Shown: positions 1 to 40,515 of the stretch, one piece after another
How positions within the stretch are numbered: the first letter of the stretch is position 1
Layout of the letters: every line of letters starts with the position of its first letter
Source of the DNA: a virus
DNA length: 40,515 nucleotides
IMG/VR virus record: IMGVR_UViG_3300032285_003308
Location: 1 to 40,515 of that record
Reading direction: 5' to 3' (one strand)
Notes under the pieces: generated by a model
What the model was told of the DNA's origin: nothing
Databases searched by the model: none
Seen by the model: the letters and a program-made list of their open reading frames with translations, nothing else
Made by a program: the position numbers and the translations under genes

Positions 1-1128
1 CGCACAAGGATTGAAGCCCATAACACGATAGTCTTTTCCATCTGCAGGATCTGCTAGACGACCATAGTTACGAGCAACATCAAGCCAAATAAAACCTGGC
101 TCTCCGTTATTAACAATCAGATCAGTGTACTTTTCATAGTCCATTCCAACTGTTGCAGAAATTGAGTTATTTGACATCCAGGCCCAACCTGGGTTTTCTG
201 GATCAAATGAGTTTCTATCTGGGAACACTTCTGCGTTCTTAAGATTAATAAAATCTTCGTCTCCTGCTGCACCTAAAGCAAGTGTTGCAGAACGACGAAC
301 ATTTCCTGATACCACACAAGTGCCAATAAGATTAATAATATCTGTAATAGCACGGCTATCCAGTGTTTCTCCTGCCCTACCGCCAATTACTTTGTCAATC
401 TGTGCATGTAGTTGAACAAGTGGTGCTGGACCGCTGGCGACCCCTCCAAAGCCCTTAATCGGTGCTCCTAGAGGACGGATAAGGTCATAGTTAAACTTTT
501 GAATAGGTTGATTTTGACGAAGGTAAGAGTTTAGCAAAAGACGTACCGACTCTACCCAGCCTTCACGAGTGTCTGGGATATCAAAGATCGCTGCTGGCTC
601 TGTAGGGGAATAGATTTGAAAACCTTTTTCCTGACCTACTGTATCAAAACCAACTCCAATACCAAGCATCAAAGCATCCATAACCCAAGCAAATAGTGCT
701 CCTGGATCATTTTTATCTAAATCTTTTGTAGATACCATTGCACAGTTTTGAAGTGCTGCTGAGTTTCTTTTTTCCATAGTCATTGGTGTTCCAAATGTCC
801 ACATTCCACGACCTGGTGGAGTCCATTTCAATTCAAACATTCTTTGAAATGCTTCTTGTGCTGACTTCTGAGCCTTATAATCATTCCATGGAAGGCGGTT
901 TTCCTTAGCATGGTTCTTCTGTACTGAGTACATACCCTCAATTACACGACGACAAACTTCATGCCAGCGTTCCTTAGTCCCATCCTCTTTCACACGAGAA
1001 TATGTGCGAATAAAGGTAATTTCTCCAAGAGAGTTTTCTGCTGCGTCTTTAAATCCAAATGGGTTTGGTGCAGAAGTATACTTTTCAATAAATTCTTCTG
1101 GGAGTTTAAAACTAAAAAAATCTGACAT
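1..1128 (-). CDS. nrdJ: Adenosylcobalamin-dependent ribonucleoside-triphosphate reductase (class II), N-terminal part
   Basis: Reduces ribonucleotides to deoxyribonucleotides for phage DNA synthesis using coenzyme B12. The frame is open from an ATG at 1128 to the window edge (376 codons), so the C-terminus is missing. Visible hallmarks in order are TPPGRGMW, the cysteine in QNCAMVST that belongs to the redox-active pair, GVGFD, GNVRRSATLALG and, at the edge, GFNPCA, which carries the active-site cysteine of the NPC motif. The arrangement fits the monomeric Lactobacillus-type enzyme rather than the dimeric NrdJ with ATP cone. It is transcribed leftward away from the modification genes. Identity is secure; the exact subclass is slightly less so. 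Confidence 0.93.
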   Translation of the reverse strand, partial: MSDFFSFKLPEEFIEKYTSAPNPFGFKDAAENSLGEITFIRTYSRVKEDGTKERWHEVCRRVIEGMYSVQKNHAKENRLPWNDYKAQKSAQEAFQRMFELKWTPPGRGMWTFGTPMTMEKRNSAALQNCAMVSTKDLDKNDPGALFAWVMDALMLGIGVGFDTVGQEKGFQIYSPTEPAAIFDIPDTREGWVESVRLLLNSYLRQNQPIQKFNYDLIRPLGAPIKGFGGVASGPAPLVQLHAQIDKVIGGRAGETLDSRAITDIINLIGTCVVSGNVRRSATLALGAAGDEDFINLKNAEVFPDRNSFDPENPGWAWMSNNSISATVGMDYEKYTDLIVNNGEPGFIWLDVARNYGRLADPADGKDYRVMGFNPCA

Positions 1129-1217
1129 GTGTTTCGTCCTTTCAAAAACGGAATAGAATTAATTATAGCAGAGTTTTGCAAAAGTAAAAACTCTACCTAA
1201 ATAATAACTTGAGAGTT

Positions 1218-1874
1218 TTAAGATAAAGGAATCCAGTAACCTTTATCTTGTGTTTTAAATTCAATTAATCTTTGCAATGGAACAACATCAAAAGCAATAG
1301 TCACTCTTGGCTTGTCTTCAAACCAATCATCTCGTCCATGAGGGTGTCCATTTTCACAAATAATTACTCTATTATTTATATTATGGTTTTCAAATAAAAC
1401 TTCATTGTTAATTTTATAGTATGTTATAGATGGTTCTGCGTTAACACAATAATACCCATGAAAATCTGGAGCACCTAAACCATTTAAATGATCATGTAAA
1501 AAATTTTTATTTTTAATAGGATTGACGCTATAGTGTTCAATTTTAACACTATGGTTAAACCACCCTCTAACTCTAAAGTCTTGTTCTTCATACTTAATTT
1601 CATAATAATCACAGGCTTCTTTAACACAATCTACAATTGCATTTTTTAATTTTTTAATACTTGGATGATCAAATTCAAACAAGTTATATTTTTTATTTAG
1701 TTTCATTGGTGCATCATTAAACTCGGTATATTTTTTTACTAAAAGATCTGTTAATTCATTCCACTCTGGAAGAGTATTAGTTAATATTTGTTTATGCTTG
1801 ATTTGTAAATAATCATACAATTCATTCAAATCATTATCTAATACTTTTTCAAAAAACTTATGTTCTTTTTTCAT
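1218..1874 (-). CDS. Putative 2-oxoglutarate/Fe(II) oxygenase-like protein, paralog A
   Basis: 218 residues, beginning MKKEHKFFE like its two neighbours. The C-terminal half carries LHDH, then FHGYYCVNAEPSITYY, then GHPHG and finally RVTIAFD. The order His-x-His/Asp, beta-strand, distal His and Arg followed by a strand resembles the double-stranded beta-helix of phage 2OG-Fe(II) oxygenases (PF13759-like). The likely role is oxidation of a protein side chain or small molecule; the substrate is unknown. The family call is inferred from motif order, and a non-enzymatic cupin is the main alternative. It lies 4 nt downstream of the glycosyltransferase-like gene and is probably cotranscribed with it. 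Confidence 0.6.
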   Translation of the reverse strand: MKKEHKFFEKVLDNDLNELYDYLQIKHKQILTNTLPEWNELTDLLVKKYTEFNDAPMKLNKKYNLFEFDHPSIKKLKNAIVDCVKEACDYYEIKYEEQDFRVRGWFNHSVKIEHYSVNPIKNKNFLHDHLNGLGAPDFHGYYCVNAEPSITYYKINNEVLFENHNINNRVIICENGHPHGRDDWFEDKPRVTIAFDVVPLQRLIEFKTQDKGYWIPLS

Positions 1875-1878
1875 TTTA

Positions 1879-2736
1879 TTATGAGACAGATGTTAAGTTA
1901 ACAATATATCTCTTGCCTCCAATTGTATCCAAAGATGAATGTCTATCATACTCTACATCGTTAAAATCATATGGTAGCGTATGAAGTTCTTCTAAATTAA
2001 TTTTAACATAGTTTAAAAATTTATCAACAGGAAAAGTTTTTAATTTTATCTGTGTTTTATTTAATAAAATTTTTAATACTGCATCATAGTTGTGGTTTAA
2101 AGAAAATGGAACATAACCTCTATTATTTATATCTTCACCAACATATTTGTAAAAATTGGTAGGAAGTGATTTAATTGTAACTCCATCATTTAAAAACATT
2201 AAAGAAAAATATTCATTTTGTCCATAATGCTTTAGTTCTATTGGCAAATTAATACTTGATAAATATTTAAAGTCTCCAAAAATAAATCGTCTATCTACTT
2301 GGCCTGTATCTATAATTTCAAATGTTTCTATATTTTCTCTATTAATATAAAAATTGTCACTAACTGTATTTTTATAATTACCTAAACCAGAAAATATTTC
2401 ATTTTCTTTTAAATTATTTATTAAATATGTATCCCAATTTTGTGGCAAATCTATACATTGCTGAAGCAAAAGAGCATAGTCAAAATTATTTTCTTTATGA
2501 GAATCAATACATAGTTTTGTATAGTGTAAAGGACTTAAAAACTCATCCCACCAAACAGCATTATACCTAACCTCTTTAACATCAACAAAATATTTTGCTC
2601 TTGTTAAATTATTTTGATCATCTACAAAAATATGTAAATTATTTTTACCAGAAGCATTTTTGATAAGATTTTGAATAGAGTCATATAAACTATTTTCCTT
2701 ATAAGAATGTATATGGATAAAAATATGTTTATTCAT
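1879..2736 (-). CDS. Glycosyltransferase-like protein, divergent relative of the PF11397 GlcNAc transferase
   Basis: 285 residues. The N-terminus (IFIHIHSYKENSLYDSIQNL) and the block LLLQQCIDLPQNWDTYLINNL align by eye with the enzyme encoded at 38080-39024, whose matching segments are IYVSIASYEDP and LQIDSHSFFLKGWDTNLIND. The metal-binding Asp-x-His of that family (QIDSH) is replaced here by QQCID, so activity or donor use may differ. It starts within a TAATG overlap with the oxygenase-like gene upstream, so translation is coupled. The role is inferred as glycosylation of a phage or host component; it could also be an inactive paralog. Confidence 0.55.
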   Translation of the reverse strand: MNKHIFIHIHSYKENSLYDSIQNLIKNASGKNNLHIFVDDQNNLTRAKYFVDVKEVRYNAVWWDEFLSPLHYTKLCIDSHKENNFDYALLLQQCIDLPQNWDTYLINNLKENEIFSGLGNYKNTVSDNFYINRENIETFEIIDTGQVDRRFIFGDFKYLSSINLPIELKHYGQNEYFSLMFLNDGVTIKSLPTNFYKYVGEDINNRGYVPFSLNHNYDAVLKILLNKTQIKLKTFPVDKFLNYVKINLEELHTLPYDFNDVEYDRHSSLDTIGGKRYIVNLTSVS

Positions 2737-3368
2737 TATGCAAGAGGAATCCAGTGTTGTTCTTTATCTCCACGTATTGAGTCTAGAGGCGATACATCAT
2801 AGGCTATGGTTACTCTAAACTCTTCGTTTTCCCAGTTTTGAATACCATGTGGATGTCCAGTTTCTGATAACACAGCACGGTTATTTTTGTTAATATTTGT
2901 AAACCGTTCACCATTTTCCCCACCAATTTTATAATAAGTATTTGATGGCTCAGCATTTACACAGTAATATCCATGAAAATCTGGTACGCCTCTTCCATTT
3001 AAATGATCATGAAGATAACTATCTGGTAATGGATCTGGTTTTTTATATTTATCAAAATTAAACCAACCCTGAATCATATATTTATTTGATTTAAAATTTA
3101 TACCGTAATACTCACATGCTTCTTTTGCCATATCAGAAACTGCTAAATATAAATTATAAATTTCATCATTATGAAATTGAAAAACATTATATTTAGGACC
3201 TAGATTTGTTGCTGGAGAATTATCTTTTAATTGTCCATAATCTTCAATAGATATATTAGGAATTTTTCCATCTTGAAGTTGTTGCATTTTTTCTGATAAA
3301 AAATTATTTAAAGTATTTAAATCATTTAATAAATATCTTTCAAAAAATTTATGATTAGGTTTTACCAT
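2736..3368 (-). CDS. Putative 2-oxoglutarate/Fe(II) oxygenase-like protein, paralog B
   Basis: 210 residues from the ATG at 3368, chosen because MVKPNHKFFE then lines up with the starts of both paralogs; this ATG overlaps the preceding stop (ATGGTAA). A TTG at 3380 is in frame but gives an extension the others lack. Conserved blocks are YNVFQFHN, MAKEACEYYG, LHDHLNGRGVPDFHGYYCVNAEPS, GHPHG and RVTIAYD. Closest by eye to paralog A (shared LHDHLNG). Probably part of one transcript with 1218-3985. Confidence 0.6.
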   Translation of the reverse strand: MVKPNHKFFERYLLNDLNTLNNFLSEKMQQLQDGKIPNISIEDYGQLKDNSPATNLGPKYNVFQFHNDEIYNLYLAVSDMAKEACEYYGINFKSNKYMIQGWFNFDKYKKPDPLPDSYLHDHLNGRGVPDFHGYYCVNAEPSNTYYKIGGENGERFTNINKNNRAVLSETGHPHGIQNWENEEFRVTIAYDVSPLDSIRGDKEQHWIPLA

Positions 3369-3985
3369 AGTGGTAGCCAATGCTGTTCTGGTGCACCTGC
3401 CATAACCAAAGACTTCAAAGGTACAATATCATAAGCAACTGTAATTCTTGGACCGTCCCAATCCCAATCTGCTTGAGCGTGTGGGTGACCCATTTCTGAA
3501 ACAATCATTCTTCCATCAATATTTTTATTTTCTACTTCTCTATTTGGATCATTAAAAATTCTGTAGTGTGTAGTTGATGGTTCTGCTTTTACGCAATAGT
3601 ATCCATGAAAATGAGGAGCATAAGGTCCACCATGGTCATGCCAATCTAATTTACCAGTTTTATTATGATTTATATTAAACCAACCTTGCATCATATATTG
3701 TTGTGATTTAAAATCAATTCCATAGTATTCACAGGCTTCACGCACTGTATCTCCAATAGCATGATAAAGTTTATAAATATCTGCATTTAAAAATTGAAAG
3801 ACATTATACTCTCTCCACTTTACTGTTGAAAGACTTCCAGATGCAGTCCAAAGTTCATTCTCGCCCAAAGGTTTGATCCCTGGCAAAGTTTTATTTTCAA
3901 TTCTATCATATTGGATTTGTAGATATTGTGCTAATCCAATATTATTGATGTCTAAGTTTCTTTCAAAAAACTTATGTTCTTTCAT
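3362..3985 (-). CDS. Putative 2-oxoglutarate/Fe(II) oxygenase-like protein, paralog C
   Basis: 207 residues. The start is the ATG at 3985, which has a good ribosome-binding site (AAAGGAGA) 4 nt upstream; a -10 box TATAAT sits at about 4006-4011, so this is the first gene of its own transcript. Motifs are WHDHGGP, HFHGYYCVKAEPS, GHPHAQ and RITVAYD, matching the other two copies in order and spacing. Three tandem copies within 2.8 kb indicate local duplication and divergence, perhaps for different substrates. The same caveat on catalytic family applies as for paralog A. Confidence 0.6.
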   Translation of the reverse strand: MKEHKFFERNLDINNIGLAQYLQIQYDRIENKTLPGIKPLGENELWTASGSLSTVKWREYNVFQFLNADIYKLYHAIGDTVREACEYYGIDFKSQQYMMQGWFNINHNKTGKLDWHDHGGPYAPHFHGYYCVKAEPSTTHYRIFNDPNREVENKNIDGRMIVSEMGHPHAQADWDWDGPRITVAYDIVPLKSLVMAGAPEQHWLPLW

Positions 3986-4017
3986 TTTGTCTCCTTTGTT
4001 ATAGTTATTATTATACA

Positions 4018-4755
4018 CTAAAGATAAGTCTTTTTACGCCATGCAAATTTTTTATAATATGCAAAAAGTCTAGACCTTCTATTTTCTAATTCATAATCCT
4101 TTTTTTGTATTTCTTCTGGGTCTGTAACTATTTCCATCTCCCAGTCATCTCTTTTAAATGGTACTAATTGAAATAATGGAGTGCCCCTAGGTATAGTTCC
4201 AATAAAATTCTTTTTTATAAAAATGCTTACAAAGACAGGAATACCCATAATATCAGACTCAATAATTCCAGAAGGGATAACAAATGGCAAATCATATCTA
4301 TTCATTGGGTGTGTAAGTAGTAGAGAGTATCCTGGTGGCGTTTCATAATACCAATGCATTCTAAGTCCAAAATGTATTGGGTGGCAATTTTCTGGATAAA
4401 CCATATCCATAATATACCTTTTATCCATTACTAAAAAATTTTCTCTGTCCCAAGAAATTGTTGGCTTTCCATTTGGATCAATAGATACATGAAGGTCTTC
4501 GGTAAGTCTATAAACGTACCCAGCAGTCATAGCATCTCTAAAAGGAAAACACATTTTTGTAGACACATTTGCACCATCTGTGCCCCTATCATTTACTGGA
4601 TTTAAAGTAGATACATCGTTTGTATTATAGTGTTGTGCTAAATCTTTGTACCAATCTGGAATATGTTTAATTGCTGGCTCTGGAGATAAAATATCAAAAT
4701 CTTCATAAGCCTTTAAAGATGATGGTAAAAATTTAATCTTTTTAATCAATGCCAT
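4018..4755 (-). CDS. Beta-clip (dUTPase/dCTP deaminase-like fold) protein, paralog 1
   Basis: 245 residues. The N-terminal half has KHIPDWYKDL and KMCFPFRDAMTAGY; the C-terminal half reads PGYSLLLTHP, IPSGIIESDIMG and IPRGTPLFQLVPF. The last three resemble dUTPase motifs: PG(S)S, G-[VI]-ID-[ST]-DY and IAQL. I infer a beta-clip-type domain. I recall similar phage proteins filed as DUF6065, but this is unverified. No complete catalytic set of a dUTPase is visible. It overlaps the next gene upstream by 10 bp, so the two are coupled. Function unknown. Confidence 0.5.
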   Translation of the reverse strand: MALIKKIKFLPSSLKAYEDFDILSPEPAIKHIPDWYKDLAQHYNTNDVSTLNPVNDRGTDGANVSTKMCFPFRDAMTAGYVYRLTEDLHVSIDPNGKPTISWDRENFLVMDKRYIMDMVYPENCHPIHFGLRMHWYYETPPGYSLLLTHPMNRYDLPFVIPSGIIESDIMGIPVFVSIFIKKNFIGTIPRGTPLFQLVPFKRDDWEMEIVTDPEEIQKKDYELENRRSRLFAYYKKFAWRKKTYL

Positions 4756-5465
4756 TCCTTTTTATGCCAAAAATTCTTTTTATAAAAATGAAAAAATTTA
4801 CTTCTTACCAAAACTTGTTGTATTTTTTGTTGATCTCGTGTATCTTTATGTTCTTTTATTTCACTATTCCAGGACTCTCTTTGAAATGGAATTACTTGGG
4901 CAAGAGGAGTTCCTTTTTCAATAATACCTTTAAAAGTTTTTTCTACTTTAAAAGATAAAAACCCTTCACTGATATATGTATCAGTATCAATAATTCCAGG
5001 AACAATTTCAAATGGGACAATTTCTTGATGCATAGGTTTCATAAATAAAGAACTATATCCAGGAGATGTTTTAACTGACCACATTGGATTAATTCTTAAT
5101 ACATCCTTATGATATCTATTTTCAATTGGATAAAACTCAACTTGTTCTGCCGAATGAGTTGTAAATAAATCCTTTTTCATTCCAGCCAAGGCTACAGGAA
5201 TATTATATTCAAGTTTTCCTGGATCTGTGGCATCAACATAAATATCAACTGGACAATAAATAGTATATCCTGCTGTCATAGCATCAAATACTGGCATACA
5301 TTTTTTAATTGTTGATCCAGATACACCTCTTTTTAAAAACTCATCTTTATTAACATATGCTGGTTGCTTGCGATACCATTCTGGTACATTTTTACTAGTT
5401 GGGGTAGGCAAATCTACAAAGTTTTGAGAGTTTTCACTCCAGGGATGAAATTCTATATTAGGCAT
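4746..5465 (-). CDS. Beta-clip (dUTPase/dCTP deaminase-like fold) protein, paralog 2
   Basis: 239 residues, a clear paralog of the downstream gene: KNVPEWYRKQP, KKCMPVFDAMTAGY, SPGYSSLFMKP, VPGIIDTDTY and EKGTPLAQVIPF. The GIIDTD and LAQVI pieces are the best match in the trio to dUTPase motifs 3 and 5. An AGGAAG ribosome-binding site precedes the ATG. Catalytic role unproven; context beside oxygenase and glycosyltransferase genes suggests modification or small-molecule binding. Confidence 0.5.
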   Translation of the reverse strand: MPNIEFHPWSENSQNFVDLPTPTSKNVPEWYRKQPAYVNKDEFLKRGVSGSTIKKCMPVFDAMTAGYTIYCPVDIYVDATDPGKLEYNIPVALAGMKKDLFTTHSAEQVEFYPIENRYHKDVLRINPMWSVKTSPGYSSLFMKPMHQEIVPFEIVPGIIDTDTYISEGFLSFKVEKTFKGIIEKGTPLAQVIPFQRESWNSEIKEHKDTRDQQKIQQVLVRSKFFHFYKKNFWHKKEWH

Positions 5466-5473
5466 ACTGCTTC

Positions 5474-6139
5474 CTATCTATTAACTAAACTGCCATACTC
5501 AGCAGTAAATCTATTGAACTCTTCTTGTGTCATTTTTATTTTAATATCATACATAGGAGTTCCTATCTCAATTCTACCATGTTTTTCATTTATCATATGT
5601 TCCCCATTTTTTTTGAATAAAAAATGAACAAAATTTGGTTCTAAAATATCTACATTTGTATTTATTTTATTTAAAGTTTGTTCTTTAATTACAAATGGAC
5701 AATATTCATCTGTGACTTGTAACACATTAAATTTTTTTTCAAGATCAAAGAACCAAGGTATATAAAATTTATGTGGCATAATAAAGGAATCTTTAGAAGA
5801 TAATGTTTCAAGAGATGGGTAGAATTGTCTAATATGTGGTCTATCTAAAAAATAAAACCCAACCCCAGAGTCTTTTCTTACCCAAATTTCTGCATGAGTT
5901 CTTTGTCTTAAATAAAGAAACCCGTCTTCATATTTAACAAAAGTTGGCCTTGGATATAGATTATAAGCATAATCATTGACTGGTTTTAAAATATTATTGC
6001 AAATATCTTTATTCTTTAGTATATATTGATACTCTACATATCTTCTAGAGCAGTTAGACTTATCGACTATATCTTTAAAAGACATAGCATAAGACTTAAG
6101 CCAAAAATCTGAAGGTTTAGGACTTTTATCCCCACGCAT
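5474..6139 (-). CDS. Divergent third member of the beta-clip-like family
   Basis: 221 residues. Similarity to the two neighbours is weaker but follows the same order: Trp/Tyr-rich start, YLRQRTHAEIWVRKDSGVGF, PHIRQFYP, a central strand region and C-terminal RIEIGTPMYDIKI, which corresponds to the GTPLAQ block. It begins only a few bases after the stop of the Hint-domain adhesin, so it is probably expressed with the virion genes. Function unknown. Confidence 0.45.
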   Translation of the reverse strand: MRGDKSPKPSDFWLKSYAMSFKDIVDKSNCSRRYVEYQYILKNKDICNNILKPVNDYAYNLYPRPTFVKYEDGFLYLRQRTHAEIWVRKDSGVGFYFLDRPHIRQFYPSLETLSSKDSFIMPHKFYIPWFFDLEKKFNVLQVTDEYCPFVIKEQTLNKINTNVDILEPNFVHFLFKKNGEHMINEKHGRIEIGTPMYDIKIKMTQEEFNRFTAEYGSLVNR

Positions 6140-6145
6140 TTATTA

Positions 6146-7768
6146 CTACTTATTGTGAGTAATAATGTCGCCAGCAATAATCAAGTCAACTGGCTCAGCA
6201 CTAAAGATATAAGTTGTTTTTTCGCCAGCGATGATGTCTAGGCTTTCTACAACTACTTCTTCTTGTGACCCAGTTGAAGGATTATACTTAAAGATAGAAT
6301 CTCCTGGTTCAATTTCTGCAACCATTGCAAATCTATGAGTAGATACTCCATCAACTGTTTTCTTAACAAGAATTGGATGCTCTAATGTAAACTGAGCAGA
6401 TTCATCATTATTAAAACAAACCATTTGAACTTTTGATGATTCTTCAATATCAACAATTGTTGTATCTTGATAATCAGTAAATGTTAGAGAATCTGAAGAC
6501 CATGAAAATACCTCATAATCTGGAGAAGATGGATCAATTTCAGCATATTCTATAGAAAGAACTCTATCTCCTACCTGGATATCTTTTGCTTGTTTTGCAA
6601 TAAGATTTCCTTGTGAATCTCGAAGTGTTTTCTTACCAGTTTCAGAATCTACAGACTCAGTACCTTGTCCTTGTGTAATTCTAATATATGTTTCTCCGTC
6701 AATACAACGAACGCCATACGATGTTGTAGCAAATCCATAAGGAGAGAATCCAAACACACCAAATGGTGAGAATCCAAATACTCCAAATGGCGAGAACCCA
6801 AAAACACCGAATGGGGAGAATCCAAACACACCAAATGGAGAGAATCCAAATACGCCAAATGGGGCAAACGAGAATGTTGTTGTAACTGAACCAGAATTAG
6901 AAGATATTCCTGAGTTACCATTAACATTTGTAGCATAAACATTATATGTCTGTGCTGTTCCCGCTTCTTGTGCTACAGTTGCAGAAGTTCCTGTTCCTGT
7001 ATCACCAGATTTTCCATCAGAAGATGTCCAGTGATAGTTTGTAATTGCTGAACCACCATCTGCAGGGGCTGACCAAGAAATAACATCTTGGTTTGCATTT
7101 GGAGATGATGCTGAAGGTGCTCCAGGTGTCGCTGGAACTGTTGTTGCTGTAATTGAATTTGATGCAGATGATGCAATAGATGATCCATTAGCATTACGTG
7201 CTTTAATAGTAAATGTATACGCTGTCGAAGATTGTAGACCAGTTACTGAAATTGGAGATGTTGTTCCAGTTGCAGTATATCCTCCAGGAGAAGATGTTAC
7301 TGTATAGTCAAGAATAGCAGATCCATTATCTGAAGGAGCAGTAAATGCAACATCAGCACGACCATTATTGTATGCTCGAGCAGAACCAACATCTGTTGCT
7401 GTTGGAGCAGTCATAGTCTTTGGAACTGCTGTTGCGGTGGTTGAACCTGTTGTAGATGCTTGATCAATATATGCATCATAAGGAACTACAGAGATATTAT
7501 GTGATGATCCAGTTGCTAGACCAGTAACATCTGCTGTATTTGTTCCATAAGCAACTGTTGCTTTAAGAACTCCATCAACATAGACTTTATATCCTGTAGG
7601 GGTATTTCTTACACCTGATGCTGGAGTCCAGGAAATGGTAACCTTACCATCGTTATCCGCTCTGCCCTCACTACCCTTGTCTGTTACTGAAATATTTGTA
7701 ATTTCAGAACTTGCAATAAAGTTTCCTACGGATGACGCTTTGCCACCTTTTCCCTTGCTTCTAGCCAT
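6146..7768 (-). CDS. Fibronectin-III adhesin with FGVFGFSP repeats and C-terminal Hint (intein-like) domain
   Basis: 540 residues. Residues about 20-300 are three fibronectin type III-like repeats (VTISWTPASG, VAFTAPSDNGSA, VISWSAPADGGSA), each a surface-binding beta-sandwich. About 303-345 hold five near-identical FGVFGFSP octapeptides. Residues 355-540 form a 186-residue Hint domain: N-terminal Cys in GVRCIDG, block B TLEHPI, and terminal block SAEPVDLIIAGDIITHNK with the His-Asn pair of splicing domains one residue before the end. This fits a bacterial intein-like domain able to cleave or ligate at its ends, on a virion-associated adhesin. A GGGG-containing ribosome-binding site precedes the ATG. 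The processing activity is inferred. Confidence 0.8.
   Translation of the reverse strand: MARSKGKGGKASSVGNFIASSEITNISVTDKGSEGRADNDGKVTISWTPASGVRNTPTGYKVYVDGVLKATVAYGTNTADVTGLATGSSHNISVVPYDAYIDQASTTGSTTATAVPKTMTAPTATDVGSARAYNNGRADVAFTAPSDNGSAILDYTVTSSPGGYTATGTTSPISVTGLQSSTAYTFTIKARNANGSSIASSASNSITATTVPATPGAPSASSPNANQDVISWSAPADGGSAITNYHWTSSDGKSGDTGTGTSATVAQEAGTAQTYNVYATNVNGNSGISSNSGSVTTTFSFAPFGVFGFSPFGVFGFSPFGVFGFSPFGVFGFSPFGVFGFSPYGFATTSYGVRCIDGETYIRITQGQGTESVDSETGKKTLRDSQGNLIAKQAKDIQVGDRVLSIEYAEIDPSSPDYEVFSWSSDSLTFTDYQDTTIVDIEESSKVQMVCFNNDESAQFTLEHPILVKKTVDGVSTHRFAMVAEIEPGDSIFKYNPSTGSQEEVVVESLDIIAGEKTTYIFSAEPVDLIIAGDIITHNK
6740..6870 (-). repeat. 24-bp tandem repeats encoding FGVFGFSP
   Basis: About five copies of a 24-bp unit (plus-strand core AATCCAAACACACCAAATGG) in the adhesin gene, encoding successive FGVFGFSP octapeptides just before the Hint domain. 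A shorter version of the same array recurs at about 16870-17000, again directly before a Hint domain. The units differ at synonymous positions, which points to selection on the peptide. Confidence 0.85.
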
Positions 7769-7795
7769 TGTATAACCCCTTTTCTTTTATTAAAA

Positions 7796-10735
7796 TTATG
7801 CTGATAGGTCGCCCATTACAACCCAAGTATCTGTTGCTCTCTTGAAAAGAGTTGCAGATGACCATTGAGTACGTAATTTCAAACCTGGTGTTCCATTAAC
7901 TGTTACACCTGCTGCACCAGCAATTGTTACTTGTCCAGTGTTTGTCTGGAGGATATCAATTGAGGTTCCAACTGGTAGTGCTAGAGTAGCATTTGTTGGA
8001 ATTGTAATTGTAGTTGCAGATGATGAAGAAACTTCAATCATATTATCACGTTCAGTTAGTGCTGAAAGTGTATAAGAAGCAGTCTTCTGTTGAATTGTAG
8101 TTCTTGAAGGAACGCCTTCCTTTGTTTGTGTGCCATCTGTGAAGATGATTCCTGAAGAATCCACGGTTACGCCACCTGTGAATGATGGTGCTGAAAGTGG
8201 TGCCTTTGCAGCAAATGATGCTGAAAGACCTGAGATCTTTGATTGTGCAATTGCTGCAGATGCATTAATATCTGCATCAACAATTGTTCCATCTGCAATC
8301 ATTGTTGAAGTAACTGTGCCTGAATCTGCAGTTGTCACTAATGTCTTAGATGAAGGAATTGTTGTTCCGTTAATGCTTGTTGCTGTTGCAACTCCAAGTG
8401 CAGGAGTTGTTAATGTTGGTGATGTAAGTGTTTTATTAGTAAGTGTTTGAGCAGTATTTAGATCGACAGTTGTTGCAGTATCAATTGACAATGTTGCACC
8501 AGACTTTGACAAACCAGTACCAGCATTTATTGCTTGTGCTGCGTTAAACTGTACATAGTTAATGTTATCTGTTCCGATTACGACTGTGCTTGTTCCTGAA
8601 AGAATGTATCCTGTATTTGCTGCAAGTGTTCCTGCTGTTACGAAACAGAAATCTCCTCCTGCTACTTCTCCGTTTGGATTATTATCAGCATCTGCTGCAC
8701 GAGTCATTACCCACTTAGAAGATGCTCCTCCAAGAGAAGTAATTACATAAATACCATTTTGCTTAGCATCTGTTTGTGCTTTTACAAGTACTCTATCTCC
8801 AACAGACATTGTCTGTCCATCAACAGTACCCATTGCTCCGTTTGCATCTGCTGTAAGAGTTGCTCCGTATCCATTTGTACCATTGCTGTATGTTGTTGAA
8901 ATGTTTGTGCTTGTTGCTGCCTTAACTGGTGCATGGAAGTTAATTCCAGAAGCAATGCCATCAACATAAAGTTTAGTTGCTGCATGAAGATCTGATGTAG
9001 GTGCACCTGATAGTGTAAGTGCTCCTGTCATTGTTCCGCCAGCAAGTGCCAACTTAGCATCAAGTGCTGTCTGAGTTGCTGTTGAAACTGGCTTATTAGC
9101 ATCAGATGTATTATCTACGTTTCCAAGACCAACCATTGACTTTGTTACGCCAGATACAGTTCCTGTAAATGTTGGTGAAGCAATTGGTGCGTATGTAGAT
9201 GCTGCTGTTGCTGAAGCAAGTTTTGCATCCAAGGCTGTTTGTGTTGCAGTTGAAATTGGCTTATTAGCATCTGATGTATTATCAACATTTGCAAGGCCAA
9301 CCATTGACTTTGTGATACCAGCAACTGTGCCAGTAAATGTTGGTGATGCGATAGGAGCATAAGTTGTTGCTGCTGTTGCTGAAGCAAGTTTTGCAGCAAG
9401 ATCAGATGTCAAATTTGCAACCTTAGATTGAGCAATTGCTGCTGTTGCAGAAATATCTCCATCTACGATTGTTGCATCAGCAATCTTTGCAGAAGTAATT
9501 GCTGAATCAGCGATATCTGCAGTAACAATAGTTTTATCTGCAATCTTTGCAGAAGTAATTGCAGAATCTGCAATCTTTGCTGTAGTTACATTAAGATCCT
9601 TAATCTTTGCTGTTTCGACTGCATCTGTAGCAATCTTTGCTGCTGTAACAGAACCTGCAGAAGGTGTTCTTTGATCAGAAAGACGAGAATCTGATGTATA
9701 AACAAGGTTTGCGGTATCTGTAATACCATGAACTGAAGTTGTAACTGCTGCATGGTCTGACACTGCAGTACCAACATATGTCTTTGTAGCAAGTGCAGAA
9801 GTATCTGCAATTCCATGAACATTTGTTGTTGCTGTATTGTGTGTTGAAACACCAGAAGTTACTGCATTATTAGCAAATGTCTTTGTAGCAAGATCTGCTG
9901 TATTTGCAATACCGTGAACATCTGTGGAATGTCCTGAGTGTGTATTAATTGCTGTTTGGACATCATCACCTGTTGCAAGCATTGTTGTATCTGCAATACC
10001 GTGAACATTTAAGTGATTTTGCTTGTGGGTTGAAAGATCTGTATTAAGACCACCAATATTAGAAATAAGAGTTCCTGTTAGATTTGTTGAATCTCCAAGA
10101 ACATCTGCAATTTCCTTAAGTGTATCTAATGCTGCTGGAGCAGAGTTTACAAGATCACCAATCTTGGTATCTGTATATCCTTCTGCTGTTGAAATAGCCT
10201 GTGATTTTGCAGTAGCGATTGCTGAGTTACGATTTGTAACTTCAGTTGAAATCAAGCCATCTGCATAAGACTTTGCATCATTCTTAGCAGTTGTTGCAGA
10301 TCCTGCTGCATCATAATTAGATGCAAGTCCATCTGCATAAGTTTCTGCTGCTGTAATTGCTTGAGACTTTGCTGTAGCAATTGCTGAGTTGCGGTTTGTA
10401 ACTTCTGTAGCCATGGCATTAGATACTGCAGTAGTTACTTCTGCATCAAAAGATAGTTCATCTGGAAGTTGTCCTGATGGAATCTTTCCATCTACTCCGA
10501 GAGAGGCGACTCCGCCTGCTTGACCCTTTGTTGAAATAAGAACATAGTCATCTAGAGAACCGCCAAGGTCAGCAAGGTTCTTAAATGGAGAGAGATCAGC
10601 CCAGTGGTTGACTCCATCACCAATACGAAATTCATTTGTGTCGGTTTCAAAACCGATTTCTCCTGCTGCGAGGATTGGGTTTGCATCGGTCCACTGTTGT
10701 GCAGTACCTCTGCGTTGTTGCATTCTAGTTGCCAT
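7796..10735 (-). CDS. Large tail fibre protein (Mtd-like N-terminal domain)
   Basis: 979 residues. Residues 1-50 (MQQRRGTAQQWTDANPIL, GEIGFETDTNEFRIGDG) match the N-terminal attachment domain found in phage fibre and major tropism determinant proteins. The middle is repetitive: ITSAKIAD and HGIADT motifs, and two near-identical blocks around TYAPIASPTFTGTV. A domain near 590-730 (YVDGIASGINFHAPV, GDRVLVK, NGIY) is typical of fibre shafts. The C-terminal 90 residues (LPVGTSIDILQ, WVVMGDLSA) resemble those of the 17245-17880 protein. AAGGAG precedes the start. It is the longest gene here and very likely the main receptor-binding fibre. Confidence 0.85.
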   Translation of the reverse strand: MATRMQQRRGTAQQWTDANPILAAGEIGFETDTNEFRIGDGVNHWADLSPFKNLADLGGSLDDYVLISTKGQAGGVASLGVDGKIPSGQLPDELSFDAEVTTAVSNAMATEVTNRNSAIATAKSQAITAAETYADGLASNYDAAGSATTAKNDAKSYADGLISTEVTNRNSAIATAKSQAISTAEGYTDTKIGDLVNSAPAALDTLKEIADVLGDSTNLTGTLISNIGGLNTDLSTHKQNHLNVHGIADTTMLATGDDVQTAINTHSGHSTDVHGIANTADLATKTFANNAVTSGVSTHNTATTNVHGIADTSALATKTYVGTAVSDHAAVTTSVHGITDTANLVYTSDSRLSDQRTPSAGSVTAAKIATDAVETAKIKDLNVTTAKIADSAITSAKIADKTIVTADIADSAITSAKIADATIVDGDISATAAIAQSKVANLTSDLAAKLASATAATTYAPIASPTFTGTVAGITKSMVGLANVDNTSDANKPISTATQTALDAKLASATAASTYAPIASPTFTGTVSGVTKSMVGLGNVDNTSDANKPVSTATQTALDAKLALAGGTMTGALTLSGAPTSDLHAATKLYVDGIASGINFHAPVKAATSTNISTTYSNGTNGYGATLTADANGAMGTVDGQTMSVGDRVLVKAQTDAKQNGIYVITSLGGASSKWVMTRAADADNNPNGEVAGGDFCFVTAGTLAANTGYILSGTSTVVIGTDNINYVQFNAAQAINAGTGLSKSGATLSIDTATTVDLNTAQTLTNKTLTSPTLTTPALGVATATSINGTTIPSSKTLVTTADSGTVTSTMIADGTIVDADINASAAIAQSKISGLSASFAAKAPLSAPSFTGGVTVDSSGIIFTDGTQTKEGVPSRTTIQQKTASYTLSALTERDNMIEVSSSSATTITIPTNATLALPVGTSIDILQTNTGQVTIAGAAGVTVNGTPGLKLRTQWSSATLFKRATDTWVVMGDLSA

Positions 10736-10790
10736 ATTTATATCTCCTTATGGGTGCTGCCCATTTACTTATCTTATTATAACATCACTT

Positions 10791-11246
10791 TTAGTTGAAG
10801 TTATCTACTGCTGAACCACCATCAAGTGTTAGTGCGAAAGAAGTTGTACTTGGTCCGCCACCATCAACTGGAGATCCTTGGGGACTATTAAATCCTCCAC
10901 CTTGTATAAAGGTAGAAACAATTAATCCACTGCCATCAATTGCGGTATCGTGAATGTGCTGTGGCAGATTCAATGTGTCGTCAATTGTTGCTGTTGTAAG
11001 CCATGAACCTTCATAGTATACGTTAACTCTTTGTGTTAATGTATCAAACCATTGTGTTCCATTAGTTGGTGAAGAAGGAGGAGTATTTGATACAGTCATA
11101 GATCCTGTTAGGGCATCTACATACTCCTTAGTTGCTGCGTGATGTGCAAGAGTAGGTGCTCCTACTTCTACTGCCCCGCCAAAAGAACCACCAAGTGCAA
11201 CTTGGAGTCCATTCTTAACCTTGAAGTCTTTTTCGACTGTTGCCAT
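10791..11246 (-). CDS. Tail fibre-associated protein
   Basis: 151 residues. The first 16 residues (MATVEKDFKVKNGLQV) are almost the same as those of the next fibre protein (MATVNKDFKIKSGLIV), suggesting a shared virion-attachment segment. It continues with HHAATKEYVDAL, a common fibre motif, and NGTQWFDT, then ends in a Gly-rich tail (DGGSAVDNFN). GAAGGAG lies before the ATG. Structural role inferred from composition and position. Confidence 0.65.
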   Translation of the reverse strand: MATVEKDFKVKNGLQVALGGSFGGAVEVGAPTLAHHAATKEYVDALTGSMTVSNTPPSSPTNGTQWFDTLTQRVNVYYEGSWLTTATIDDTLNLPQHIHDTAIDGSGLIVSTFIQGGGFNSPQGSPVDGGGPSTTSFALTLDGGSAVDNFN

Positions 11247-11282
11247 TTACTACTCCTTCTTCCAACTATTTATTTTTTACTA

Positions 11283-12884
11283 CTAGTCTGCCCATGAAAG
11301 CATTGTTGCTGCTGCGATGATTTCACAACCAGATACTGCTGTTGTTGCTGTAAGAACATAGCGAGTAGAACCTGTTTGATCAAGTCGTGCAGAGAATGAA
11401 GCAAGGTTTGCTGTATCTGTGCAAATTGTTCCATATTCAGTGATTGCAATGTTATCATTTCCATCAACTGTTACAAGAATTTCTGTAAGTTGTGAGTGCT
11501 TAATTCCGCCATTCCAACCAACAACACGTACAAGGTACTTTGCTGATTCGTATGGGTATCCAAATGAGTGAACATCTACAGTTGAAGCAGAGCCAACATA
11601 TTGCTGAGTTGCCTCTTCCTTACGGAATGAATCAATTGTAACTGATTTTGGAGTAATATCTTGATTATCTACCGCTTCAATTACACGATTTTGTGTAAAG
11701 TAAAGGTTTGTTGAACCCTCTTCTAGATCATCAGTTGTAGAGTCTGCTACACCGTTTTCTGCAGTGATAGTAAGTCCTGAACCTGTACCTGTAATTGTAA
11801 TATTTGTAAGATTTGCAGAAGTTAAAAGATCTGCTGCAGAAGTCTTAGCACGACCATCTGTAAAGTAAAGATTTGAACTTCCTTCTTCGATATCGTCTGT
11901 AGTTAATGCATTAATTGCACTGTCTGTATAGTTTTCAGCATTTTGTTGTGCTGTTGAAGCAGAACCATTTGCATCGTAATTACCAGCAAGGCTATCTGCA
12001 TAATTTTCAGCATTTTGCTGTGCTGTTGAGGCAGAGCCTGCTGGATCATAGTTTGAAGCCAAACCATCTACATATGTTTTTGTAGCAGTATAGTTGTTAT
12101 CAATTTCAACTGTTGTTCCACTAATCTTAATACCATTACCTGCTGAAAGTGTATCTTGCTTGCCAGAAATCATTGATGCAATATCTGTTGCATAATTTGG
12201 ATTGTTTGCAATTGCTGCAGCCAACTCATTAAGAGTATTAAGAAGTTCTGGTGCTGAATCTACAAGGTTAGATACTGCTGTATCTGTGTAGGTATTAGCA
12301 TCTGAAAGGGCTTGACTTGCTGCACCCTTTGCATCATAAGTATTTGAAAGATCAAGATTTGAAATTACTTGATCTGTATAGTTTTCAGCATTTTGCTGTG
12401 CAGTCGCTGCAGAACCATTTGCATCATAATTTCCTGCAAGACCATCTGCATAATTCTTTGCATTTTGTTCTGCTGTTCCAGCAACTGTATCTGCATAATC
12501 TTCTGCATTATTTTGAGCAGTTGAAGCAGATCCTGCTGAATCCCAAAGACCATATTGAGCACTTACTGCTCTTTCGTTTGTAAAGTAAAGGTTTGAACCC
12601 TCTGAAAGATCTCCAGTGTCGTGGTTTGAAAGTGATGAAACTTGTCCATCAACATTACCAATAAGATCTGCTGTAATTGTTCCCGCAGCAAAATCTCCAT
12701 TACCGTCACGCTTTACAACTGTGTCTGGTGTGTTTGAAGATGTGGATGTTCCGCCAATAAGACCAACGATATAGTCTTGATCTCCTTGTTTCTTTGTAAG
12801 AATGTCATAACCATTGATTGTACCTGTTGTACCTTCAACGATAAGTCCACTCTTGATTTTAAAATCTTTATTTACTGTTGCCAT
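11283..12884 (-). CDS. Tail fibre protein with Ala/Gln-rich shaft repeats
   Basis: 533 residues. It has the conserved MATVNKDFKIKSG attachment segment, an SNLYFT(N/D)ERA motif seen three times, and a shaft of repeats of the type GSASTAQQNAENYADSLAG that should form coiled or trimeric rods. The last 130 residues (EYGTICTD, SARLDQTGS) match the C-terminus of the next protein upstream. AAGGAG precedes the start. Confidence 0.8.
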   Translation of the reverse strand: MATVNKDFKIKSGLIVEGTTGTINGYDILTKKQGDQDYIVGLIGGTSTSSNTPDTVVKRDGNGDFAAGTITADLIGNVDGQVSSLSNHDTGDLSEGSNLYFTNERAVSAQYGLWDSAGSASTAQNNAEDYADTVAGTAEQNAKNYADGLAGNYDANGSAATAQQNAENYTDQVISNLDLSNTYDAKGAASQALSDANTYTDTAVSNLVDSAPELLNTLNELAAAIANNPNYATDIASMISGKQDTLSAGNGIKISGTTVEIDNNYTATKTYVDGLASNYDPAGSASTAQQNAENYADSLAGNYDANGSASTAQQNAENYTDSAINALTTDDIEEGSSNLYFTDGRAKTSAADLLTSANLTNITITGTGSGLTITAENGVADSTTDDLEEGSTNLYFTQNRVIEAVDNQDITPKSVTIDSFRKEEATQQYVGSASTVDVHSFGYPYESAKYLVRVVGWNGGIKHSQLTEILVTVDGNDNIAITEYGTICTDTANLASFSARLDQTGSTRYVLTATTAVSGCEIIAAATMLSWAD

Positions 12885-12900
12885 TTTTATATCTCCTTAG

Positions 12901-13347
12901 TTATGCCTTAAGTCCAATACGAGCAAATCGTACTGTGACTGGCTTGATCGCATCATCTGGAGTGACTGTTAAAGCCACGGTATTTCCAGTGCGAGAGACA
13001 TTAACGGTGCCAATATTCCCATCATTGTCAATTGTTCCATACTCGCTTACTGATACATTTGTACCATCAACGAGAATTGTCATTTCTGTAGCATAGAACT
13101 TATTGTCCCCTGCTGAAGTCTTTGATATGGATACGATGTATTTAACCATACGCCATACCGAAGCATCAAAGTTATCAATTACTGTAGCATTCTCAATGCC
13201 AGTGATTGTGTTTTCATTGTTACCTGCTGAACCTAAATCTGTTGCCTGGGCTGCAACGGTATCAATGAGATCTGCGTAATCTTCCTGTGTAGGACGATCA
13301 CCTGTTTCAAACTTGGTCTTGATGAATGGGATTGATAATTTAGCCAT
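12901..13347 (-). CDS. Small fibre or baseplate protein sharing the C-terminal domain of its neighbour
   Basis: 148 residues. Positions about 65-145 (KYIVSISKT, TEMTILVDGTNVSVSEYGTI, VSRTGNT) align with the C-terminus of the 533-residue fibre protein, so the two share a beta-rich domain. N-terminus MAKLSIPFIKTKFETGDRPT. The ATG lies 6 nt after TGATATAAT, so the message is probably leaderless. Confidence 0.6.
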   Translation of the reverse strand: MAKLSIPFIKTKFETGDRPTQEDYADLIDTVAAQATDLGSAGNNENTITGIENATVIDNFDASVWRMVKYIVSISKTSAGDNKFYATEMTILVDGTNVSVSEYGTIDNDGNIGTVNVSRTGNTVALTVTPDDAIKPVTVRFARIGLKA

Positions 13348-13368
13348 GTTGTAATTATATCACTTATT

Positions 13369-13599
13369 TTAAAGTATATAGTTATTCAAGCCAACAATGG
13401 CTATTCCAATTCCAGGAGGATTTTGTTTTGTATATGAGGGTATTCCAATGTTTGTAAAACTAATTCTAAATGGTAAAACCTCATTAATTAAAACTGTTTT
13501 AGGTGCTGGTTGAGCAATATTAATAATGCCATAAGCAAATGCTTTTGCAAGTTTGACTGTTGGGGATGTTTGTTTTTTAGTTATTACGGCTGATGCCAT
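13369..13599 (-). CDS. Small virion-cassette protein, unknown
   Basis: 76 residues, beginning at a TAATG overlap with the BppU-like gene upstream. It is Pro/Ile-rich (FRISFTNIGIPSYTKQNPPG) with no recognisable domain. A similarly placed tiny gene (20164-20253) follows another BppU-like gene, so this looks like a cassette position and not a chance ORF. Confidence 0.55.
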   Translation of the reverse strand: MASAVITKKQTSPTVKLAKAFAYGIINIAQPAPKTVLINEVLPFRISFTNIGIPSYTKQNPPGIGIAIVGLNNYIL

Positions 13600-14012
13600 T
13601 AAAGTGTTACATCTTCGATAATGTTCATGCTACCTTGAGCAACCGTCCAAACAATGGCTCGTTGATCAATAGATAGTTCAATATCAAAAATATCTCCAGT
13701 TTCAAGAATTTCAGATTGGTCTGCTGTAAGAGACACAGTAAACTCTCCTTCTCGATCATTTTGATCTGCAAATGGAGTAAGGGTAAGAATAATTGATGCT
13801 TGATCAGTTACAAAACCTGAGTTAGCAGCAGCAGTTGGTCTTTTAATTTCCATGCGAATATGCCAGTCAGGAATATGAAGTGGTACCTGAGCATCATCTG
13901 TAACATAAACTCTAAAAGAAGCGGTATCTCCACGAACAACAGTCCAAACTACAACTGGTGGAGTATTTCCAACATTAAAAGTTCCAGTAGATACATTTCT
14001 TAGAGTTGCCAT
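13599..14012 (-). CDS. BppU-like baseplate/fibre N-terminal (Ig-fold) protein, copy 1
   Basis: 137 residues: VVWTVVRGDTASFRVYV, IPDWHIRMEIKRP and a C-terminal VTL strand. The pattern RGDT-(x)n-W-(x)n-IK recurs at 19041 and 20253 in this window and resembles the N-terminal domain of phage BppU baseplate proteins. The start lies 6 nt after TGATATAAT (leaderless). Structural role inferred. Confidence 0.55.
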   Translation of the reverse strand: MATLRNVSTGTFNVGNTPPVVVWTVVRGDTASFRVYVTDDAQVPLHIPDWHIRMEIKRPTAAANSGFVTDQASIILTLTPFADQNDREGEFTVSLTADQSEILETGDIFDIELSIDQRAIVWTVAQGSMNIIEDVTL

Positions 14013-14030
14013 TTGTTAATTATATCACTA

Positions 14031-14552
14031 TTAGGCTAGTCCAGCCTTTAGTGCCCCCCAAGTTCCATTACCTTTTGCTTCTACAATTACAATACCATTA
14101 GAGGCTGCAGATGCTGCATGTGCAACAATGCCAATTGCTCCACCCCCATGGGCTGGTTGAATATTAGTTGGCATTCCGCCACCTTCTGCTACATATAAAA
14201 CATCTCCAGCAGTAAAAGCAGAAGTATTAACTCCCTCAAGAACTCCAGCAACAACTACTACCCCTTCTGCACCATTTGCAATTGTAGATTTAACCAATCC
14301 TAAAATTGGTTTTGTTGTTGTTGTAAGACATTTAGCAATTGTTGTTTTACCGTCATATCCAGTAGCATAAACTGGTGTCATAGATGCAATTGAAGAACCA
14401 CTATTATTTTTTACATTAATCTCAAAATATGAAACTCCAAGTGGTGGCAAGATAACTTCTAGTTTATTAACTAAATCATGAATATCTCCATGTACATTTA
14501 CTGGATCTTCCGCCACGGGATATGGAAGTGAATATCTACTTGATAGGGCCAT
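14031..14552 (-). CDS. Putative virion decoration or fibre protein
   Basis: 173 residues. The region 45-165 (NNSGSSIASMTPVYATGYDG, TKPILGLVKSTIANGAEG, GDVLYVAEGGG, AIGIVAHAA) is a pattern often seen in phage fibre and capsid-decoration proteins. N-terminal part VHGDIHDLVNKLEVILP is helical. First gene of its transcript; the ATG lies 6 nt after TGATATAAT. Confidence 0.6.
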   Translation of the reverse strand: MALSSRYSLPYPVAEDPVNVHGDIHDLVNKLEVILPPLGVSYFEINVKNNSGSSIASMTPVYATGYDGKTTIAKCLTTTTKPILGLVKSTIANGAEGVVVVAGVLEGVNTSAFTAGDVLYVAEGGGMPTNIQPAHGGGAIGIVAHAASAASNGIVIVEAKGNGTWGALKAGLA

Positions 14553-14577
14553 TTTACCATTATATCATAATTACTTA

Positions 14578-14593
14578 GGTGATTTATATCACA
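14578..14593 (+). promoter_or_regulatory. CRP/GlxR-like site upstream of the lysozyme gene
   Basis: GGTGA-TTTATA-TCACA, one mismatch from TGTGA-N6-TCACA. Its centre is about 65 bp upstream of the predicted start point of the lysozyme promoter, a class I activator position. Confidence 0.5.
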
Positions 14594-14614
14594 AGTAAAT
14601 TTTATACACTTGGT

Positions 14615-14644
14615 TTGACTTTATAAATAAAATTATGTTATACT
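14615..14644 (+). promoter_or_regulatory. Promoter of the lysozyme-like gene
   Basis: TTGACT, 18-bp spacer, TATACT with an extended TG (TGTTATACT). It gives a leader of about 40 nt before the strong AAGGAGG ribosome-binding site at 14681. Confidence 0.7.
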
Positions 14645-14692
14645 TGTTAGTAGACACCTAACCAGGTGTTATTGTTTTCTAAGGAGGAAACT

Positions 14693-15253
14693 ATGATGAA
14701 CGAGAAATTTAAAGAACAAGTAATCATTGGAATACTTACAGCAACAGGCGTATTTGCTGTTTTTTCAAATAATGCCAATGCTTTGTCAACACCCCAAAAT
14801 AAAACTAGTGAACAGACCCAGCCCGTGGCAGCCCCTTCTGGGGCTTTTTTGGTTTCTAAGAGTGCCAATATCAACAAACTAACAAAATACATTAGTAAAG
14901 ATTCTTTAACTGATAAAGAATTAAAAGATCTTCTTTACAATGTTGGATTTCGTGGAAAGCATCTTATTGAAGCCTGGGCAGTAAGTAAAAAAGAAACTAA
15001 TGGTAGACCATATGCCTTTAATAAAAATGGCAAAACAGGAGATAAGTCTTATGGATTATTTCAAATAAATATGTTAAGAGATCTTGGACCTGAAAGAGTT
15101 ACTAAGTTTGGACTCAGCGATAACCAAGACCTTTTCAATCCAGTTATTAATGCACAGGTTGCATTTTATATGTCAAAGGGCGGACAAGACTGGTCTTCTT
15201 GGCATGGGCTAACACCTGTAACTAAAATGTGGATGAAGAAGTTTCCTGTTTAA
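14693..15253 (+). CDS. Secreted lysozyme-fold (transglycosylase-like) protein
   Basis: 186 residues, the only plus-strand gene in the fibre region. The ATG at 14693 follows AAGGAGG by 5 nt. Residues 1-30 form a Sec-type signal (hydrophobic IIGILTATGVFAVF, cleavage after NNANA). Residues 80-186 are lysozyme-like: catalytic Glu about 101 in VSKKETNGRPYAF, then GDKSYGLFQINM and a C-terminal FYMSKGGQDWSSWHG. It probably cleaves peptidoglycan from outside the membrane, as an exported endolysin. The AAPSGAF segment coincides with a perfect intrinsic terminator (14830-14850). The 3' end overlaps the convergent SGNH gene by 32 bp. Confidence 0.8.
   Translation: MMNEKFKEQVIIGILTATGVFAVFSNNANALSTPQNKTSEQTQPVAAPSGAFLVSKSANINKLTKYISKDSLTDKELKDLLYNVGFRGKHLIEAWAVSKKETNGRPYAFNKNGKTGDKSYGLFQINMLRDLGPERVTKFGLSDNQDLFNPVINAQVAFYMSKGGQDWSSWHGLTPVTKMWMKKFPV
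14830..14850 (+). terminator. Intrinsic terminator inside the lysozyme coding sequence
   Basis: Stem AGCCCC/GGGGCT with a TTCT loop, followed directly by five further T. It lies about 140 nt into the reading frame, encoding AAPSGAF between signal peptide and catalytic domain. Possible attenuator or a relic of domain joining. Confidence 0.6.
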
Positions 15254-16205
15254 ATCCATATTGGATCATTAAATCATAATAAAATTCTACCCAATGCAGT
15301 TGTCTATGTAATCCTGGGTGTGGACACCTTGTTATTTTTTTATCTGTTTTTACAGGAATTTTATGATAATCATAAGCATGTTCAAAAATATCTAAAAATT
15401 GTAAAAATTCATTTTCATGACATTTAATAGAATCCCAATTTTTCATTTTAAAATATTTTGGTAAATCTTTTACATTTTTAGGATCCATTCCAACATCAAA
15501 ATGAATTGGAAATAATTTTCTTGTTGGGTCTTTATGATAATTTTCAAAATTATTAATTATTATATTTTCTAAAGTTTCTGGAATTAAAGCAGACCAATTA
15601 CTCCAAATTAATTTAATATTATTTGTTTTACAAAAAACTTCAAGGGTTTTTATTGCTTCTAAATTTTGATAATAGACCCATTCATAAGGAATAGTTGCAC
15701 CATAATCCCAAGGAGCAGAATCTTTTGTTTTTGTTGCTTTATTGCCAAGCCAGTAGTCTTTCATTTTTTCACCATGTCCATCTATAAAATAAAATCTTTC
15801 AAATGGTGGCATATTACAAATAACATATTCTGGTAAATATTTATATTGATTTATCATTCCCAAAAAAGAAGAAACTAGTTGCATAATTGATGCACCACTA
15901 TAAGATATATTTCCTACTGGCATATTAATTTTTTTTGAAAGTAGATCACTCCATCTAAGTTCTACAGGAAGTCCTTGAGCAAGCGTTAAAGAGCATCCTA
16001 GGGCTACAATAGGTGGTTTTTTAGCAAACTCTATAGACCTTAATCCATCAGTATTCCATTCATAGTTATATTCTTTTCTTGGAATCTCACAATGACTAAC
16101 TAATATATCTGTTGATACTGCAATATTATCAAATTTACCTTCTTTTCTCCACCAACCATTATGCGGAATTATTCCAGGAGTAAACAGATCATATAATTTA
16201 GACAT
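15222..16205 (-). CDS. SGNH/GDSL-hydrolase-like protein
   Basis: 327 residues from the ATG at 16205 (a TTG at 16217 is in frame, and the nearby AAAAAAGG fits neither start perfectly). Block I is IVALGCSLTLAQGLP, with GCS in place of GDS; the next block NISYSGASIMQ resembles SGNH block II; NWSALIPETL follows; and CPHPGLHRQLHW carries the C-terminal His expected in block V. This suggests an esterase or acyl-transfer fold acting on cell-surface polymers or fibre sugars. Activity is not certain because the oxyanion Asn motif is not clear. Lies between two adhesin modules. Confidence 0.6.
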   Translation of the reverse strand: MSKLYDLFTPGIIPHNGWWRKEGKFDNIAVSTDILVSHCEIPRKEYNYEWNTDGLRSIEFAKKPPIVALGCSLTLAQGLPVELRWSDLLSKKINMPVGNISYSGASIMQLVSSFLGMINQYKYLPEYVICNMPPFERFYFIDGHGEKMKDYWLGNKATKTKDSAPWDYGATIPYEWVYYQNLEAIKTLEVFCKTNNIKLIWSNWSALIPETLENIIINNFENYHKDPTRKLFPIHFDVGMDPKNVKDLPKYFKMKNWDSIKCHENEFLQFLDIFEHAYDYHKIPVKTDKKITRCPHPGLHRQLHWVEFYYDLMIQYGFKQETSSSTF

Positions 16206-16287
16206 TAATAAATCCAATTACCTTTTTTAATTTTTCTATATTTAAAATATTTTGTTATTTTAAATTTTAATCTCTTTAGCATGCTAC

Positions 16288-17238
16288 CTACTTATTGTGA
16301 GTAACAATATTTCCAGCAATAATTAAGTCTGCTGGTTCAGCACTAAAAGTGTATACAGGATCATTATTTGTAATAATATCAATTTTTTCAACAACTACTT
16401 CATTATATGAATTAGATACTGGGTCATATCTTAAAATAATATCACCTAACTCAATTTCAACAACCATTAAAAATGCCCAATGAGTTTTATCATCATTTAT
16501 TCTTTTTACTAGTATTGGATGCTCAACAGTAAACTGAGCCTCTGTATTATCATTAAAATAAATAGTTTGAGATTTATAAGACTCTTCTATGTCTACAATA
16601 GTTGTCGTTGTATGTCCAGAAAAAGTTAATTCATCAGCACCCCATGCAAAAACTTCATAGTCTGGGTAGTTAGTGTCTAGTTCTAAATATTCAGCAGATA
16701 AAACTTCATCTCCAATTTGAATATCTTTTGCTTGTTTTGCAATTACATCTCCCGCTAGATTTATTAAAACCTTTTTACCAGTTTGGCTATCTACCGATTC
16801 TGTTCCCTGACCAAGACCCAACCTGATAAATGTATCACCTGAAATACACCTTACTCCATACACAGTGGTTGAAAAACCATATGGTCCGAATGGTGGAGTA
16901 AAACTAAATACTCCAAATGGTGAAAAACCAAATACGCCAAATGGAGAAAAACCAAAAACTCCAAATGGAGAAAAGCCAAAAACAGAAAATGGAGCAACAT
17001 AATTATAATATCTTAACTCTACATTTGTTTCATAATCAACTAAAGTATCTGCTACAGGAGAAGAAATAGCAACCTTACCATTTAAATTATTATCTGCAGT
17101 GTCTACTTTAACTCCAGAAGTAGTAGTTAGTCCTGCTGCAGTAATTGCTGTTAATGCTTGGGCAGATGTCATACCTATTGTATTTGGAACCTTAACCATA
17201 CCTTTTGATGATCCCCATAGGGCTATATTAATTGGCAT
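16288..17238 (-). CDS. PASTA-domain adhesin with FGVFGFSP repeats and C-terminal Hint domain
   Basis: 316 residues. Residues about 16-83 form one PASTA-like domain (VPNTIGMTSAQALTAITAAG, VEVRL-type final strand), a fold that binds peptidoglycan or muropeptides. About 87-120 contain FGVFGFSP repeats. Residues 131-316 are a Hint domain of exactly 186 residues, the same length as in the first adhesin: CISGDTFIRL at the start, TVEHPI as block B and IIAGNIVTHNK at the end. The shared repeat-plus-Hint unit joined to different N-terminal binding domains shows module shuffling. Likely surface-binding virion protein. Confidence 0.8.
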   Translation of the reverse strand: MPINIALWGSSKGMVKVPNTIGMTSAQALTAITAAGLTTTSGVKVDTADNNLNGKVAISSPVADTLVDYETNVELRYYNYVAPFSVFGFSPFGVFGFSPFGVFGFSPFGVFSFTPPFGPYGFSTTVYGVRCISGDTFIRLGLGQGTESVDSQTGKKVLINLAGDVIAKQAKDIQIGDEVLSAEYLELDTNYPDYEVFAWGADELTFSGHTTTTIVDIEESYKSQTIYFNDNTEAQFTVEHPILVKRINDDKTHWAFLMVVEIELGDIILRYDPVSNSYNEVVVEKIDIITNNDPVYTFSAEPADLIIAGNIVTHNK

Positions 17239-17244
17239 GATTAC

Positions 17245-17880
17245 CTACGCAGTCAGATCGCCAATTAAGGCCCAGGTATTAGTATCAACTTTAACAATTC
17301 CGCAACCAGCATATCTTGCTGCAATTTTTTTGTTTCCATTTTTACTTTGAATTGTAACTCCGCCACCTAAAGGGCCATCAAATGAAACCGCACCGCTTCC
17401 CCATCTAATAAATTCTATTTTTGCGCCAACTGGGAAGGGGACAGAACTATTTAATGGAATTATAACGATTGAATCTGAAGAAGAGTTAATTGTAATTGTT
17501 GTGCCCATATCAGATGCTTTTAATGTTACCCCTTGTGTAAGAGATTGAACATATCCAGAGTCACCAAAAGTTCTCCATTGTGTTCCATCATAAAATTGAA
17601 ATTGATTTATATCTGCTCCAGTAGCATCTTGCTTTACAAAGCAAGTAATTCCACGAACAGGTGATGGAATAGCAGTATCTCTTGCAGATGGAGTTGCAAA
17701 ATTATTTATTCCAGCCTTTGATTTAACAACACTATCAAAAGTTACAGTATTGGCAAATTCATTGCTACCTGACCAAAGATATGATGCTGCAGTATTAACA
17801 TTTGCAGCAAGTGAATACCAAGTTTGAGATACTTGATCATAAATATAGGTTGCTTTACCTGAAGTATTTATAGATGTCAT
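17245..17880 (-). CDS. Tail fibre-like protein
   Basis: 211 residues. The C-terminal 100 residues (TLKASDMGTTITI, PFPVGAKIEFI, TWALIGDLTA) match the end of the 979-residue fibre. The central FATPSARDTAIPSPVRGITC and FYDGTQWRTFG are common in phage fibre knobs. Its start overlaps the preceding stop as TAATG. Confidence 0.7.
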   Translation of the reverse strand: MTSINTSGKATYIYDQVSQTWYSLAANVNTAASYLWSGSNEFANTVTFDSVVKSKAGINNFATPSARDTAIPSPVRGITCFVKQDATGADINQFQFYDGTQWRTFGDSGYVQSLTQGVTLKASDMGTTITINSSSDSIVIIPLNSSVPFPVGAKIEFIRWGSGAVSFDGPLGGGVTIQSKNGNKKIAARYAGCGIVKVDTNTWALIGDLTA

Positions 17881-17993
17881 TATTCACCAATTCCTATTGC
17901 ACGAATTTCTTCTTCAGTTAATCCAACTACTTGAACTAATTTTGCAATTGCTCTTTCTTTTAAAACTTCTTCTTTTGTAATTTCTTTAGCCAT
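17880..17993 (-). CDS. 37-residue acidic/helical protein
   Basis: Encodes a Lys/Glu-rich peptide (MAKEITKEEVLKERAIAKLV) that should be one helix. TAATG overlaps at both ends couple it to the genes before and after, which is the main support for it being real. Function unknown. Confidence 0.6.
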   Translation of the reverse strand: MAKEITKEEVLKERAIAKLVQVVGLTEEEIRAIGIGE

Positions 17994-18436
17994 TATGCAC
18001 CTACCTTGACAAATGCAGAAGTTGCAGAATCATAAACCCAAAGTTCTAATGGTGTTGTTCCCTTTTTAATCCAAATAAGTCCATTTGCTAATCCAGTTGT
18101 TGGGGCTGTTGATTGATAAACAGATGTTGCATTAATAACTGAAGATGCTACAGTCTCATCTTTATCTACCCAAATCATTCCATCATATGGAGTGCTTGGT
18201 TCTGTGTTAGACAAAATGTTTCCAGAACCAATTGCCAAAACCTGATTAATATCATTTCTTAAATCTTGAAGGTGTCCTGCAACTGAAGGTCTAACAATCT
18301 GTGCTGGATCAGTATTTGTTGTTGGATATGTAGAACTTCCATAATGGTATAACTTTAAAGCATCTTGAATATCCGCTGGGTCTTCATACCCTGGCATTTT
18401 TGTATTAAATAGGGAACCGATATCTTTAGAAGTCAT
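17993..18436 (-). CDS. Virion cassette protein
   Basis: 147 residues. GHLQDLRNDINQVLAIGSGN suggests a helix, followed by two repeats with NGLIWIKKG and DGMIWVDKD, a motif common in phage fibre-associated proteins. TGGTATAAT lies 17 nt before the ATG. Structural role inferred. Confidence 0.6.
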   Translation of the reverse strand: MTSKDIGSLFNTKMPGYEDPADIQDALKLYHYGSSTYPTTNTDPAQIVRPSVAGHLQDLRNDINQVLAIGSGNILSNTEPSTPYDGMIWVDKDETVASSVINATSVYQSTAPTTGLANGLIWIKKGTTPLELWVYDSATSAFVKVGA

Positions 18437-18454
18437 ATTTTATCACCAATAAGA

Positions 18455-19039
18455 TTATACCACATTAATGAGTAGATGTAATGTCTTCTCACCACTGAGG
18501 TTAATCCAGTTTGTCCCATCGAATTCAACTGCTTTTATAGTAATTGGTAGCGTAAGTATGTCTCCAGATGTTGTAACATCTCCAACAGTCATAGATGAAG
18601 AAATTGGTTTTTGATTTAAAATATTATATTGAATGCTAAAATTTGCTGAGGTTAATGTTGCTAAACTTGTCAACTTAGCAAAATTAGAAATAGCAATATT
18701 AATTTGTTTTTGACCATTAATAAATGTTGCAGTTTCTACTGATGCATATGTTCCAGGATTTACCTTTAACATTGGCTCCCATTGATTTCCTCCAGGGGAT
18801 GCAACATATTGATACATATAAGAATATTCTGTATCATTTTTATTAATGTTAATACACCAGTCATTTACATTTAAAGATAAGTTGCTTGGTAAATTAAGAT
18901 TAACACTATTTGGATTTCCATTAACAGCAAATATTAAACTTCCTCTTTGTCCTTCTGGTCCAAAATCAACTTGAAGATTGATTGTTTCTGGTCCACCAAT
19001 TACGGTTAATTCATCTGTAGATAAAAGTGGATTTGCCAT
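18455..19039 (-). CDS. Virion protein of unknown fold
   Basis: 194 residues, beta-rich. The N-terminal QVDFGPEGQRGSLIFAVNGN segment resembles phage proteins with a GP-x-GQRG motif; the rest has no recognised domain. It follows the BppU-like gene closely and is in the same orientation. Confidence 0.55.
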   Translation of the reverse strand: MANPLLSTDELTVIGGPETINLQVDFGPEGQRGSLIFAVNGNPNSVNLNLPSNLSLNVNDWCININKNDTEYSYMYQYVASPGGNQWEPMLKVNPGTYASVETATFINGQKQINIAISNFAKLTSLATLTSANFSIQYNILNQKPISSSMTVGDVTTSGDILTLPITIKAVEFDGTNWINLSGEKTLHLLINVV

Positions 19040-19040
19040 T

Positions 19041-19394
19041 TTATACCGCCGTTACATCTGCTGTAACTGTTAAAGTTCCAGTCATTAATGTATAAACAAC
19101 TTTAGATGCTCCAGAACCTTTGCTTATTTGAACATCATAAACATAAGATATTGCAGGATCTAGTGTTGCACCAAGTGTTGCAGAAATTGTGCACTGTAAA
19201 AAATCGTTGTTATTACTGATGGCAGCAAATGCAGTTTTTGCACCCGTTGTAGTTGATCTTGCTTCGGCAATAGTAAATTCTGCTTCATATCCAGCAAGTG
19301 AAAAAACTTGATTATTGGCATTTTGTGGGTAAATATTAAATTGATACGTGTCTCCACGATAGTAATTAATATTATATAAATTAGGAAAGGCCAT
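19041..19394 (-). CDS. BppU-like baseplate/fibre N-terminal protein, copy 2
   Basis: 117 residues: YYRGDTYQFNIY, GYEAEFTIAEARS, a strand-rich middle and a final GTLTVTADVTAV. It parallels the copies at 13599 and 20253. The ATG sits 6 nt after TGGTATAAT, so it opens a leaderless transcript running into 18455 and beyond. Confidence 0.6.
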   Translation of the reverse strand: MAFPNLYNINYYRGDTYQFNIYPQNANNQVFSLAGYEAEFTIAEARSTTTGAKTAFAAISNNNDFLQCTISATLGATLDPAISYVYDVQISKGSGASKVVYTLMTGTLTVTADVTAV

Positions 19395-19411
19395 GTATTT
19401 ATTATACCAGA

Positions 19412-20152
19412 CTAGATAACCGAAACATAGATAGATTTTATGACAACTGATGAATCAAAGTCTGATCTAATTTGTGGTATTGGAGCATCCCTCCACATAT
19501 CGTTATCCTCAATAAAAAAGTCTTGAGTTACTGAAATATTATATGGGAATTGATATTTAAAAGTGCCCACATATTGAGAAAATTCTTTATCACATTGTGG
19601 GAAAATAGTTCTAAACCAAATTTCTGTATTATTGCTAAAGGTTGTAATATCAAAATTATAGGTTACAAATACATGCGATCCCTCTGCTATGCCTTTAAAA
19701 TTTAATCTTTGAGAATTTGCATTCCAAAAACTTACACAGTCTTGTGGAAGGTATTTTTCATTTTTTGTTACACCCTTTAATCCCAATAATAGGCTTACCC
19801 AGCCATCATCACCTTCTGCTGCACCAAGTTTATAAGTTGAATAGTTAGAATTATGATAAGAAGCCCATCCTGCTTGTTGACCCGAAGATGAGAGAGAACT
19901 TAAACCATTTTTTCCATCAGCACCTTTATCTCCTTTAGGCCCCTTTGGACCTTCTGGTCCTATAGGTCCCTGTATGCCATCTTTACCATCTTTTCCATCC
20001 TTGCCTGATGGTCCTTGAGGTCCAACTGGTCCAGGAACTGGAAGAAACGATAAAGTATTTTCTTGATATTGTGCAGGTTGACTTTGTTGTACTTGTGCTG
20101 CATAACTAGGCTTGCTACCACCTGGAAAATCCATACTTTTAGAAACTGCCAT
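19412..20152 (-). CDS. Collagen-like tail fibre protein
   Basis: 246 residues. Residues about 38-82 are an uninterrupted Gly-X-Y run (GPVGPQGPSGKDGKDGKDG and GPKGPKGDKGADGKNG) that should form a short collagen triple helix. It is rich in Lys and in Pro at X/Y positions, possible targets for the oxygenases and glycosyltransferases in this window. The C-terminal 150 residues (DGWVSLLLGLKGV, FNFKGIAEGSH-type strands) would be a globular head. Likely a trimeric fibre. Confidence 0.8.
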   Translation of the reverse strand: MAVSKSMDFPGGSKPSYAAQVQQSQPAQYQENTLSFLPVPGPVGPQGPSGKDGKDGKDGIQGPIGPEGPKGPKGDKGADGKNGLSSLSSSGQQAGWASYHNSNYSTYKLGAAEGDDGWVSLLLGLKGVTKNEKYLPQDCVSFWNANSQRLNFKGIAEGSHVFVTYNFDITTFSNNTEIWFRTIFPQCDKEFSQYVGTFKYQFPYNISVTQDFFIEDNDMWRDAPIPQIRSDFDSSVVIKSIYVSVI

Positions 20153-20163
20153 GTGGCCCCCTA

Positions 20164-20253
20164 TTATTTATTTTTTACAACAAAAACTTTATCTTTAATT
20201 CTTATAACTGGTGGAAGTTCTGGTCTTTTTACAGAAACTTTAACAACTGCCAT
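20164..20253 (-). CDS. 29-residue basic peptide
   Basis: Encodes MAVVKVSVKRPELPPVIRI and a Lys-rich end. The start overlaps the stop of the BppU-like gene (TAATG). Same cassette position as the 76-residue gene at 13369. Unknown function. Confidence 0.5.
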   Translation of the reverse strand: MAVVKVSVKRPELPPVIRIKDKVFVVKNK

Positions 20254-20645
20254 TATAGTGTTGCTCCAGATACATCACCCAAAACCACGAGGGTGCCAAT
20301 AATTGGAGTCCAAATAGTATCGTTTGGAACTGTAGGAATAGTCGCTTGTAAATCAAATAGTAACTCAGATACAACTGATGAATATCCAGATCCCCAGTAT
20401 TTACTTACGGATGGATGAATATCAACTCTAACATATCCTTCACCTTTAATTACTTCTAGTTCATCTATAATATCTGTTTTTGGATCATAGGCAGTTGCTT
20501 TAAATGTCCAGTCAGAAATGTCAAAATAAGTCTTTTCATCATCTTGCAAAAATTCAACAGTAATAGGAGCAGAATCTCCTCTAACCACATTCCATTTAAT
20601 TCGGACTGGGTCAGCACCAAAAGTTTCAGGGCCACAGATTGTCAT
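20253..20645 (-). CDS. BppU-like baseplate/fibre N-terminal protein, copy 3
   Basis: 130 residues from the ATG at 20645: WNVVRGDSAPITVEFL, FDISDWTFKATAYDPK, LLFDLQATI and GTLVVLGDVSGATL. This start lies 7 nt after TGGTATAAT, consistent with a leaderless mRNA; a TTG at 20675 is in frame but lies upstream of that -10 box. Confidence 0.6.
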   Translation of the reverse strand: MTICGPETFGADPVRIKWNVVRGDSAPITVEFLQDDEKTYFDISDWTFKATAYDPKTDIIDELEVIKGEGYVRVDIHPSVSKYWGSGYSSVVSELLFDLQATIPTVPNDTIWTPIIGTLVVLGDVSGATL

Positions 20646-20675
20646 ATCAATGATTATACCATAAAATATAGACAA

Positions 20676-20849
20676 AATAATATCATATCAAAATAGGACA
20701 AAAGGTATATAATTTTTAGAATGTAAGCAATCTCACAAAACTTTTTTATTCAAAGAAGCCAAGAAGTGTCGGATTTGGTGTATACTTAAATATATATAAG
20801 AAAGAAAGAATACCGAGAAATTAAGATATCTTATATATAGTATATAGAG
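20676..20849. other. AT-rich intergenic region
   Basis: 174 bp without a convincing gene. It contains AAGATATCTT and other TATATA-rich palindromic stretches; no clear terminator is visible. Confidence 0.4.
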
Positions 20850-21137
20850 TTACTTTGAATTACGAGAAACATAATCAACGAACAAATCATACATATGGTC
20901 AAGTTTATCACTTGTTGCTTTACGAAGTTCTTTTGCTTCTTCTTGTTCTTTTTTAATAAATTTAATTTCATCTCTCATTGAAGATCCACCATTGGTTTTT
21001 GTTTCAGAACGAATATCTTCAACGGCTTCTTTTATTGGCTGAACTTGAACTTTGATATACCACTTGACTGCACTAGCAACTAATGCTAGAATAGATAGTG
21101 TTGTAAGAATTATACCTAACCAATATTCTACAGTCAT
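20850..21137 (-). CDS. Single-span membrane protein with coiled coil, holin-like
   Basis: 95 residues from the ATG at 21137 (9 nt after TATAAT). Residues 5-27 form a transmembrane helix (YWLGIILTTLSILALVASAV), followed by a charged Glu/Lys-rich coiled coil (FIKKEQEEAKELRKATSDKL). Size and topology resemble holin or holin-partner proteins of actinobacteriophages, but it could be another membrane factor. It diverges from the DHH-like gene with a shared 32-bp control region. Confidence 0.5.
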   Translation of the reverse strand: MTVEYWLGIILTTLSILALVASAVKWYIKVQVQPIKEAVEDIRSETKTNGGSSMRDEIKFIKKEQEEAKELRKATSDKLDHMYDLFVDYVSRNSK

Positions 21138-21169
21138 AACTATCCTATTATAAACGGAGTTTTTAAAAA

Positions 21170-21940
21170 ATGAAAACAGACATACTAGACACGCTTGAAT
21201 TTTCAAAGCAATTAATTATTTCTCCCGATATGGATGGTTTGATGTCCGCCGATTTAATTAACAGATATAACGGATCTAAAGTTGTTGGCACATATGACAA
21301 AAATATTTTATGTCTCGCCGATGGGGTAAATCCAGAAGAATGTTTATTCGTTGATTGCGATATGAATCGACAAGAGTTTGTATCACTCGGAAATCACATG
21401 CGACTATTAGAGGATTCAATGTCGATTGAGTCTTTTAACCCGAATGTACATTTCGGAGTATCGACATATACCGACAAATTTCCTTATGCGACGGCGTTTT
21501 TAATTTCGTTCGCAACAGAGGTTCCCACATCCGAACAAGACCATATACGCATGGCTTTCGCCGATTCTACATTACGTAATATGGAAAAATACGGCGAGAA
21601 CATGCGAAACTGGTCTACAAGGATGAGTCATCCTGCTGTGACTTATATCACTGACTATTCTGATATGGCAAAAGCGATGGATGCACAAGCGAGGTTTGAT
21701 TATGTTGACCAATCTTTTACATCTAAAAGATACGGACAGGAAAGATACATGGCTACCCTTAATTCGGCTTTTAAGGCACAAGGGATCGAGTTTGAACCTT
21801 TGACCCATGGCCGTAAGTATCTATCCGACAAAGTCGGTATAAACACCGTTCTAAGGTATAATAGAGATATCATTTCCTATGCTGAAATTTTTGGCGGGGA
21901 ATATAGTGTCACATACGATCAGGAGATTGAATGGAAGTAA
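21170..21940 (+). CDS. DHH-superfamily phosphoesterase-like protein
   Basis: 256 residues. IISPDMDGLMSADLI resembles motif I of RecJ/NrnA-type DHH enzymes (Asp-x-Asp-Gly near a Ser-Ala helix) and LFVDCDMN resembles the second metal-binding Asp block. It may degrade short nucleic acids or nucleotides. The canonical DHH triad itself is not seen (DMD and DCD instead), so the call is tentative. Codon use is unlike neighbouring genes, with many TCG, GCG, CGA and CCG codons, which hints at recent acquisition. Confidence 0.5.
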   Translation: MKTDILDTLEFSKQLIISPDMDGLMSADLINRYNGSKVVGTYDKNILCLADGVNPEECLFVDCDMNRQEFVSLGNHMRLLEDSMSIESFNPNVHFGVSTYTDKFPYATAFLISFATEVPTSEQDHIRMAFADSTLRNMEKYGENMRNWSTRMSHPAVTYITDYSDMAKAMDAQARFDYVDQSFTSKRYGQERYMATLNSAFKAQGIEFEPLTHGRKYLSDKVGINTVLRYNRDIISYAEIFGGEYSVTYDQEIEWK

Positions 21941-22125
21941 AGTTTAGCGACCTATTTGATCCAAACCAACCAAGATCAGATAAAGAACTTATTGAGGCAA
22001 GGCTTGCTATTTGCAATACTTGTGAATGGTTTCATAAAGGTTTGGCCAAGTGTAGGAAGTGTGGCTGCTTTATGAAATTAAAGTCTACTCTTAAGCAGGC
22101 GGAGTGCCCAATTGGTAAATGGTAG
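21931..22125 (+). CDS. Small zinc-binding protein (CxxC ... CxxCGC)
   Basis: 64 residues: CNTCEWF, CRKCGCFMKLK and a final CPIGKW. The cysteine pattern and the CP-x-GKW ending are typical of small phage zinc proteins. The start overlaps the DHH-like gene (ATGGAAGTAA). Confidence 0.65.
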   Translation: MEVKFSDLFDPNQPRSDKELIEARLAICNTCEWFHKGLAKCRKCGCFMKLKSTLKQAECPIGKW

Positions 22126-22543
22126 ATCTTGTGGTACTTGTACCAAGTGTTGTGAAGGGCATCTTGCTGCCGAGATAAGAGGACACTCGATGTACCCTGG
22201 CAAACCATGCTTCTTTGTAGAAATTGGTAAAGGCTGCAACGATTATGAGAATCGGCCAAAAGATCCTTGTAAAACCTTTGAATGTGAATGGCTAAAAAAC
22301 CCTGTTATGCCAGATTTGATGAAACCAGAAATATCTGGAGTTATCGTCACATGGCAAAAAATAAATGATATAAAATTTCTTAAGATGAGTAAGGCTCCAG
22401 GCGAAGCAAATGCAGATAACCTTACTTGGTTTATTATGTACGCTCTTAAGAATAAATTAAACTGTGCTTGGGATACTAATCTGAAAATGTATTGGATTGG
22501 TACCGCCGAGTTTACAAAAGCGATGAATGAGGAGTTCCTATGA
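22112..22543 (+). CDS. YkgJ-like Fe/Zn-cluster protein
   Basis: 143 residues. The start is a TTG at 22112, supported by GGCGGAG 6 nt upstream. CGTCTKCCEGH, then PCFF, then CNDYENRPKDPCKTFECEW fit the CxxCxxCC metal-binding arrangement of YkgJ-type proteins. The second half (KPEISGVIVTW to the C-terminus) is homologous to the gene at 22712. Function unknown; possibly redox or metal sensing. Confidence 0.6.
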   Translation: MVNGRSCGTCTKCCEGHLAAEIRGHSMYPGKPCFFVEIGKGCNDYENRPKDPCKTFECEWLKNPVMPDLMKPEISGVIVTWQKINDIKFLKMSKAPGEANADNLTWFIMYALKNKLNCAWDTNLKMYWIGTAEFTKAMNEEFL

Positions 22544-22734
22544 CAAAAGATGAAGTAATTAAGGCTATGACAGATACAGTTATTGATCTTAATGTTGGAT
22601 TGGCTAAGCAGCAAGATATGTCCCAAGAGCAAATTGATGAATTGATTGCTCAGACACGTCCACAATTTGATATTGTAAATATTATGTTGTACGACATGCT
22701 AGTTGCTAAGAATGTCATCAACCAGGATATGTAA
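22540..22734 (+). CDS. Acidic helical protein
   Basis: 64 residues, begins with an ATGA overlap of the preceding stop. Glu/Asp-rich, mostly helical, with no recognised motif (MTKDEVIKAMTDTVIDLNVG). Confidence 0.6.
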   Translation: MTKDEVIKAMTDTVIDLNVGLAKQQDMSQEQIDELIAQTRPQFDIVNIMLYDMLVAKNVINQDM

Positions 22735-23020
22735 TAACTGTCCACCTATATGTAAAAAGTTCAATAGGTGTCAGTGGACGATTAATTTAGATCTTCCCGA
22801 AAATTTTAAACCAGAGATATCGGGAGTTATCGCTTTGCGTAGAGGTCAAAAATATATCGTATTGACAAACCTTGTAGAACACCCAAACGAAGAAGTGATT
22901 GATTGGTACATTAATGACTCTAAGGATAAAGGTTATAACTTAGCATACCGTCGCAATAATAGGGATTACTTTATTGGTGATCCAAAGTTTGTTGAATTAA
23001 TGTATCAATCTTTGTTGTGA
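22712..23020 (+). CDS. Cys-rich paralog of the YkgJ-like protein
   Basis: 102 residues from the ATG at 22712 (TTG at 22703 is also possible). N-terminal cysteines CNNCPPICKKFNRCQW, then KPEISGVIALRRGQKYIVL and FIGDPKFVELMYQSLL, which align with the second half of the upstream YkgJ-like protein. A duplication that lost part of the metal site. Overlaps the convergent small gene by 16 bp. Confidence 0.6.
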   Translation: MSSTRICNNCPPICKKFNRCQWTINLDLPENFKPEISGVIALRRGQKYIVLTNLVEHPNEEVIDWYINDSKDKGYNLAYRRNNRDYFIGDPKFVELMYQSLL

Positions 23021-23142
23021 TCTGAATCACTACTACAATTGCATCCATGAGAGCAGTGATCTGAAAATATTTTTAAATAGGACGATGACTCAAATGAGAA
23101 GTTTTCATCCCATGCATTTTCTAGGTTTTCTAGTATGGCCAT
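23005..23142 (-). CDS. 45-residue Cys/His-rich protein
   Basis: ATG at 23142 lies exactly 6 nt after TATAAT (leaderless architecture seen across this window). Acidic helix followed by FSDHCSHGCNCSSDSDH, a likely metal-binding tail. Unknown function. Confidence 0.55.
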   Translation of the reverse strand: MAILENLENAWDENFSFESSSYLKIFSDHCSHGCNCSSDSDHNKD

Positions 23143-23246
23143 ATATTTATTATACTCCAAATCTGAAAAATTTTTTAAAATTCGTTTTGTCTAAAATCTG
23201 AATATTTTTGTCAGATGTATGATACGTGTTATTTAATATATAAACA

Positions 23247-23282
23247 TAAAAAAATAGTGAGTACATAATTGCACCCACTCAC
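23247..23282 (-). terminator. Intrinsic terminator after the 23295-23717 operon
   Basis: On the minus strand, stem GTGAGT (23282-23277) with ACTCAC (23262-23257), followed by a run of seven U. Confidence 0.7.
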
Positions 23283-23294
23283 CCCAAAGGCTTT

Positions 23295-23483
23295 TTAGGT
23301 ACGGGGTGCTTTACCTTGAATCCACCCATTGTGGATGCCTATAATAGGTGCATCAATACACACAGCAACGCCTTGCTGTAATGTACTACCAAACACCTCA
23401 ATGAATTCTAATACATGATCTTTTGTATCGAATTCCATCTTGCGTGTACTACCAGACATAGTTGTTAATGTAACGCTAATCAA
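23295..23483 (-). CDS. Small protein, paralog of the 25110-25301 product
   Basis: 62 residues from a TTG directly after the upstream TAA. LTTMSGSTRKM, VLEFIEVFG, GVAVCID and GWIQGKAP correspond position by position to the plus-strand protein at 25110 (TFSGSVTKI, VAQFISQYP, GVSVKVT, GVLKGKAL). Function unknown; probably a DNA- or protein-binding factor. Confidence 0.65.
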   Translation of the reverse strand: MISVTLTTMSGSTRKMEFDTKDHVLEFIEVFGSTLQQGVAVCIDAPIIGIHNGWIQGKAPRT

Positions 23484-23717
23484 TTACTTAACCCCCATAA
23501 CTAGAGACATATAACGCTTAGCGATAATAACCGCTTTAGGGTTTAATGTAGAGTTAAATCTACCCTGTGAGAAATCACTAGGGTATTTGTTAGCAATACG
23601 CTGTGCAATACGCACAGGTAGCATAGTAGGTGCAGGTGCATAACCTGCTGCCTCTAGACCGAAGTCCTTAGCAATATCAGAACGAATTTCGTTATAGTAG
23701 TTATTTAATGTAGTCAT
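23484..23717 (-). CDS. Small protein of unknown function
   Basis: 77 residues, helical and basic toward the C-terminus (PVRIAQRIANKYPSDFSQGR). AAAGG precedes the start. First gene of a two-gene minus-strand operon with its own promoter. Confidence 0.65.
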   Translation of the reverse strand: MTTLNNYYNEIRSDIAKDFGLEAAGYAPAPTMLPVRIAQRIANKYPSDFSQGRFNSTLNPKAVIIAKRYMSLVMGVK

Positions 23718-23837
23718 TTTAGACCACCTTTCTTTTTAATCGGCTAGACTTTCTAGCCTTTTCCTTGACCTAGGTTATTTGCTCTATATTCTAGAGGCTC
23801 ACTAGGATTTTGTCCATATTTAATTCTTATAGTAGTA

Positions 23838-23866
23838 ATACTAGCACACATATTGCCAAAAGTCAA
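23838..23866 (-). promoter_or_regulatory. Promoter for the 23717-23295 operon
   Basis: TTGACT, 17-bp spacer, TAGTAT with extended TG (TGCTAGTAT), read on the minus strand. Confidence 0.7.
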
Positions 23867-23939
23867 ATCCTGTATCGGCGTGTCGTGTGTGATGTATACC
23901 ACAGTACATATAGGGCAAATCGGACATTGCAACGTCGCC

Positions 23940-23960
23940 TGTGGATAACTATGTGGATAA
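23940..23960 (+). other. DnaA box pair
   Basis: TGTGGATAA at 23940-23948 and 23952-23960, the complement of the DnaA box TTATCCACA, in direct orientation 12 bp apart. Candidate secondary origin or DnaA-responsive control region. Confidence 0.5.
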
Positions 23961-24091
23961 ATAATGTGGTGTAACTCACAATCCCATATGTCCGATTTAT
24001 CCGTGTTGTACCCCTGTAAATGTCAGTGGTATGTGTTAGGATAGTTACTATCAAGATGAGATAAAGGTTATCTCAAAGAAAGGAAGTTAAA

Positions 24092-24286
24092 ATGACTTCA
24101 TTAGTAATAACAAAAGAGTGTGTTACACACACACCAAATAAGAGTGCTATCTCAGTAGTAGCACACGATTTCGATTCTGCTGACTATTTCACCTTCTGTG
24201 AAGTATGTGAACAGAATATCAAATCATTCTCATTCTATGATGATGATTGTGGTACTCGCTACTCTAAGTGGACAGTAGGTAAATAA
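24092..24286 (+). CDS. Small Cys-containing protein
   Basis: 64 residues; two CxxC-like positions (FCEVCEQN) and an acidic loop (YDDDCGTRYSKW), possibly a zinc knuckle. AAAGGAAG ribosome-binding site. First gene of a three-gene operon. Confidence 0.6.
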   Translation: MTSLVITKECVTHTPNKSAISVVAHDFDSADYFTFCEVCEQNIKSFSFYDDDCGTRYSKWTVGK

Positions 24287-24288
24287 TA

Positions 24289-24546
24289 ATGAATAACCTA
24301 CAAATCACCAATGCCCTAGATGTGGCAAGCGTTAATGGATATACCTCATGGTCGCATGTAGCGTATTTCTACAATGACTATAATGTAAAGGGTAATGACC
24401 CTACATGTAAGCACCCTACATGGACAGACATACAGGGTGAATCAGTACGCCAGCCGTACTTTAACCGCTACTGCGATACATGCGGTTATAGAAAACTATT
24501 CGTAAAGTATGCAAAGTATTGCCGTACTAATAAGAGAAAGAAATAA
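24289..24546 (+). CDS. Small zinc-ribbon-like protein
   Basis: 85 residues with CKHPTWTDI, RYCDTCGYRKLF and a Lys/Arg-rich C-terminus. The C-H...C-x2-C spacing suggests a zinc site and the basic tail suggests nucleic acid contact. 2 nt after the previous stop. Confidence 0.6.
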   Translation: MNNLQITNALDVASVNGYTSWSHVAYFYNDYNVKGNDPTCKHPTWTDIQGESVRQPYFNRYCDTCGYRKLFVKYAKYCRTNKRKK

Positions 24547-24547
24547 T

Positions 24548-24694
24548 ATGAGTATGTATATAACAGTATCCTCTGTATGTGGGCGTACCTCTACTAGTGT
24601 AGATGTGTATGATCTGCCTACAGATGTAACATGTTGCAATGAATGCAATTCAATTTTAATTTGTCGTAATGCGTGGAATGATTTGTATAATTAA
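24548..24694 (+). CDS. Small Cys-rich protein
   Basis: 48 residues from the ATG at 24548, which follows the previous stop by 1 nt. VTCCNECNSILIC forms a likely metal site. Unknown function. Confidence 0.55.
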   Translation: MSMYITVSSVCGRTSTSVDVYDLPTDVTCCNECNSILICRNAWNDLYN

Positions 24695-24709
24695 TTCCCG
24701 CAAAAAAAC

Positions 24710-24717
24710 GACGTCCC
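24710..24717 (+). repeat. GGGACGTCCC palindrome, degenerate copy 1
   Basis: GACGTCCC; the left half reads AAC. 64 bp upstream of the -35 at 24781. Confidence 0.5.
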
Positions 24718-24743
24718 AATTCTCAGGAATCTCTCAGATAAAA

Positions 24744-24759
24744 TGTGATGTAGATAACT
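24744..24759 (+). promoter_or_regulatory. CRP-like site, weak
   Basis: TGTGA-TGTAGA-TAACT, two mismatches. Centre about 64 bp before the predicted start point of the 24781 promoter. Confidence 0.35.
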
Positions 24760-24780
24760 TGCGACACGCCGTGTTTGGAC

Positions 24781-24809
24781 TTGACTTTTTGAGATTTATC
24801 TGCTAGTAT
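24781..24809 (+). promoter_or_regulatory. Promoter P1 of the 25110 leader
   Basis: TTGACT-17 bp-TAGTAT, extended -10 (TGCTAGTAT). Confidence 0.7.
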
Positions 24810-24893
24810 TCTACTATAACAATTAAATAGTGATAAAGGTTAATGAGCCTACCAAATAAATCGAACAAATGTTCGGGTGAGCGTAGCAAATAA

Positions 24894-24909
24894 TGTGACC
24901 TAAAACACA
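24894..24909 (+). promoter_or_regulatory. CRP-like site
   Basis: TGTGA-CCTAAA-ACACA, one mismatch. Centred about 54 bp before the predicted start point of promoter P2. Confidence 0.4.
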
Positions 24910-24920
24910 CCCCCAAATGC

Positions 24921-24949
24921 TTGACTTTTCAAGGAAAGTATGTTAGTCT
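24921..24949 (+). promoter_or_regulatory. Promoter P2 of the 25110 leader
   Basis: TTGACT-17 bp-TAGTCT, extended -10 (TGTTAGTCT). Confidence 0.7.
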
Positions 24950-25007
24950 TAATACATAAGAAAAACTAAATAAAGGACAAAAGGGCTAATGAGCCTAAGC
25001 AAATAAA

Positions 25008-25023
25008 TGTGACTAGTATCACA
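25008..25023 (+). promoter_or_regulatory. CRP/GlxR-like site, perfect consensus
   Basis: TGTGA-CTAGTA-TCACA. Centre about 64 bp upstream of the predicted start point of promoter P3 (TGATAGGAT). Confidence 0.6.
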
Positions 25024-25109
25024 GTGAGCCTTAGCAAATAAGTAGCCAAAATGTCAGCCCCCTCTGATAGGATAGTCTTATCAGTAAAAAAAAGAAAGGA
25101 AGTCAAAAT

Positions 25110-25301
25110 ATGACTTACACTATAAAAATCGAAACCTTCTCAGGTTCAGTTACAAAAATCAACTTACCTTCTAAGGGTGCAGTTGCTCAATTCATCTCTC
25201 AATATCCTAACTCTTTGCCAGTTGGCGTATCGGTAAAAGTTACCTGCGACCTTCTAGGTGTTCGTGGTGTTCTTAAAGGAAAGGCTTTGGTATCTAACTA
25301 A
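25110..25301 (+). CDS. Small protein, paralog of the 23295-23483 product
   Basis: 63 residues: TFSGSVTKINLPSKGAVAQF, LPVGVSVKV and GVLKGKALVSN. AAAGGAAG ribosome-binding site. First of a four-gene set joined by TAATG overlaps or short gaps, with an unusually elaborate leader, so it is probably abundant early. Confidence 0.7.
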   Translation: MTYTIKIETFSGSVTKINLPSKGAVAQFISQYPNSLPVGVSVKVTCDLLGVRGVLKGKALVSN

Positions 25302-25462
25302 TGAAAACTTGTGCCGTAATGAATTGCGATTCTACAGAACTAATCTACAGCGGTACCGACGCTTTTATGCTCGGTGGCGTTCCTACAGAAACTTATTGCT
25401 ATAAGTGTGCAACTGCTTACCTAATGATTTCTAACCATTTAGAAACTTTGGTGAACGCATAA
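25301..25462 (+). CDS. 53-residue Cys-containing protein
   Basis: Begins and ends with TAATG overlaps. CAVMNCDS near the start and YCYKCATAY in the middle make a CxxxxC...CxxC site. Unknown function. Confidence 0.65.
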   Translation: MKTCAVMNCDSTELIYSGTDAFMLGGVPTETYCYKCATAYLMISNHLETLVNA

Positions 25463-25647
25463 TGATGACTAGAAAAGACTATGTAAAGGTTGCCGATATT
25501 CTTTCGGGATACCAAAATGCTATGATTGACAATTATTGGTGGGAGGATTTAGTAAATGATTTCTGCGATTTCTTTGCGAGTGATAATCCTAATTTTAAAA
25601 AAGATAAGTTTCAAGAGGCTTGTGAAACAGTTGGAGGCAATGACTAA
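25462..25647 (+). CDS. Small acidic/aromatic protein
   Basis: 61 residues (KVADILSGYQNAMIDNYWWE, DFCDFFASDNPNFKKDKF). This resembles small actinobacteriophage proteins of unknown role by composition. Coupled to its neighbours. Confidence 0.65.
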   Translation: MMTRKDYVKVADILSGYQNAMIDNYWWEDLVNDFCDFFASDNPNFKKDKFQEACETVGGND

Positions 25648-25752
25648 ATGAATCGCTTACTCACAACACTTGTTCAACTAATGTTGATGGCACCAATTGC
25701 CTTAGCAATTAAACTTGCATATGATGAACAAAAGAAAATAAAAAACAAATAA
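25648..25752 (+). CDS. 34-residue membrane peptide
   Basis: One hydrophobic helix (LLTTLVQLMLMAPIALAI) and a Lys-rich tail; ATG directly follows the previous stop. Likely inner-membrane micro-protein. Confidence 0.5.
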   Translation: MNRLLTTLVQLMLMAPIALAIKLAYDEQKKIKNK

Positions 25753-25756
25753 AAAA

Positions 25757-25784
25757 AGATCCTGAGCATGATCTAAAACTGCTT
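25757..25784 (+). ncRNA. 3'-UTR mini-pseudoknot, copy 1
   Basis: Stem AGATC/GATCT around loop CTGAGCAT, then AAAAC and TGCTT, which can pair with GAGCA of the loop (H-type pseudoknot). Starts 5 nt after the stop of 25648-25752. Confidence 0.6.
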
Positions 25785-25802
25785 TAACTTTCAACTAAAT
25801 TT

Positions 25803-25812
25803 GGGACGTCGC
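25803..25812 (+). repeat. GGGACGTCCC palindrome, copy 2
   Basis: GGGACGTCGC; followed by GGCGTGTCG at 25818-25826 and again at 25953-25961. Confidence 0.55.
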
Positions 25813-25833
25813 ACTCGGGCGTGTCGCACTATA

Positions 25834-25849
25834 TGTGATTTAAATAACA
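25834..25849 (+). promoter_or_regulatory. CRP-like site
   Basis: TGTGA-TTTAAA-TAACA, one mismatch; about 82 bp before the start point predicted from 25889-25917. Confidence 0.4.
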
Positions 25850-25888
25850 ATTGCCACGCTCCACTATATGAGATTTTTTGGCTAGGAT

Positions 25889-25917
25889 TTGATTTTTCAA
25901 GGTTAATCAGATAGACT
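25889..25917 (+). promoter_or_regulatory. First promoter of the 26031 operon
   Basis: TTGATT-17 bp-TAGACT. Confidence 0.6.
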
Positions 25918-25963
25918 TACATAGTAAGAAAAAATAAATATTTGCCCCCTACGGCGTGTCGAA

Positions 25964-25992
25964 TTGTATTTGTCGCCTCGATAGTGTAAGAT
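25964..25992 (+). promoter_or_regulatory. Second promoter of the 26031 operon
   Basis: TTGTAT-17 bp-TAAGAT. With the first it forms a tandem pair; GGCGTGTCG abuts its -35. Confidence 0.55.
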
Positions 25993-26030
25993 ATTTATAT
26001 CAAGTTAATTAAAGAAAGAAGGTTCGCCTA

Positions 26031-26237
26031 ATGGCTACCAAACTATACACAATAGAAAACCTACTTATAGGTAAGTCATATAAGTCCCGCTCCCGATTTA
26101 TCGAGGGTTCAATTATCGAGGCTGAAAAGCGTGATGCAATTTGGTATGGAGAAAATACCGAAGCGTATCTAATCAAGGTTCGCCCTAATCGTGGAAACGA
26201 TTTCTATGCGACTATCGCAGTTAAGGTAGGTGAATAA
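26031..26237 (+). CDS. Small basic protein
   Basis: 68 residues, beta-rich (IENLLIGKSYKSRSRFIEGS, DFYATIAVKVGE). AAGAAGG ribosome-binding site. First gene of a six-gene operon (to 27222). Unknown function. Confidence 0.65.
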   Translation: MATKLYTIENLLIGKSYKSRSRFIEGSIIEAEKRDAIWYGENTEAYLIKVRPNRGNDFYATIAVKVGE

Positions 26238-26239
26238 TA

Positions 26240-26362
26240 ATGGGTTACATTGAATTTGCTAGAATAAATAATGATGGCGTGGAGTGGGTAGATTTATCTA
26301 ATGCTACTCCCGCAGAATTGCTAGATATTGAAATTGGACTATTTCAGGAAGGTGCTATCTAA
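26240..26362 (+). CDS. 40-residue protein
   Basis: MGYIEFARINNDGVEWVDLS then NATPAELLDIEIGLF. Starts 2 nt after the previous stop and ends in a TAATG overlap. Unknown. Confidence 0.55.
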   Translation: MGYIEFARINNDGVEWVDLSNATPAELLDIEIGLFQEGAI

Positions 26363-26472
26363 TGGAATTGTTCTTATGCGATACTTGTGATACGCTTGCT
26401 ACAGTTACCCAAGAAGGTAACACAATAACTATAAATAAGTGTAAATGCTTGACCCTTGATTGGAGTGAATAA
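26362..26472 (+). CDS. 36-residue Cys-rich protein
   Basis: LFLCDTCDTLATV and NKCKCLTLDW give a CxxC...CxC metal site. TAATG-coupled start. Confidence 0.6.
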   Translation: MELFLCDTCDTLATVTQEGNTITINKCKCLTLDWSE

Positions 26473-26474
26473 TA

Positions 26475-26690
26475 ATGGAATACTTATACTCAGTAACCTG
26501 CACATATGATGGAGACCGCTCACCGCATTGGATTGGTCGCTATGATAATGCACTAGACGCAGTTGATGTCTATAATAAATTTGTTGATTGGGGATTGGCT
26601 ATGGAATACTCTACAGTTAATCTATCAGAGCCTAATGGCAAAATGCACACCAAAGTATTTTATCGTGATGGAAAAGTTGGAGGTAAGTAA
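26475..26690 (+). CDS. Small protein with aromatic start
   Basis: 71 residues (YLYSVTCTYDGDRSPHWIGR, KMHTKVFYRDGKVGG), probably alpha/beta. 2 nt after the previous stop. Unknown function. Confidence 0.6.
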   Translation: MEYLYSVTCTYDGDRSPHWIGRYDNALDAVDVYNKFVDWGLAMEYSTVNLSEPNGKMHTKVFYRDGKVGGK

Positions 26691-26981
26691 GTGGGATCAG
26701 TTACAGCACTAGGAATTAAAGATGAGGTACTAGACCTTGAAACACAATTGCTATATCACTTGAAGGGTAATCACTATCCTCCAGTACCCGCAGAAATGGT
26801 ACAGCCTTGTATGGAAGCGATTGACGCAGCCTACGATGAAGACTATAACCGAATGATTGCTATGCCTATGGTTGGCGACTTTCAGATTACCTATAAGGGT
26901 TCAACAGAAGCCCCAGCGTGGGCTATCATTGAGCAACACCACTTGAGTTGGTTCATTGACCCAGTAGATGGGGAGGAATAA
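26691..26981 (+). CDS. Small acidic protein
   Basis: 96 residues from a GTG directly after the preceding TAA. Helical N-half (LDLETQLLYHLKGNHYPPVP), acidic C-terminus. Unknown function; position in the operon supports expression. Confidence 0.6.
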   Translation: MGSVTALGIKDEVLDLETQLLYHLKGNHYPPVPAEMVQPCMEAIDAAYDEDYNRMIAMPMVGDFQITYKGSTEAPAWAIIEQHHLSWFIDPVDGEE

Positions 26982-26982
26982 A

Positions 26983-27222
26983 ATGAGTGTTACAATAAAT
27001 GATATGGAACTTGTCAAAGTAGATAGTTTATTCCCAGACCAATTAGAAATTGACGACTATATAAAAGTTGGCGAGGATATTGTTCAGGTAGTTATCATTA
27101 CCGAAGATGGCAGCGGGGATAATTATTTTATTGAGTGTGAAAATGAATTTGGTGAGCGAGATGAAATTGTTGTTGCTCATGATCAGAAACTCGATTGGTA
27201 TTTCTTTACGGACGAGGATTAA
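26983..27222 (+). CDS. Acidic beta-rich protein
   Basis: 79 residues from the ATG at 26983, chosen for GGGGAGG 5 nt upstream. About one quarter Asp/Glu (PDQLEIDDYIKVGEDIVQVV), a composition seen in DNA-mimic and host-inhibitor phage proteins, though there is no direct evidence for that role. Confidence 0.6.
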   Translation: MSVTINDMELVKVDSLFPDQLEIDDYIKVGEDIVQVVIITEDGSGDNYFIECENEFGERDEIVVAHDQKLDWYFFTDED

Positions 27223-27249
27223 GTCCCTACTAAAAAATCCCTGAAAAAT

Positions 27250-27259
27250 GGGACGTCCC
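27250..27259 (+). repeat. GGGACGTCCC palindrome, copy 3
   Basis: Perfect 10-bp palindrome, preceded by ATCCCTGAAAAAT (a TCCC that can pair with GGGA) and followed by a TGTCCG element. 40 bp before the next -35. Confidence 0.65.
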
Positions 27260-27299
27260 GATTTGTCCGTTTTGTACAGAATCTCCCATTTATGAAGAC

Positions 27300-27328
27300 T
27301 TGATATTTTTCTGGAAGTCTGCTAAGAT
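27300..27328 (+). promoter_or_regulatory. Promoter of the 27335 operon
   Basis: TTGATA-17 bp-TAAGAT, extended -10 (TGCTAAGAT). The ATG at 27335 lies 6 nt after the -10, so the message should be leaderless. Confidence 0.7.
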
Positions 27329-27334
27329 TAAGTT

Positions 27335-27487
27335 ATGAAAAAGACACCCGAGGAATTACGCAGACTAATGGAGTTACGACGCTCTAATGCTGCTTCCGCT
27401 GTGCCTTCCAAAAAAGTCTACTCTCGCAAGGGTAGAAAATGTCAGTCGCAAATGCTACAATTAAAATATCAACAAAAAGGAGAATAG
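27335..27487 (+). CDS. 50-residue basic protein
   Basis: Arg/Lys-rich (TPEELRRLMELRRSN, KKVYSRKGRKCQS), likely nucleic-acid binding. Leaderless start. Immediately upstream of the zinc protein at 27493; its last codons carry that gene's AAGGAGA ribosome-binding site. Confidence 0.65.
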   Translation: MKKTPEELRRLMELRRSNAASAVPSKKVYSRKGRKCQSQMLQLKYQQKGE

Positions 27488-27492
27488 CCCCC

Positions 27493-27669
27493 ATGGGAAA
27501 TATCGCAGATGAATTCTATGATGAATACTACGCAACAACCTGTCCCTCATGCCATGAAAATGCTGTAGACGAAACAGAAGAAATGTGCACTCATTGCTTA
27601 CTAGAAGAAATGTCCGCTACCTATAATGAAGATATCGCACTAGAAATGAGTCTCGGCCTTGACTACTAA
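27493..27669 (+). CDS. Small zinc-binding acidic protein
   Basis: 58 residues from the ATG at 27493, supported by AAAGGAG about 10 nt upstream; a further upstream in-frame ATG at 27439 lies inside the preceding gene. CPSCHENAVDETEEMCTHC is a classic two-CxxC zinc site. Confidence 0.6.
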   Translation: MGNIADEFYDEYYATTCPSCHENAVDETEEMCTHCLLEEMSATYNEDIALEMSLGLDY

Positions 27670-28393
27670 TACACTTAAACTAAAACGCTCATTCGATAGA
27701 AAGGTGGCTAACTATGTCACAAAAAATGGAAAACAAGCAGCAATTGCAAATACCTTTGGCCTCCCTGCTGGAAAGGCTTTCTCGTGCCCTGGTGCCACTT
27801 CAGTTTGTGAGACTGTATGCTATGCAGGAAAACTCGAAAAACTCTTCAAAGGCGTAAAGGTTAACCTACTTCACAATTGGGACCTACTTAAAGACGCAGA
27901 CTATGAGACTATGGTTGATCTGCTCAAAGAAATGATGATTGATTTTGTTAAAGATTGTGCAAAGAAAGACGCACCTCAACTATTCCGTATCCATTGGGAT
28001 GGTGATTTCTTTAATGATACTTACGCATATGCGTGGAAGCAAGTTATCATGGACTTTGACTATGTACAATTCTGGGTATATACCCGTGTTGAATCTGCAG
28101 CATTAATGCTTAAGGACCTACCTAATCTATCTTTATATTATTCTACAGATAGCGAAAATAAAAATACTGGTATTGAACTTAAGAAAACTCACGGAATTAA
28201 GTTAGCATATCTTGCTAAGAATTTTGCTGAGGGTCAAGCAGATATGAAGGCATTAACTAATAAACCTGGTGCTAAGTGTCCTGAAAATGCAAAACGAATT
28301 CCACTCATTAGCACTGCAGGCTCTGCTTGCGTTTCTTGCTCACTGTGTGTATACTCTAAAGCAGATGTAGTATTTTCTGCAACCAAGAAATGA
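27659..28393 (+). CDS. GP88-family phage protein
   Basis: 244 residues from a TTG at 27659 overlapping the previous gene. It resembles the actinobacteriophage Gene product 88 family: FGLPAGKAFSCPGATSVCETVC, HWDGDFFNDTYAYAWKQV, VESAALMLKDLPNLSLYYST and a C-terminal cluster STAGSACVSCSLC. The multiple cysteines suggest a metal or iron-sulphur site. Function in the family is unknown. No good ribosome-binding site is seen, in keeping with translational coupling. Confidence 0.75.
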   Translation: MTTNTLKLKRSFDRKVANYVTKNGKQAAIANTFGLPAGKAFSCPGATSVCETVCYAGKLEKLFKGVKVNLLHNWDLLKDADYETMVDLLKEMMIDFVKDCAKKDAPQLFRIHWDGDFFNDTYAYAWKQVIMDFDYVQFWVYTRVESAALMLKDLPNLSLYYSTDSENKNTGIELKKTHGIKLAYLAKNFAEGQADMKALTNKPGAKCPENAKRIPLISTAGSACVSCSLCVYSKADVVFSATKK

Positions 28394-28399
28394 GTTAGC

Positions 28400-28465
28400 A
28401 TGTGGACTTTATTTTATATATGGATTATTTTCTTGTTGTTTTTTAATATGACAAATCCGCATTGA
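28400..28465 (+). CDS. 21-residue hydrophobic peptide
   Basis: MWTLFYIWIIFLLFFN is one membrane helix. It lies 6 nt after the GP88-like stop. Too short to be sure it is translated. Confidence 0.3.
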   Translation: MWTLFYIWIIFLLFFNMTNPH

Positions 28466-28484
28466 TCAAATCCCCCGCAAAAAC

Positions 28485-28494
28485 GGGACGTCCG
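28485..28494 (+). repeat. GGGACGTCCC palindrome, copy 4
   Basis: GGGACGTCCG, with CGACACGC at 28518. 75 bp before the -35 at 28569. Confidence 0.55.
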
Positions 28495-28533
28495 CCCCAC
28501 CCCAATTTATCAAGTTACGACACGCACAAAAAA

Positions 28534-28549
28534 TGTGGTATTTATCACA
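28534..28549 (+). promoter_or_regulatory. CRP/GlxR-like site
   Basis: TGTGG-TATTTA-TCACA, one mismatch. Centre about 62 bp before the start point predicted for 28569-28597. Confidence 0.5.
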
Positions 28550-28568
28550 TTAAAAATGGCATCTGGTG

Positions 28569-28597
28569 TTGATATTTCTGGTATTTTCTGCTACAAT
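28569..28597 (+). promoter_or_regulatory. Upstream promoter of the 28754 gene
   Basis: TTGATA-17 bp-TACAAT, extended -10 (TGCTACAAT). An ATG at 28604, 6 nt downstream, is in frame with the 28754 gene. Confidence 0.65.
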
Positions 28598-28633
28598 TAT
28601 AATATGAACAAAACAACAAAGCGTAGCACTTCT

Positions 28634-28649
28634 GGTGATGTAAATCACA
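28634..28649 (+). promoter_or_regulatory. CRP-like site between tandem promoters
   Basis: GGTGA-TGTAAA-TCACA, one mismatch. Confidence 0.4.
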
Positions 28650-28680
28650 TCTCATATTTTGAGATTATTACATTTCCGAT

Positions 28681-28709
28681 TTGGAAAAATGTCAGAAAAA
28701 TGCTACACT
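28681..28709 (+). promoter_or_regulatory. Proximal promoter of the 28754 gene
   Basis: TTGGAA-17 bp-TACACT, extended -10 (TGCTACACT). Confidence 0.55.
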
Positions 28710-28753
28710 TAATACATAAGGTAACAACCCCTAACAGAAAAGGAAATAACAAA

Positions 28754-28921
28754 ATGGCAGTAGCAACAGCAACATACAAGGTAGGCGACCTCTATACTTC
28801 ACAGAAGTCAAAGGTTACAGGAACAATTCTTGAAATCGCACCTAACAAGACAGGCGACGCAGTTCGTGTTAAGTTAGATGTAAATGGCAACACACGCTGG
28901 ACAACTTGGACAGCAAAGTAA
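28754..28921 (+). CDS. Small beta-barrel-like protein
   Basis: 55 residues (ATYKVGDLYTSQKSKVTGTI, VRVKLDVNGNTRWTTWTAK), all beta with basic faces, like a tiny OB or SH3 nucleic-acid-binding fold. AAAAGGAAA precedes the ATG. A 50-residue in-frame extension from a leaderless ATG at 28604 is also possible. Two promoters and a downstream pseudoknot suggest high, regulated expression. Confidence 0.65.
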   Translation: MAVATATYKVGDLYTSQKSKVTGTILEIAPNKTGDAVRVKLDVNGNTRWTTWTAK

Positions 28922-28931
28922 ATTAACAACC

Positions 28932-28958
28932 TCACCTGAGTAAGTGATAAAACTGCTC
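28932..28958 (+). ncRNA. 3'-UTR mini-pseudoknot, copy 2
   Basis: Stem TCAC/GTGA, loop CTGAGTAA, linker TAAAAC, then TGCTC, which pairs with GAGTA of the loop (one G-U). 10 nt after the 28754 gene. Confidence 0.6.
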
Positions 28959-28996
28959 AACACAACCCCCAACTAACAGAAAAGGAAACAGACCCA

Positions 28997-29419
28997 ATGG
29001 CAAGAGGCAAAGCAATATCAGTAAAAATCCCTACACAGCGTGTAATCACAGCACTAGAAGCGTCTTTAGCAAAACTAGAGAGCGACTTCGCTAGTCAATC
29101 AGAAAACGAAGCAAACTATGACCTTGCTCGTAAAGAGTGGCAGAAAGCAGTTGGTGAGTTCGCAATTAAGAATATCACTAAGGCAGAAAACTTCCGCACA
29201 AACTATCGTAATTGGAACAAGACTCTCAATGTAGATTTTGACCTCACAATTAGCGAACACGATTTCCCTACTGAACCACAGCGTGATTTCGTAACAATGC
29301 ACCAACACACATACAATGAACAAAAAGAGGAAATGCTAAACGCAATTCGTATCCTCAAAATGACCGACGAGGAAGTTGTAAATACTTCTACATACAATGC
29401 GGTTGCTCGTTATCTATAA
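28997..29419 (+). CDS. Helical protein of unknown function
   Basis: 140 residues, mostly alpha-helical with a coiled-coil-prone first half (ALEASLAKLESDFASQSENE) and mixed charge. AAAAGGAAA upstream. Flanked by pseudoknot copies on both sides. Confidence 0.65.
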   Translation: MARGKAISVKIPTQRVITALEASLAKLESDFASQSENEANYDLARKEWQKAVGEFAIKNITKAENFRTNYRNWNKTLNVDFDLTISEHDFPTEPQRDFVTMHQHTYNEQKEEMLNAIRILKMTDEEVVNTSTYNAVARYL

Positions 29420-29430
29420 TTAGATAATAA

Positions 29431-29457
29431 CCACCTGAGTAAGTGGCTAAACTGCTC
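29431..29457 (+). ncRNA. 3'-UTR mini-pseudoknot, copy 3
   Basis: Stem CCAC/GGTG-type pair CCAC/GTGG, loop CTGAGTAA, linker CTAAAC, TGCTC. Confidence 0.6.
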
Positions 29458-29570
29458 ACCACGACCACAGAAATGCGTGGCTAAATAAATAGAGTGGAAG
29501 TCGCCAGGCTGATTAGGGCGATAATAGAAATACTATAGAGCAGGGGTACTGCAGCCCCAAAGAAGCAGAC
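29458..29570 (+). ncRNA. Structured RNA segment between pseudoknot copies
   Basis: No ORF. Hairpins CCACG/CGTGG (29459-63 with 29476-80), TCGCC/GGCGA (29501-05 with 29517-21) and GGGG/CCCC (29543-46 with 29555-58); GAGCAG at 29538 could compete for the pseudoknot's CTGCTC. Probably a small non-coding RNA or long structured 3' UTR. Confidence 0.4.
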
Positions 29571-29596
29571 ATCCTGAGCACGATCCAAAAAGGCTC
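29571..29596 (+). ncRNA. 3'-UTR mini-pseudoknot, copy 4 (degenerate)
   Basis: ATC/GAT around CTGAGCAC, A-rich linker, GGCTC. Shorter stem than the others. Confidence 0.45.
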
Positions 29597-29610
29597 ACCC
29601 TACGGGGTAT

Positions 29611-29640
29611 TTGACAATTATCAGTGCCCTCGTGTAAACT
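29611..29640 (+). promoter_or_regulatory. Promoter of the 29675 gene
   Basis: TTGACA-18 bp-TAAACT. Confidence 0.65.
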
Positions 29641-29674
29641 AATATTAATAACAACAACAGAAAGAGGCCCCCGA

Positions 29675-30085
29675 ATGGACCAAACAATAATCAATGCAAC
29701 AGAGGAATTCCTCAAGAATCAAATCACACAAAAGGATGAACGCATTCAGTCACTTGAAGAGCACATCCAACGACTTACACAGCGGTCCTACTCTGATTCT
29801 GCAGACCGTAACCGTATTGTTGAAGGTATGCAAGAGTGGACCTTGGAACAACTTAAGAATGATTCAATTACTGGTTCGCAGGCCGAAGAGATTGCAGAAA
29901 TCTGTGGCTTTGAATTAACTAAGGAAGTTGAAGTTGAGGTTACCGTAACTTATAACATGACACTGCAGGTACCATATGATGAGGACGCAGAAGATATTGT
30001 TAACGATATTGACTTCGATGCAATCACATATGATTCTGACAAAGTCAGTTGGGTCTCATCAATAATCGATAGTATAGATTTTTAG
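29675..30085 (+). CDS. Coiled-coil acidic protein
   Basis: 136 residues from the ATG at 29675 (AAAGAGG upstream). Residues 8-40 form a coiled coil (NQITQKDERIQSLEEHIQRL); 45-85 helical; the C-terminal third is acidic (DEDAEDIVNDIDFDAITYD). Unknown function; an oligomeric scaffold or inhibitor is possible. Confidence 0.65.
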   Translation: MDQTIINATEEFLKNQITQKDERIQSLEEHIQRLTQRSYSDSADRNRIVEGMQEWTLEQLKNDSITGSQAEEIAEICGFELTKEVEVEVTVTYNMTLQVPYDEDAEDIVNDIDFDAITYDSDKVSWVSSIIDSIDF

Positions 30086-30101
30086 TAGGGGGCTACTAAA
30101 A
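30080..30101 (+). repeat. Stop-codon hairpin
   Basis: Perfect 9-bp inverted repeat TTTTAGTAG/CTACTAAAA with a GGGG loop; the stop codon TAG of the coiled-coil gene lies in its left arm. No U-tract of terminator type follows. Confidence 0.6.
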
Positions 30102-30102
30102 C

Positions 30103-30130
30103 GACCTGAGCATGTCTACGTAAACTGCTC
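30103..30130 (+). ncRNA. 3'-UTR mini-pseudoknot, copy 5
   Basis: GAC/GTC stem, loop CTGAGCAT, linker TACGTAAAC, TGCTC. Two nt after the stop-codon hairpin. Confidence 0.5.
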
Positions 30131-30153
30131 ACTTTTAAAATCCCTCAAATTTT

Positions 30154-30163
30154 GGGACGTCCC
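30154..30163 (+). repeat. GGGACGTCCC palindrome, copy 5
   Basis: Perfect copy; followed by CGACACGCC at 30185 and TGTCCGATTTATCC at 30221, the fullest set of intergenic motifs in one block. Confidence 0.65.
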
Positions 30164-30252
30164 GCCGATCATGAAATGTCAAATCGACACGCCGATGGTT
30201 AGGGGTGATCTTTTGCACAATGTCCGATTTATCCCATGTCTGCCTACCCTAT

Positions 30253-30281
30253 TTGACTTTGTCGGTGGGTGGGTGTATAGT
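30253..30281 (+). promoter_or_regulatory. Promoter of the DUF932 gene
   Basis: TTGACT-17 bp-TATAGT. Confidence 0.7.
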
Positions 30282-30314
30282 TATATTATCAACAACAGAA
30301 AGAAGGAAAAACTC

Positions 30315-31337
30315 ATGGCACATGACCTCGAAACACAAAACGGCGTTGCATCTTTTGCATCATTCCGTGAACCCGCTTGGCATGGATTGGGTACCGTATT
30401 TACAGAAGAAAAAACCACTAGCGAAATGCTAGAGGCTGCTAACCTTAATGGTTGGAATGTTCGTCTGGAAGATTTGGAAACCCCCTCACATCTAACAAGC
30501 GATAAGGCATATCAATATGTCTTGCGTACAAATCCTACAGACAAAACACAAACCGATATTCTTGGAATTGTCGGTGAGCGTTATGTCCCACTACAGAATG
30601 AAGATTTATTTTCATTTGGTGACAATATCCTAGACGGCGGAGGTCGTTGGGAAACTGCTGGTGCAATCAAGGGTGGGCGTGTAGTATTTGGCTCTCTTGC
30701 TCTTGAGCGTGAAACAGTTCTAGACCCTACAGGCGTTGCCGATAAGGTTAAAACTTATTTGCTCATCAACACATCACACGACGGCTCAATTGCGATTCAG
30801 GCATCGATTACCCCTGTTCGTGTTGTATGTGCTAACACTCTTAACCTTGCTCTTGGTGGCGTAGGTCGTAAGAAGAATAAGGGCATCAAGCAATCTTTCA
30901 AGATTCGCCACACGCAAACCGCAGAAGGCAAAATCCAAATTGCTCGTGAGACTCTTGGTCTTGCTAATGCTTACATGGACGAATTTGACATCATGGCTAA
31001 GGCAATGATTGAAAAGGAAGTCAATGCTAAATCATTTAACGATATTATTCTTGCTGCTTATCCTAAGCCAGAAAAAGATGCTAAGGGTGCAATCAAGAAG
31101 TGGGAAAACAAAATCGATACAATTAACGACATCTATACAGGTGAATTTAATGGTATGATTGCTGGTAACGCTTGGGGTGCATTTAATGCACTTACTGAAC
31201 GCCTTGATTGGTACCGCACAGCACGAGGTGGTTCTAACGAATCAATTCTTGCAAGTGCATCAGGATTTGACCCTGCAATTAACGCAGAGAAGAATCGCTT
31301 GCTAAAGGTTGTACAAAATGTAATGCAACTCGCATAA
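30315..31337 (+). CDS. DUF932 / phage-plasmid primase-like protein
   Basis: 340 residues from the ATG at 30315, which follows AGAAGG. The signature of the DUF932 (TIGR03299) family is clear: FREPAWHGLGTVF at 18-30, DILGIVGERYVPLQNED, KVKTYLLINTSHDGS, PVRVVCANTLNLAL and a helical C-terminus. It is common in phages and plasmids of Actinobacteria; biochemical role unknown, usually found in replication or early regions. Transcribed with a tRNA-Asp immediately downstream. Confidence 0.85.
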   Translation: MAHDLETQNGVASFASFREPAWHGLGTVFTEEKTTSEMLEAANLNGWNVRLEDLETPSHLTSDKAYQYVLRTNPTDKTQTDILGIVGERYVPLQNEDLFSFGDNILDGGGRWETAGAIKGGRVVFGSLALERETVLDPTGVADKVKTYLLINTSHDGSIAIQASITPVRVVCANTLNLALGGVGRKKNKGIKQSFKIRHTQTAEGKIQIARETLGLANAYMDEFDIMAKAMIEKEVNAKSFNDIILAAYPKPEKDAKGAIKKWENKIDTINDIYTGEFNGMIAGNAWGAFNALTERLDWYRTARGGSNESILASASGFDPAINAEKNRLLKVVQNVMQLA

Positions 31338-31342
31338 CAAAA

Positions 31343-31370
31343 AAATCCTGAGCATGATTTAAAACTGCTC
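31343..31370 (+). ncRNA. 3'-UTR mini-pseudoknot, copy 6
   Basis: AAATC/GATTT stem, loop CTGAGCAT, AAAAC linker and TGCTC. Sits between the DUF932 stop and tRNA-Asp. The stem differs from copy 1 by a compensating change (AGATC/GATCT). Confidence 0.65.
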
Positions 31371-31375
31371 CGCAC

Positions 31376-31449
31376 GATTCCGTAGATCAATTGGTTAGAT
31401 CGCTACCCTGTCACGGTAGAGGTTGCGGGTTCAAGTCCCGTCGGAATCG
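31376..31449 (+). tRNA. tRNA-Asp (GUC)
   Basis: Full cloverleaf: acceptor GATTCCG/CGGAATC, anticodon stem CTACC/GGTAG with loop CTGTCAC (anticodon GTC), T arm with GTTCAAGTC, discriminator G. No encoded CCA. Confidence 0.9.
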
Positions 31450-31452
31450 CAA

Positions 31453-31490
31453 ATGTAGCACAATGTATAAATATGTAGCACAATGTATAA
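31453..31490 (+). repeat. 20-bp tandem repeat
   Basis: Two exact copies of ATGTAGCACAATGTATAA spaced 20 bp, between tRNA-Asp and the palindrome at 31497. Confidence 0.85.
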
Positions 31491-31496
31491 AAATTC

Positions 31497-31506
31497 GGGA
31501 CGTCCC
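31497..31506 (+). repeat. GGGACGTCCC palindrome, copy 6
   Basis: Perfect copy directly adjoining the CRP-like site at 31508. Confidence 0.65.
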
Positions 31507-31507
31507 C

Positions 31508-31523
31508 TGTGACCCATATCACA
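31508..31523 (+). promoter_or_regulatory. CRP/GlxR-like site, perfect consensus
   Basis: TGTGA-CCCATA-TCACA, centred about 75 bp before the predicted start point at 31591. Confidence 0.6.
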
Positions 31524-31555
31524 TGAGATTTCTTATAATATTCGATTACGAAGAC

Positions 31556-31584
31556 TTGTATTTTTCCCCGAACTCGGGTAGAAT
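31556..31584 (+). promoter_or_regulatory. Promoter of the 31591 operon
   Basis: TTGTAT-17 bp-TAGAAT; ATG 6 nt downstream (leaderless). Confidence 0.65.
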
Positions 31585-31590
31585 TAATCT

Positions 31591-31740
31591 ATGACCCAAA
31601 CATACAAACCCTACACAATTGATGAACTTGTTACTTCAATTTACGAAGACAACCTAGAACACTTTGAGCAAGCAACAGATGAGTGTGATTGTACTATCCA
31701 CCAGGCTATGTGGCTTATTGTAAAACACTGGGAGGGATAA
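31591..31740 (+). CDS. 49-residue acidic protein
   Basis: Leaderless ATG. YKPYTIDELVTSIYEDNLEH, then ECDCTIHQAMWLIVKHWEG. Helical. Ends in a TAATG overlap with the next gene. First gene of the five-gene operon 31591-32905. Confidence 0.6.
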   Translation: MTQTYKPYTIDELVTSIYEDNLEHFEQATDECDCTIHQAMWLIVKHWEG

Positions 31741-31976
31741 TGACTACTAAGTATCCTTTCATCCCCGAATATTTGGAGAAGGCTTTAGAGAATGTGGATA
31801 TCCCCCTTATTGATCTAATTCACGGGCACCTCAAGGTTGAAATGGTTGACTGCGAGGAAGCCATGTTAGATAATCCTGATAGATTCCTAGAGGGTTACAT
31901 GCAGGCCTTGACAAATATATATTGCTTGACCTATAATTTATCTATAGACAGAAAACACATAGAGGAGACCCAATGA
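31740..31976 (+). CDS. Acidic helical protein
   Basis: 78 residues from the ATG at 31740 that overlaps the previous stop. PFIPEYLEKALENVDIPLID and YMQALTNIYCLTYNL; similar in layout to the next protein (both end with a helix preceded by a Gly turn, EGYMQAL / EGLQTAYAL), suggesting paralogy. Confidence 0.6.
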   Translation: MTTKYPFIPEYLEKALENVDIPLIDLIHGHLKVEMVDCEEAMLDNPDRFLEGYMQALTNIYCLTYNLSIDRKHIEETQ

Positions 31977-32176
31977 CCCCACAAGAAATGCTAGAACAAA
32001 TGATTGATAAGGCTTGGCAAGAATTTAGTGAAATTGCACAGGCAGAGGAAGAAGATGACTATTCAGACGCAATGGTATCTATGGAACGCACTGAGGCAAA
32101 TGGTTTTGCTGAAGGATTACAAACAGCATATGCACTCATCTTTGGTAAGGAATATATCGTAGAGGAGATTATCTAA
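31973..32176 (+). CDS. Acidic helical protein, likely paralog of 31740
   Basis: 67 residues (TPQEMLEQMIDKAWQEFSEI, ANGFAEGLQTAYALIFG). ATGA overlap with the previous gene, TAATG overlap with the next. Unknown function. Confidence 0.6.
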   Translation: MTPQEMLEQMIDKAWQEFSEIAQAEEEDDYSDAMVSMERTEANGFAEGLQTAYALIFGKEYIVEEII

Positions 32177-32448
32177 TGGGCATGCGTGATGAATCTTGGT
32201 GTGCTGGCTGTGGCTGTAGCATTACTTATACAGAAGATGAAACTGCTCAATGCGGTACCTGCGAAAGAGACGACGCTATCGGCTTTATCGAGGGGATCAT
32301 TAACTATATTGAGAATCAAAAGAATGAGTTAGAAGAACGCCTCCAACTTGCAGATGGGGCAGACCCACTGTACAATTATCTAGAGGGTGCAGTAGAATAT
32401 GTAGACCTAATCCTACTAGAAGTAAAGGACAGATACCAAAATGCCTAA
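32176..32448 (+). CDS. Zinc-finger plus coiled-coil protein
   Basis: 90 residues. WCAGCGCSITYTEDETAQCGTC forms a four-Cys zinc site at 8-30, followed by long helices (FIEGIINYIENQKNELEERL). Coupled to both neighbours; unknown role. Confidence 0.65.
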   Translation: MGMRDESWCAGCGCSITYTEDETAQCGTCERDDAIGFIEGIINYIENQKNELEERLQLADGADPLYNYLEGAVEYVDLILLEVKDRYQNA

Positions 32449-32905
32449 CGCCTTTGTTGAGATGGACTTTGACACTTGGTTTGATACCTACAAGCCAATC
32501 ACAAACCATATAGATACTAATGCTAGTTTTGATGGACATATGTTTGAGACCTACGGGGAAGAAGTAGAGTTTGTCAAAGCACAAGAAGAGAACCGTATCT
32601 GGATGTATGGCCAAGGAGATGGTGGTGGTACATTTGTATGGAATGGTTGGGGATTTGTAAATAGACTAGGTTACTTTATTACCGAGGTCCCCTGCCCTGC
32701 TGACACAGATATGCAAATGCGTGTATCTGAGGATGATATAGAATGTGAGAACTGCGAGTGGCTTATCGGTGAAGATGAAACTTTAGATACTCACGAATGT
32801 AAGGAATGTACCCGCTGTGGAGATTTTCTTGACCCTAATGGATATTTCTGTGAGAACTATGACACAGTCTGCCGTGATTGTTGTCAGTGTGGATGCAACC
32901 CTTGA
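32441..32905 (+). CDS. Cys-rich protein with aromatic N-terminal domain
   Basis: 154 residues. N-half EMDFDTWFDTYKPI and GDGGGTFVWNGWGFVNRLGY; C-half with at least ten cysteines (CENCEW, CKECTRCGDFL, VCRDCCQCGC), probably two zinc ribbons. The 3' end overlaps the next promoter's -35. Confidence 0.65.
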   Translation: MPNAFVEMDFDTWFDTYKPITNHIDTNASFDGHMFETYGEEVEFVKAQEENRIWMYGQGDGGGTFVWNGWGFVNRLGYFITEVPCPADTDMQMRVSEDDIECENCEWLIGEDETLDTHECKECTRCGDFLDPNGYFCENYDTVCRDCCQCGCNP

Positions 32906-32930
32906 CAAATAATAAGAAACCTGCTAAAAT
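32902..32930 (+). promoter_or_regulatory. Promoter of the 32956 operon
   Basis: TTGACA-17 bp-TAAAAT, extended -10 (TGCTAAAAT). Confidence 0.75.
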
Positions 32931-32955
32931 TAATCAAGACCCAAAGGAGCAAAAA

Positions 32956-33051
32956 GTGAACGAACTAACAATCTCAGTATATGATACAGACCCCGAAGTC
33001 GTCATCGAAACCGAAGTAGATGACAATGACTATGTATTCCACAATATCTAA
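32956..33051 (+). CDS. 31-residue acidic peptide
   Basis: GTG start with AAAGGAG 6 nt upstream. NELTISVYDTDPEVVIETEV, Asp/Glu-rich. Placed between a strong promoter and the next gene's AGGAGG, so it may act as a translated leader. Confidence 0.5.
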   Translation: MNELTISVYDTDPEVVIETEVDDNDYVFHNI

Positions 33052-33060
33052 GGAGGACCC

Positions 33061-33423
33061 ATGGGAGCACGAATTAACTTTATCTTTAAAGAATCAGACA
33101 CTGGACCAAATGTAGTACTCTACAGCCATTGGGGTGAAACCGAATGGGAGCGAGATATTGCTGCAGCATTAGAACATGCACGGCCCCGCTGGAATGACTA
33201 CACATACGGTGTACGTATGATGATTAGCCATCTTATTCAGGATAGCATTCTGGAAGAGACAGGCTATGGTATTTTTGCCATCAATGGCAGCAACTATGAC
33301 CTAGGAGACGCTGCCGTAGTGATTGACTTTGTCAATAAAACTGTAACTGGCAATGTGCCCGTCGACTGGGAGAAGTTCATCCTAGCATATGGAAGATCAA
33401 GTTTGATTGCGCCTGGTGTATAG
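33061..33423 (+). CDS. Protein of unknown function, conserved-looking phage type
   Basis: 120 residues (ARINFIFKESDTGPNVVLYS, HWGETEWERDIAAAL, ETGYGIFAING). Alpha/beta. AAGGAGG ribosome-binding site. The first half recalls small actinobacteriophage early proteins, function unknown. Confidence 0.65.
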   Translation: MGARINFIFKESDTGPNVVLYSHWGETEWERDIAAALEHARPRWNDYTYGVRMMISHLIQDSILEETGYGIFAINGSNYDLGDAAVVIDFVNKTVTGNVPVDWEKFILAYGRSSLIAPGV

Positions 33424-33446
33424 GTAAGGGTCACCTTACACCTTGG

Positions 33447-33480
33447 GAGGAGGCTTGCGGGGGCTTGACCTCCTCCCTTA
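33447..33480 (+). terminator. Strong GC hairpin, terminator-like
   Basis: GGGAGGAGG pairs with CCTCCTCCC (9 bp), just after a smaller hairpin GTAAGG/CCTTAC at 33424-33439. A short T-rich stretch (TTACTTTTG) follows. The right arm overlaps the next promoter's spacer. Confidence 0.55.
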
Positions 33481-33493
33481 CTTTTGATACAAT
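33465..33493 (+). promoter_or_regulatory. Promoter of the 33509 operon
   Basis: TTGACC-17 bp-TACAAT, extended -10 (TGATACAAT); its -35 lies in the hairpin loop of the terminator above. Confidence 0.65.
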
Positions 33494-33508
33494 GAACTAG
33501 GAGGACTA

Positions 33509-33733
33509 ATGGCACGACTGCGAACGCTATACGGACCAACTGCGGAGAGCAAGAAGGCTGAGAAGTTAGCCAAACTAATTACTGAAGATTTTTCGGTAGA
33601 CTTAGACAGAGTAGGTTATTATCTAGTTAGAAATCTACCACTAATTGTTTATCGTAGATTTGAGGTAATTTCGTTATCCGCAGGGGACGAGTATGATAAA
33701 CTTATGTTAGAACTAAAAGGAGGAAGACCCTAA
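33509..33733 (+). CDS. Small basic protein
   Basis: 74 residues (ARLRTLYGPTAESKKAEKLA, DRVGYYLVRNLPLIVYRRFE). TAGGAGG precedes the ATG. Ends in a TAATG overlap with the next gene. Unknown function. Confidence 0.65.
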   Translation: MARLRTLYGPTAESKKAEKLAKLITEDFSVDLDRVGYYLVRNLPLIVYRRFEVISLSAGDEYDKLMLELKGGRP

Positions 33734-34038
33734 TGATTTATCCTGAAGATAAGGTTGGCGTATTAGCACAACTATGGATTAACTACCGTGAGGACAAGGA
33801 TATGGAAATGTTCTTGGACTATAATGATATTGGTTTGCCATTGGCATACTTCAAGGCAGAAGGTTTGGTAAACGAACTAACTCCACTTGGAGAACAATAC
33901 ATTGAAGAAACTTTTGATATGTTTCTTACTGCTATGAAGATGACTGAGGCTGATGTTGAAGCCCTTGAAGAAGTAACACTTGAAAGCATAATGATCCAAT
34001 CATTTGTAAAGAACAACCCAGAAGGTAAACAAGACTAG
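33733..34038 (+). CDS. Acidic helical protein, winged-helix-like
   Basis: 101 residues. VGVLAQLWINYREDKDMEMF, DIGLPLAYFKAEGLVNELTP and LGEQYIEETF have the spacing of a winged-helix start (helix, helix, strand). The rest is acidic and helical. Possible regulator, unproven. Confidence 0.55.
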   Translation: MIYPEDKVGVLAQLWINYREDKDMEMFLDYNDIGLPLAYFKAEGLVNELTPLGEQYIEETFDMFLTAMKMTEADVEALEEVTLESIMIQSFVKNNPEGKQD

Positions 34039-34079
34039 TAAAGATCCCATCGCCCCACTTGACAAAACGGGTGGGGTGT

Positions 34080-34089
34080 GGGACGTCCA
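34080..34089 (+). repeat. GGGACGTCCC palindrome, copy 7
   Basis: GGGACGTCCA, adjoining AAATCGGACA (34089), an inverse copy of the TGTCCGATTT motif. Confidence 0.55.
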
Positions 34090-34278
34090 AATCGGACATA
34101 TCAGACAAACCTCTCAAACCTATTTTTCCCAAAATAAGATTACGAAGAGGTATTTTTTTTGCCGAAAGTTTACAATAAAAAGATTACGATGTCAAACCTT
34201 GTTTCCTGAAAAGCATGCTTTTTCTATATCACACAAATTATGGTTTGTCAAACCTTATATGGGTGTATAATATTTTGT

Positions 34279-34479
34279 ATGAGTCCAAGACATTTCTCCA
34301 GGATGTTAAATCCAAATGCAGCAAGAAAAGAAGATGAAGGTTTGGCTAATGCCTTTACTTCCTTTACTGTTGCTTTAGGTCTTGGTAAGTATTTTTCTCC
34401 TGATCCCGCCGATTCTGGCGGTCCCGCTGATCAAGCGGGGGATCCAAAGTATATAGACAATACACTTCCTCCCCTATAG
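34279..34479 (+). CDS. 66-residue protein within the GGTTTG repeat cluster
   Basis: The ATG at 34279 is 7 nt after TATAAT (34266-34271), so the transcript is probably leaderless; the -35 area overlaps the inverted repeat GGTTTGTCAAACC. Sequence MSPRHFSRMLNPNAARKEDE, a short helical part and a Pro/Gly/Asp-rich tail. No family recognised; autoregulation is possible. Confidence 0.5.
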   Translation: MSPRHFSRMLNPNAARKEDEGLANAFTSFTVALGLGKYFSPDPADSGGPADQAGDPKYIDNTLPPL

Positions 34480-34644
34480 TAATAGACAAACCATCTTTTC
34501 CTGGTTTTCTTTATTTTATAAAACCTTTTAATTATTTTATCAAACCTTTATATATTTTTATTTTATTTTTTGGTGAAATTTGCAAAAAATCGCTTCAAAG
34601 GTTTTTAAGGTTTGGGCTTGACAAACCCTGTTTCAGGGTATATA
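34480..34644 (+). other. Very AT-rich non-coding stretch
   Basis: Runs of T and A (for example 34545-34571), with several AAACCTTT copies. It lies beside the DnaA-box cluster and could serve as an unwinding element. Ends in promoter TTGACA-17 bp-TATAAT. Confidence 0.4.
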
Positions 34645-34646
34645 AT
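34618..34646 (+). promoter_or_regulatory. Promoter in the GGTTTG cluster, first of a pair
   Basis: TTGACA-17 bp-TATAAT, near consensus; predicted start point about 34653. Confidence 0.7.
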
Positions 34647-34803
34647 GCCCAAAAAAAGATTACGAAGGTTTGACAAATTCGCCAGAATATGGTATAAGAA
34701 GGTTTGCACAATATTGGGCAAAGAAGGTTTGAAGGTTTGGCATTACGAAGGCCCCTTTAAAAGTGCTCTATACTCCACTATGCTCCACATCACACCACTT
34801 TAA
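34645..34803 (+). CDS. Doubtful small basic ORF
   Basis: 52 codons (MPKKRLRRFDKFARIWYKKV). The ATG overlaps the -10 box of one promoter, and a second promoter lies inside, so at least that start cannot be used from the nearer promoters. The GGTTTG repeats run through it. May instead be a non-coding RNA region. Confidence 0.25.
   Translation: MPKKRLRRFDKFARIWYKKVCTILGKEGLKVWHYEGPFKSALYSTMLHITPL
34670..34698 (+). promoter_or_regulatory. Promoter in the GGTTTG cluster, second of a pair
   Basis: TTGACA-17 bp-TATAAG; GGTTTGACA places the repeat over the -35. Confidence 0.65.
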
Positions 34804-34836
34804 CCCTGTCTAATAATATAATCAGTAAGATCTATC

Positions 34837-34891
34837 TGTGGATAAACCTGTGGATAACTATCAAATTATGTACATATTTGCTTGTGGATAA
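34837..34891 (+). other. DnaA box cluster, candidate replication origin
   Basis: Three TGTGGATAA boxes in direct orientation at 34837-34845, 34849-34857 and 34883-34891 (the last is the full complement of TTATCCACAA), with a fourth at 35096-35104. Extremely AT-rich DNA lies 200-350 bp upstream. Confidence 0.55.
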
Positions 34892-34921
34892 CTGTTCATC
34901 TTGATGTGCTATCATGTATAT

Positions 34922-35104
34922 ATGATAACAATAATCGCAATAGCATTAACCTGGTTTGCTACAAAATTCTACTACACAAGGTCATTTAGATTTGAAATCG
35001 AAGACAATGGCTTTATAAGAGCGGTATGTTCAAGATGTGGCAAACCATCATATATCACACCAGACAATCTTCGTGCTCCATATTACTGCACAACCTGTGG
35101 ATAA
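34922..35104 (+). CDS. Small membrane-anchored zinc-ribbon protein
   Basis: 60 residues from the ATG at 34922, 6 nt after TGCTATCAT (leaderless). N-terminal membrane helix (ITIIAIALTWFATKFYY) and C-terminal CSRCGKP...YYCTTCG zinc ribbon. The final DnaA-type box lies in its last codons. Confidence 0.65.
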   Translation: MITIIAIALTWFATKFYYTRSFRFEIEDNGFIRAVCSRCGKPSYITPDNLRAPYYCTTCG

Positions 35105-35114
35105 CTATTAAACC

Positions 35115-35609
35115 ATGTATCACATAATCTCATATCCAAGGTCTGGATCAAACTTCATTATGAAGAATCTAGAGCAGTATGTGAACATAGACAAACACCC
35201 ATATATGGAAATTTCCGACGGGATATATATTCTGGTTTTGAGGAATCCTTTGGATGCAATCGTATCTGGCTTAGTCCATAGCCACATTCGATCTGGTGAA
35301 GATATCTCTCAATTCGAACCATACCTATGGGGAGCATCTCAAACCTATACCAAACATCTACAGTCTTATGACCTATCCAAAGTTCTGGTCTATGACTTTA
35401 ATGACCTAGTATCAAACCCTATAGGGGTATTATCTACTATTGCTAATATAGAGCATCCTTTGATATTCCCCGAAAATTTAGAAGGCTCGTTAAAGGATTA
35501 TAAAATATATAAAGACCTGCATGCTTTTGCCTTAACCAAACCTCATATTTTTGATGAGCCAAATGAAGCCTATAATAAGGCAATGGCTTACAAGATTCCT
35601 GTGTTATAA
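35115..35609 (+). CDS. Sulfotransferase-like P-loop protein
   Basis: 164 residues. ISYPRSGSNFIMKNL (7-20) is the PAPS-binding phosphosulfate loop of sulfotransferases and ILVLRNPLDAIVSG (about 38-51) corresponds to the 3'-phosphate motif RDP-x2-x-S. Shorter than cellular enzymes, so perhaps a minimal or partial version. It could transfer sulfate to a surface glycan or simply be a related nucleotide-binding protein. Confidence 0.65.
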   Translation: MYHIISYPRSGSNFIMKNLEQYVNIDKHPYMEISDGIYILVLRNPLDAIVSGLVHSHIRSGEDISQFEPYLWGASQTYTKHLQSYDLSKVLVYDFNDLVSNPIGVLSTIANIEHPLIFPENLEGSLKDYKIYKDLHAFALTKPHIFDEPNEAYNKAMAYKIPVL

Positions 35610-35616
35610 TAAGATA

Positions 35617-35754
35617 ATGATCGAAATACGAGACTCAGAAAAATGTTATTACTGCGATAATGTAGCAGAATATAACCAGATAGTTGGTTTATCTAAAGAT
35701 GAGTTTGCCGTATCTGGTGTTTGTCAAAAACACTTTATCAATGAAACGCCTTGA
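35617..35754 (+). CDS. Small Cys/His protein
   Basis: 45 residues from the ATG at 35617, 6 nt after TGTTATAAT (leaderless). CYYCDNVAEYNQI and GVCQKHF form a CxxC...CxxH zinc site. Confidence 0.65.
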   Translation: MIEIRDSEKCYYCDNVAEYNQIVGLSKDEFAVSGVCQKHFINETP

Positions 35755-35779
35755 CCTATCCTGATTTTTGTTCTATAAT
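35751..35779 (+). promoter_or_regulatory. Consensus promoter of the 35786 operon
   Basis: TTGACC-17 bp-TATAAT, then exactly 6 nt to the ATG. Confidence 0.8.
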
Positions 35780-35785
35780 GGATAT

Positions 35786-35989
35786 ATGAATACAATCAAA
35801 TGCCCTACCTGTCACCTTCAAGTTGAGGATGAGACTTATTGGGAAACCCACCAAACCATGTCAGATGGTCATGTCTGGTGCACTAAGGCTAGCACTAAGA
35901 GAGTCGATGATATGACTGTCGCTATTGTTAATAGGTATAAGTCTCAGATTCATCGTACCCTCGGAAATAAGAAAAGACACCGTCAATAA
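35786..35989 (+). CDS. Zinc-finger protein
   Basis: 67 residues from the ATG at 35786 (leaderless). CPTCHLQVEDETYWETH is a C2H-type finger; the C-terminus is basic (RTLGNKKRHRQ). It overlaps the HNH gene as TAATG. Confidence 0.65.
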   Translation: MNTIKCPTCHLQVEDETYWETHQTMSDGHVWCTKASTKRVDDMTVAIVNRYKSQIHRTLGNKKRHRQ

Positions 35990-36345
35990 TGCCAATTAAA
36001 TCTAGAGAAGAACGAAATCGTGTTCAACGCCTATGGTATCAACGCAATAAAGAAGCCAGACTCATCCAGATCAAATCTAGGGTTTCTTGGATTAGACGCT
36101 ATGTTGTAGTCCATAAAAAAAATAATCCTACCTGTTTGGACTGTGGCATTGAATACCCTCCATATGTCCTAGACTTTGATCATTTACCAGAGTTTGAAAA
36201 ATCTTTCCCATTATCTTCTTCAGGCGTAAAGGGCAGAGGCTTAGATGCTGTGAATGCCGAAATTGCCAAATGTGAGATAGTCTGTGCTAATTGTCATAGA
36301 CATAGAACTTATATGAGAAAGGCAGCAGATCGTGCCAGAGTGTAG
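35989..36345 (+). CDS. HNH endonuclease-like protein
   Basis: 118 residues. Basic N-terminus, CLDCGIEYPPYVLDFDHLPE with the HNH-type DxDH, then EIVCANCHRHRTY with the second CxxCH pair. This is a small zinc-supported HNH nuclease of the type scattered in phages; it may be a free-standing homing or packaging-associated nuclease. Confidence 0.8.
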   Translation: MPIKSREERNRVQRLWYQRNKEARLIQIKSRVSWIRRYVVVHKKNNPTCLDCGIEYPPYVLDFDHLPEFEKSFPLSSSGVKGRGLDAVNAEIAKCEIVCANCHRHRTYMRKAADRARV

Positions 36346-36424
36346 CCATACTTGGTATATGCGTGAGTTAGGTATACAATGTACTAAGTGTTTAATTATT
36401 TGGGAAAAGGAGATGGACGAGTGA
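36332..36424 (+). CDS. 30-residue CxxC protein
   Basis: GTG start inside the HNH gene's last codons. MPECSHTWYMRELGIQCTKC has the C-x-H...CxxC arrangement repeated in other small proteins here. Ends TGATG with the next. Confidence 0.55.
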   Translation: MPECSHTWYMRELGIQCTKCLIIWEKEMDE

Positions 36425-36498
36425 TGTATTTTGCAGAAGGATTTATCCTCGGAATGATCTTAATTGCTGCAGTGATTTGGTTTTCAGATGCCAAGTAG
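36424..36498 (+). CDS. 24-residue membrane peptide
   Basis: MYFAEGFILGMILIAAVIWF, one membrane helix. TGATG-coupled start. Short, but supported by tight coupling. Confidence 0.45.
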   Translation: MYFAEGFILGMILIAAVIWFSDAK

Positions 36499-36511
36499 GG
36501 AGCCAAAGATT

Positions 36512-36619
36512 ATGAGTATGGATTGGCGTAGCCTTGGATATTGGCCTGTGTGGAAAGACGGAAAGAAAGTGTGGGTGCCTAAAGATGATAAATCATTCAA
36601 CGAAACACCAAAGAACTAG
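36512..36619 (+). CDS. 35-residue Trp-rich peptide
   Basis: SMDWRSLGYWPVWKDGKKVW. No clear ribosome-binding site. Overlaps the next gene's start. Unknown. Confidence 0.45.
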   Translation: MSMDWRSLGYWPVWKDGKKVWVPKDDKSFNETPKN

Positions 36620-36848
36620 CATTTTACCATTACGATGGATAGGAAATATCTGTGGAGGGTTTGCAGGTAATCATATAGTAAAGTGTGTTAATTTAGACGA
36701 AGATCAAGAATATGGTATTCGCTATAGGTACCATGCAAAAATGTACAAAATTCTTAATAAACCTTACGAATTGTGGGGAACCTATTACACCATAGATATG
36801 AAAGCATGGAGAGATTCTTTAACAGATAGCGAGTCGATAGACTCGTAG
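36585..36848 (+). CDS. Small basic protein, start uncertain
   Basis: 87 residues from the ATG at 36585, inside the preceding gene; an in-frame TTG at 36534 is less likely. The conserved-looking part is GNHIVKCVNLDEDQEYGIRY and KMYKILNKPYELWGTYYTI. Confidence 0.45.
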   Translation: MINHSTKHQRTSILPLRWIGNICGGFAGNHIVKCVNLDEDQEYGIRYRYHAKMYKILNKPYELWGTYYTIDMKAWRDSLTDSESIDS

Positions 36849-36923
36849 GTTTGTTTTGATATCTCTATTTTGCGCCGAACTTTAAAACTTGAATTTGCTC
36901 GAAGTTATTGGTATACTAGGAAT

Positions 36924-37091
36924 ATGAACAAAATTTATCGATCATTTATTAATGGTGCCCCGTTTTTAATCGGAACCGCTCTTATCACATCCGCCATTCA
37001 CAAGCCCGTAAATGGCTGGCAAGTTGCATTTTGTGCACTAGCCCTTCTTAATAGTATTAAGTATCTTATTGATTATGAATACAAGGAGTAG
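36924..37091 (+). CDS. Two-span small membrane protein
   Basis: 55 residues from the ATG at 36924, 6 nt after TGGTATACT (leaderless). FLIGTALITSAIHKPVNGW and VAFCALALLNSIKYLI form two helices. Could be a holin-like or membrane-stress protein. Confidence 0.6.
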   Translation: MNKIYRSFINGAPFLIGTALITSAIHKPVNGWQVAFCALALLNSIKYLIDYEYKE

Positions 37092-37092
37092 C

Positions 37093-37260
37093 ATGAAAAA
37101 GTCTAATAAGGCTGCCTCTCAAAGAGGACAAAAAAGAGCCGTAAAAAATAAAAAGCGTCAACAAGAACATCCAAGAGTCTCAGCATTTGAGAAAAAGTTG
37201 GCTCTTAAAAGGCTTATGATTGTTCAAGAGTATTTAAAGAGTATGCGTAAAGATGCTTAA
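37093..37260 (+). CDS. Highly basic protein
   Basis: 55 residues, about 40% Lys/Arg (KKSNKAASQRGQKRAVKNKK). AAGGAG precedes the ATG at 37093. Probably binds nucleic acid. Overlaps the next gene. Confidence 0.6.
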   Translation: MKKSNKAASQRGQKRAVKNKKRQQEHPRVSAFEKKLALKRLMIVQEYLKSMRKDA

Positions 37261-37381
37261 GTTTTTATGGGGAATGTTCTTTGGATATATCGTTTGCTCA
37301 GTATATACCTCTCTATGGCTATTTAGCAAGGGATATTTGTCAGCCAATGATGTACCCGATAACCCTGATCGTATGGTATGA
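37253..37381 (+). CDS. Small membrane protein
   Basis: 42 residues; MLKFLWGMFFGYIVCSVYTS forms a membrane helix, then a polar tail. Starts 7 nt before the previous stop. Confidence 0.5.
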   Translation: MLKFLWGMFFGYIVCSVYTSLWLFSKGYLSANDVPDNPDRMV

Positions 37382-37388
37382 TTGATAC

Positions 37389-37520
37389 ATGATAAAGAAA
37401 ATTTATAAGTGCAACGAGTGTAAAACCATCATTACCATTGAAACTGAGGTTCATGAACTTCCAGATTCAATCATGTGTCCATGTGATACACCTATGGAGT
37501 GGTTGGCTAAAGATATTTAA
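37389..37520 (+). CDS. FmdB-like small zinc protein
   Basis: 43 residues: YKCNECKTIITI and IMCPCDTPMEW give CxxC...CxC, as in FmdB/regulatory zinc ribbons. ATG 6 nt after TATGAT (leaderless). Its end overlaps the convergent oxygenase gene by 4 nt. Confidence 0.6.
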   Translation: MIKKIYKCNECKTIITIETEVHELPDSIMCPCDTPMEWLAKDI

Positions 37521-38068
37521 TACATTCTAAAGTTAATATCGTCTGTAAACCACATGGGTATTGCATATCTATTCTGTGTTGTTTCTTTTACTTTATGAAC
37601 AGATTTTTTATCCCTGCAATTAAAAAATACAAAGTCACACGCTTCTGGTTTATATTCTATTCCTAACTTTGGAAAAGATATTTCGCCACCAACTTCTTGT
37701 GTGTTAAGATAAATAATGCCACTGTACTTGTAGTGCATACTCATACCGCCGTCTGTATCCCTATGTGCAAGTACATTCGATCCTGGAATTTGTTTTGAAA
37801 GCCAGAGAGTGGAAAGAAATATTTCGCTGCAATCATTATGTTTATCTTTAATTAAATCAATTGCACCAAAAGCATGCTTTTTTACTAATTGTCCTATTTG
37901 TCCTAATTCATCTACTTTGCCAGTTGTGCCATTGAAATTATCTATACCAAAACGAATCAATCTTCTTTTAATTGAATCATTATTTTGATGATCATTTTGT
38001 TCTATAAAATCAATAATTAACTTAGCATCTTCTTTGCTAATAAAATTTTTTATACTAAACAATTCCAT
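37517..38068 (-). CDS. Prolyl-4-hydroxylase-like 2OG-Fe(II) oxygenase
   Basis: 183 residues. LAHRDTDGGMSMHYKYSGIIYLN carries the HxD iron ligands; GGEISFPKLGIEYKP the middle strand; HKVKETTQNRYAIPMWF the distal His and 2-oxoglutarate-binding Arg. This is the complete iron-and-cosubstrate set of a P4H-type dioxygenase, compact like phage and bacterial versions. It likely hydroxylates a protein residue. The ATG is 5 nt after TGATATAAT. It sits 11 nt from the GlcNAc transferase gene and is probably cotranscribed with it. Confidence 0.8.
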   Translation of the reverse strand: MELFSIKNFISKEDAKLIIDFIEQNDHQNNDSIKRRLIRFGIDNFNGTTGKVDELGQIGQLVKKHAFGAIDLIKDKHNDCSEIFLSTLWLSKQIPGSNVLAHRDTDGGMSMHYKYSGIIYLNTQEVGGEISFPKLGIEYKPEACDFVFFNCRDKKSVHKVKETTQNRYAIPMWFTDDINFRMY

Positions 38069-38079
38069 AATTTATTATA

Positions 38080-39024
38080 TCATTTCTCAAAATTATGTCT
38101 TACAATGTTTTTAACTTTTTCTAAATAAAATTGCTCAAATCCAAGTTCTTTCCACCAGGAGTATGGGGTTCTTTTGGCATTTAAAACTTTAAAATATAAA
38201 CTATCATTAAAAAAGAAATTATAATACATTTCTTGAGATGCTTCAAGGCTATCAGATGCAACTTCAGATGATAAACTCTTATTTAGTACATGCTTTTCAC
38301 CGTAAACTATTTGATTATAGTCTACATTGTCATGTGATATATTATTAAAGTGTTTAGTGTAATAAATATCATACCCCATTAAATATGCTATAAAACTATC
38401 ATATGTTTCTTCCATAAGCATTTCTGAAAGACCATTATATCTTTGCTCTTTAATAAAGTTTTTATCACAAAATATAAAGCCTCCAGCCATCATCTCTGCT
38501 TTATAAAATTTATTTAAAATTTTATGCTCTTCATGTCCTTCTACTTCTGTATACCAGTCAAGTCCCAATCTTTTCATTTGAGGATTTGGAGATGCCGTTC
38601 CAATTTGCCACTTATAAATAGTTTCTTTATTATAATGTCCAAGATCGGTAGATAGATATTTAGATAGGATCACTTTTTCATGAGTTAAATCTTTTAATTC
38701 TTGCAAATCATTAATAAGATTTGTATCCCAACCCTTTAAAAAAAATGAGTGTGAATCGATTTGCAAAAAATAATCATGATCTCTCATTAACATTCTGAGA
38801 ACCGATCTTGTTTTTTGTAGTCCTGGCCTATTTGATACTGATGATTCTAAACATATAATTTTGTCTGGATGCACAAAAGAAATATCTGGCTTTTCAACTT
38901 TTTCATAAAATGTAGCAATGCCAAAATAAATATCGTCTGGATTATCAGCGTTATCTAAACAACTTTTAATAGTTCTGGCAAGAAAAGGATCTTCGTACGA
39001 TGCTATTGACACATAAATGGACAT
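38080..39024 (-). CDS. PF11397-like GlcNAc transferase (Skp1-GnT family)
   Basis: 314 residues from the ATG at 39024 (a TTG at 39033 is in frame; MSIYVSIASY matches the family start better). IYVSIASYEDPFLARTIKSC, NRPGLQKTRSVL, DYFLQIDSHSFFLKGWD with the metal-binding Asp-x-His, GGFIFCDKNF, then LMEETYDSFIAYLMGYDIYY and a final His (ISHDN) follow this GT family in order. In Dictyostelium the family adds GlcNAc to hydroxyproline of Skp1, and the partner next door here is a P4H-like enzyme. Acceptor unknown. TATAAT about 8 nt upstream of the ATG. Confidence 0.8.
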   Translation of the reverse strand: MSIYVSIASYEDPFLARTIKSCLDNADNPDDIYFGIATFYEKVEKPDISFVHPDKIICLESSVSNRPGLQKTRSVLRMLMRDHDYFLQIDSHSFFLKGWDTNLINDLQELKDLTHEKVILSKYLSTDLGHYNKETIYKWQIGTASPNPQMKRLGLDWYTEVEGHEEHKILNKFYKAEMMAGGFIFCDKNFIKEQRYNGLSEMLMEETYDSFIAYLMGYDIYYTKHFNNISHDNVDYNQIVYGEKHVLNKSLSSEVASDSLEASQEMYYNFFFNDSLYFKVLNAKRTPYSWWKELGFEQFYLEKVKNIVRHNFEK

Positions 39025-39034
39025 TTGATACAAT
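39006..39034 (+). promoter_or_regulatory. Promoter of the tRNA array
   Basis: TTGACA-17 bp-TACAAT, extended -10 (TGATACAAT), with a start point about 2 nt before tRNA-Glu. Overlaps, divergently, the TATAAT of the glycosyltransferase gene. Confidence 0.75.
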
Positions 39035-39042
39035 TATAGCAT

Positions 39043-39114
39043 GGCCCTATCGTCTATCGGTTAGGACCCCAGATTTTCAATCTGGCAAGACGGGTTCGAC
39101 TCCCGTTGGGGCTA
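39043..39114 (+). tRNA. tRNA-Glu (UUC)
   Basis: Anticodon stem CCAGA/TCTGG with loop TTTTCAA; T arm ACGGG-TTCGACT-CCCGT; acceptor GGCCCTA/TGGGGCT with a G-U first pair; discriminator A. Confidence 0.9.
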
Positions 39115-39204
39115 CGATACTAAGGTTGCGTTGCAGGTGTAGAGACTGACTCCCGACGGGGACAACTGGAGGACAACGGGCGATAGTAAATCCTCATGTA
39201 TCAT

Positions 39205-39240
39205 GATTAATAAGTTAGTCTGCTCGTAGACTTATTAATC
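39205..39240 (+). repeat. 11-bp inverted repeat in the tRNA array
   Basis: GATTAATAAGT and ACTTATTAATC with 14 nt between, directly 5' of the UAA-anticodon tRNA; possible RNase processing signal or RNA helix. Confidence 0.6.
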
Positions 39241-39244
39241 GCTA

Positions 39245-39317
39245 GTCCTTCTAGCCCAGCGGTAGAGGCAGACGACTTAAAATCGTCACAGCATTGGTTC
39301 GAATCCAATGAGGGACA
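39245..39317 (+). tRNA. tRNA with UAA anticodon but short variable loop
   Basis: Acceptor GTCCTTC/GAGGGAC, anticodon stem GACGA/TCGTC with loop CTTAAAA (anticodon TAA at 39278-39280), variable region ACAGC, T arm ATTGG-TTCGAAT-CCAAT, discriminator A. UAA would read Leu UUA, yet a normal tRNA-Leu has a long variable arm. Charging identity is therefore uncertain. Confidence 0.8.
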
Positions 39318-39470
39318 CTCGAAGTACAGATCTGAACAATTTGTGCTAAGATAGTGATTACTAATAAATTGTTCTACCTGCATCATACGAAGTGGTTCAG
39401 CACGATGGAGATTGCTCTGCAGAAGTAGATAGGTAATTACAGTCAGCGGGAATTCCCACGGCTGACACTT

Positions 39471-39541
39471 AGGGTCTAAGTGTTACGGAAGCACTACCGT
39501 CTCCAAAGCGGTAAGCCTAGGTTCGACTCCTAGAGACTCTG
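39471..39541 (+). tRNA. tRNA-Trp (CCA)
   Basis: Acceptor AGGGTCT/AGACTCT, D arm GTGT/GCAC, anticodon stem ACCGT/GCGGT with loop CTCCAAA, T arm CTAGG-TTCGACT-CCTAG, discriminator G. Confidence 0.85.
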
Positions 39542-39719
39542 CGGTGTAGTGACTAACACTCGGTTATATCAATCGTGAATAAGATATGTAGGCACTGGCC
39601 CGAAGGCTAAGACTGTACTAACTTTACAGATGTGGAGTAGGATCCACGTAGTTGCTACTACTCGTAGGATATCTTGTGCAGAGTCGGTAAGGGGGATCTA
39701 GTCAATCCCTGCTTACATT

Positions 39720-39802
39720 GGAAATATGGCAGAGTGGTCGAATGCAACGGTTTGCTAAATCGTAGATCGAAAGATCCATAGGTTCGAATCCTATTGTTTC
39801 CG
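39720..39802 (+). tRNA. tRNA-Ser (GCU)
   Basis: Acceptor GGAAATA/TGTTTCC, anticodon stem ACGGT/ATCGT with loop TTGCTAA, long variable arm (GATCGAAAGATC), T arm ATAGG-TTCGAAT-CCTAT, discriminator G. Confidence 0.92.
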
Positions 39803-39806
39803 CTTT

Positions 39807-39877
39807 TCCCAGATCGTCTAACGGTAGGACATCGCCCTTTGGAGGCGAGTATCTTGGTTCGAATCCAGGTCTGGGAG
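39807..39877 (+). tRNA. tRNA-Gln (UUG)
   Basis: Acceptor TCCCAGA/TCTGGGA, anticodon stem TCGCC/GGCGA with loop CTTTGGA, discriminator G. 4 nt after tRNA-Ser. Confidence 0.9.
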
Positions 39878-39881
39878 CAAG

Positions 39882-39910
39882 TTGACTTTTAGTTAACTTA
39901 ACTGTATACT
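39882..39910 (+). promoter_or_regulatory. Promoter of the 39917 operon
   Basis: TTGACT-17 bp-TATACT, then 6 nt to the ATG (leaderless). Confidence 0.75.
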
Positions 39911-39916
39911 GAGTAT

Positions 39917-40078
39917 ATGAGTAAAAAGATTAAATATATGACATACGATTTTTTTGGTGAAGAATGGTCTGGTAATTGTGGTGCTTGTGGACTAGAATTA
40001 TTTGCACCAACAAAATCAGAATATTTGATGCAGTATTCTATTCATACACACTCTGATAGTTGCTTAGGAGGCTACTAA
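39917..40078 (+). CDS. Small zinc-finger protein
   Basis: 53 residues: NCGACGLELF and HTHSDSCLGGY, a CxxC...H-x-H...C site. Leaderless ATG. TAATG overlap with the next gene. Confidence 0.65.
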   Translation: MSKKIKYMTYDFFGEEWSGNCGACGLELFAPTKSEYLMQYSIHTHSDSCLGGY

Positions 40079-40164
40079 TGATTCACTCTTTATTTTTAAT
40101 TCCCGCTTTTGTTATGGGGTATGTTTGCTGCTATATTGCAATGACCTATAAGGTTGATCAATAA
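40078..40164 (+). CDS. 28-residue membrane peptide
   Basis: SLFLIPAFVMGYVCCYIAM is one membrane helix with two cysteines. TAATG overlaps at both ends support translation. Confidence 0.5.
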   Translation: MIHSLFLIPAFVMGYVCCYIAMTYKVDQ

Positions 40165-40331
40165 TGGCTTGCTCATGCGGTTATTCAACCGATATGCCAA
40201 ACTGCAATGGAACACATAAAGTTGTCAAAAAGGTTCGTTCTGATATTGCCGATAAAGTCGTGGAATGGATTGCAACACGAGATCTTTGGACAGATCAAGA
40301 ACTGATTGATTTTATTAAAAATGGCAAATAA
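40164..40331 (+). CDS. CDGSH-like iron-sulphur mini-protein
   Basis: 55 residues. CSCGYSTDMPNCNGTH fits the 2Fe-2S CDGSH motif C-x-C-x(n)-P-x-C-[DN]-G-x-H, with Asn in place of Asp, followed by a helical tail (ADKVVEWIATRDLW). Role may be redox or cluster transfer. Overlaps the next gene by 11 nt. Confidence 0.65.
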   Translation: MACSCGYSTDMPNCNGTHKVVKKVRSDIADKVVEWIATRDLWTDQELIDFIKNGK

Positions 40332-40485
40332 CATTAAGTATTTTATTAAAACTTTAAAAGAAGTTGTTAAACAGATTATTTGTAAACATGAAGAAACCTA
40401 TGATGCATCATGTCCTTTTACTATGAGAACATATACTAGTTGTATCAAATGTAGTAAAAGAATTAAGTCAGTATCAAATCTATAA
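40321..40485 (+). CDS. Small Cys/His protein
   Basis: 54 residues; Lys-rich helix then CKHEETYDASC and SCIKCSKR, a possible zinc site. ATG lies in the end of the CDGSH-like gene. Confidence 0.55.
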   Translation: MANNIKYFIKTLKEVVKQIICKHEETYDASCPFTMRTYTSCIKCSKRIKSVSNL

Positions 40486-40491
40486 GGTCAG

Positions 40492-40515
40492 ACACCAGTA
40501 GCCAAGTTGGTTAAG
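40492..40515 (+). tRNA. Partial tRNA, 5' end
   Basis: ACACCAG-TA-GCC-AAGTTGGTTAAG reads as acceptor, positions 8-9 and D arm (AGTTGGTTAA loop). Cut by the window edge, so the anticodon is not visible. Confidence 0.5.

What the first reader, a model, noticed from the sequence alone, without database searches (positions are those of the whole stretch)
37517..39024. Adjacent prolyl-hydroxylase-like oxygenase and hydroxyproline-GlcNAc-transferase-like enzyme in a phage
A complete P4H-type motif set (HxD...H...R) lies 11 nt from a PF11397-type transferase with QIDSH. In Dictyostelium the same two activities act in series on Skp1 (hydroxyproline, then O-GlcNAc). A phage carrying the pair side by side, with a Gly-X-Y collagen-like fibre at 19412-20152, suggests a viral protein hydroxylation and glycosylation system for fibres.
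Basis: partly seen in the sequence, partly recalled or inferred. Interest (0 to 1): 0.8.

Follow-up and report, generated by a model that had tools for sequence, protein, structure and literature searches.

The report
Phage prolyl-hydroxylase-like and sugar-transferase gene pair
A lake phage carries, side by side, a gene shaped like a protein-proline hydroxylase and a gene for an enzyme family that attaches sugars to proteins; related phages keep similar pairs beside tail-fibre genes full of proline and threonine repeats, which suggests phages that hydroxylate and sugar-coat their own fibres, although no modification has been measured.

Summary
Window 37517-38068(-) encodes a 2-oxoglutarate oxygenase (H102, D104, H158, R167) whose predicted structure (pLDDT 94.5) is closest to the Chlorella-virus prolyl hydroxylase. 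Window 38080-39024(-), 11 nt away, encodes a PF11397 (GT60-type) glycosyltransferase with QIDSH. Pairing is more than chance: 7 of 15 such transferases in related freshwater-phage contigs have a same-strand 2OG oxygenase as next gene (1.05 expected). The window-type pair recurs in at least three other divergent lineages, in opposite gene order. It also comes apart: sister contig G001 keeps the oxygenase (82%) without the transferase beside it, and G010 keeps the transferase without the oxygenase. Relatives' cassettes lie directly downstream of tail-fibre genes with (TP)n or (APTPV)n repeats. Fibres beside an oxygenase are proline-rich (median maximum 17 vs 6.5 Pro per 40 aa); threonine does not differ. 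That trend is concentrated in a few clades and is not significant after phylogenetic correction. The collagen-like protein is an unlikely substrate: it has no Y-position proline and is present whether or not the pair is. The window's own fibres lack Pro/Thr repeats, so its substrate is unknown. Best reading: serial protein hydroxylation and glycosylation, probably of virion proteins; Hyp-GlcNAc itself is unproven.

The parts
37517..38068 (-). P4H-like 2-oxoglutarate/Fe(II) oxygenase, 183 aa (H102xD104, H158, R167)
38080..39024 (-). PF11397 (GT60-type) polypeptide GlcNAc-transferase-like protein, 314 aa, QIDSH at 88-92, WD 99-100, EE 205-206; transcribed first, oxygenase second
1879..2736 (-). 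Divergent GT60-like protein without the DSH motif, lying between 2OG-fold oxygenases
   Evidence: PF11397 E 0.01, below cut-off; own profile 4.8e-70
1218..1874 (-). PHROG_2696 protein; 2OG-oxygenase fold by homology with the modelled paralogue
2736..3380 (-). PHROG_2696 protein; 2OG-oxygenase fold by homology with the modelled paralogue
3362..4018 (-). PHROG_2696 protein, modelled (pLDDT 86.9); PDB matches at E<=0.001 are 2OG oxygenases or the uncharacterised 3bvc/2rg4; motif HDH...H...R
4018..4755 (-). PHROG_7084 protein of unknown function, regularly found among the oxygenase genes in relatives
4746..5465 (-). PHROG_7084 protein (weak DUF6065)
6146..7768 (-). fn3-domain tail protein with (FSPFGVFG)n repeats and a C-terminal Hint-like domain (by eye); candidate substrate in this phage (inference)
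16288..17238 (-). PASTA protein with (FSPFGVFG)n repeats and Hint-like domain; G001's counterpart (503 aa) carries long (TP)n instead and is followed by oxygenase plus transferase; candidate substrate (inference)
19412..20152 (-).
35115..35609 (+). Sulfotransferase-like protein 1.9 kb from the pair, opposite strand; possible later step (weak inference)

Best explanation
The two genes encode consecutive steps of a protein modification. The 2OG oxygenase hydroxylates a side chain, most likely proline, of a phage protein. The GT60-type enzyme then adds a sugar, probably GlcNAc, to that hydroxyl or to neighbouring Thr/Ser. In the wider group of freshwater phages, oxygenases, GT60 enzymes and radical-SAM enzymes form swappable cassettes beside tail-fibre genes, and the window carries a relocated cassette of this kind. 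Shown: gene identity, fold, active-site motifs, adjacency above chance, and the fibre-side location in relatives. Inferred: proline as target, serial action, the sugar, and a virion protein as substrate in this particular phage.
For: PF11397 at 5.7e-21. P4H-like profile and structure, with the PBCV-1 prolyl hydroxylase as best structural match. 7 of 15 DSH-type GTs have a same-strand 2OG oxygenase as next gene against 1.05 expected, reached in 0 of 20,000 draws. Window-type pairs occur in L191/L192/L193, L195 and L196 with gaps or overlaps of a few nt, with the opposite order to the window, so the pairing arose or was rearranged more than once. The window has a second GT60-like gene between 2OG-fold oxygenases at 1218-4018. 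In 145 GT loci, 69 have a same-strand 2OG oxygenase within two genes and 41 a radical-SAM/SPASM enzyme. Fibres upstream of oxygenase-containing cassettes have more Pro (median maximum 17 vs 6.5 per 40 aa at 70% clusters, P 0.0004) but not more Thr (P 0.40). In 14 records anchored on the collagen-like gene, fibres are Pro-rich in 8 of 8 with a downstream 2OG gene and 1 of 6 without (Fisher P 0.003 by hand). GT60 enzymes act on Hyp (Skp1) or on mucin-type acceptors (PMC6939170, PMC8724618). SAR86 bacteria carry a divergent P4H-GT60 gene pair in 11 of 11 loci found.
Against: G001, the closest relative found for the oxygenase, has it without an adjacent GT; G010 has the GT without the oxygenase. 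Independent contrasts do not support the Pro-oxygenase association (r 0.18-0.21, P 0.18-0.24), and there are counterexamples (L341, L328, G045, L343). The window's own tail proteins have no Pro/Thr-rich repeats (max 9 Pro per 40 aa), and the pair lies 17 kb or more from the fibre genes, beside tRNA genes. The Pro threshold was chosen after looking at the data. The seeds for two of the three GT searches came from loci already known to carry cassettes, so the 69 of 145 count is not an unbiased frequency.
Confidence: 0.5

Rival explanations
1. The two enzymes are both protein-modifying but act on separate residues or substrates. They sit together because this phage group collects modification enzymes in exchangeable islands.
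For: The partner of the GT varies between P4H-like, HKDD-type and JmjC-type oxygenases, radical SAM, an epimerase and HtrL_YibB. Arrays of several consecutive oxygenases occur with no GT. G001 and G010 each keep one gene alone.
Against: Direct same-strand adjacency is about sevenfold above random placement in the same genomes, which already allows for oxygenase density. P4H-GT60 pairing also occurs in SAR86 chromosomes and as a fusion in an oomycete (reference 121 cited in PMC8724618).
Confidence: 0.28
2. The pair modifies a host protein, for example a translation factor as with Pseudomonas PPHD on EF-Tu, to redirect the host rather than to decorate the virion.
For: The pair lies outside the tail module among small genes on the opposite strand. 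Bacterial prolyl hydroxylase acts on EF-Tu (PMC7864055). The window's fibres lack Pro/Thr repeats.
Against: Relatives place equivalent cassettes directly after fibre genes. PPHD structures rank well below vCPH and PHD2 for the window model.
Confidence: 0.12
3. DNA or nucleotide hypermodification: an oxygenase hydroxylates a base and a transferase glucosylates it.
For: Phage oxygenase-transferase sets of that kind exist (established knowledge). PHROG labels the family 'DNA endonuclease'. Tet-like structures appear far down the list.
Against: The best matches are prolyl hydroxylases by many orders of magnitude. PF11397 members that have been characterised act on polypeptides (PMC6939170).
Confidence: 0.04
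4. The transferase and oxygenase alter host surface glycans to block superinfection.
For: Phage glycosyltransferases often do this (established knowledge). NodZ-like and sulfotransferase genes lie near the G009 pair.
Against: GT60 enzymes characterised so far use polypeptide acceptors. No membrane or lipid-linked partner gene was seen at the pair.
Confidence: 0.06

Closest known systems
Skp1 prolyl hydroxylation/GlcNAc pathway (PhyA + Gnt1, GT60) of Dictyostelium, Toxoplasma, Pythium
   Same: Same two enzyme classes, P4H/PHD-like oxygenase plus GT60 transferase; in Pythium the two activities are reported in one protein (title of reference 121 in PMC8724618).
   Different: Here they are separate adjacent phage genes, with no Skp1 and no later pathway enzymes; the substrate is unknown; the P4H partner is replaced by other oxygenases in relatives.
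PBCV-1 viral prolyl 4-hydroxylase (vCPH)
   Same: Best structural match to the window oxygenase; a viral enzyme.
   Different: An algal virus; 15-16% identity; no adjacent GT60 is known to me.
Mimivirus collagen lysyl hydroxylase and collagen glucosyltransferase
   Same: A virus that hydroxylates and glycosylates its own collagen (PMC8968730, PMC9546862).
   Different: A different transferase family acting on hydroxylysine. LH3 is a very weak match to the oxygenase profile (0.004).
T. cruzi / Dictyostelium mucin-type polypeptide alpha-GlcNAc-transferases (GT60)
   Same: Same CAZy family, with Thr/Ser/Pro-rich acceptors resembling the fibre repeats in relatives.
   Different: Those enzymes need no hydroxylation and are eukaryotic Golgi enzymes.
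2OG oxygenases of T4-like cyanophages
   Same: Several 2OG oxygenases per phage genome (PMC3037559).
   Different: No GT60 pairing is described there; the suggested roles were nitrogen metabolism or DNA repair.

Membership tests
PF11397 / GT60 | Score above the curated cut-off over the core domain | tested here: met
   75.8 bits against 21
PF11397 / GT60 | DSH (DxD-like) motif, WD and EE positions conserved in the family | tested here: met
   Q88-I-D-S-H92, W99 D100, E205 E206 in alignments A1 and A3
PF11397 / GT60 | Transfers GlcNAc to Hyp or Thr/Ser of a polypeptide | not testable with these tools
   needs an enzyme assay
Prolyl hydroxylase group of 2OG oxygenases | HxD...H iron triad and a basic 2OG-binding residue at the expected distance | tested here: met
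   H102, D104, H158, R167; H, D, H and R nearly invariant in 36 relatives
Prolyl hydroxylase group of 2OG oxygenases | Closest structures and profiles are prolyl hydroxylases | tested here: met
   vCPH and PHD2 first in Foldseek; B. anthracis P4H, P3H1, vCPH, PHD2 first by profile
Prolyl hydroxylase group of 2OG oxygenases | Curated Pfam score for the single sequence | tested here: not met
   22.7 against 27 bits (PF13661) and 21.7 against 23 (PF03171)
Prolyl hydroxylase group of 2OG oxygenases | Proline is the residue hydroxylated | not testable with these tools
   only indirect: Pro-rich fibres beside oxygenase cassettes in relatives, not significant after phylogenetic correction
Skp1-type serial Hyp-GlcNAc pathway | P4H and GT60 inherited together | tested here: inconclusive
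   adjacent in window, L191-L193, L195, L196 and SAR86; separated in G001 and G010
Skp1-type serial Hyp-GlcNAc pathway | Shared substrate with Hyp-O-GlcNAc | not testable with these tools
   needs mass spectrometry
Collagen-modifying viral system (mimivirus or PBCV-1 type) | Collagen-like protein with hydroxylatable Y-position residues that tracks the enzymes | tested here: not met
   no Pro in Y in the window protein; the collagen-like gene occurs with and without the pair; Lys in Y exists, so lysyl hydroxylation is not excluded
TET/JBP-type DNA hypermodification | Oxygenase closest to TET/JBP | tested here: not met
   Tet-like structures at 4.5e-6, far below P4H at 9e-17

The most novel reading that the evidence does not exclude
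Freshwater phages make mucin- or extensin-like tail fibres. Pro/Thr-repeat stalks are hydroxylated by cassette-borne 2OG oxygenases and glycosylated by GT60 transferases, with oxygenases and radical-SAM enzymes swapped as the repeat sequence changes. The window carries a relocated member of this toolkit, and it would be the first phage protein-hydroxylation-glycosylation system.
Probability: 0.33. Interest if true: 0.82.

Novelty: new variant of a known kind. Interest (0 to 1): 0.62.

Why it matters
Prolyl hydroxylation followed by GlcNAc addition is known from protist Skp1. A phage version on fibres would show that tailed phages install chemically complex, oxygen-dependent modifications on their own virions, as animals and plants do on collagen, mucin and extensin. 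It would give a function to the many 2OG oxygenases of aquatic phages, whose role is unclear (PMC9301287 calls viral P4H use 'cryptic'), and it is directly testable by mass spectrometry of virions or by co-expression in E. coli.

Tried and rejected
Close relatives of the transferase in IMG/VR by single sequence: none. Relatives of the window in annotated phages: no DNA match and no oxygenase match; for the transferase only jumbo phages XacN1, CM1 and RAS14 at 24-27% identity, and the XacN1 gene has no annotated oxygenase beside it. Metagenome-assembled freshwater actinophage DSL-LC01 (RNR 59% identical) has none of these families. Collagen-like protein as substrate: rejected as above. A single ORF carrying both domains: none found. 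PHROG's label 'DNA endonuclease' for the oxygenase: rejected on profile and structure. Phylogenetic contrasts for the Pro-oxygenase link: not significant, so that link is presented as a lead. A genome scan with the window-type transferase found no bacterial relative; the tail-type transferase found SAR86 and other bacteria. Promoter scan at the pair: barely above shuffles and not used.

Full report
What is there. The window is a 40,515-base IMG/VR virus fragment. On the minus strand it holds a 314-aa PF11397 protein (38080-39024) followed after 11 nt by a 183-aa oxygenase (37517-38068). The transferase has QIDSH and the WD and EE positions of the family. The oxygenase has HxD, H and R at the distances seen in PHD-type enzymes. 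A 36-member profile of it hits prolyl hydroxylases before anything else. Its AlphaFold2 model (pLDDT 94.5) matches the PBCV-1 prolyl hydroxylase best, then PHD2. So 'P4H-like' is a fair description. Proline as the target is not shown.

Host and kin. The window's ribonucleotide reductase fragment finds 80 related contigs, 88-97% identical, up to 119 kb long. Its nearest annotated relatives are the metagenome-assembled Actinomycetia phage DSL-LC01 (59%) and mycobacteriophages (57%), so an actinobacterial host is likely but not shown. These contigs are rich in 2OG oxygenases: 39 of 49 searched have at least one relative of the window's, up to 10 listed in one contig. PF11397 is found in 14 of 49.

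Is the pairing real? In 19 records (1.27 Mb), 15 DSH-type transferases were found. Seven have a same-strand 2OG oxygenase as the next gene, against 1.05 expected when the transferase is placed at random among non-oxygenase genes of the same record (0 of 20,000 draws). The window-type pair recurs in L191/L192/L193 (oxygenase 34-35%, transferase 38-39% identical), in L195 and in L196. In those the oxygenase is transcribed first; in the window the transferase is. The pair therefore formed, or was rearranged, more than once. Against tight linkage, G001 (oxygenase 82-84%, RNR 96%) has its oxygenase alone and a different transferase 27 kb away. G010, a close relative of G009, has the transferase directly after the upstream methylase gene with no oxygenase between.

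What else pairs with these transferases. The partner is not always P4H-like. In the tail-locus clades it is often a 182-190-aa HKDD protein family that links to the oxygenases by profile comparison (95% probability, E 3.6e-8), sometimes a JmjC-like protein, and in many loci a radical-SAM/SPASM protein. Of 145 transferase loci, 69 have a 2OG oxygenase within two genes on the same strand and 41 a radical-SAM gene, 10 of them both. Dereplicated at 70% transferase identity there are 50 clusters, of which about 19 have a 2OG gene within two genes (counted by hand). These searches were seeded partly with cassette-bearing loci, so the proportions are not unbiased. The window itself has a second example: a divergent GT60-like gene without DSH (1879-2736) between PHROG_2696 proteins. 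Modelling shows that this PHROG family has the 2OG-oxygenase fold.

The fibre connection. In many relatives the cassette lies directly downstream of a tail-fibre gene. Several of those fibres are extreme Pro/Thr repeats, for example G001's 503-aa PASTA protein with long (TP)n, and (APTPV)n or (PTPPS)n in others. Fibres upstream of oxygenase-bearing cassettes have more proline (median maximum per 40 aa 17 against 6.5, P 0.0004 at 70% clusters; 0.003 at 60%; 0.06 at 50%), while threonine does not differ (P 0.40 at 70%). In 14 records anchored on the conserved collagen-like gene, fibres are Pro-rich in 8 of 8 with a downstream 2OG gene and in 1 of 6 without. The three records with neither transferase nor oxygenase there (the window, G009, G010) have no Pro-rich fibre and no strongly Thr-rich one. 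However, independent contrasts on the transferase tree are not significant (r 0.18-0.21, P 0.18-0.24): the pattern rests on about three clades, with counterexamples, and the threshold in the 2x2 tests was chosen after seeing the data. I treat it as a good lead, not proof.

Why not the collagen-like protein. Homologues with Gly-X-Y repeats occur in nearly all the records, including G018, which has no PF11397 gene. The window's 15 triplets have seven Pro in X and none in Y. The cassettes of relatives are not next to it but a few genes on, after the repeat fibre. Lysine does occur in Y, so lysyl hydroxylation remains possible.

Mechanism. Most likely the oxygenase hydroxylates a phage protein and the GT60 enzyme glycosylates it, on the new hydroxyl or nearby Thr/Ser. 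The steps shown are gene identity, fold, motifs, adjacency above chance and fibre-side location in relatives. The steps inferred are the residue, the sugar, the order and the substrate in this phage, for which the (FSPFGVFG)n tail proteins are the best candidates in the window. Precedents are the Skp1 pathway, where GT60 Gnt1 needs PhyA's hydroxyproline (PMC6939170, PMC8724618), and giant-virus collagen modification (PMC8968730, PMC9546862).

An independent bacterial case. A genome scan with the tail-type transferase found 21 bacterial loci. In 11, all SAR86 or unnamed gammaproteobacterial genomes, a bona fide P4H gene (E 1.2e-31 to Chlamydomonas P4H for L377) is divergently transcribed from the transferase gene; in most loci the start codons are about 25-50 bases apart. 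Most of the other ten have no oxygenase hit within 4 kb. This is one lineage, but it is outside phages.

Verdict. It is a new variant of a known kind of chemistry in an unexpected place.

Noticed in passing
L369, L371-L373, L375-L377, L380, L382, L385, L386 (about 3.3-5.0 kb in each): SAR86-type bacterial genomes carry a P4H gene divergently adjacent to a PF11397 transferase gene in 11 of 11 such loci found; a cellular prokaryotic version of the Skp1 enzyme pair.
   Followed up: partly
L219, L222, L224, L226, L228, L231; G033, G025, G045: Arrays of five to eight oxygenase genes interleaved with PHROG_7084 proteins in freshwater phages; PHROG_7084 function unknown but clearly tied to the oxygenases.
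   Followed up: partly
window 1218-1874, 2736-3380, 3362-4018: PHROG_2696 ('unknown function') has a 2OG-oxygenase fold by AlphaFold2 and Foldseek.
   Followed up: yes
G015 25339-26274, G025 99325-100329, L311, L299, L351: Radical-SAM/SPASM genes take the place beside the GT60 transferase in many phages, mostly next to Thr-rich rather than Pro-rich fibres.
   Followed up: partly
window 6146-7768 and 16288-17238: Tail proteins with (FSPFGVFG)n repeats and C-terminal Hint-like domains ending in HNK; relatives have (GAF)n or (TP)n repeats in similar tail proteins.
   Followed up: partly
PHROG_2297 and PHROG_274: PHROGs names the oxygenase family 'DNA endonuclease (V)', which looks like a misannotation.
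   Followed up: yes
L237 (OQ999401 101148-107690): Freshwater actinophage DSL-LC01 has a glycosyltransferase and a tryptophan halogenase gene close to its collagen-like fibre genes; another possible fibre-modification cassette with different chemistry.
   Followed up: no
G009 3830-8868 / L156: The G009 pair is surrounded by an RsmI-like methylase, a methyltransferase, a sulfotransferase-like and a NodZ-like gene; the window also has a sulfotransferase-like gene at 35115-35609.
   Followed up: partly

What the first reader, a model, noticed from the sequence alone, without database searches (positions are those of the whole stretch)
39115..39719. About 600 nt of dense RNA structure threaded through the tRNA array
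Spacers between Glu, UAA, Trp and Ser tRNAs are far longer than needed, carry no ORF and contain many helices, including AAGATAT/ATATCTT enclosing four adjacent hairpins. This looks like one large RNA or several, comparable to GOLLD-type phage RNAs that lie near tRNAs.
Basis: partly seen in the sequence, partly recalled or inferred. Interest (0 to 1): 0.75.

Follow-up and report, generated by a model that had tools for sequence, protein, structure and literature searches.

The report
Small structured RNAs inside phage tRNA operon
The long gaps between tRNA genes in this uncultured virus of bacteria hold three separate, previously undescribed folded RNAs, each belonging to a family that other related viruses also place between (different) tRNA genes, probably so that the tRNA-cutting enzymes release them as ready-made RNAs.

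Summary
The spacers after tRNA-Glu (129 nt), tRNA-Leu (152) and tRNA-Trp (177) are copies of three unrelated RNA families, here called S1, S2 and S3. IMG/VR scans found 22 distinct S1 spacers, 24 S2 copies (22 distinct), 13 S3 copies, and a fourth family, S4 (30 copies, 28 distinct), absent from the window. S2, S3 and S4 show strong compensatory base-pair change with loop-loop or pseudoknot contacts; S1 is very conserved, with fewer such changes. The families combine in different orders and sit behind different tRNAs. Of 66 S2-S4 copies checked, 65 start within 25 nt of a tRNA 3' end and 52 start exactly there. They behave like extra tRNA-sized slots in one operon, with a consensus promoter 8 nt before tRNA-Glu. 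No Rfam family matches, GOLLD and ROOL included, and no isolated-phage record matches. Closest precedent: the stable RNAs rnaC and rnaD of the T4 tRNA operon, unrelated in sequence. Release by RNase Z and RNase P is inferred; expression and function are untested. Probably stable trans-acting RNAs used during infection.

The parts
39006..39034 (+). sigma-70-like promoter TTGACA-17-TACAAT (extended TG), 8 nt before tRNA-Glu
   Evidence: 11 of 12 consensus positions; many carrier loci have a 10-12/12 promoter-like site within 81 nt upstream of their first tRNA, usually 8-13 nt away. No experimental evidence.
39043..39115 (+). tRNA-Glu(UUC)
   Evidence: ARAGORN and Rfam
39116..39244 (+). S1 RNA (129 nt), ends in a long hairpin; loop GCUCG (invariant) can pair with CGRGC upstream
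   Evidence: 22 distinct homologous spacers, 89% mean column identity, 7 of 36 predicted pairs with compensatory change
39245..39318 (+). tRNA-Leu(UAA)
39319..39470 (+). S2 RNA (152 nt here, 150-173 elsewhere)
   Evidence: 24 homologues by covariance model R1 (22 distinct rows), 65-196 bits, nothing else at E up to 1; 96.8% of cells paired, 21 of 36 pairs with change on both sides, 0/500 shuffles
39332..39337 (+). S2 hairpin-1 loop CUGAAC, kissing partner
   Evidence: six base pairs with 39395-39400 in all 22 distinct rows; two rows (L331 and the L344/L348 type) change both sides, CUGAAU/AUUCAG
39395..39400 (+). S2 hairpin-2 loop GUUCAG, kissing partner, on a 3-bp stem GUG/CAC
   Evidence: stem varies as GUG/CAC, GGG/CCC, GGC/GCU, GGC/GCC, AGC/GCU, AGU/ACU, GGU/GCU, GGU/ACU, GCC/GGC, all paired
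39471..39542 (+). tRNA-Trp(CCA)
39543..39719 (+). S3 RNA (177 nt; 174-185 elsewhere): hairpins P1, P2, P3, P4 (conserved loop CUAACYU), P5, then P7
   Evidence: 13 homologues by model R3, 94-180 bits, next hit 14 bits; 90.6% of cells paired vs 79.4% shuffled, 18 of 37 pairs with change on both sides, 0/500
39550..39555 (+). S3 loop UGACUA of the first hairpin
   Evidence: complementary to 39699-39704; 97.4% of cells paired but no compensatory change, so suggested only
39699..39704 (+). S3 loop UAGUCA of the last hairpin
   Evidence: see 39550-39555
39720..39803 (+). tRNA-Ser(GCU)
39807..39878 (+). tRNA-Gln(UUG), last of the array

Best explanation
The stretch is an RNA operon of a large tailed phage of the uncultured group related to Streptomyces phages such as NootNoot and Jay2Jay. 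One promoter would transcribe tRNA-Glu, S1, tRNA-Leu, S2, tRNA-Trp, S3, tRNA-Ser and tRNA-Gln together. S1, S2 and S3 are three separate small structured RNAs that take slots in the array. Because each starts directly at the base after a tRNA without encoded CCA and ends a few bases before the next tRNA, the host's tRNA 3' endonuclease (RNase Z) and RNase P would cut them out with defined ends, and the terminal helix would stop trimming enzymes. Released, they most likely act in trans as stable, tertiary-folded RNAs during infection (binding a host protein or complex, or assembling with themselves through their kissing loops), as counterparts of the stable RNAs C and D of the T4 tRNA operon. 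Shown: separate families, structure, placement, promoter-like site. Inferred: co-transcription, processing, stability. Guess: molecular target (about 0.3 for a protein-binding or decoy role).
For: Homologous spacers found in different positions: S1 as Glu-S1-Leu, Gly-S1-Glu, Leu-S1-Trp, Ile-S1-Trp; S2 before Trp, Leu, Thr, Gly, Met; S3 between Trp-Leu, Asn-Glu, Leu-Ser, Glu-Gly, Leu-Val, Asn-Asp, Trp-Ser. The S3 scan used only a 17-mer, yet all 11 loci it returned lie between two tRNAs. Of 66 model hits of S2-S4 checked, 65 have a tRNA ending within 25 nt upstream (52 at 0 nt) and 63 a tRNA within 25 nt downstream. Covariation: S2, S3, S4, S1 (7 of 36 pairs). No spacer of the four families starts with CCA, so the RNA begins where RNase Z would cut. 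Promoter-like site 8 nt before the first tRNA. T4 rnaC (139 nt) and rnaD (119 nt) are annotated as small stable RNAs, rnaD 1 nt from tRNA-Arg and rnaC 6 nt from rnaD.
Against: No transcript data of any kind. Carriage is patchy: among 50 close relatives searched, S1 was found in 1 (BLAST), S2 in 2 (model), S3 in 2 (model, strong hits), S4 in none, so the RNAs are dispensable for the group. Not every copy fits: two S4 copies (L350, L353) have no tRNA directly downstream, and S1 in L345/L352 is followed by a further ~60 nt before the next tRNA. The S3 kissing pair has no compensatory change. S3 helix registers were chosen by hand.
Confidence: 0.78

Rival explanations
1. One large GOLLD- or ROOL-like RNA (about 600 nt) with tRNAs embedded in it.
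For: GOLLD and ROOL are phage RNAs near tRNA islands and GOLLD linkers can hold tRNAs (PMC12286853); whole-array fold z is -2.9; S2, S1 and S4 often occur in the same array.
Against: No GOLLD or ROOL match. Modules occur alone, in other orders, with other tRNAs. Covarying pairs were found inside single spacers.
Confidence: 0.04
2. The spacers act in cis: structured linkers or regulators (attenuator, riboswitch-like, processing aid) for the flanking tRNAs rather than independent products.
For: Always in the tRNA transcript; one unrelated spacer in L335 matches manA RNA, a candidate cis-regulator.
Against: The same RNA sits behind many different tRNAs; most relatives carry tRNA arrays with 0-23 nt spacers; no terminator-like site in 38900-40000; the RNAs are mid-operon rather than in a leader.
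Confidence: 0.13
3. Decayed tRNA genes or pseudo-tRNAs.
For: Short T-arm-like string in S1 (GACUGACUCCCGACGGGGA), by eye.
Against: ARAGORN and Rfam tRNA models do not recognise them; conserved non-cloverleaf structures with covariation.
Confidence: 0.02
4. Selfish or mobile insertions that use tRNA junctions as neutral sites.
For: Patchy distribution and varied neighbours.
Against: No ORF in the window copies; no confident copies of S2-S4 away from tRNAs in the 100 loci searched; structure-preserving evolution over many phages.
Confidence: 0.03

Closest known systems
Phage T4 rnaC / rnaD (species 1 and 2 stable RNAs)
   Same: Small RNAs of 119-139 nt encoded in a phage tRNA operon, directly behind a tRNA.
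   Different: Two in tandem at the end of the array, unrelated phage; no match by models R1-R3 and no S1 match in the phage collection. Here the RNAs alternate with tRNAs and form recombinable families.
GOLLD RNA (RF02032)
   Same: Structured phage RNA near or containing tRNAs, unknown function (PMC12286853).
   Different: Many GOLLD members exceed 800 nt, with one conserved 3' region; no match here; S1-S3 are 129-177 nt, separate and interchangeable.
ROOL RNA (RF03087)
   Same: Phage RNA near tRNA islands, with pseudoknots; assembles without protein (PMC12286853).
   Different: 574-position model with no match here.
manA RNA (RF01745)
   Same: Phage-carried structured RNA; one copy found here inside a tRNA array (L335).
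   Different: Normally in 5' UTRs (PMC2864571); not one of S1-S4.

Membership tests
GOLLD RNA | match to the RF02032 covariance model | tested here: not met
   No hit at E up to 10 in 39000-39950; 0 of 49 carrier records (the control genomes did not ring either, so sensitivity in that search is unproven)
GOLLD RNA | single large RNA, often over 800 nt, with a conserved 3' region | tested here: not met
   Spacers are independent 129-177 nt modules in variable order
GOLLD RNA | homo-oligomeric nanocage | not testable with these tools
   needs cryo-EM
ROOL RNA | match to the RF03087 covariance model | tested here: not met
   (no positive control rang)
T4 rnaC/rnaD | sequence or structure homology | tested here: not met
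   Models R1-R3 on the T4 tRNA region: at most 10 bits, none over rnaC or rnaD above noise; S1 BLAST in 50,697 phage records: none
T4 rnaC/rnaD | small RNA gene abutting a tRNA in a phage tRNA operon | tested here: met
T4 rnaC/rnaD | accumulates as a stable RNA in infection | not testable with these tools
   no expression data for these uncultured phages
tRNA / tmRNA | cloverleaf or tmRNA recognised by ARAGORN/Rfam | tested here: not met
cis-regulatory RNA (riboswitch or attenuator) | located upstream of a regulated gene with terminator or ribosome-site control | tested here: not met
   mid-operon between tRNAs, no terminator-like site, no protein gene directly behind the S RNAs in the window

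The most novel reading that the evidence does not exclude
Large phages of (probably freshwater) actinobacteria carry an exchangeable set of small, kissing-loop-folded RNAs (S1-S4 and at least half a dozen rarer ones) stored as slots in tRNA operons and matured by host tRNA enzymes; together they form an RNA-based host-takeover or counter-defence kit whose items are swapped between phages by tRNA-array recombination, some possibly self-assembling through their kissing loops.
Probability: 0.3. Interest if true: 0.9.

Novelty: new variant of a known kind. Interest (0 to 1): 0.72.

Why it matters
Stable RNAs in a phage tRNA operon are annotated in T4. Here several independent, strongly covarying families occupy the same kind of slot in many phages, which makes their role testable by comparison: the RNAs have predictable ends, conserved tertiary contacts and natural presence/absence variation. 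They also suggest a general way for a phage to make defined RNAs without separate promoters or terminators, by tRNA punctuation. No match was found in Rfam 15 or in 50,697 isolated phage records.

Tried and rejected
Rfam scan of the region, strict and permissive: only tRNAs plus tRNA-driven or chance hits. GOLLD/ROOL: rejected. Minimum free energy as evidence: inconclusive for S1 and S3. Long-range S3 helix GUAGUGACU/AGUUGCUAC (also drawn by RNAalifold): nearly invariant, broken in L278, while the local P1 hairpin is kept there as UGGAA/UUCCA; not favoured. S3 17-mer in bacterial genomes: 4 hits, none with tRNAs or a full model match, so chance. Relatives through the neighbouring glycosyltransferase gene: none found. 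The S2 gapped pattern was loose; most of its 120+ hits are chance and were filtered by tRNA context and by model R1, which showed true copies at 65 bits or more and nothing weaker at E up to 1. Model R1 lacks some S2 helices and R3 some S3 pairs because of alignment indels, so pairs were also counted on strands taken by sequence anchors (S2) or by hand (S3).

Full report
What is there. The window is a 40.5 kb virus record in IMG/VR style. Near its right end lie tRNA-Glu, -Leu(UAA), -Trp, -Ser and -Gln. The first three gaps are 129, 152 and 177 nt, the fourth 3 nt. Their GC is 0.41-0.45, against 0.36 for the window and about 0.28 in the flanking genes. No ORF worth the name lies in them. Taken alone the sequence is suggestive only: MFE z-scores are -0.8, -2.2 and -0.8, -2.9 for the whole array.

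Homologues. A 388-aa protein upstream (PHROG 1221) led to 80 loci of related contigs at 83-97% identity; in isolated phages its best listed relatives are Streptomyces phages of about 130 kb such as NootNoot and Jay2Jay at about 50%, so the host is probably an actinobacterium (inference). In most relatives the tRNAs are packed 0-23 nt apart, but a few carry the window's spacers: S1 between Gly and Glu, S2 between Gly and Trp, S3 between Trp and Leu(UAG). Pattern scans of IMG/VR then gave the families: S3 by an invariant 17-mer (11 loci, all between two tRNAs), S2 by its two loops, S1 and a fourth family, S4, that appeared as a neighbour spacer. Clustering gave 22, 22, 13 and 26 distinct spacers for S1, S2, S3 and S4, plus single ones (two of the 26 'S4' spacers are long: L350 holds S4 plus further sequence, L355's 281-nt spacer has no S4 model hit).

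Arrangement. Typical arrays are Gly=[S2]=Leu=[S1]=Trp=[S4]=Ser, Asp=[S2]=Trp=[S3]=Leu, Asn=[S3]=Glu=[S1]=Gly, and in the window Glu=[S1]=Leu=[S2]=Trp=[S3]=Ser. The modules are therefore independent of each other and of any one tRNA. Of 66 model hits for S2-S4 checked against tRNA positions, 65 begin within 25 nt of an upstream tRNA, 52 of them at 0 nt, and 63 end within 25 nt of the next tRNA. None of the spacers begins with CCA. A near-consensus promoter ends 8 nt before tRNA-Glu, and many other carrier arrays have a 10-12/12 promoter-like site at 8-13 nt before their first tRNA.

Structure. S2: on a model-based alignment of 22 distinct rows, 36 pairs in six helices including the loop-loop contact are formed in 96.8% of cells (85.2% shuffled), 21 pairs change on both sides, 0 of 500 shuffles reach this, and slid versions fall to 27-39%. 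The loop CUGAAC and the loop GUUCAG are complementary in all; two rows carry CUGAAU/AUUCAG. The alignment was fitted to a model that already held helices 1, 5 and 6, but not helices 3 and 4 or the kissing pair. S3: 37 pairs, 90.6% formed, 18 with change on both sides, 0/500, slid 29-46%; the model was built with most of these helices. S4: 19 pairs including a pseudoknot between a hairpin loop and the 3' end (GUCGGG/CCCGAC, GUCAGA/UCUGAC), 96.5% formed, 72 cells changed on both sides, 0/500, though fewer pair types than shuffles. S1: almost invariant, 7 of 36 predicted pairs with compensatory change.

Distribution. No copy in 50,697 isolated phage records by sensitive BLAST with one representative of each family, none in bacterial genomes with the S3 17-mer beyond chance. 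Most carriers whose contig exceeds 50 kb encode the PHROG 1221 relative, at 51-94% identity, so the RNAs are spread through one broad phage group, patchily: in 50 near relatives S1 in 1 (BLAST), S2 in 2, S3 in 2 (strong hits), S4 in 0.

How it most likely works. Transcription from the promoter gives one precursor. tRNA maturation then cuts out the S RNAs: the base after each discriminator is the RNase Z site (established for CCA-less tRNAs, from general knowledge), the base before the next tRNA the RNase P site. The remaining RNAs are compact, with a helix near the 3' end, and should be stable. Their role is unknown; the T4 precedent (rnaC, rnaD) and the large phage RNAs GOLLD and ROOL (PMC12286853) show that phages make non-coding RNAs from such loci. 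I favour a trans-acting role, with binding of a host factor more likely than regulation of the flanking tRNAs, because the tRNA neighbours are interchangeable.

Limits. No expression data; covariation significance was judged with shuffles and slides, not with a phylogenetic test; several S3 helix registers were set by hand; the GOLLD/ROOL whole-record searches lacked a positive control; the paper library held is partial, so an earlier description of these spacers elsewhere cannot be excluded (searches found none).

Noticed in passing
L335:3435-3612: A manA RNA (RF01745, 53.6 bits, E about 5e-13, just under the gathering score 55.2) forms the 216-nt spacer between tRNA-Trp and tRNA-Asn of a phage tRNA array, not a 5' UTR as usually described.
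   Followed up: partly
L204, L206 (Ser-92/91-Gln), L056 (Trp-114-Glu), L205 (Leu-119-Ser, Tyr-75-Gln), L335 (Asn-141-Asp, Met-75-Trp), L344 (Met-122-Leu), L355 (Leu-118-Gly): Further GC-rich, apparently structured spacers between tRNAs that belong to none of S1-S4; probably more families of the same kind.
   Followed up: no
L345 and L352, spacer Leu(UAG)-Trp (191/190 nt): S1 is followed by an extra ~60 nt before tRNA-Trp, perhaps a second small RNA in tandem, as rnaD/rnaC in T4.
   Followed up: no
window 39882-39910: Second promoter-like site TTGACT-17-TATACT directly behind tRNA-Gln, ahead of small ORFs including a CDGSH-like protein (MACSCGYSTDMPNCNGTHKV..., about 40164-40331).
   Followed up: no
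window 40486-40515: The contig ends in what looks like the 5' part of another tRNA (GGTCAGACACCAGTAGCCAAGTTGGTTAAG), so the region may hold more tRNAs and RNAs beyond the window.
   Followed up: no
G031:17526-17625 (-), G032:3695-3794 (+), G038:27572-27671 (-): Weak S3-model hits (19-20 bits, E about 1e-4) of 100 nt in three related contigs; perhaps chance, perhaps a distant relative.
   Followed up: no
L140 spacer Glu-64-Arg: Looks like a truncated tRNA-Glu/Gln remnant inside a tRNA array.
   Followed up: no
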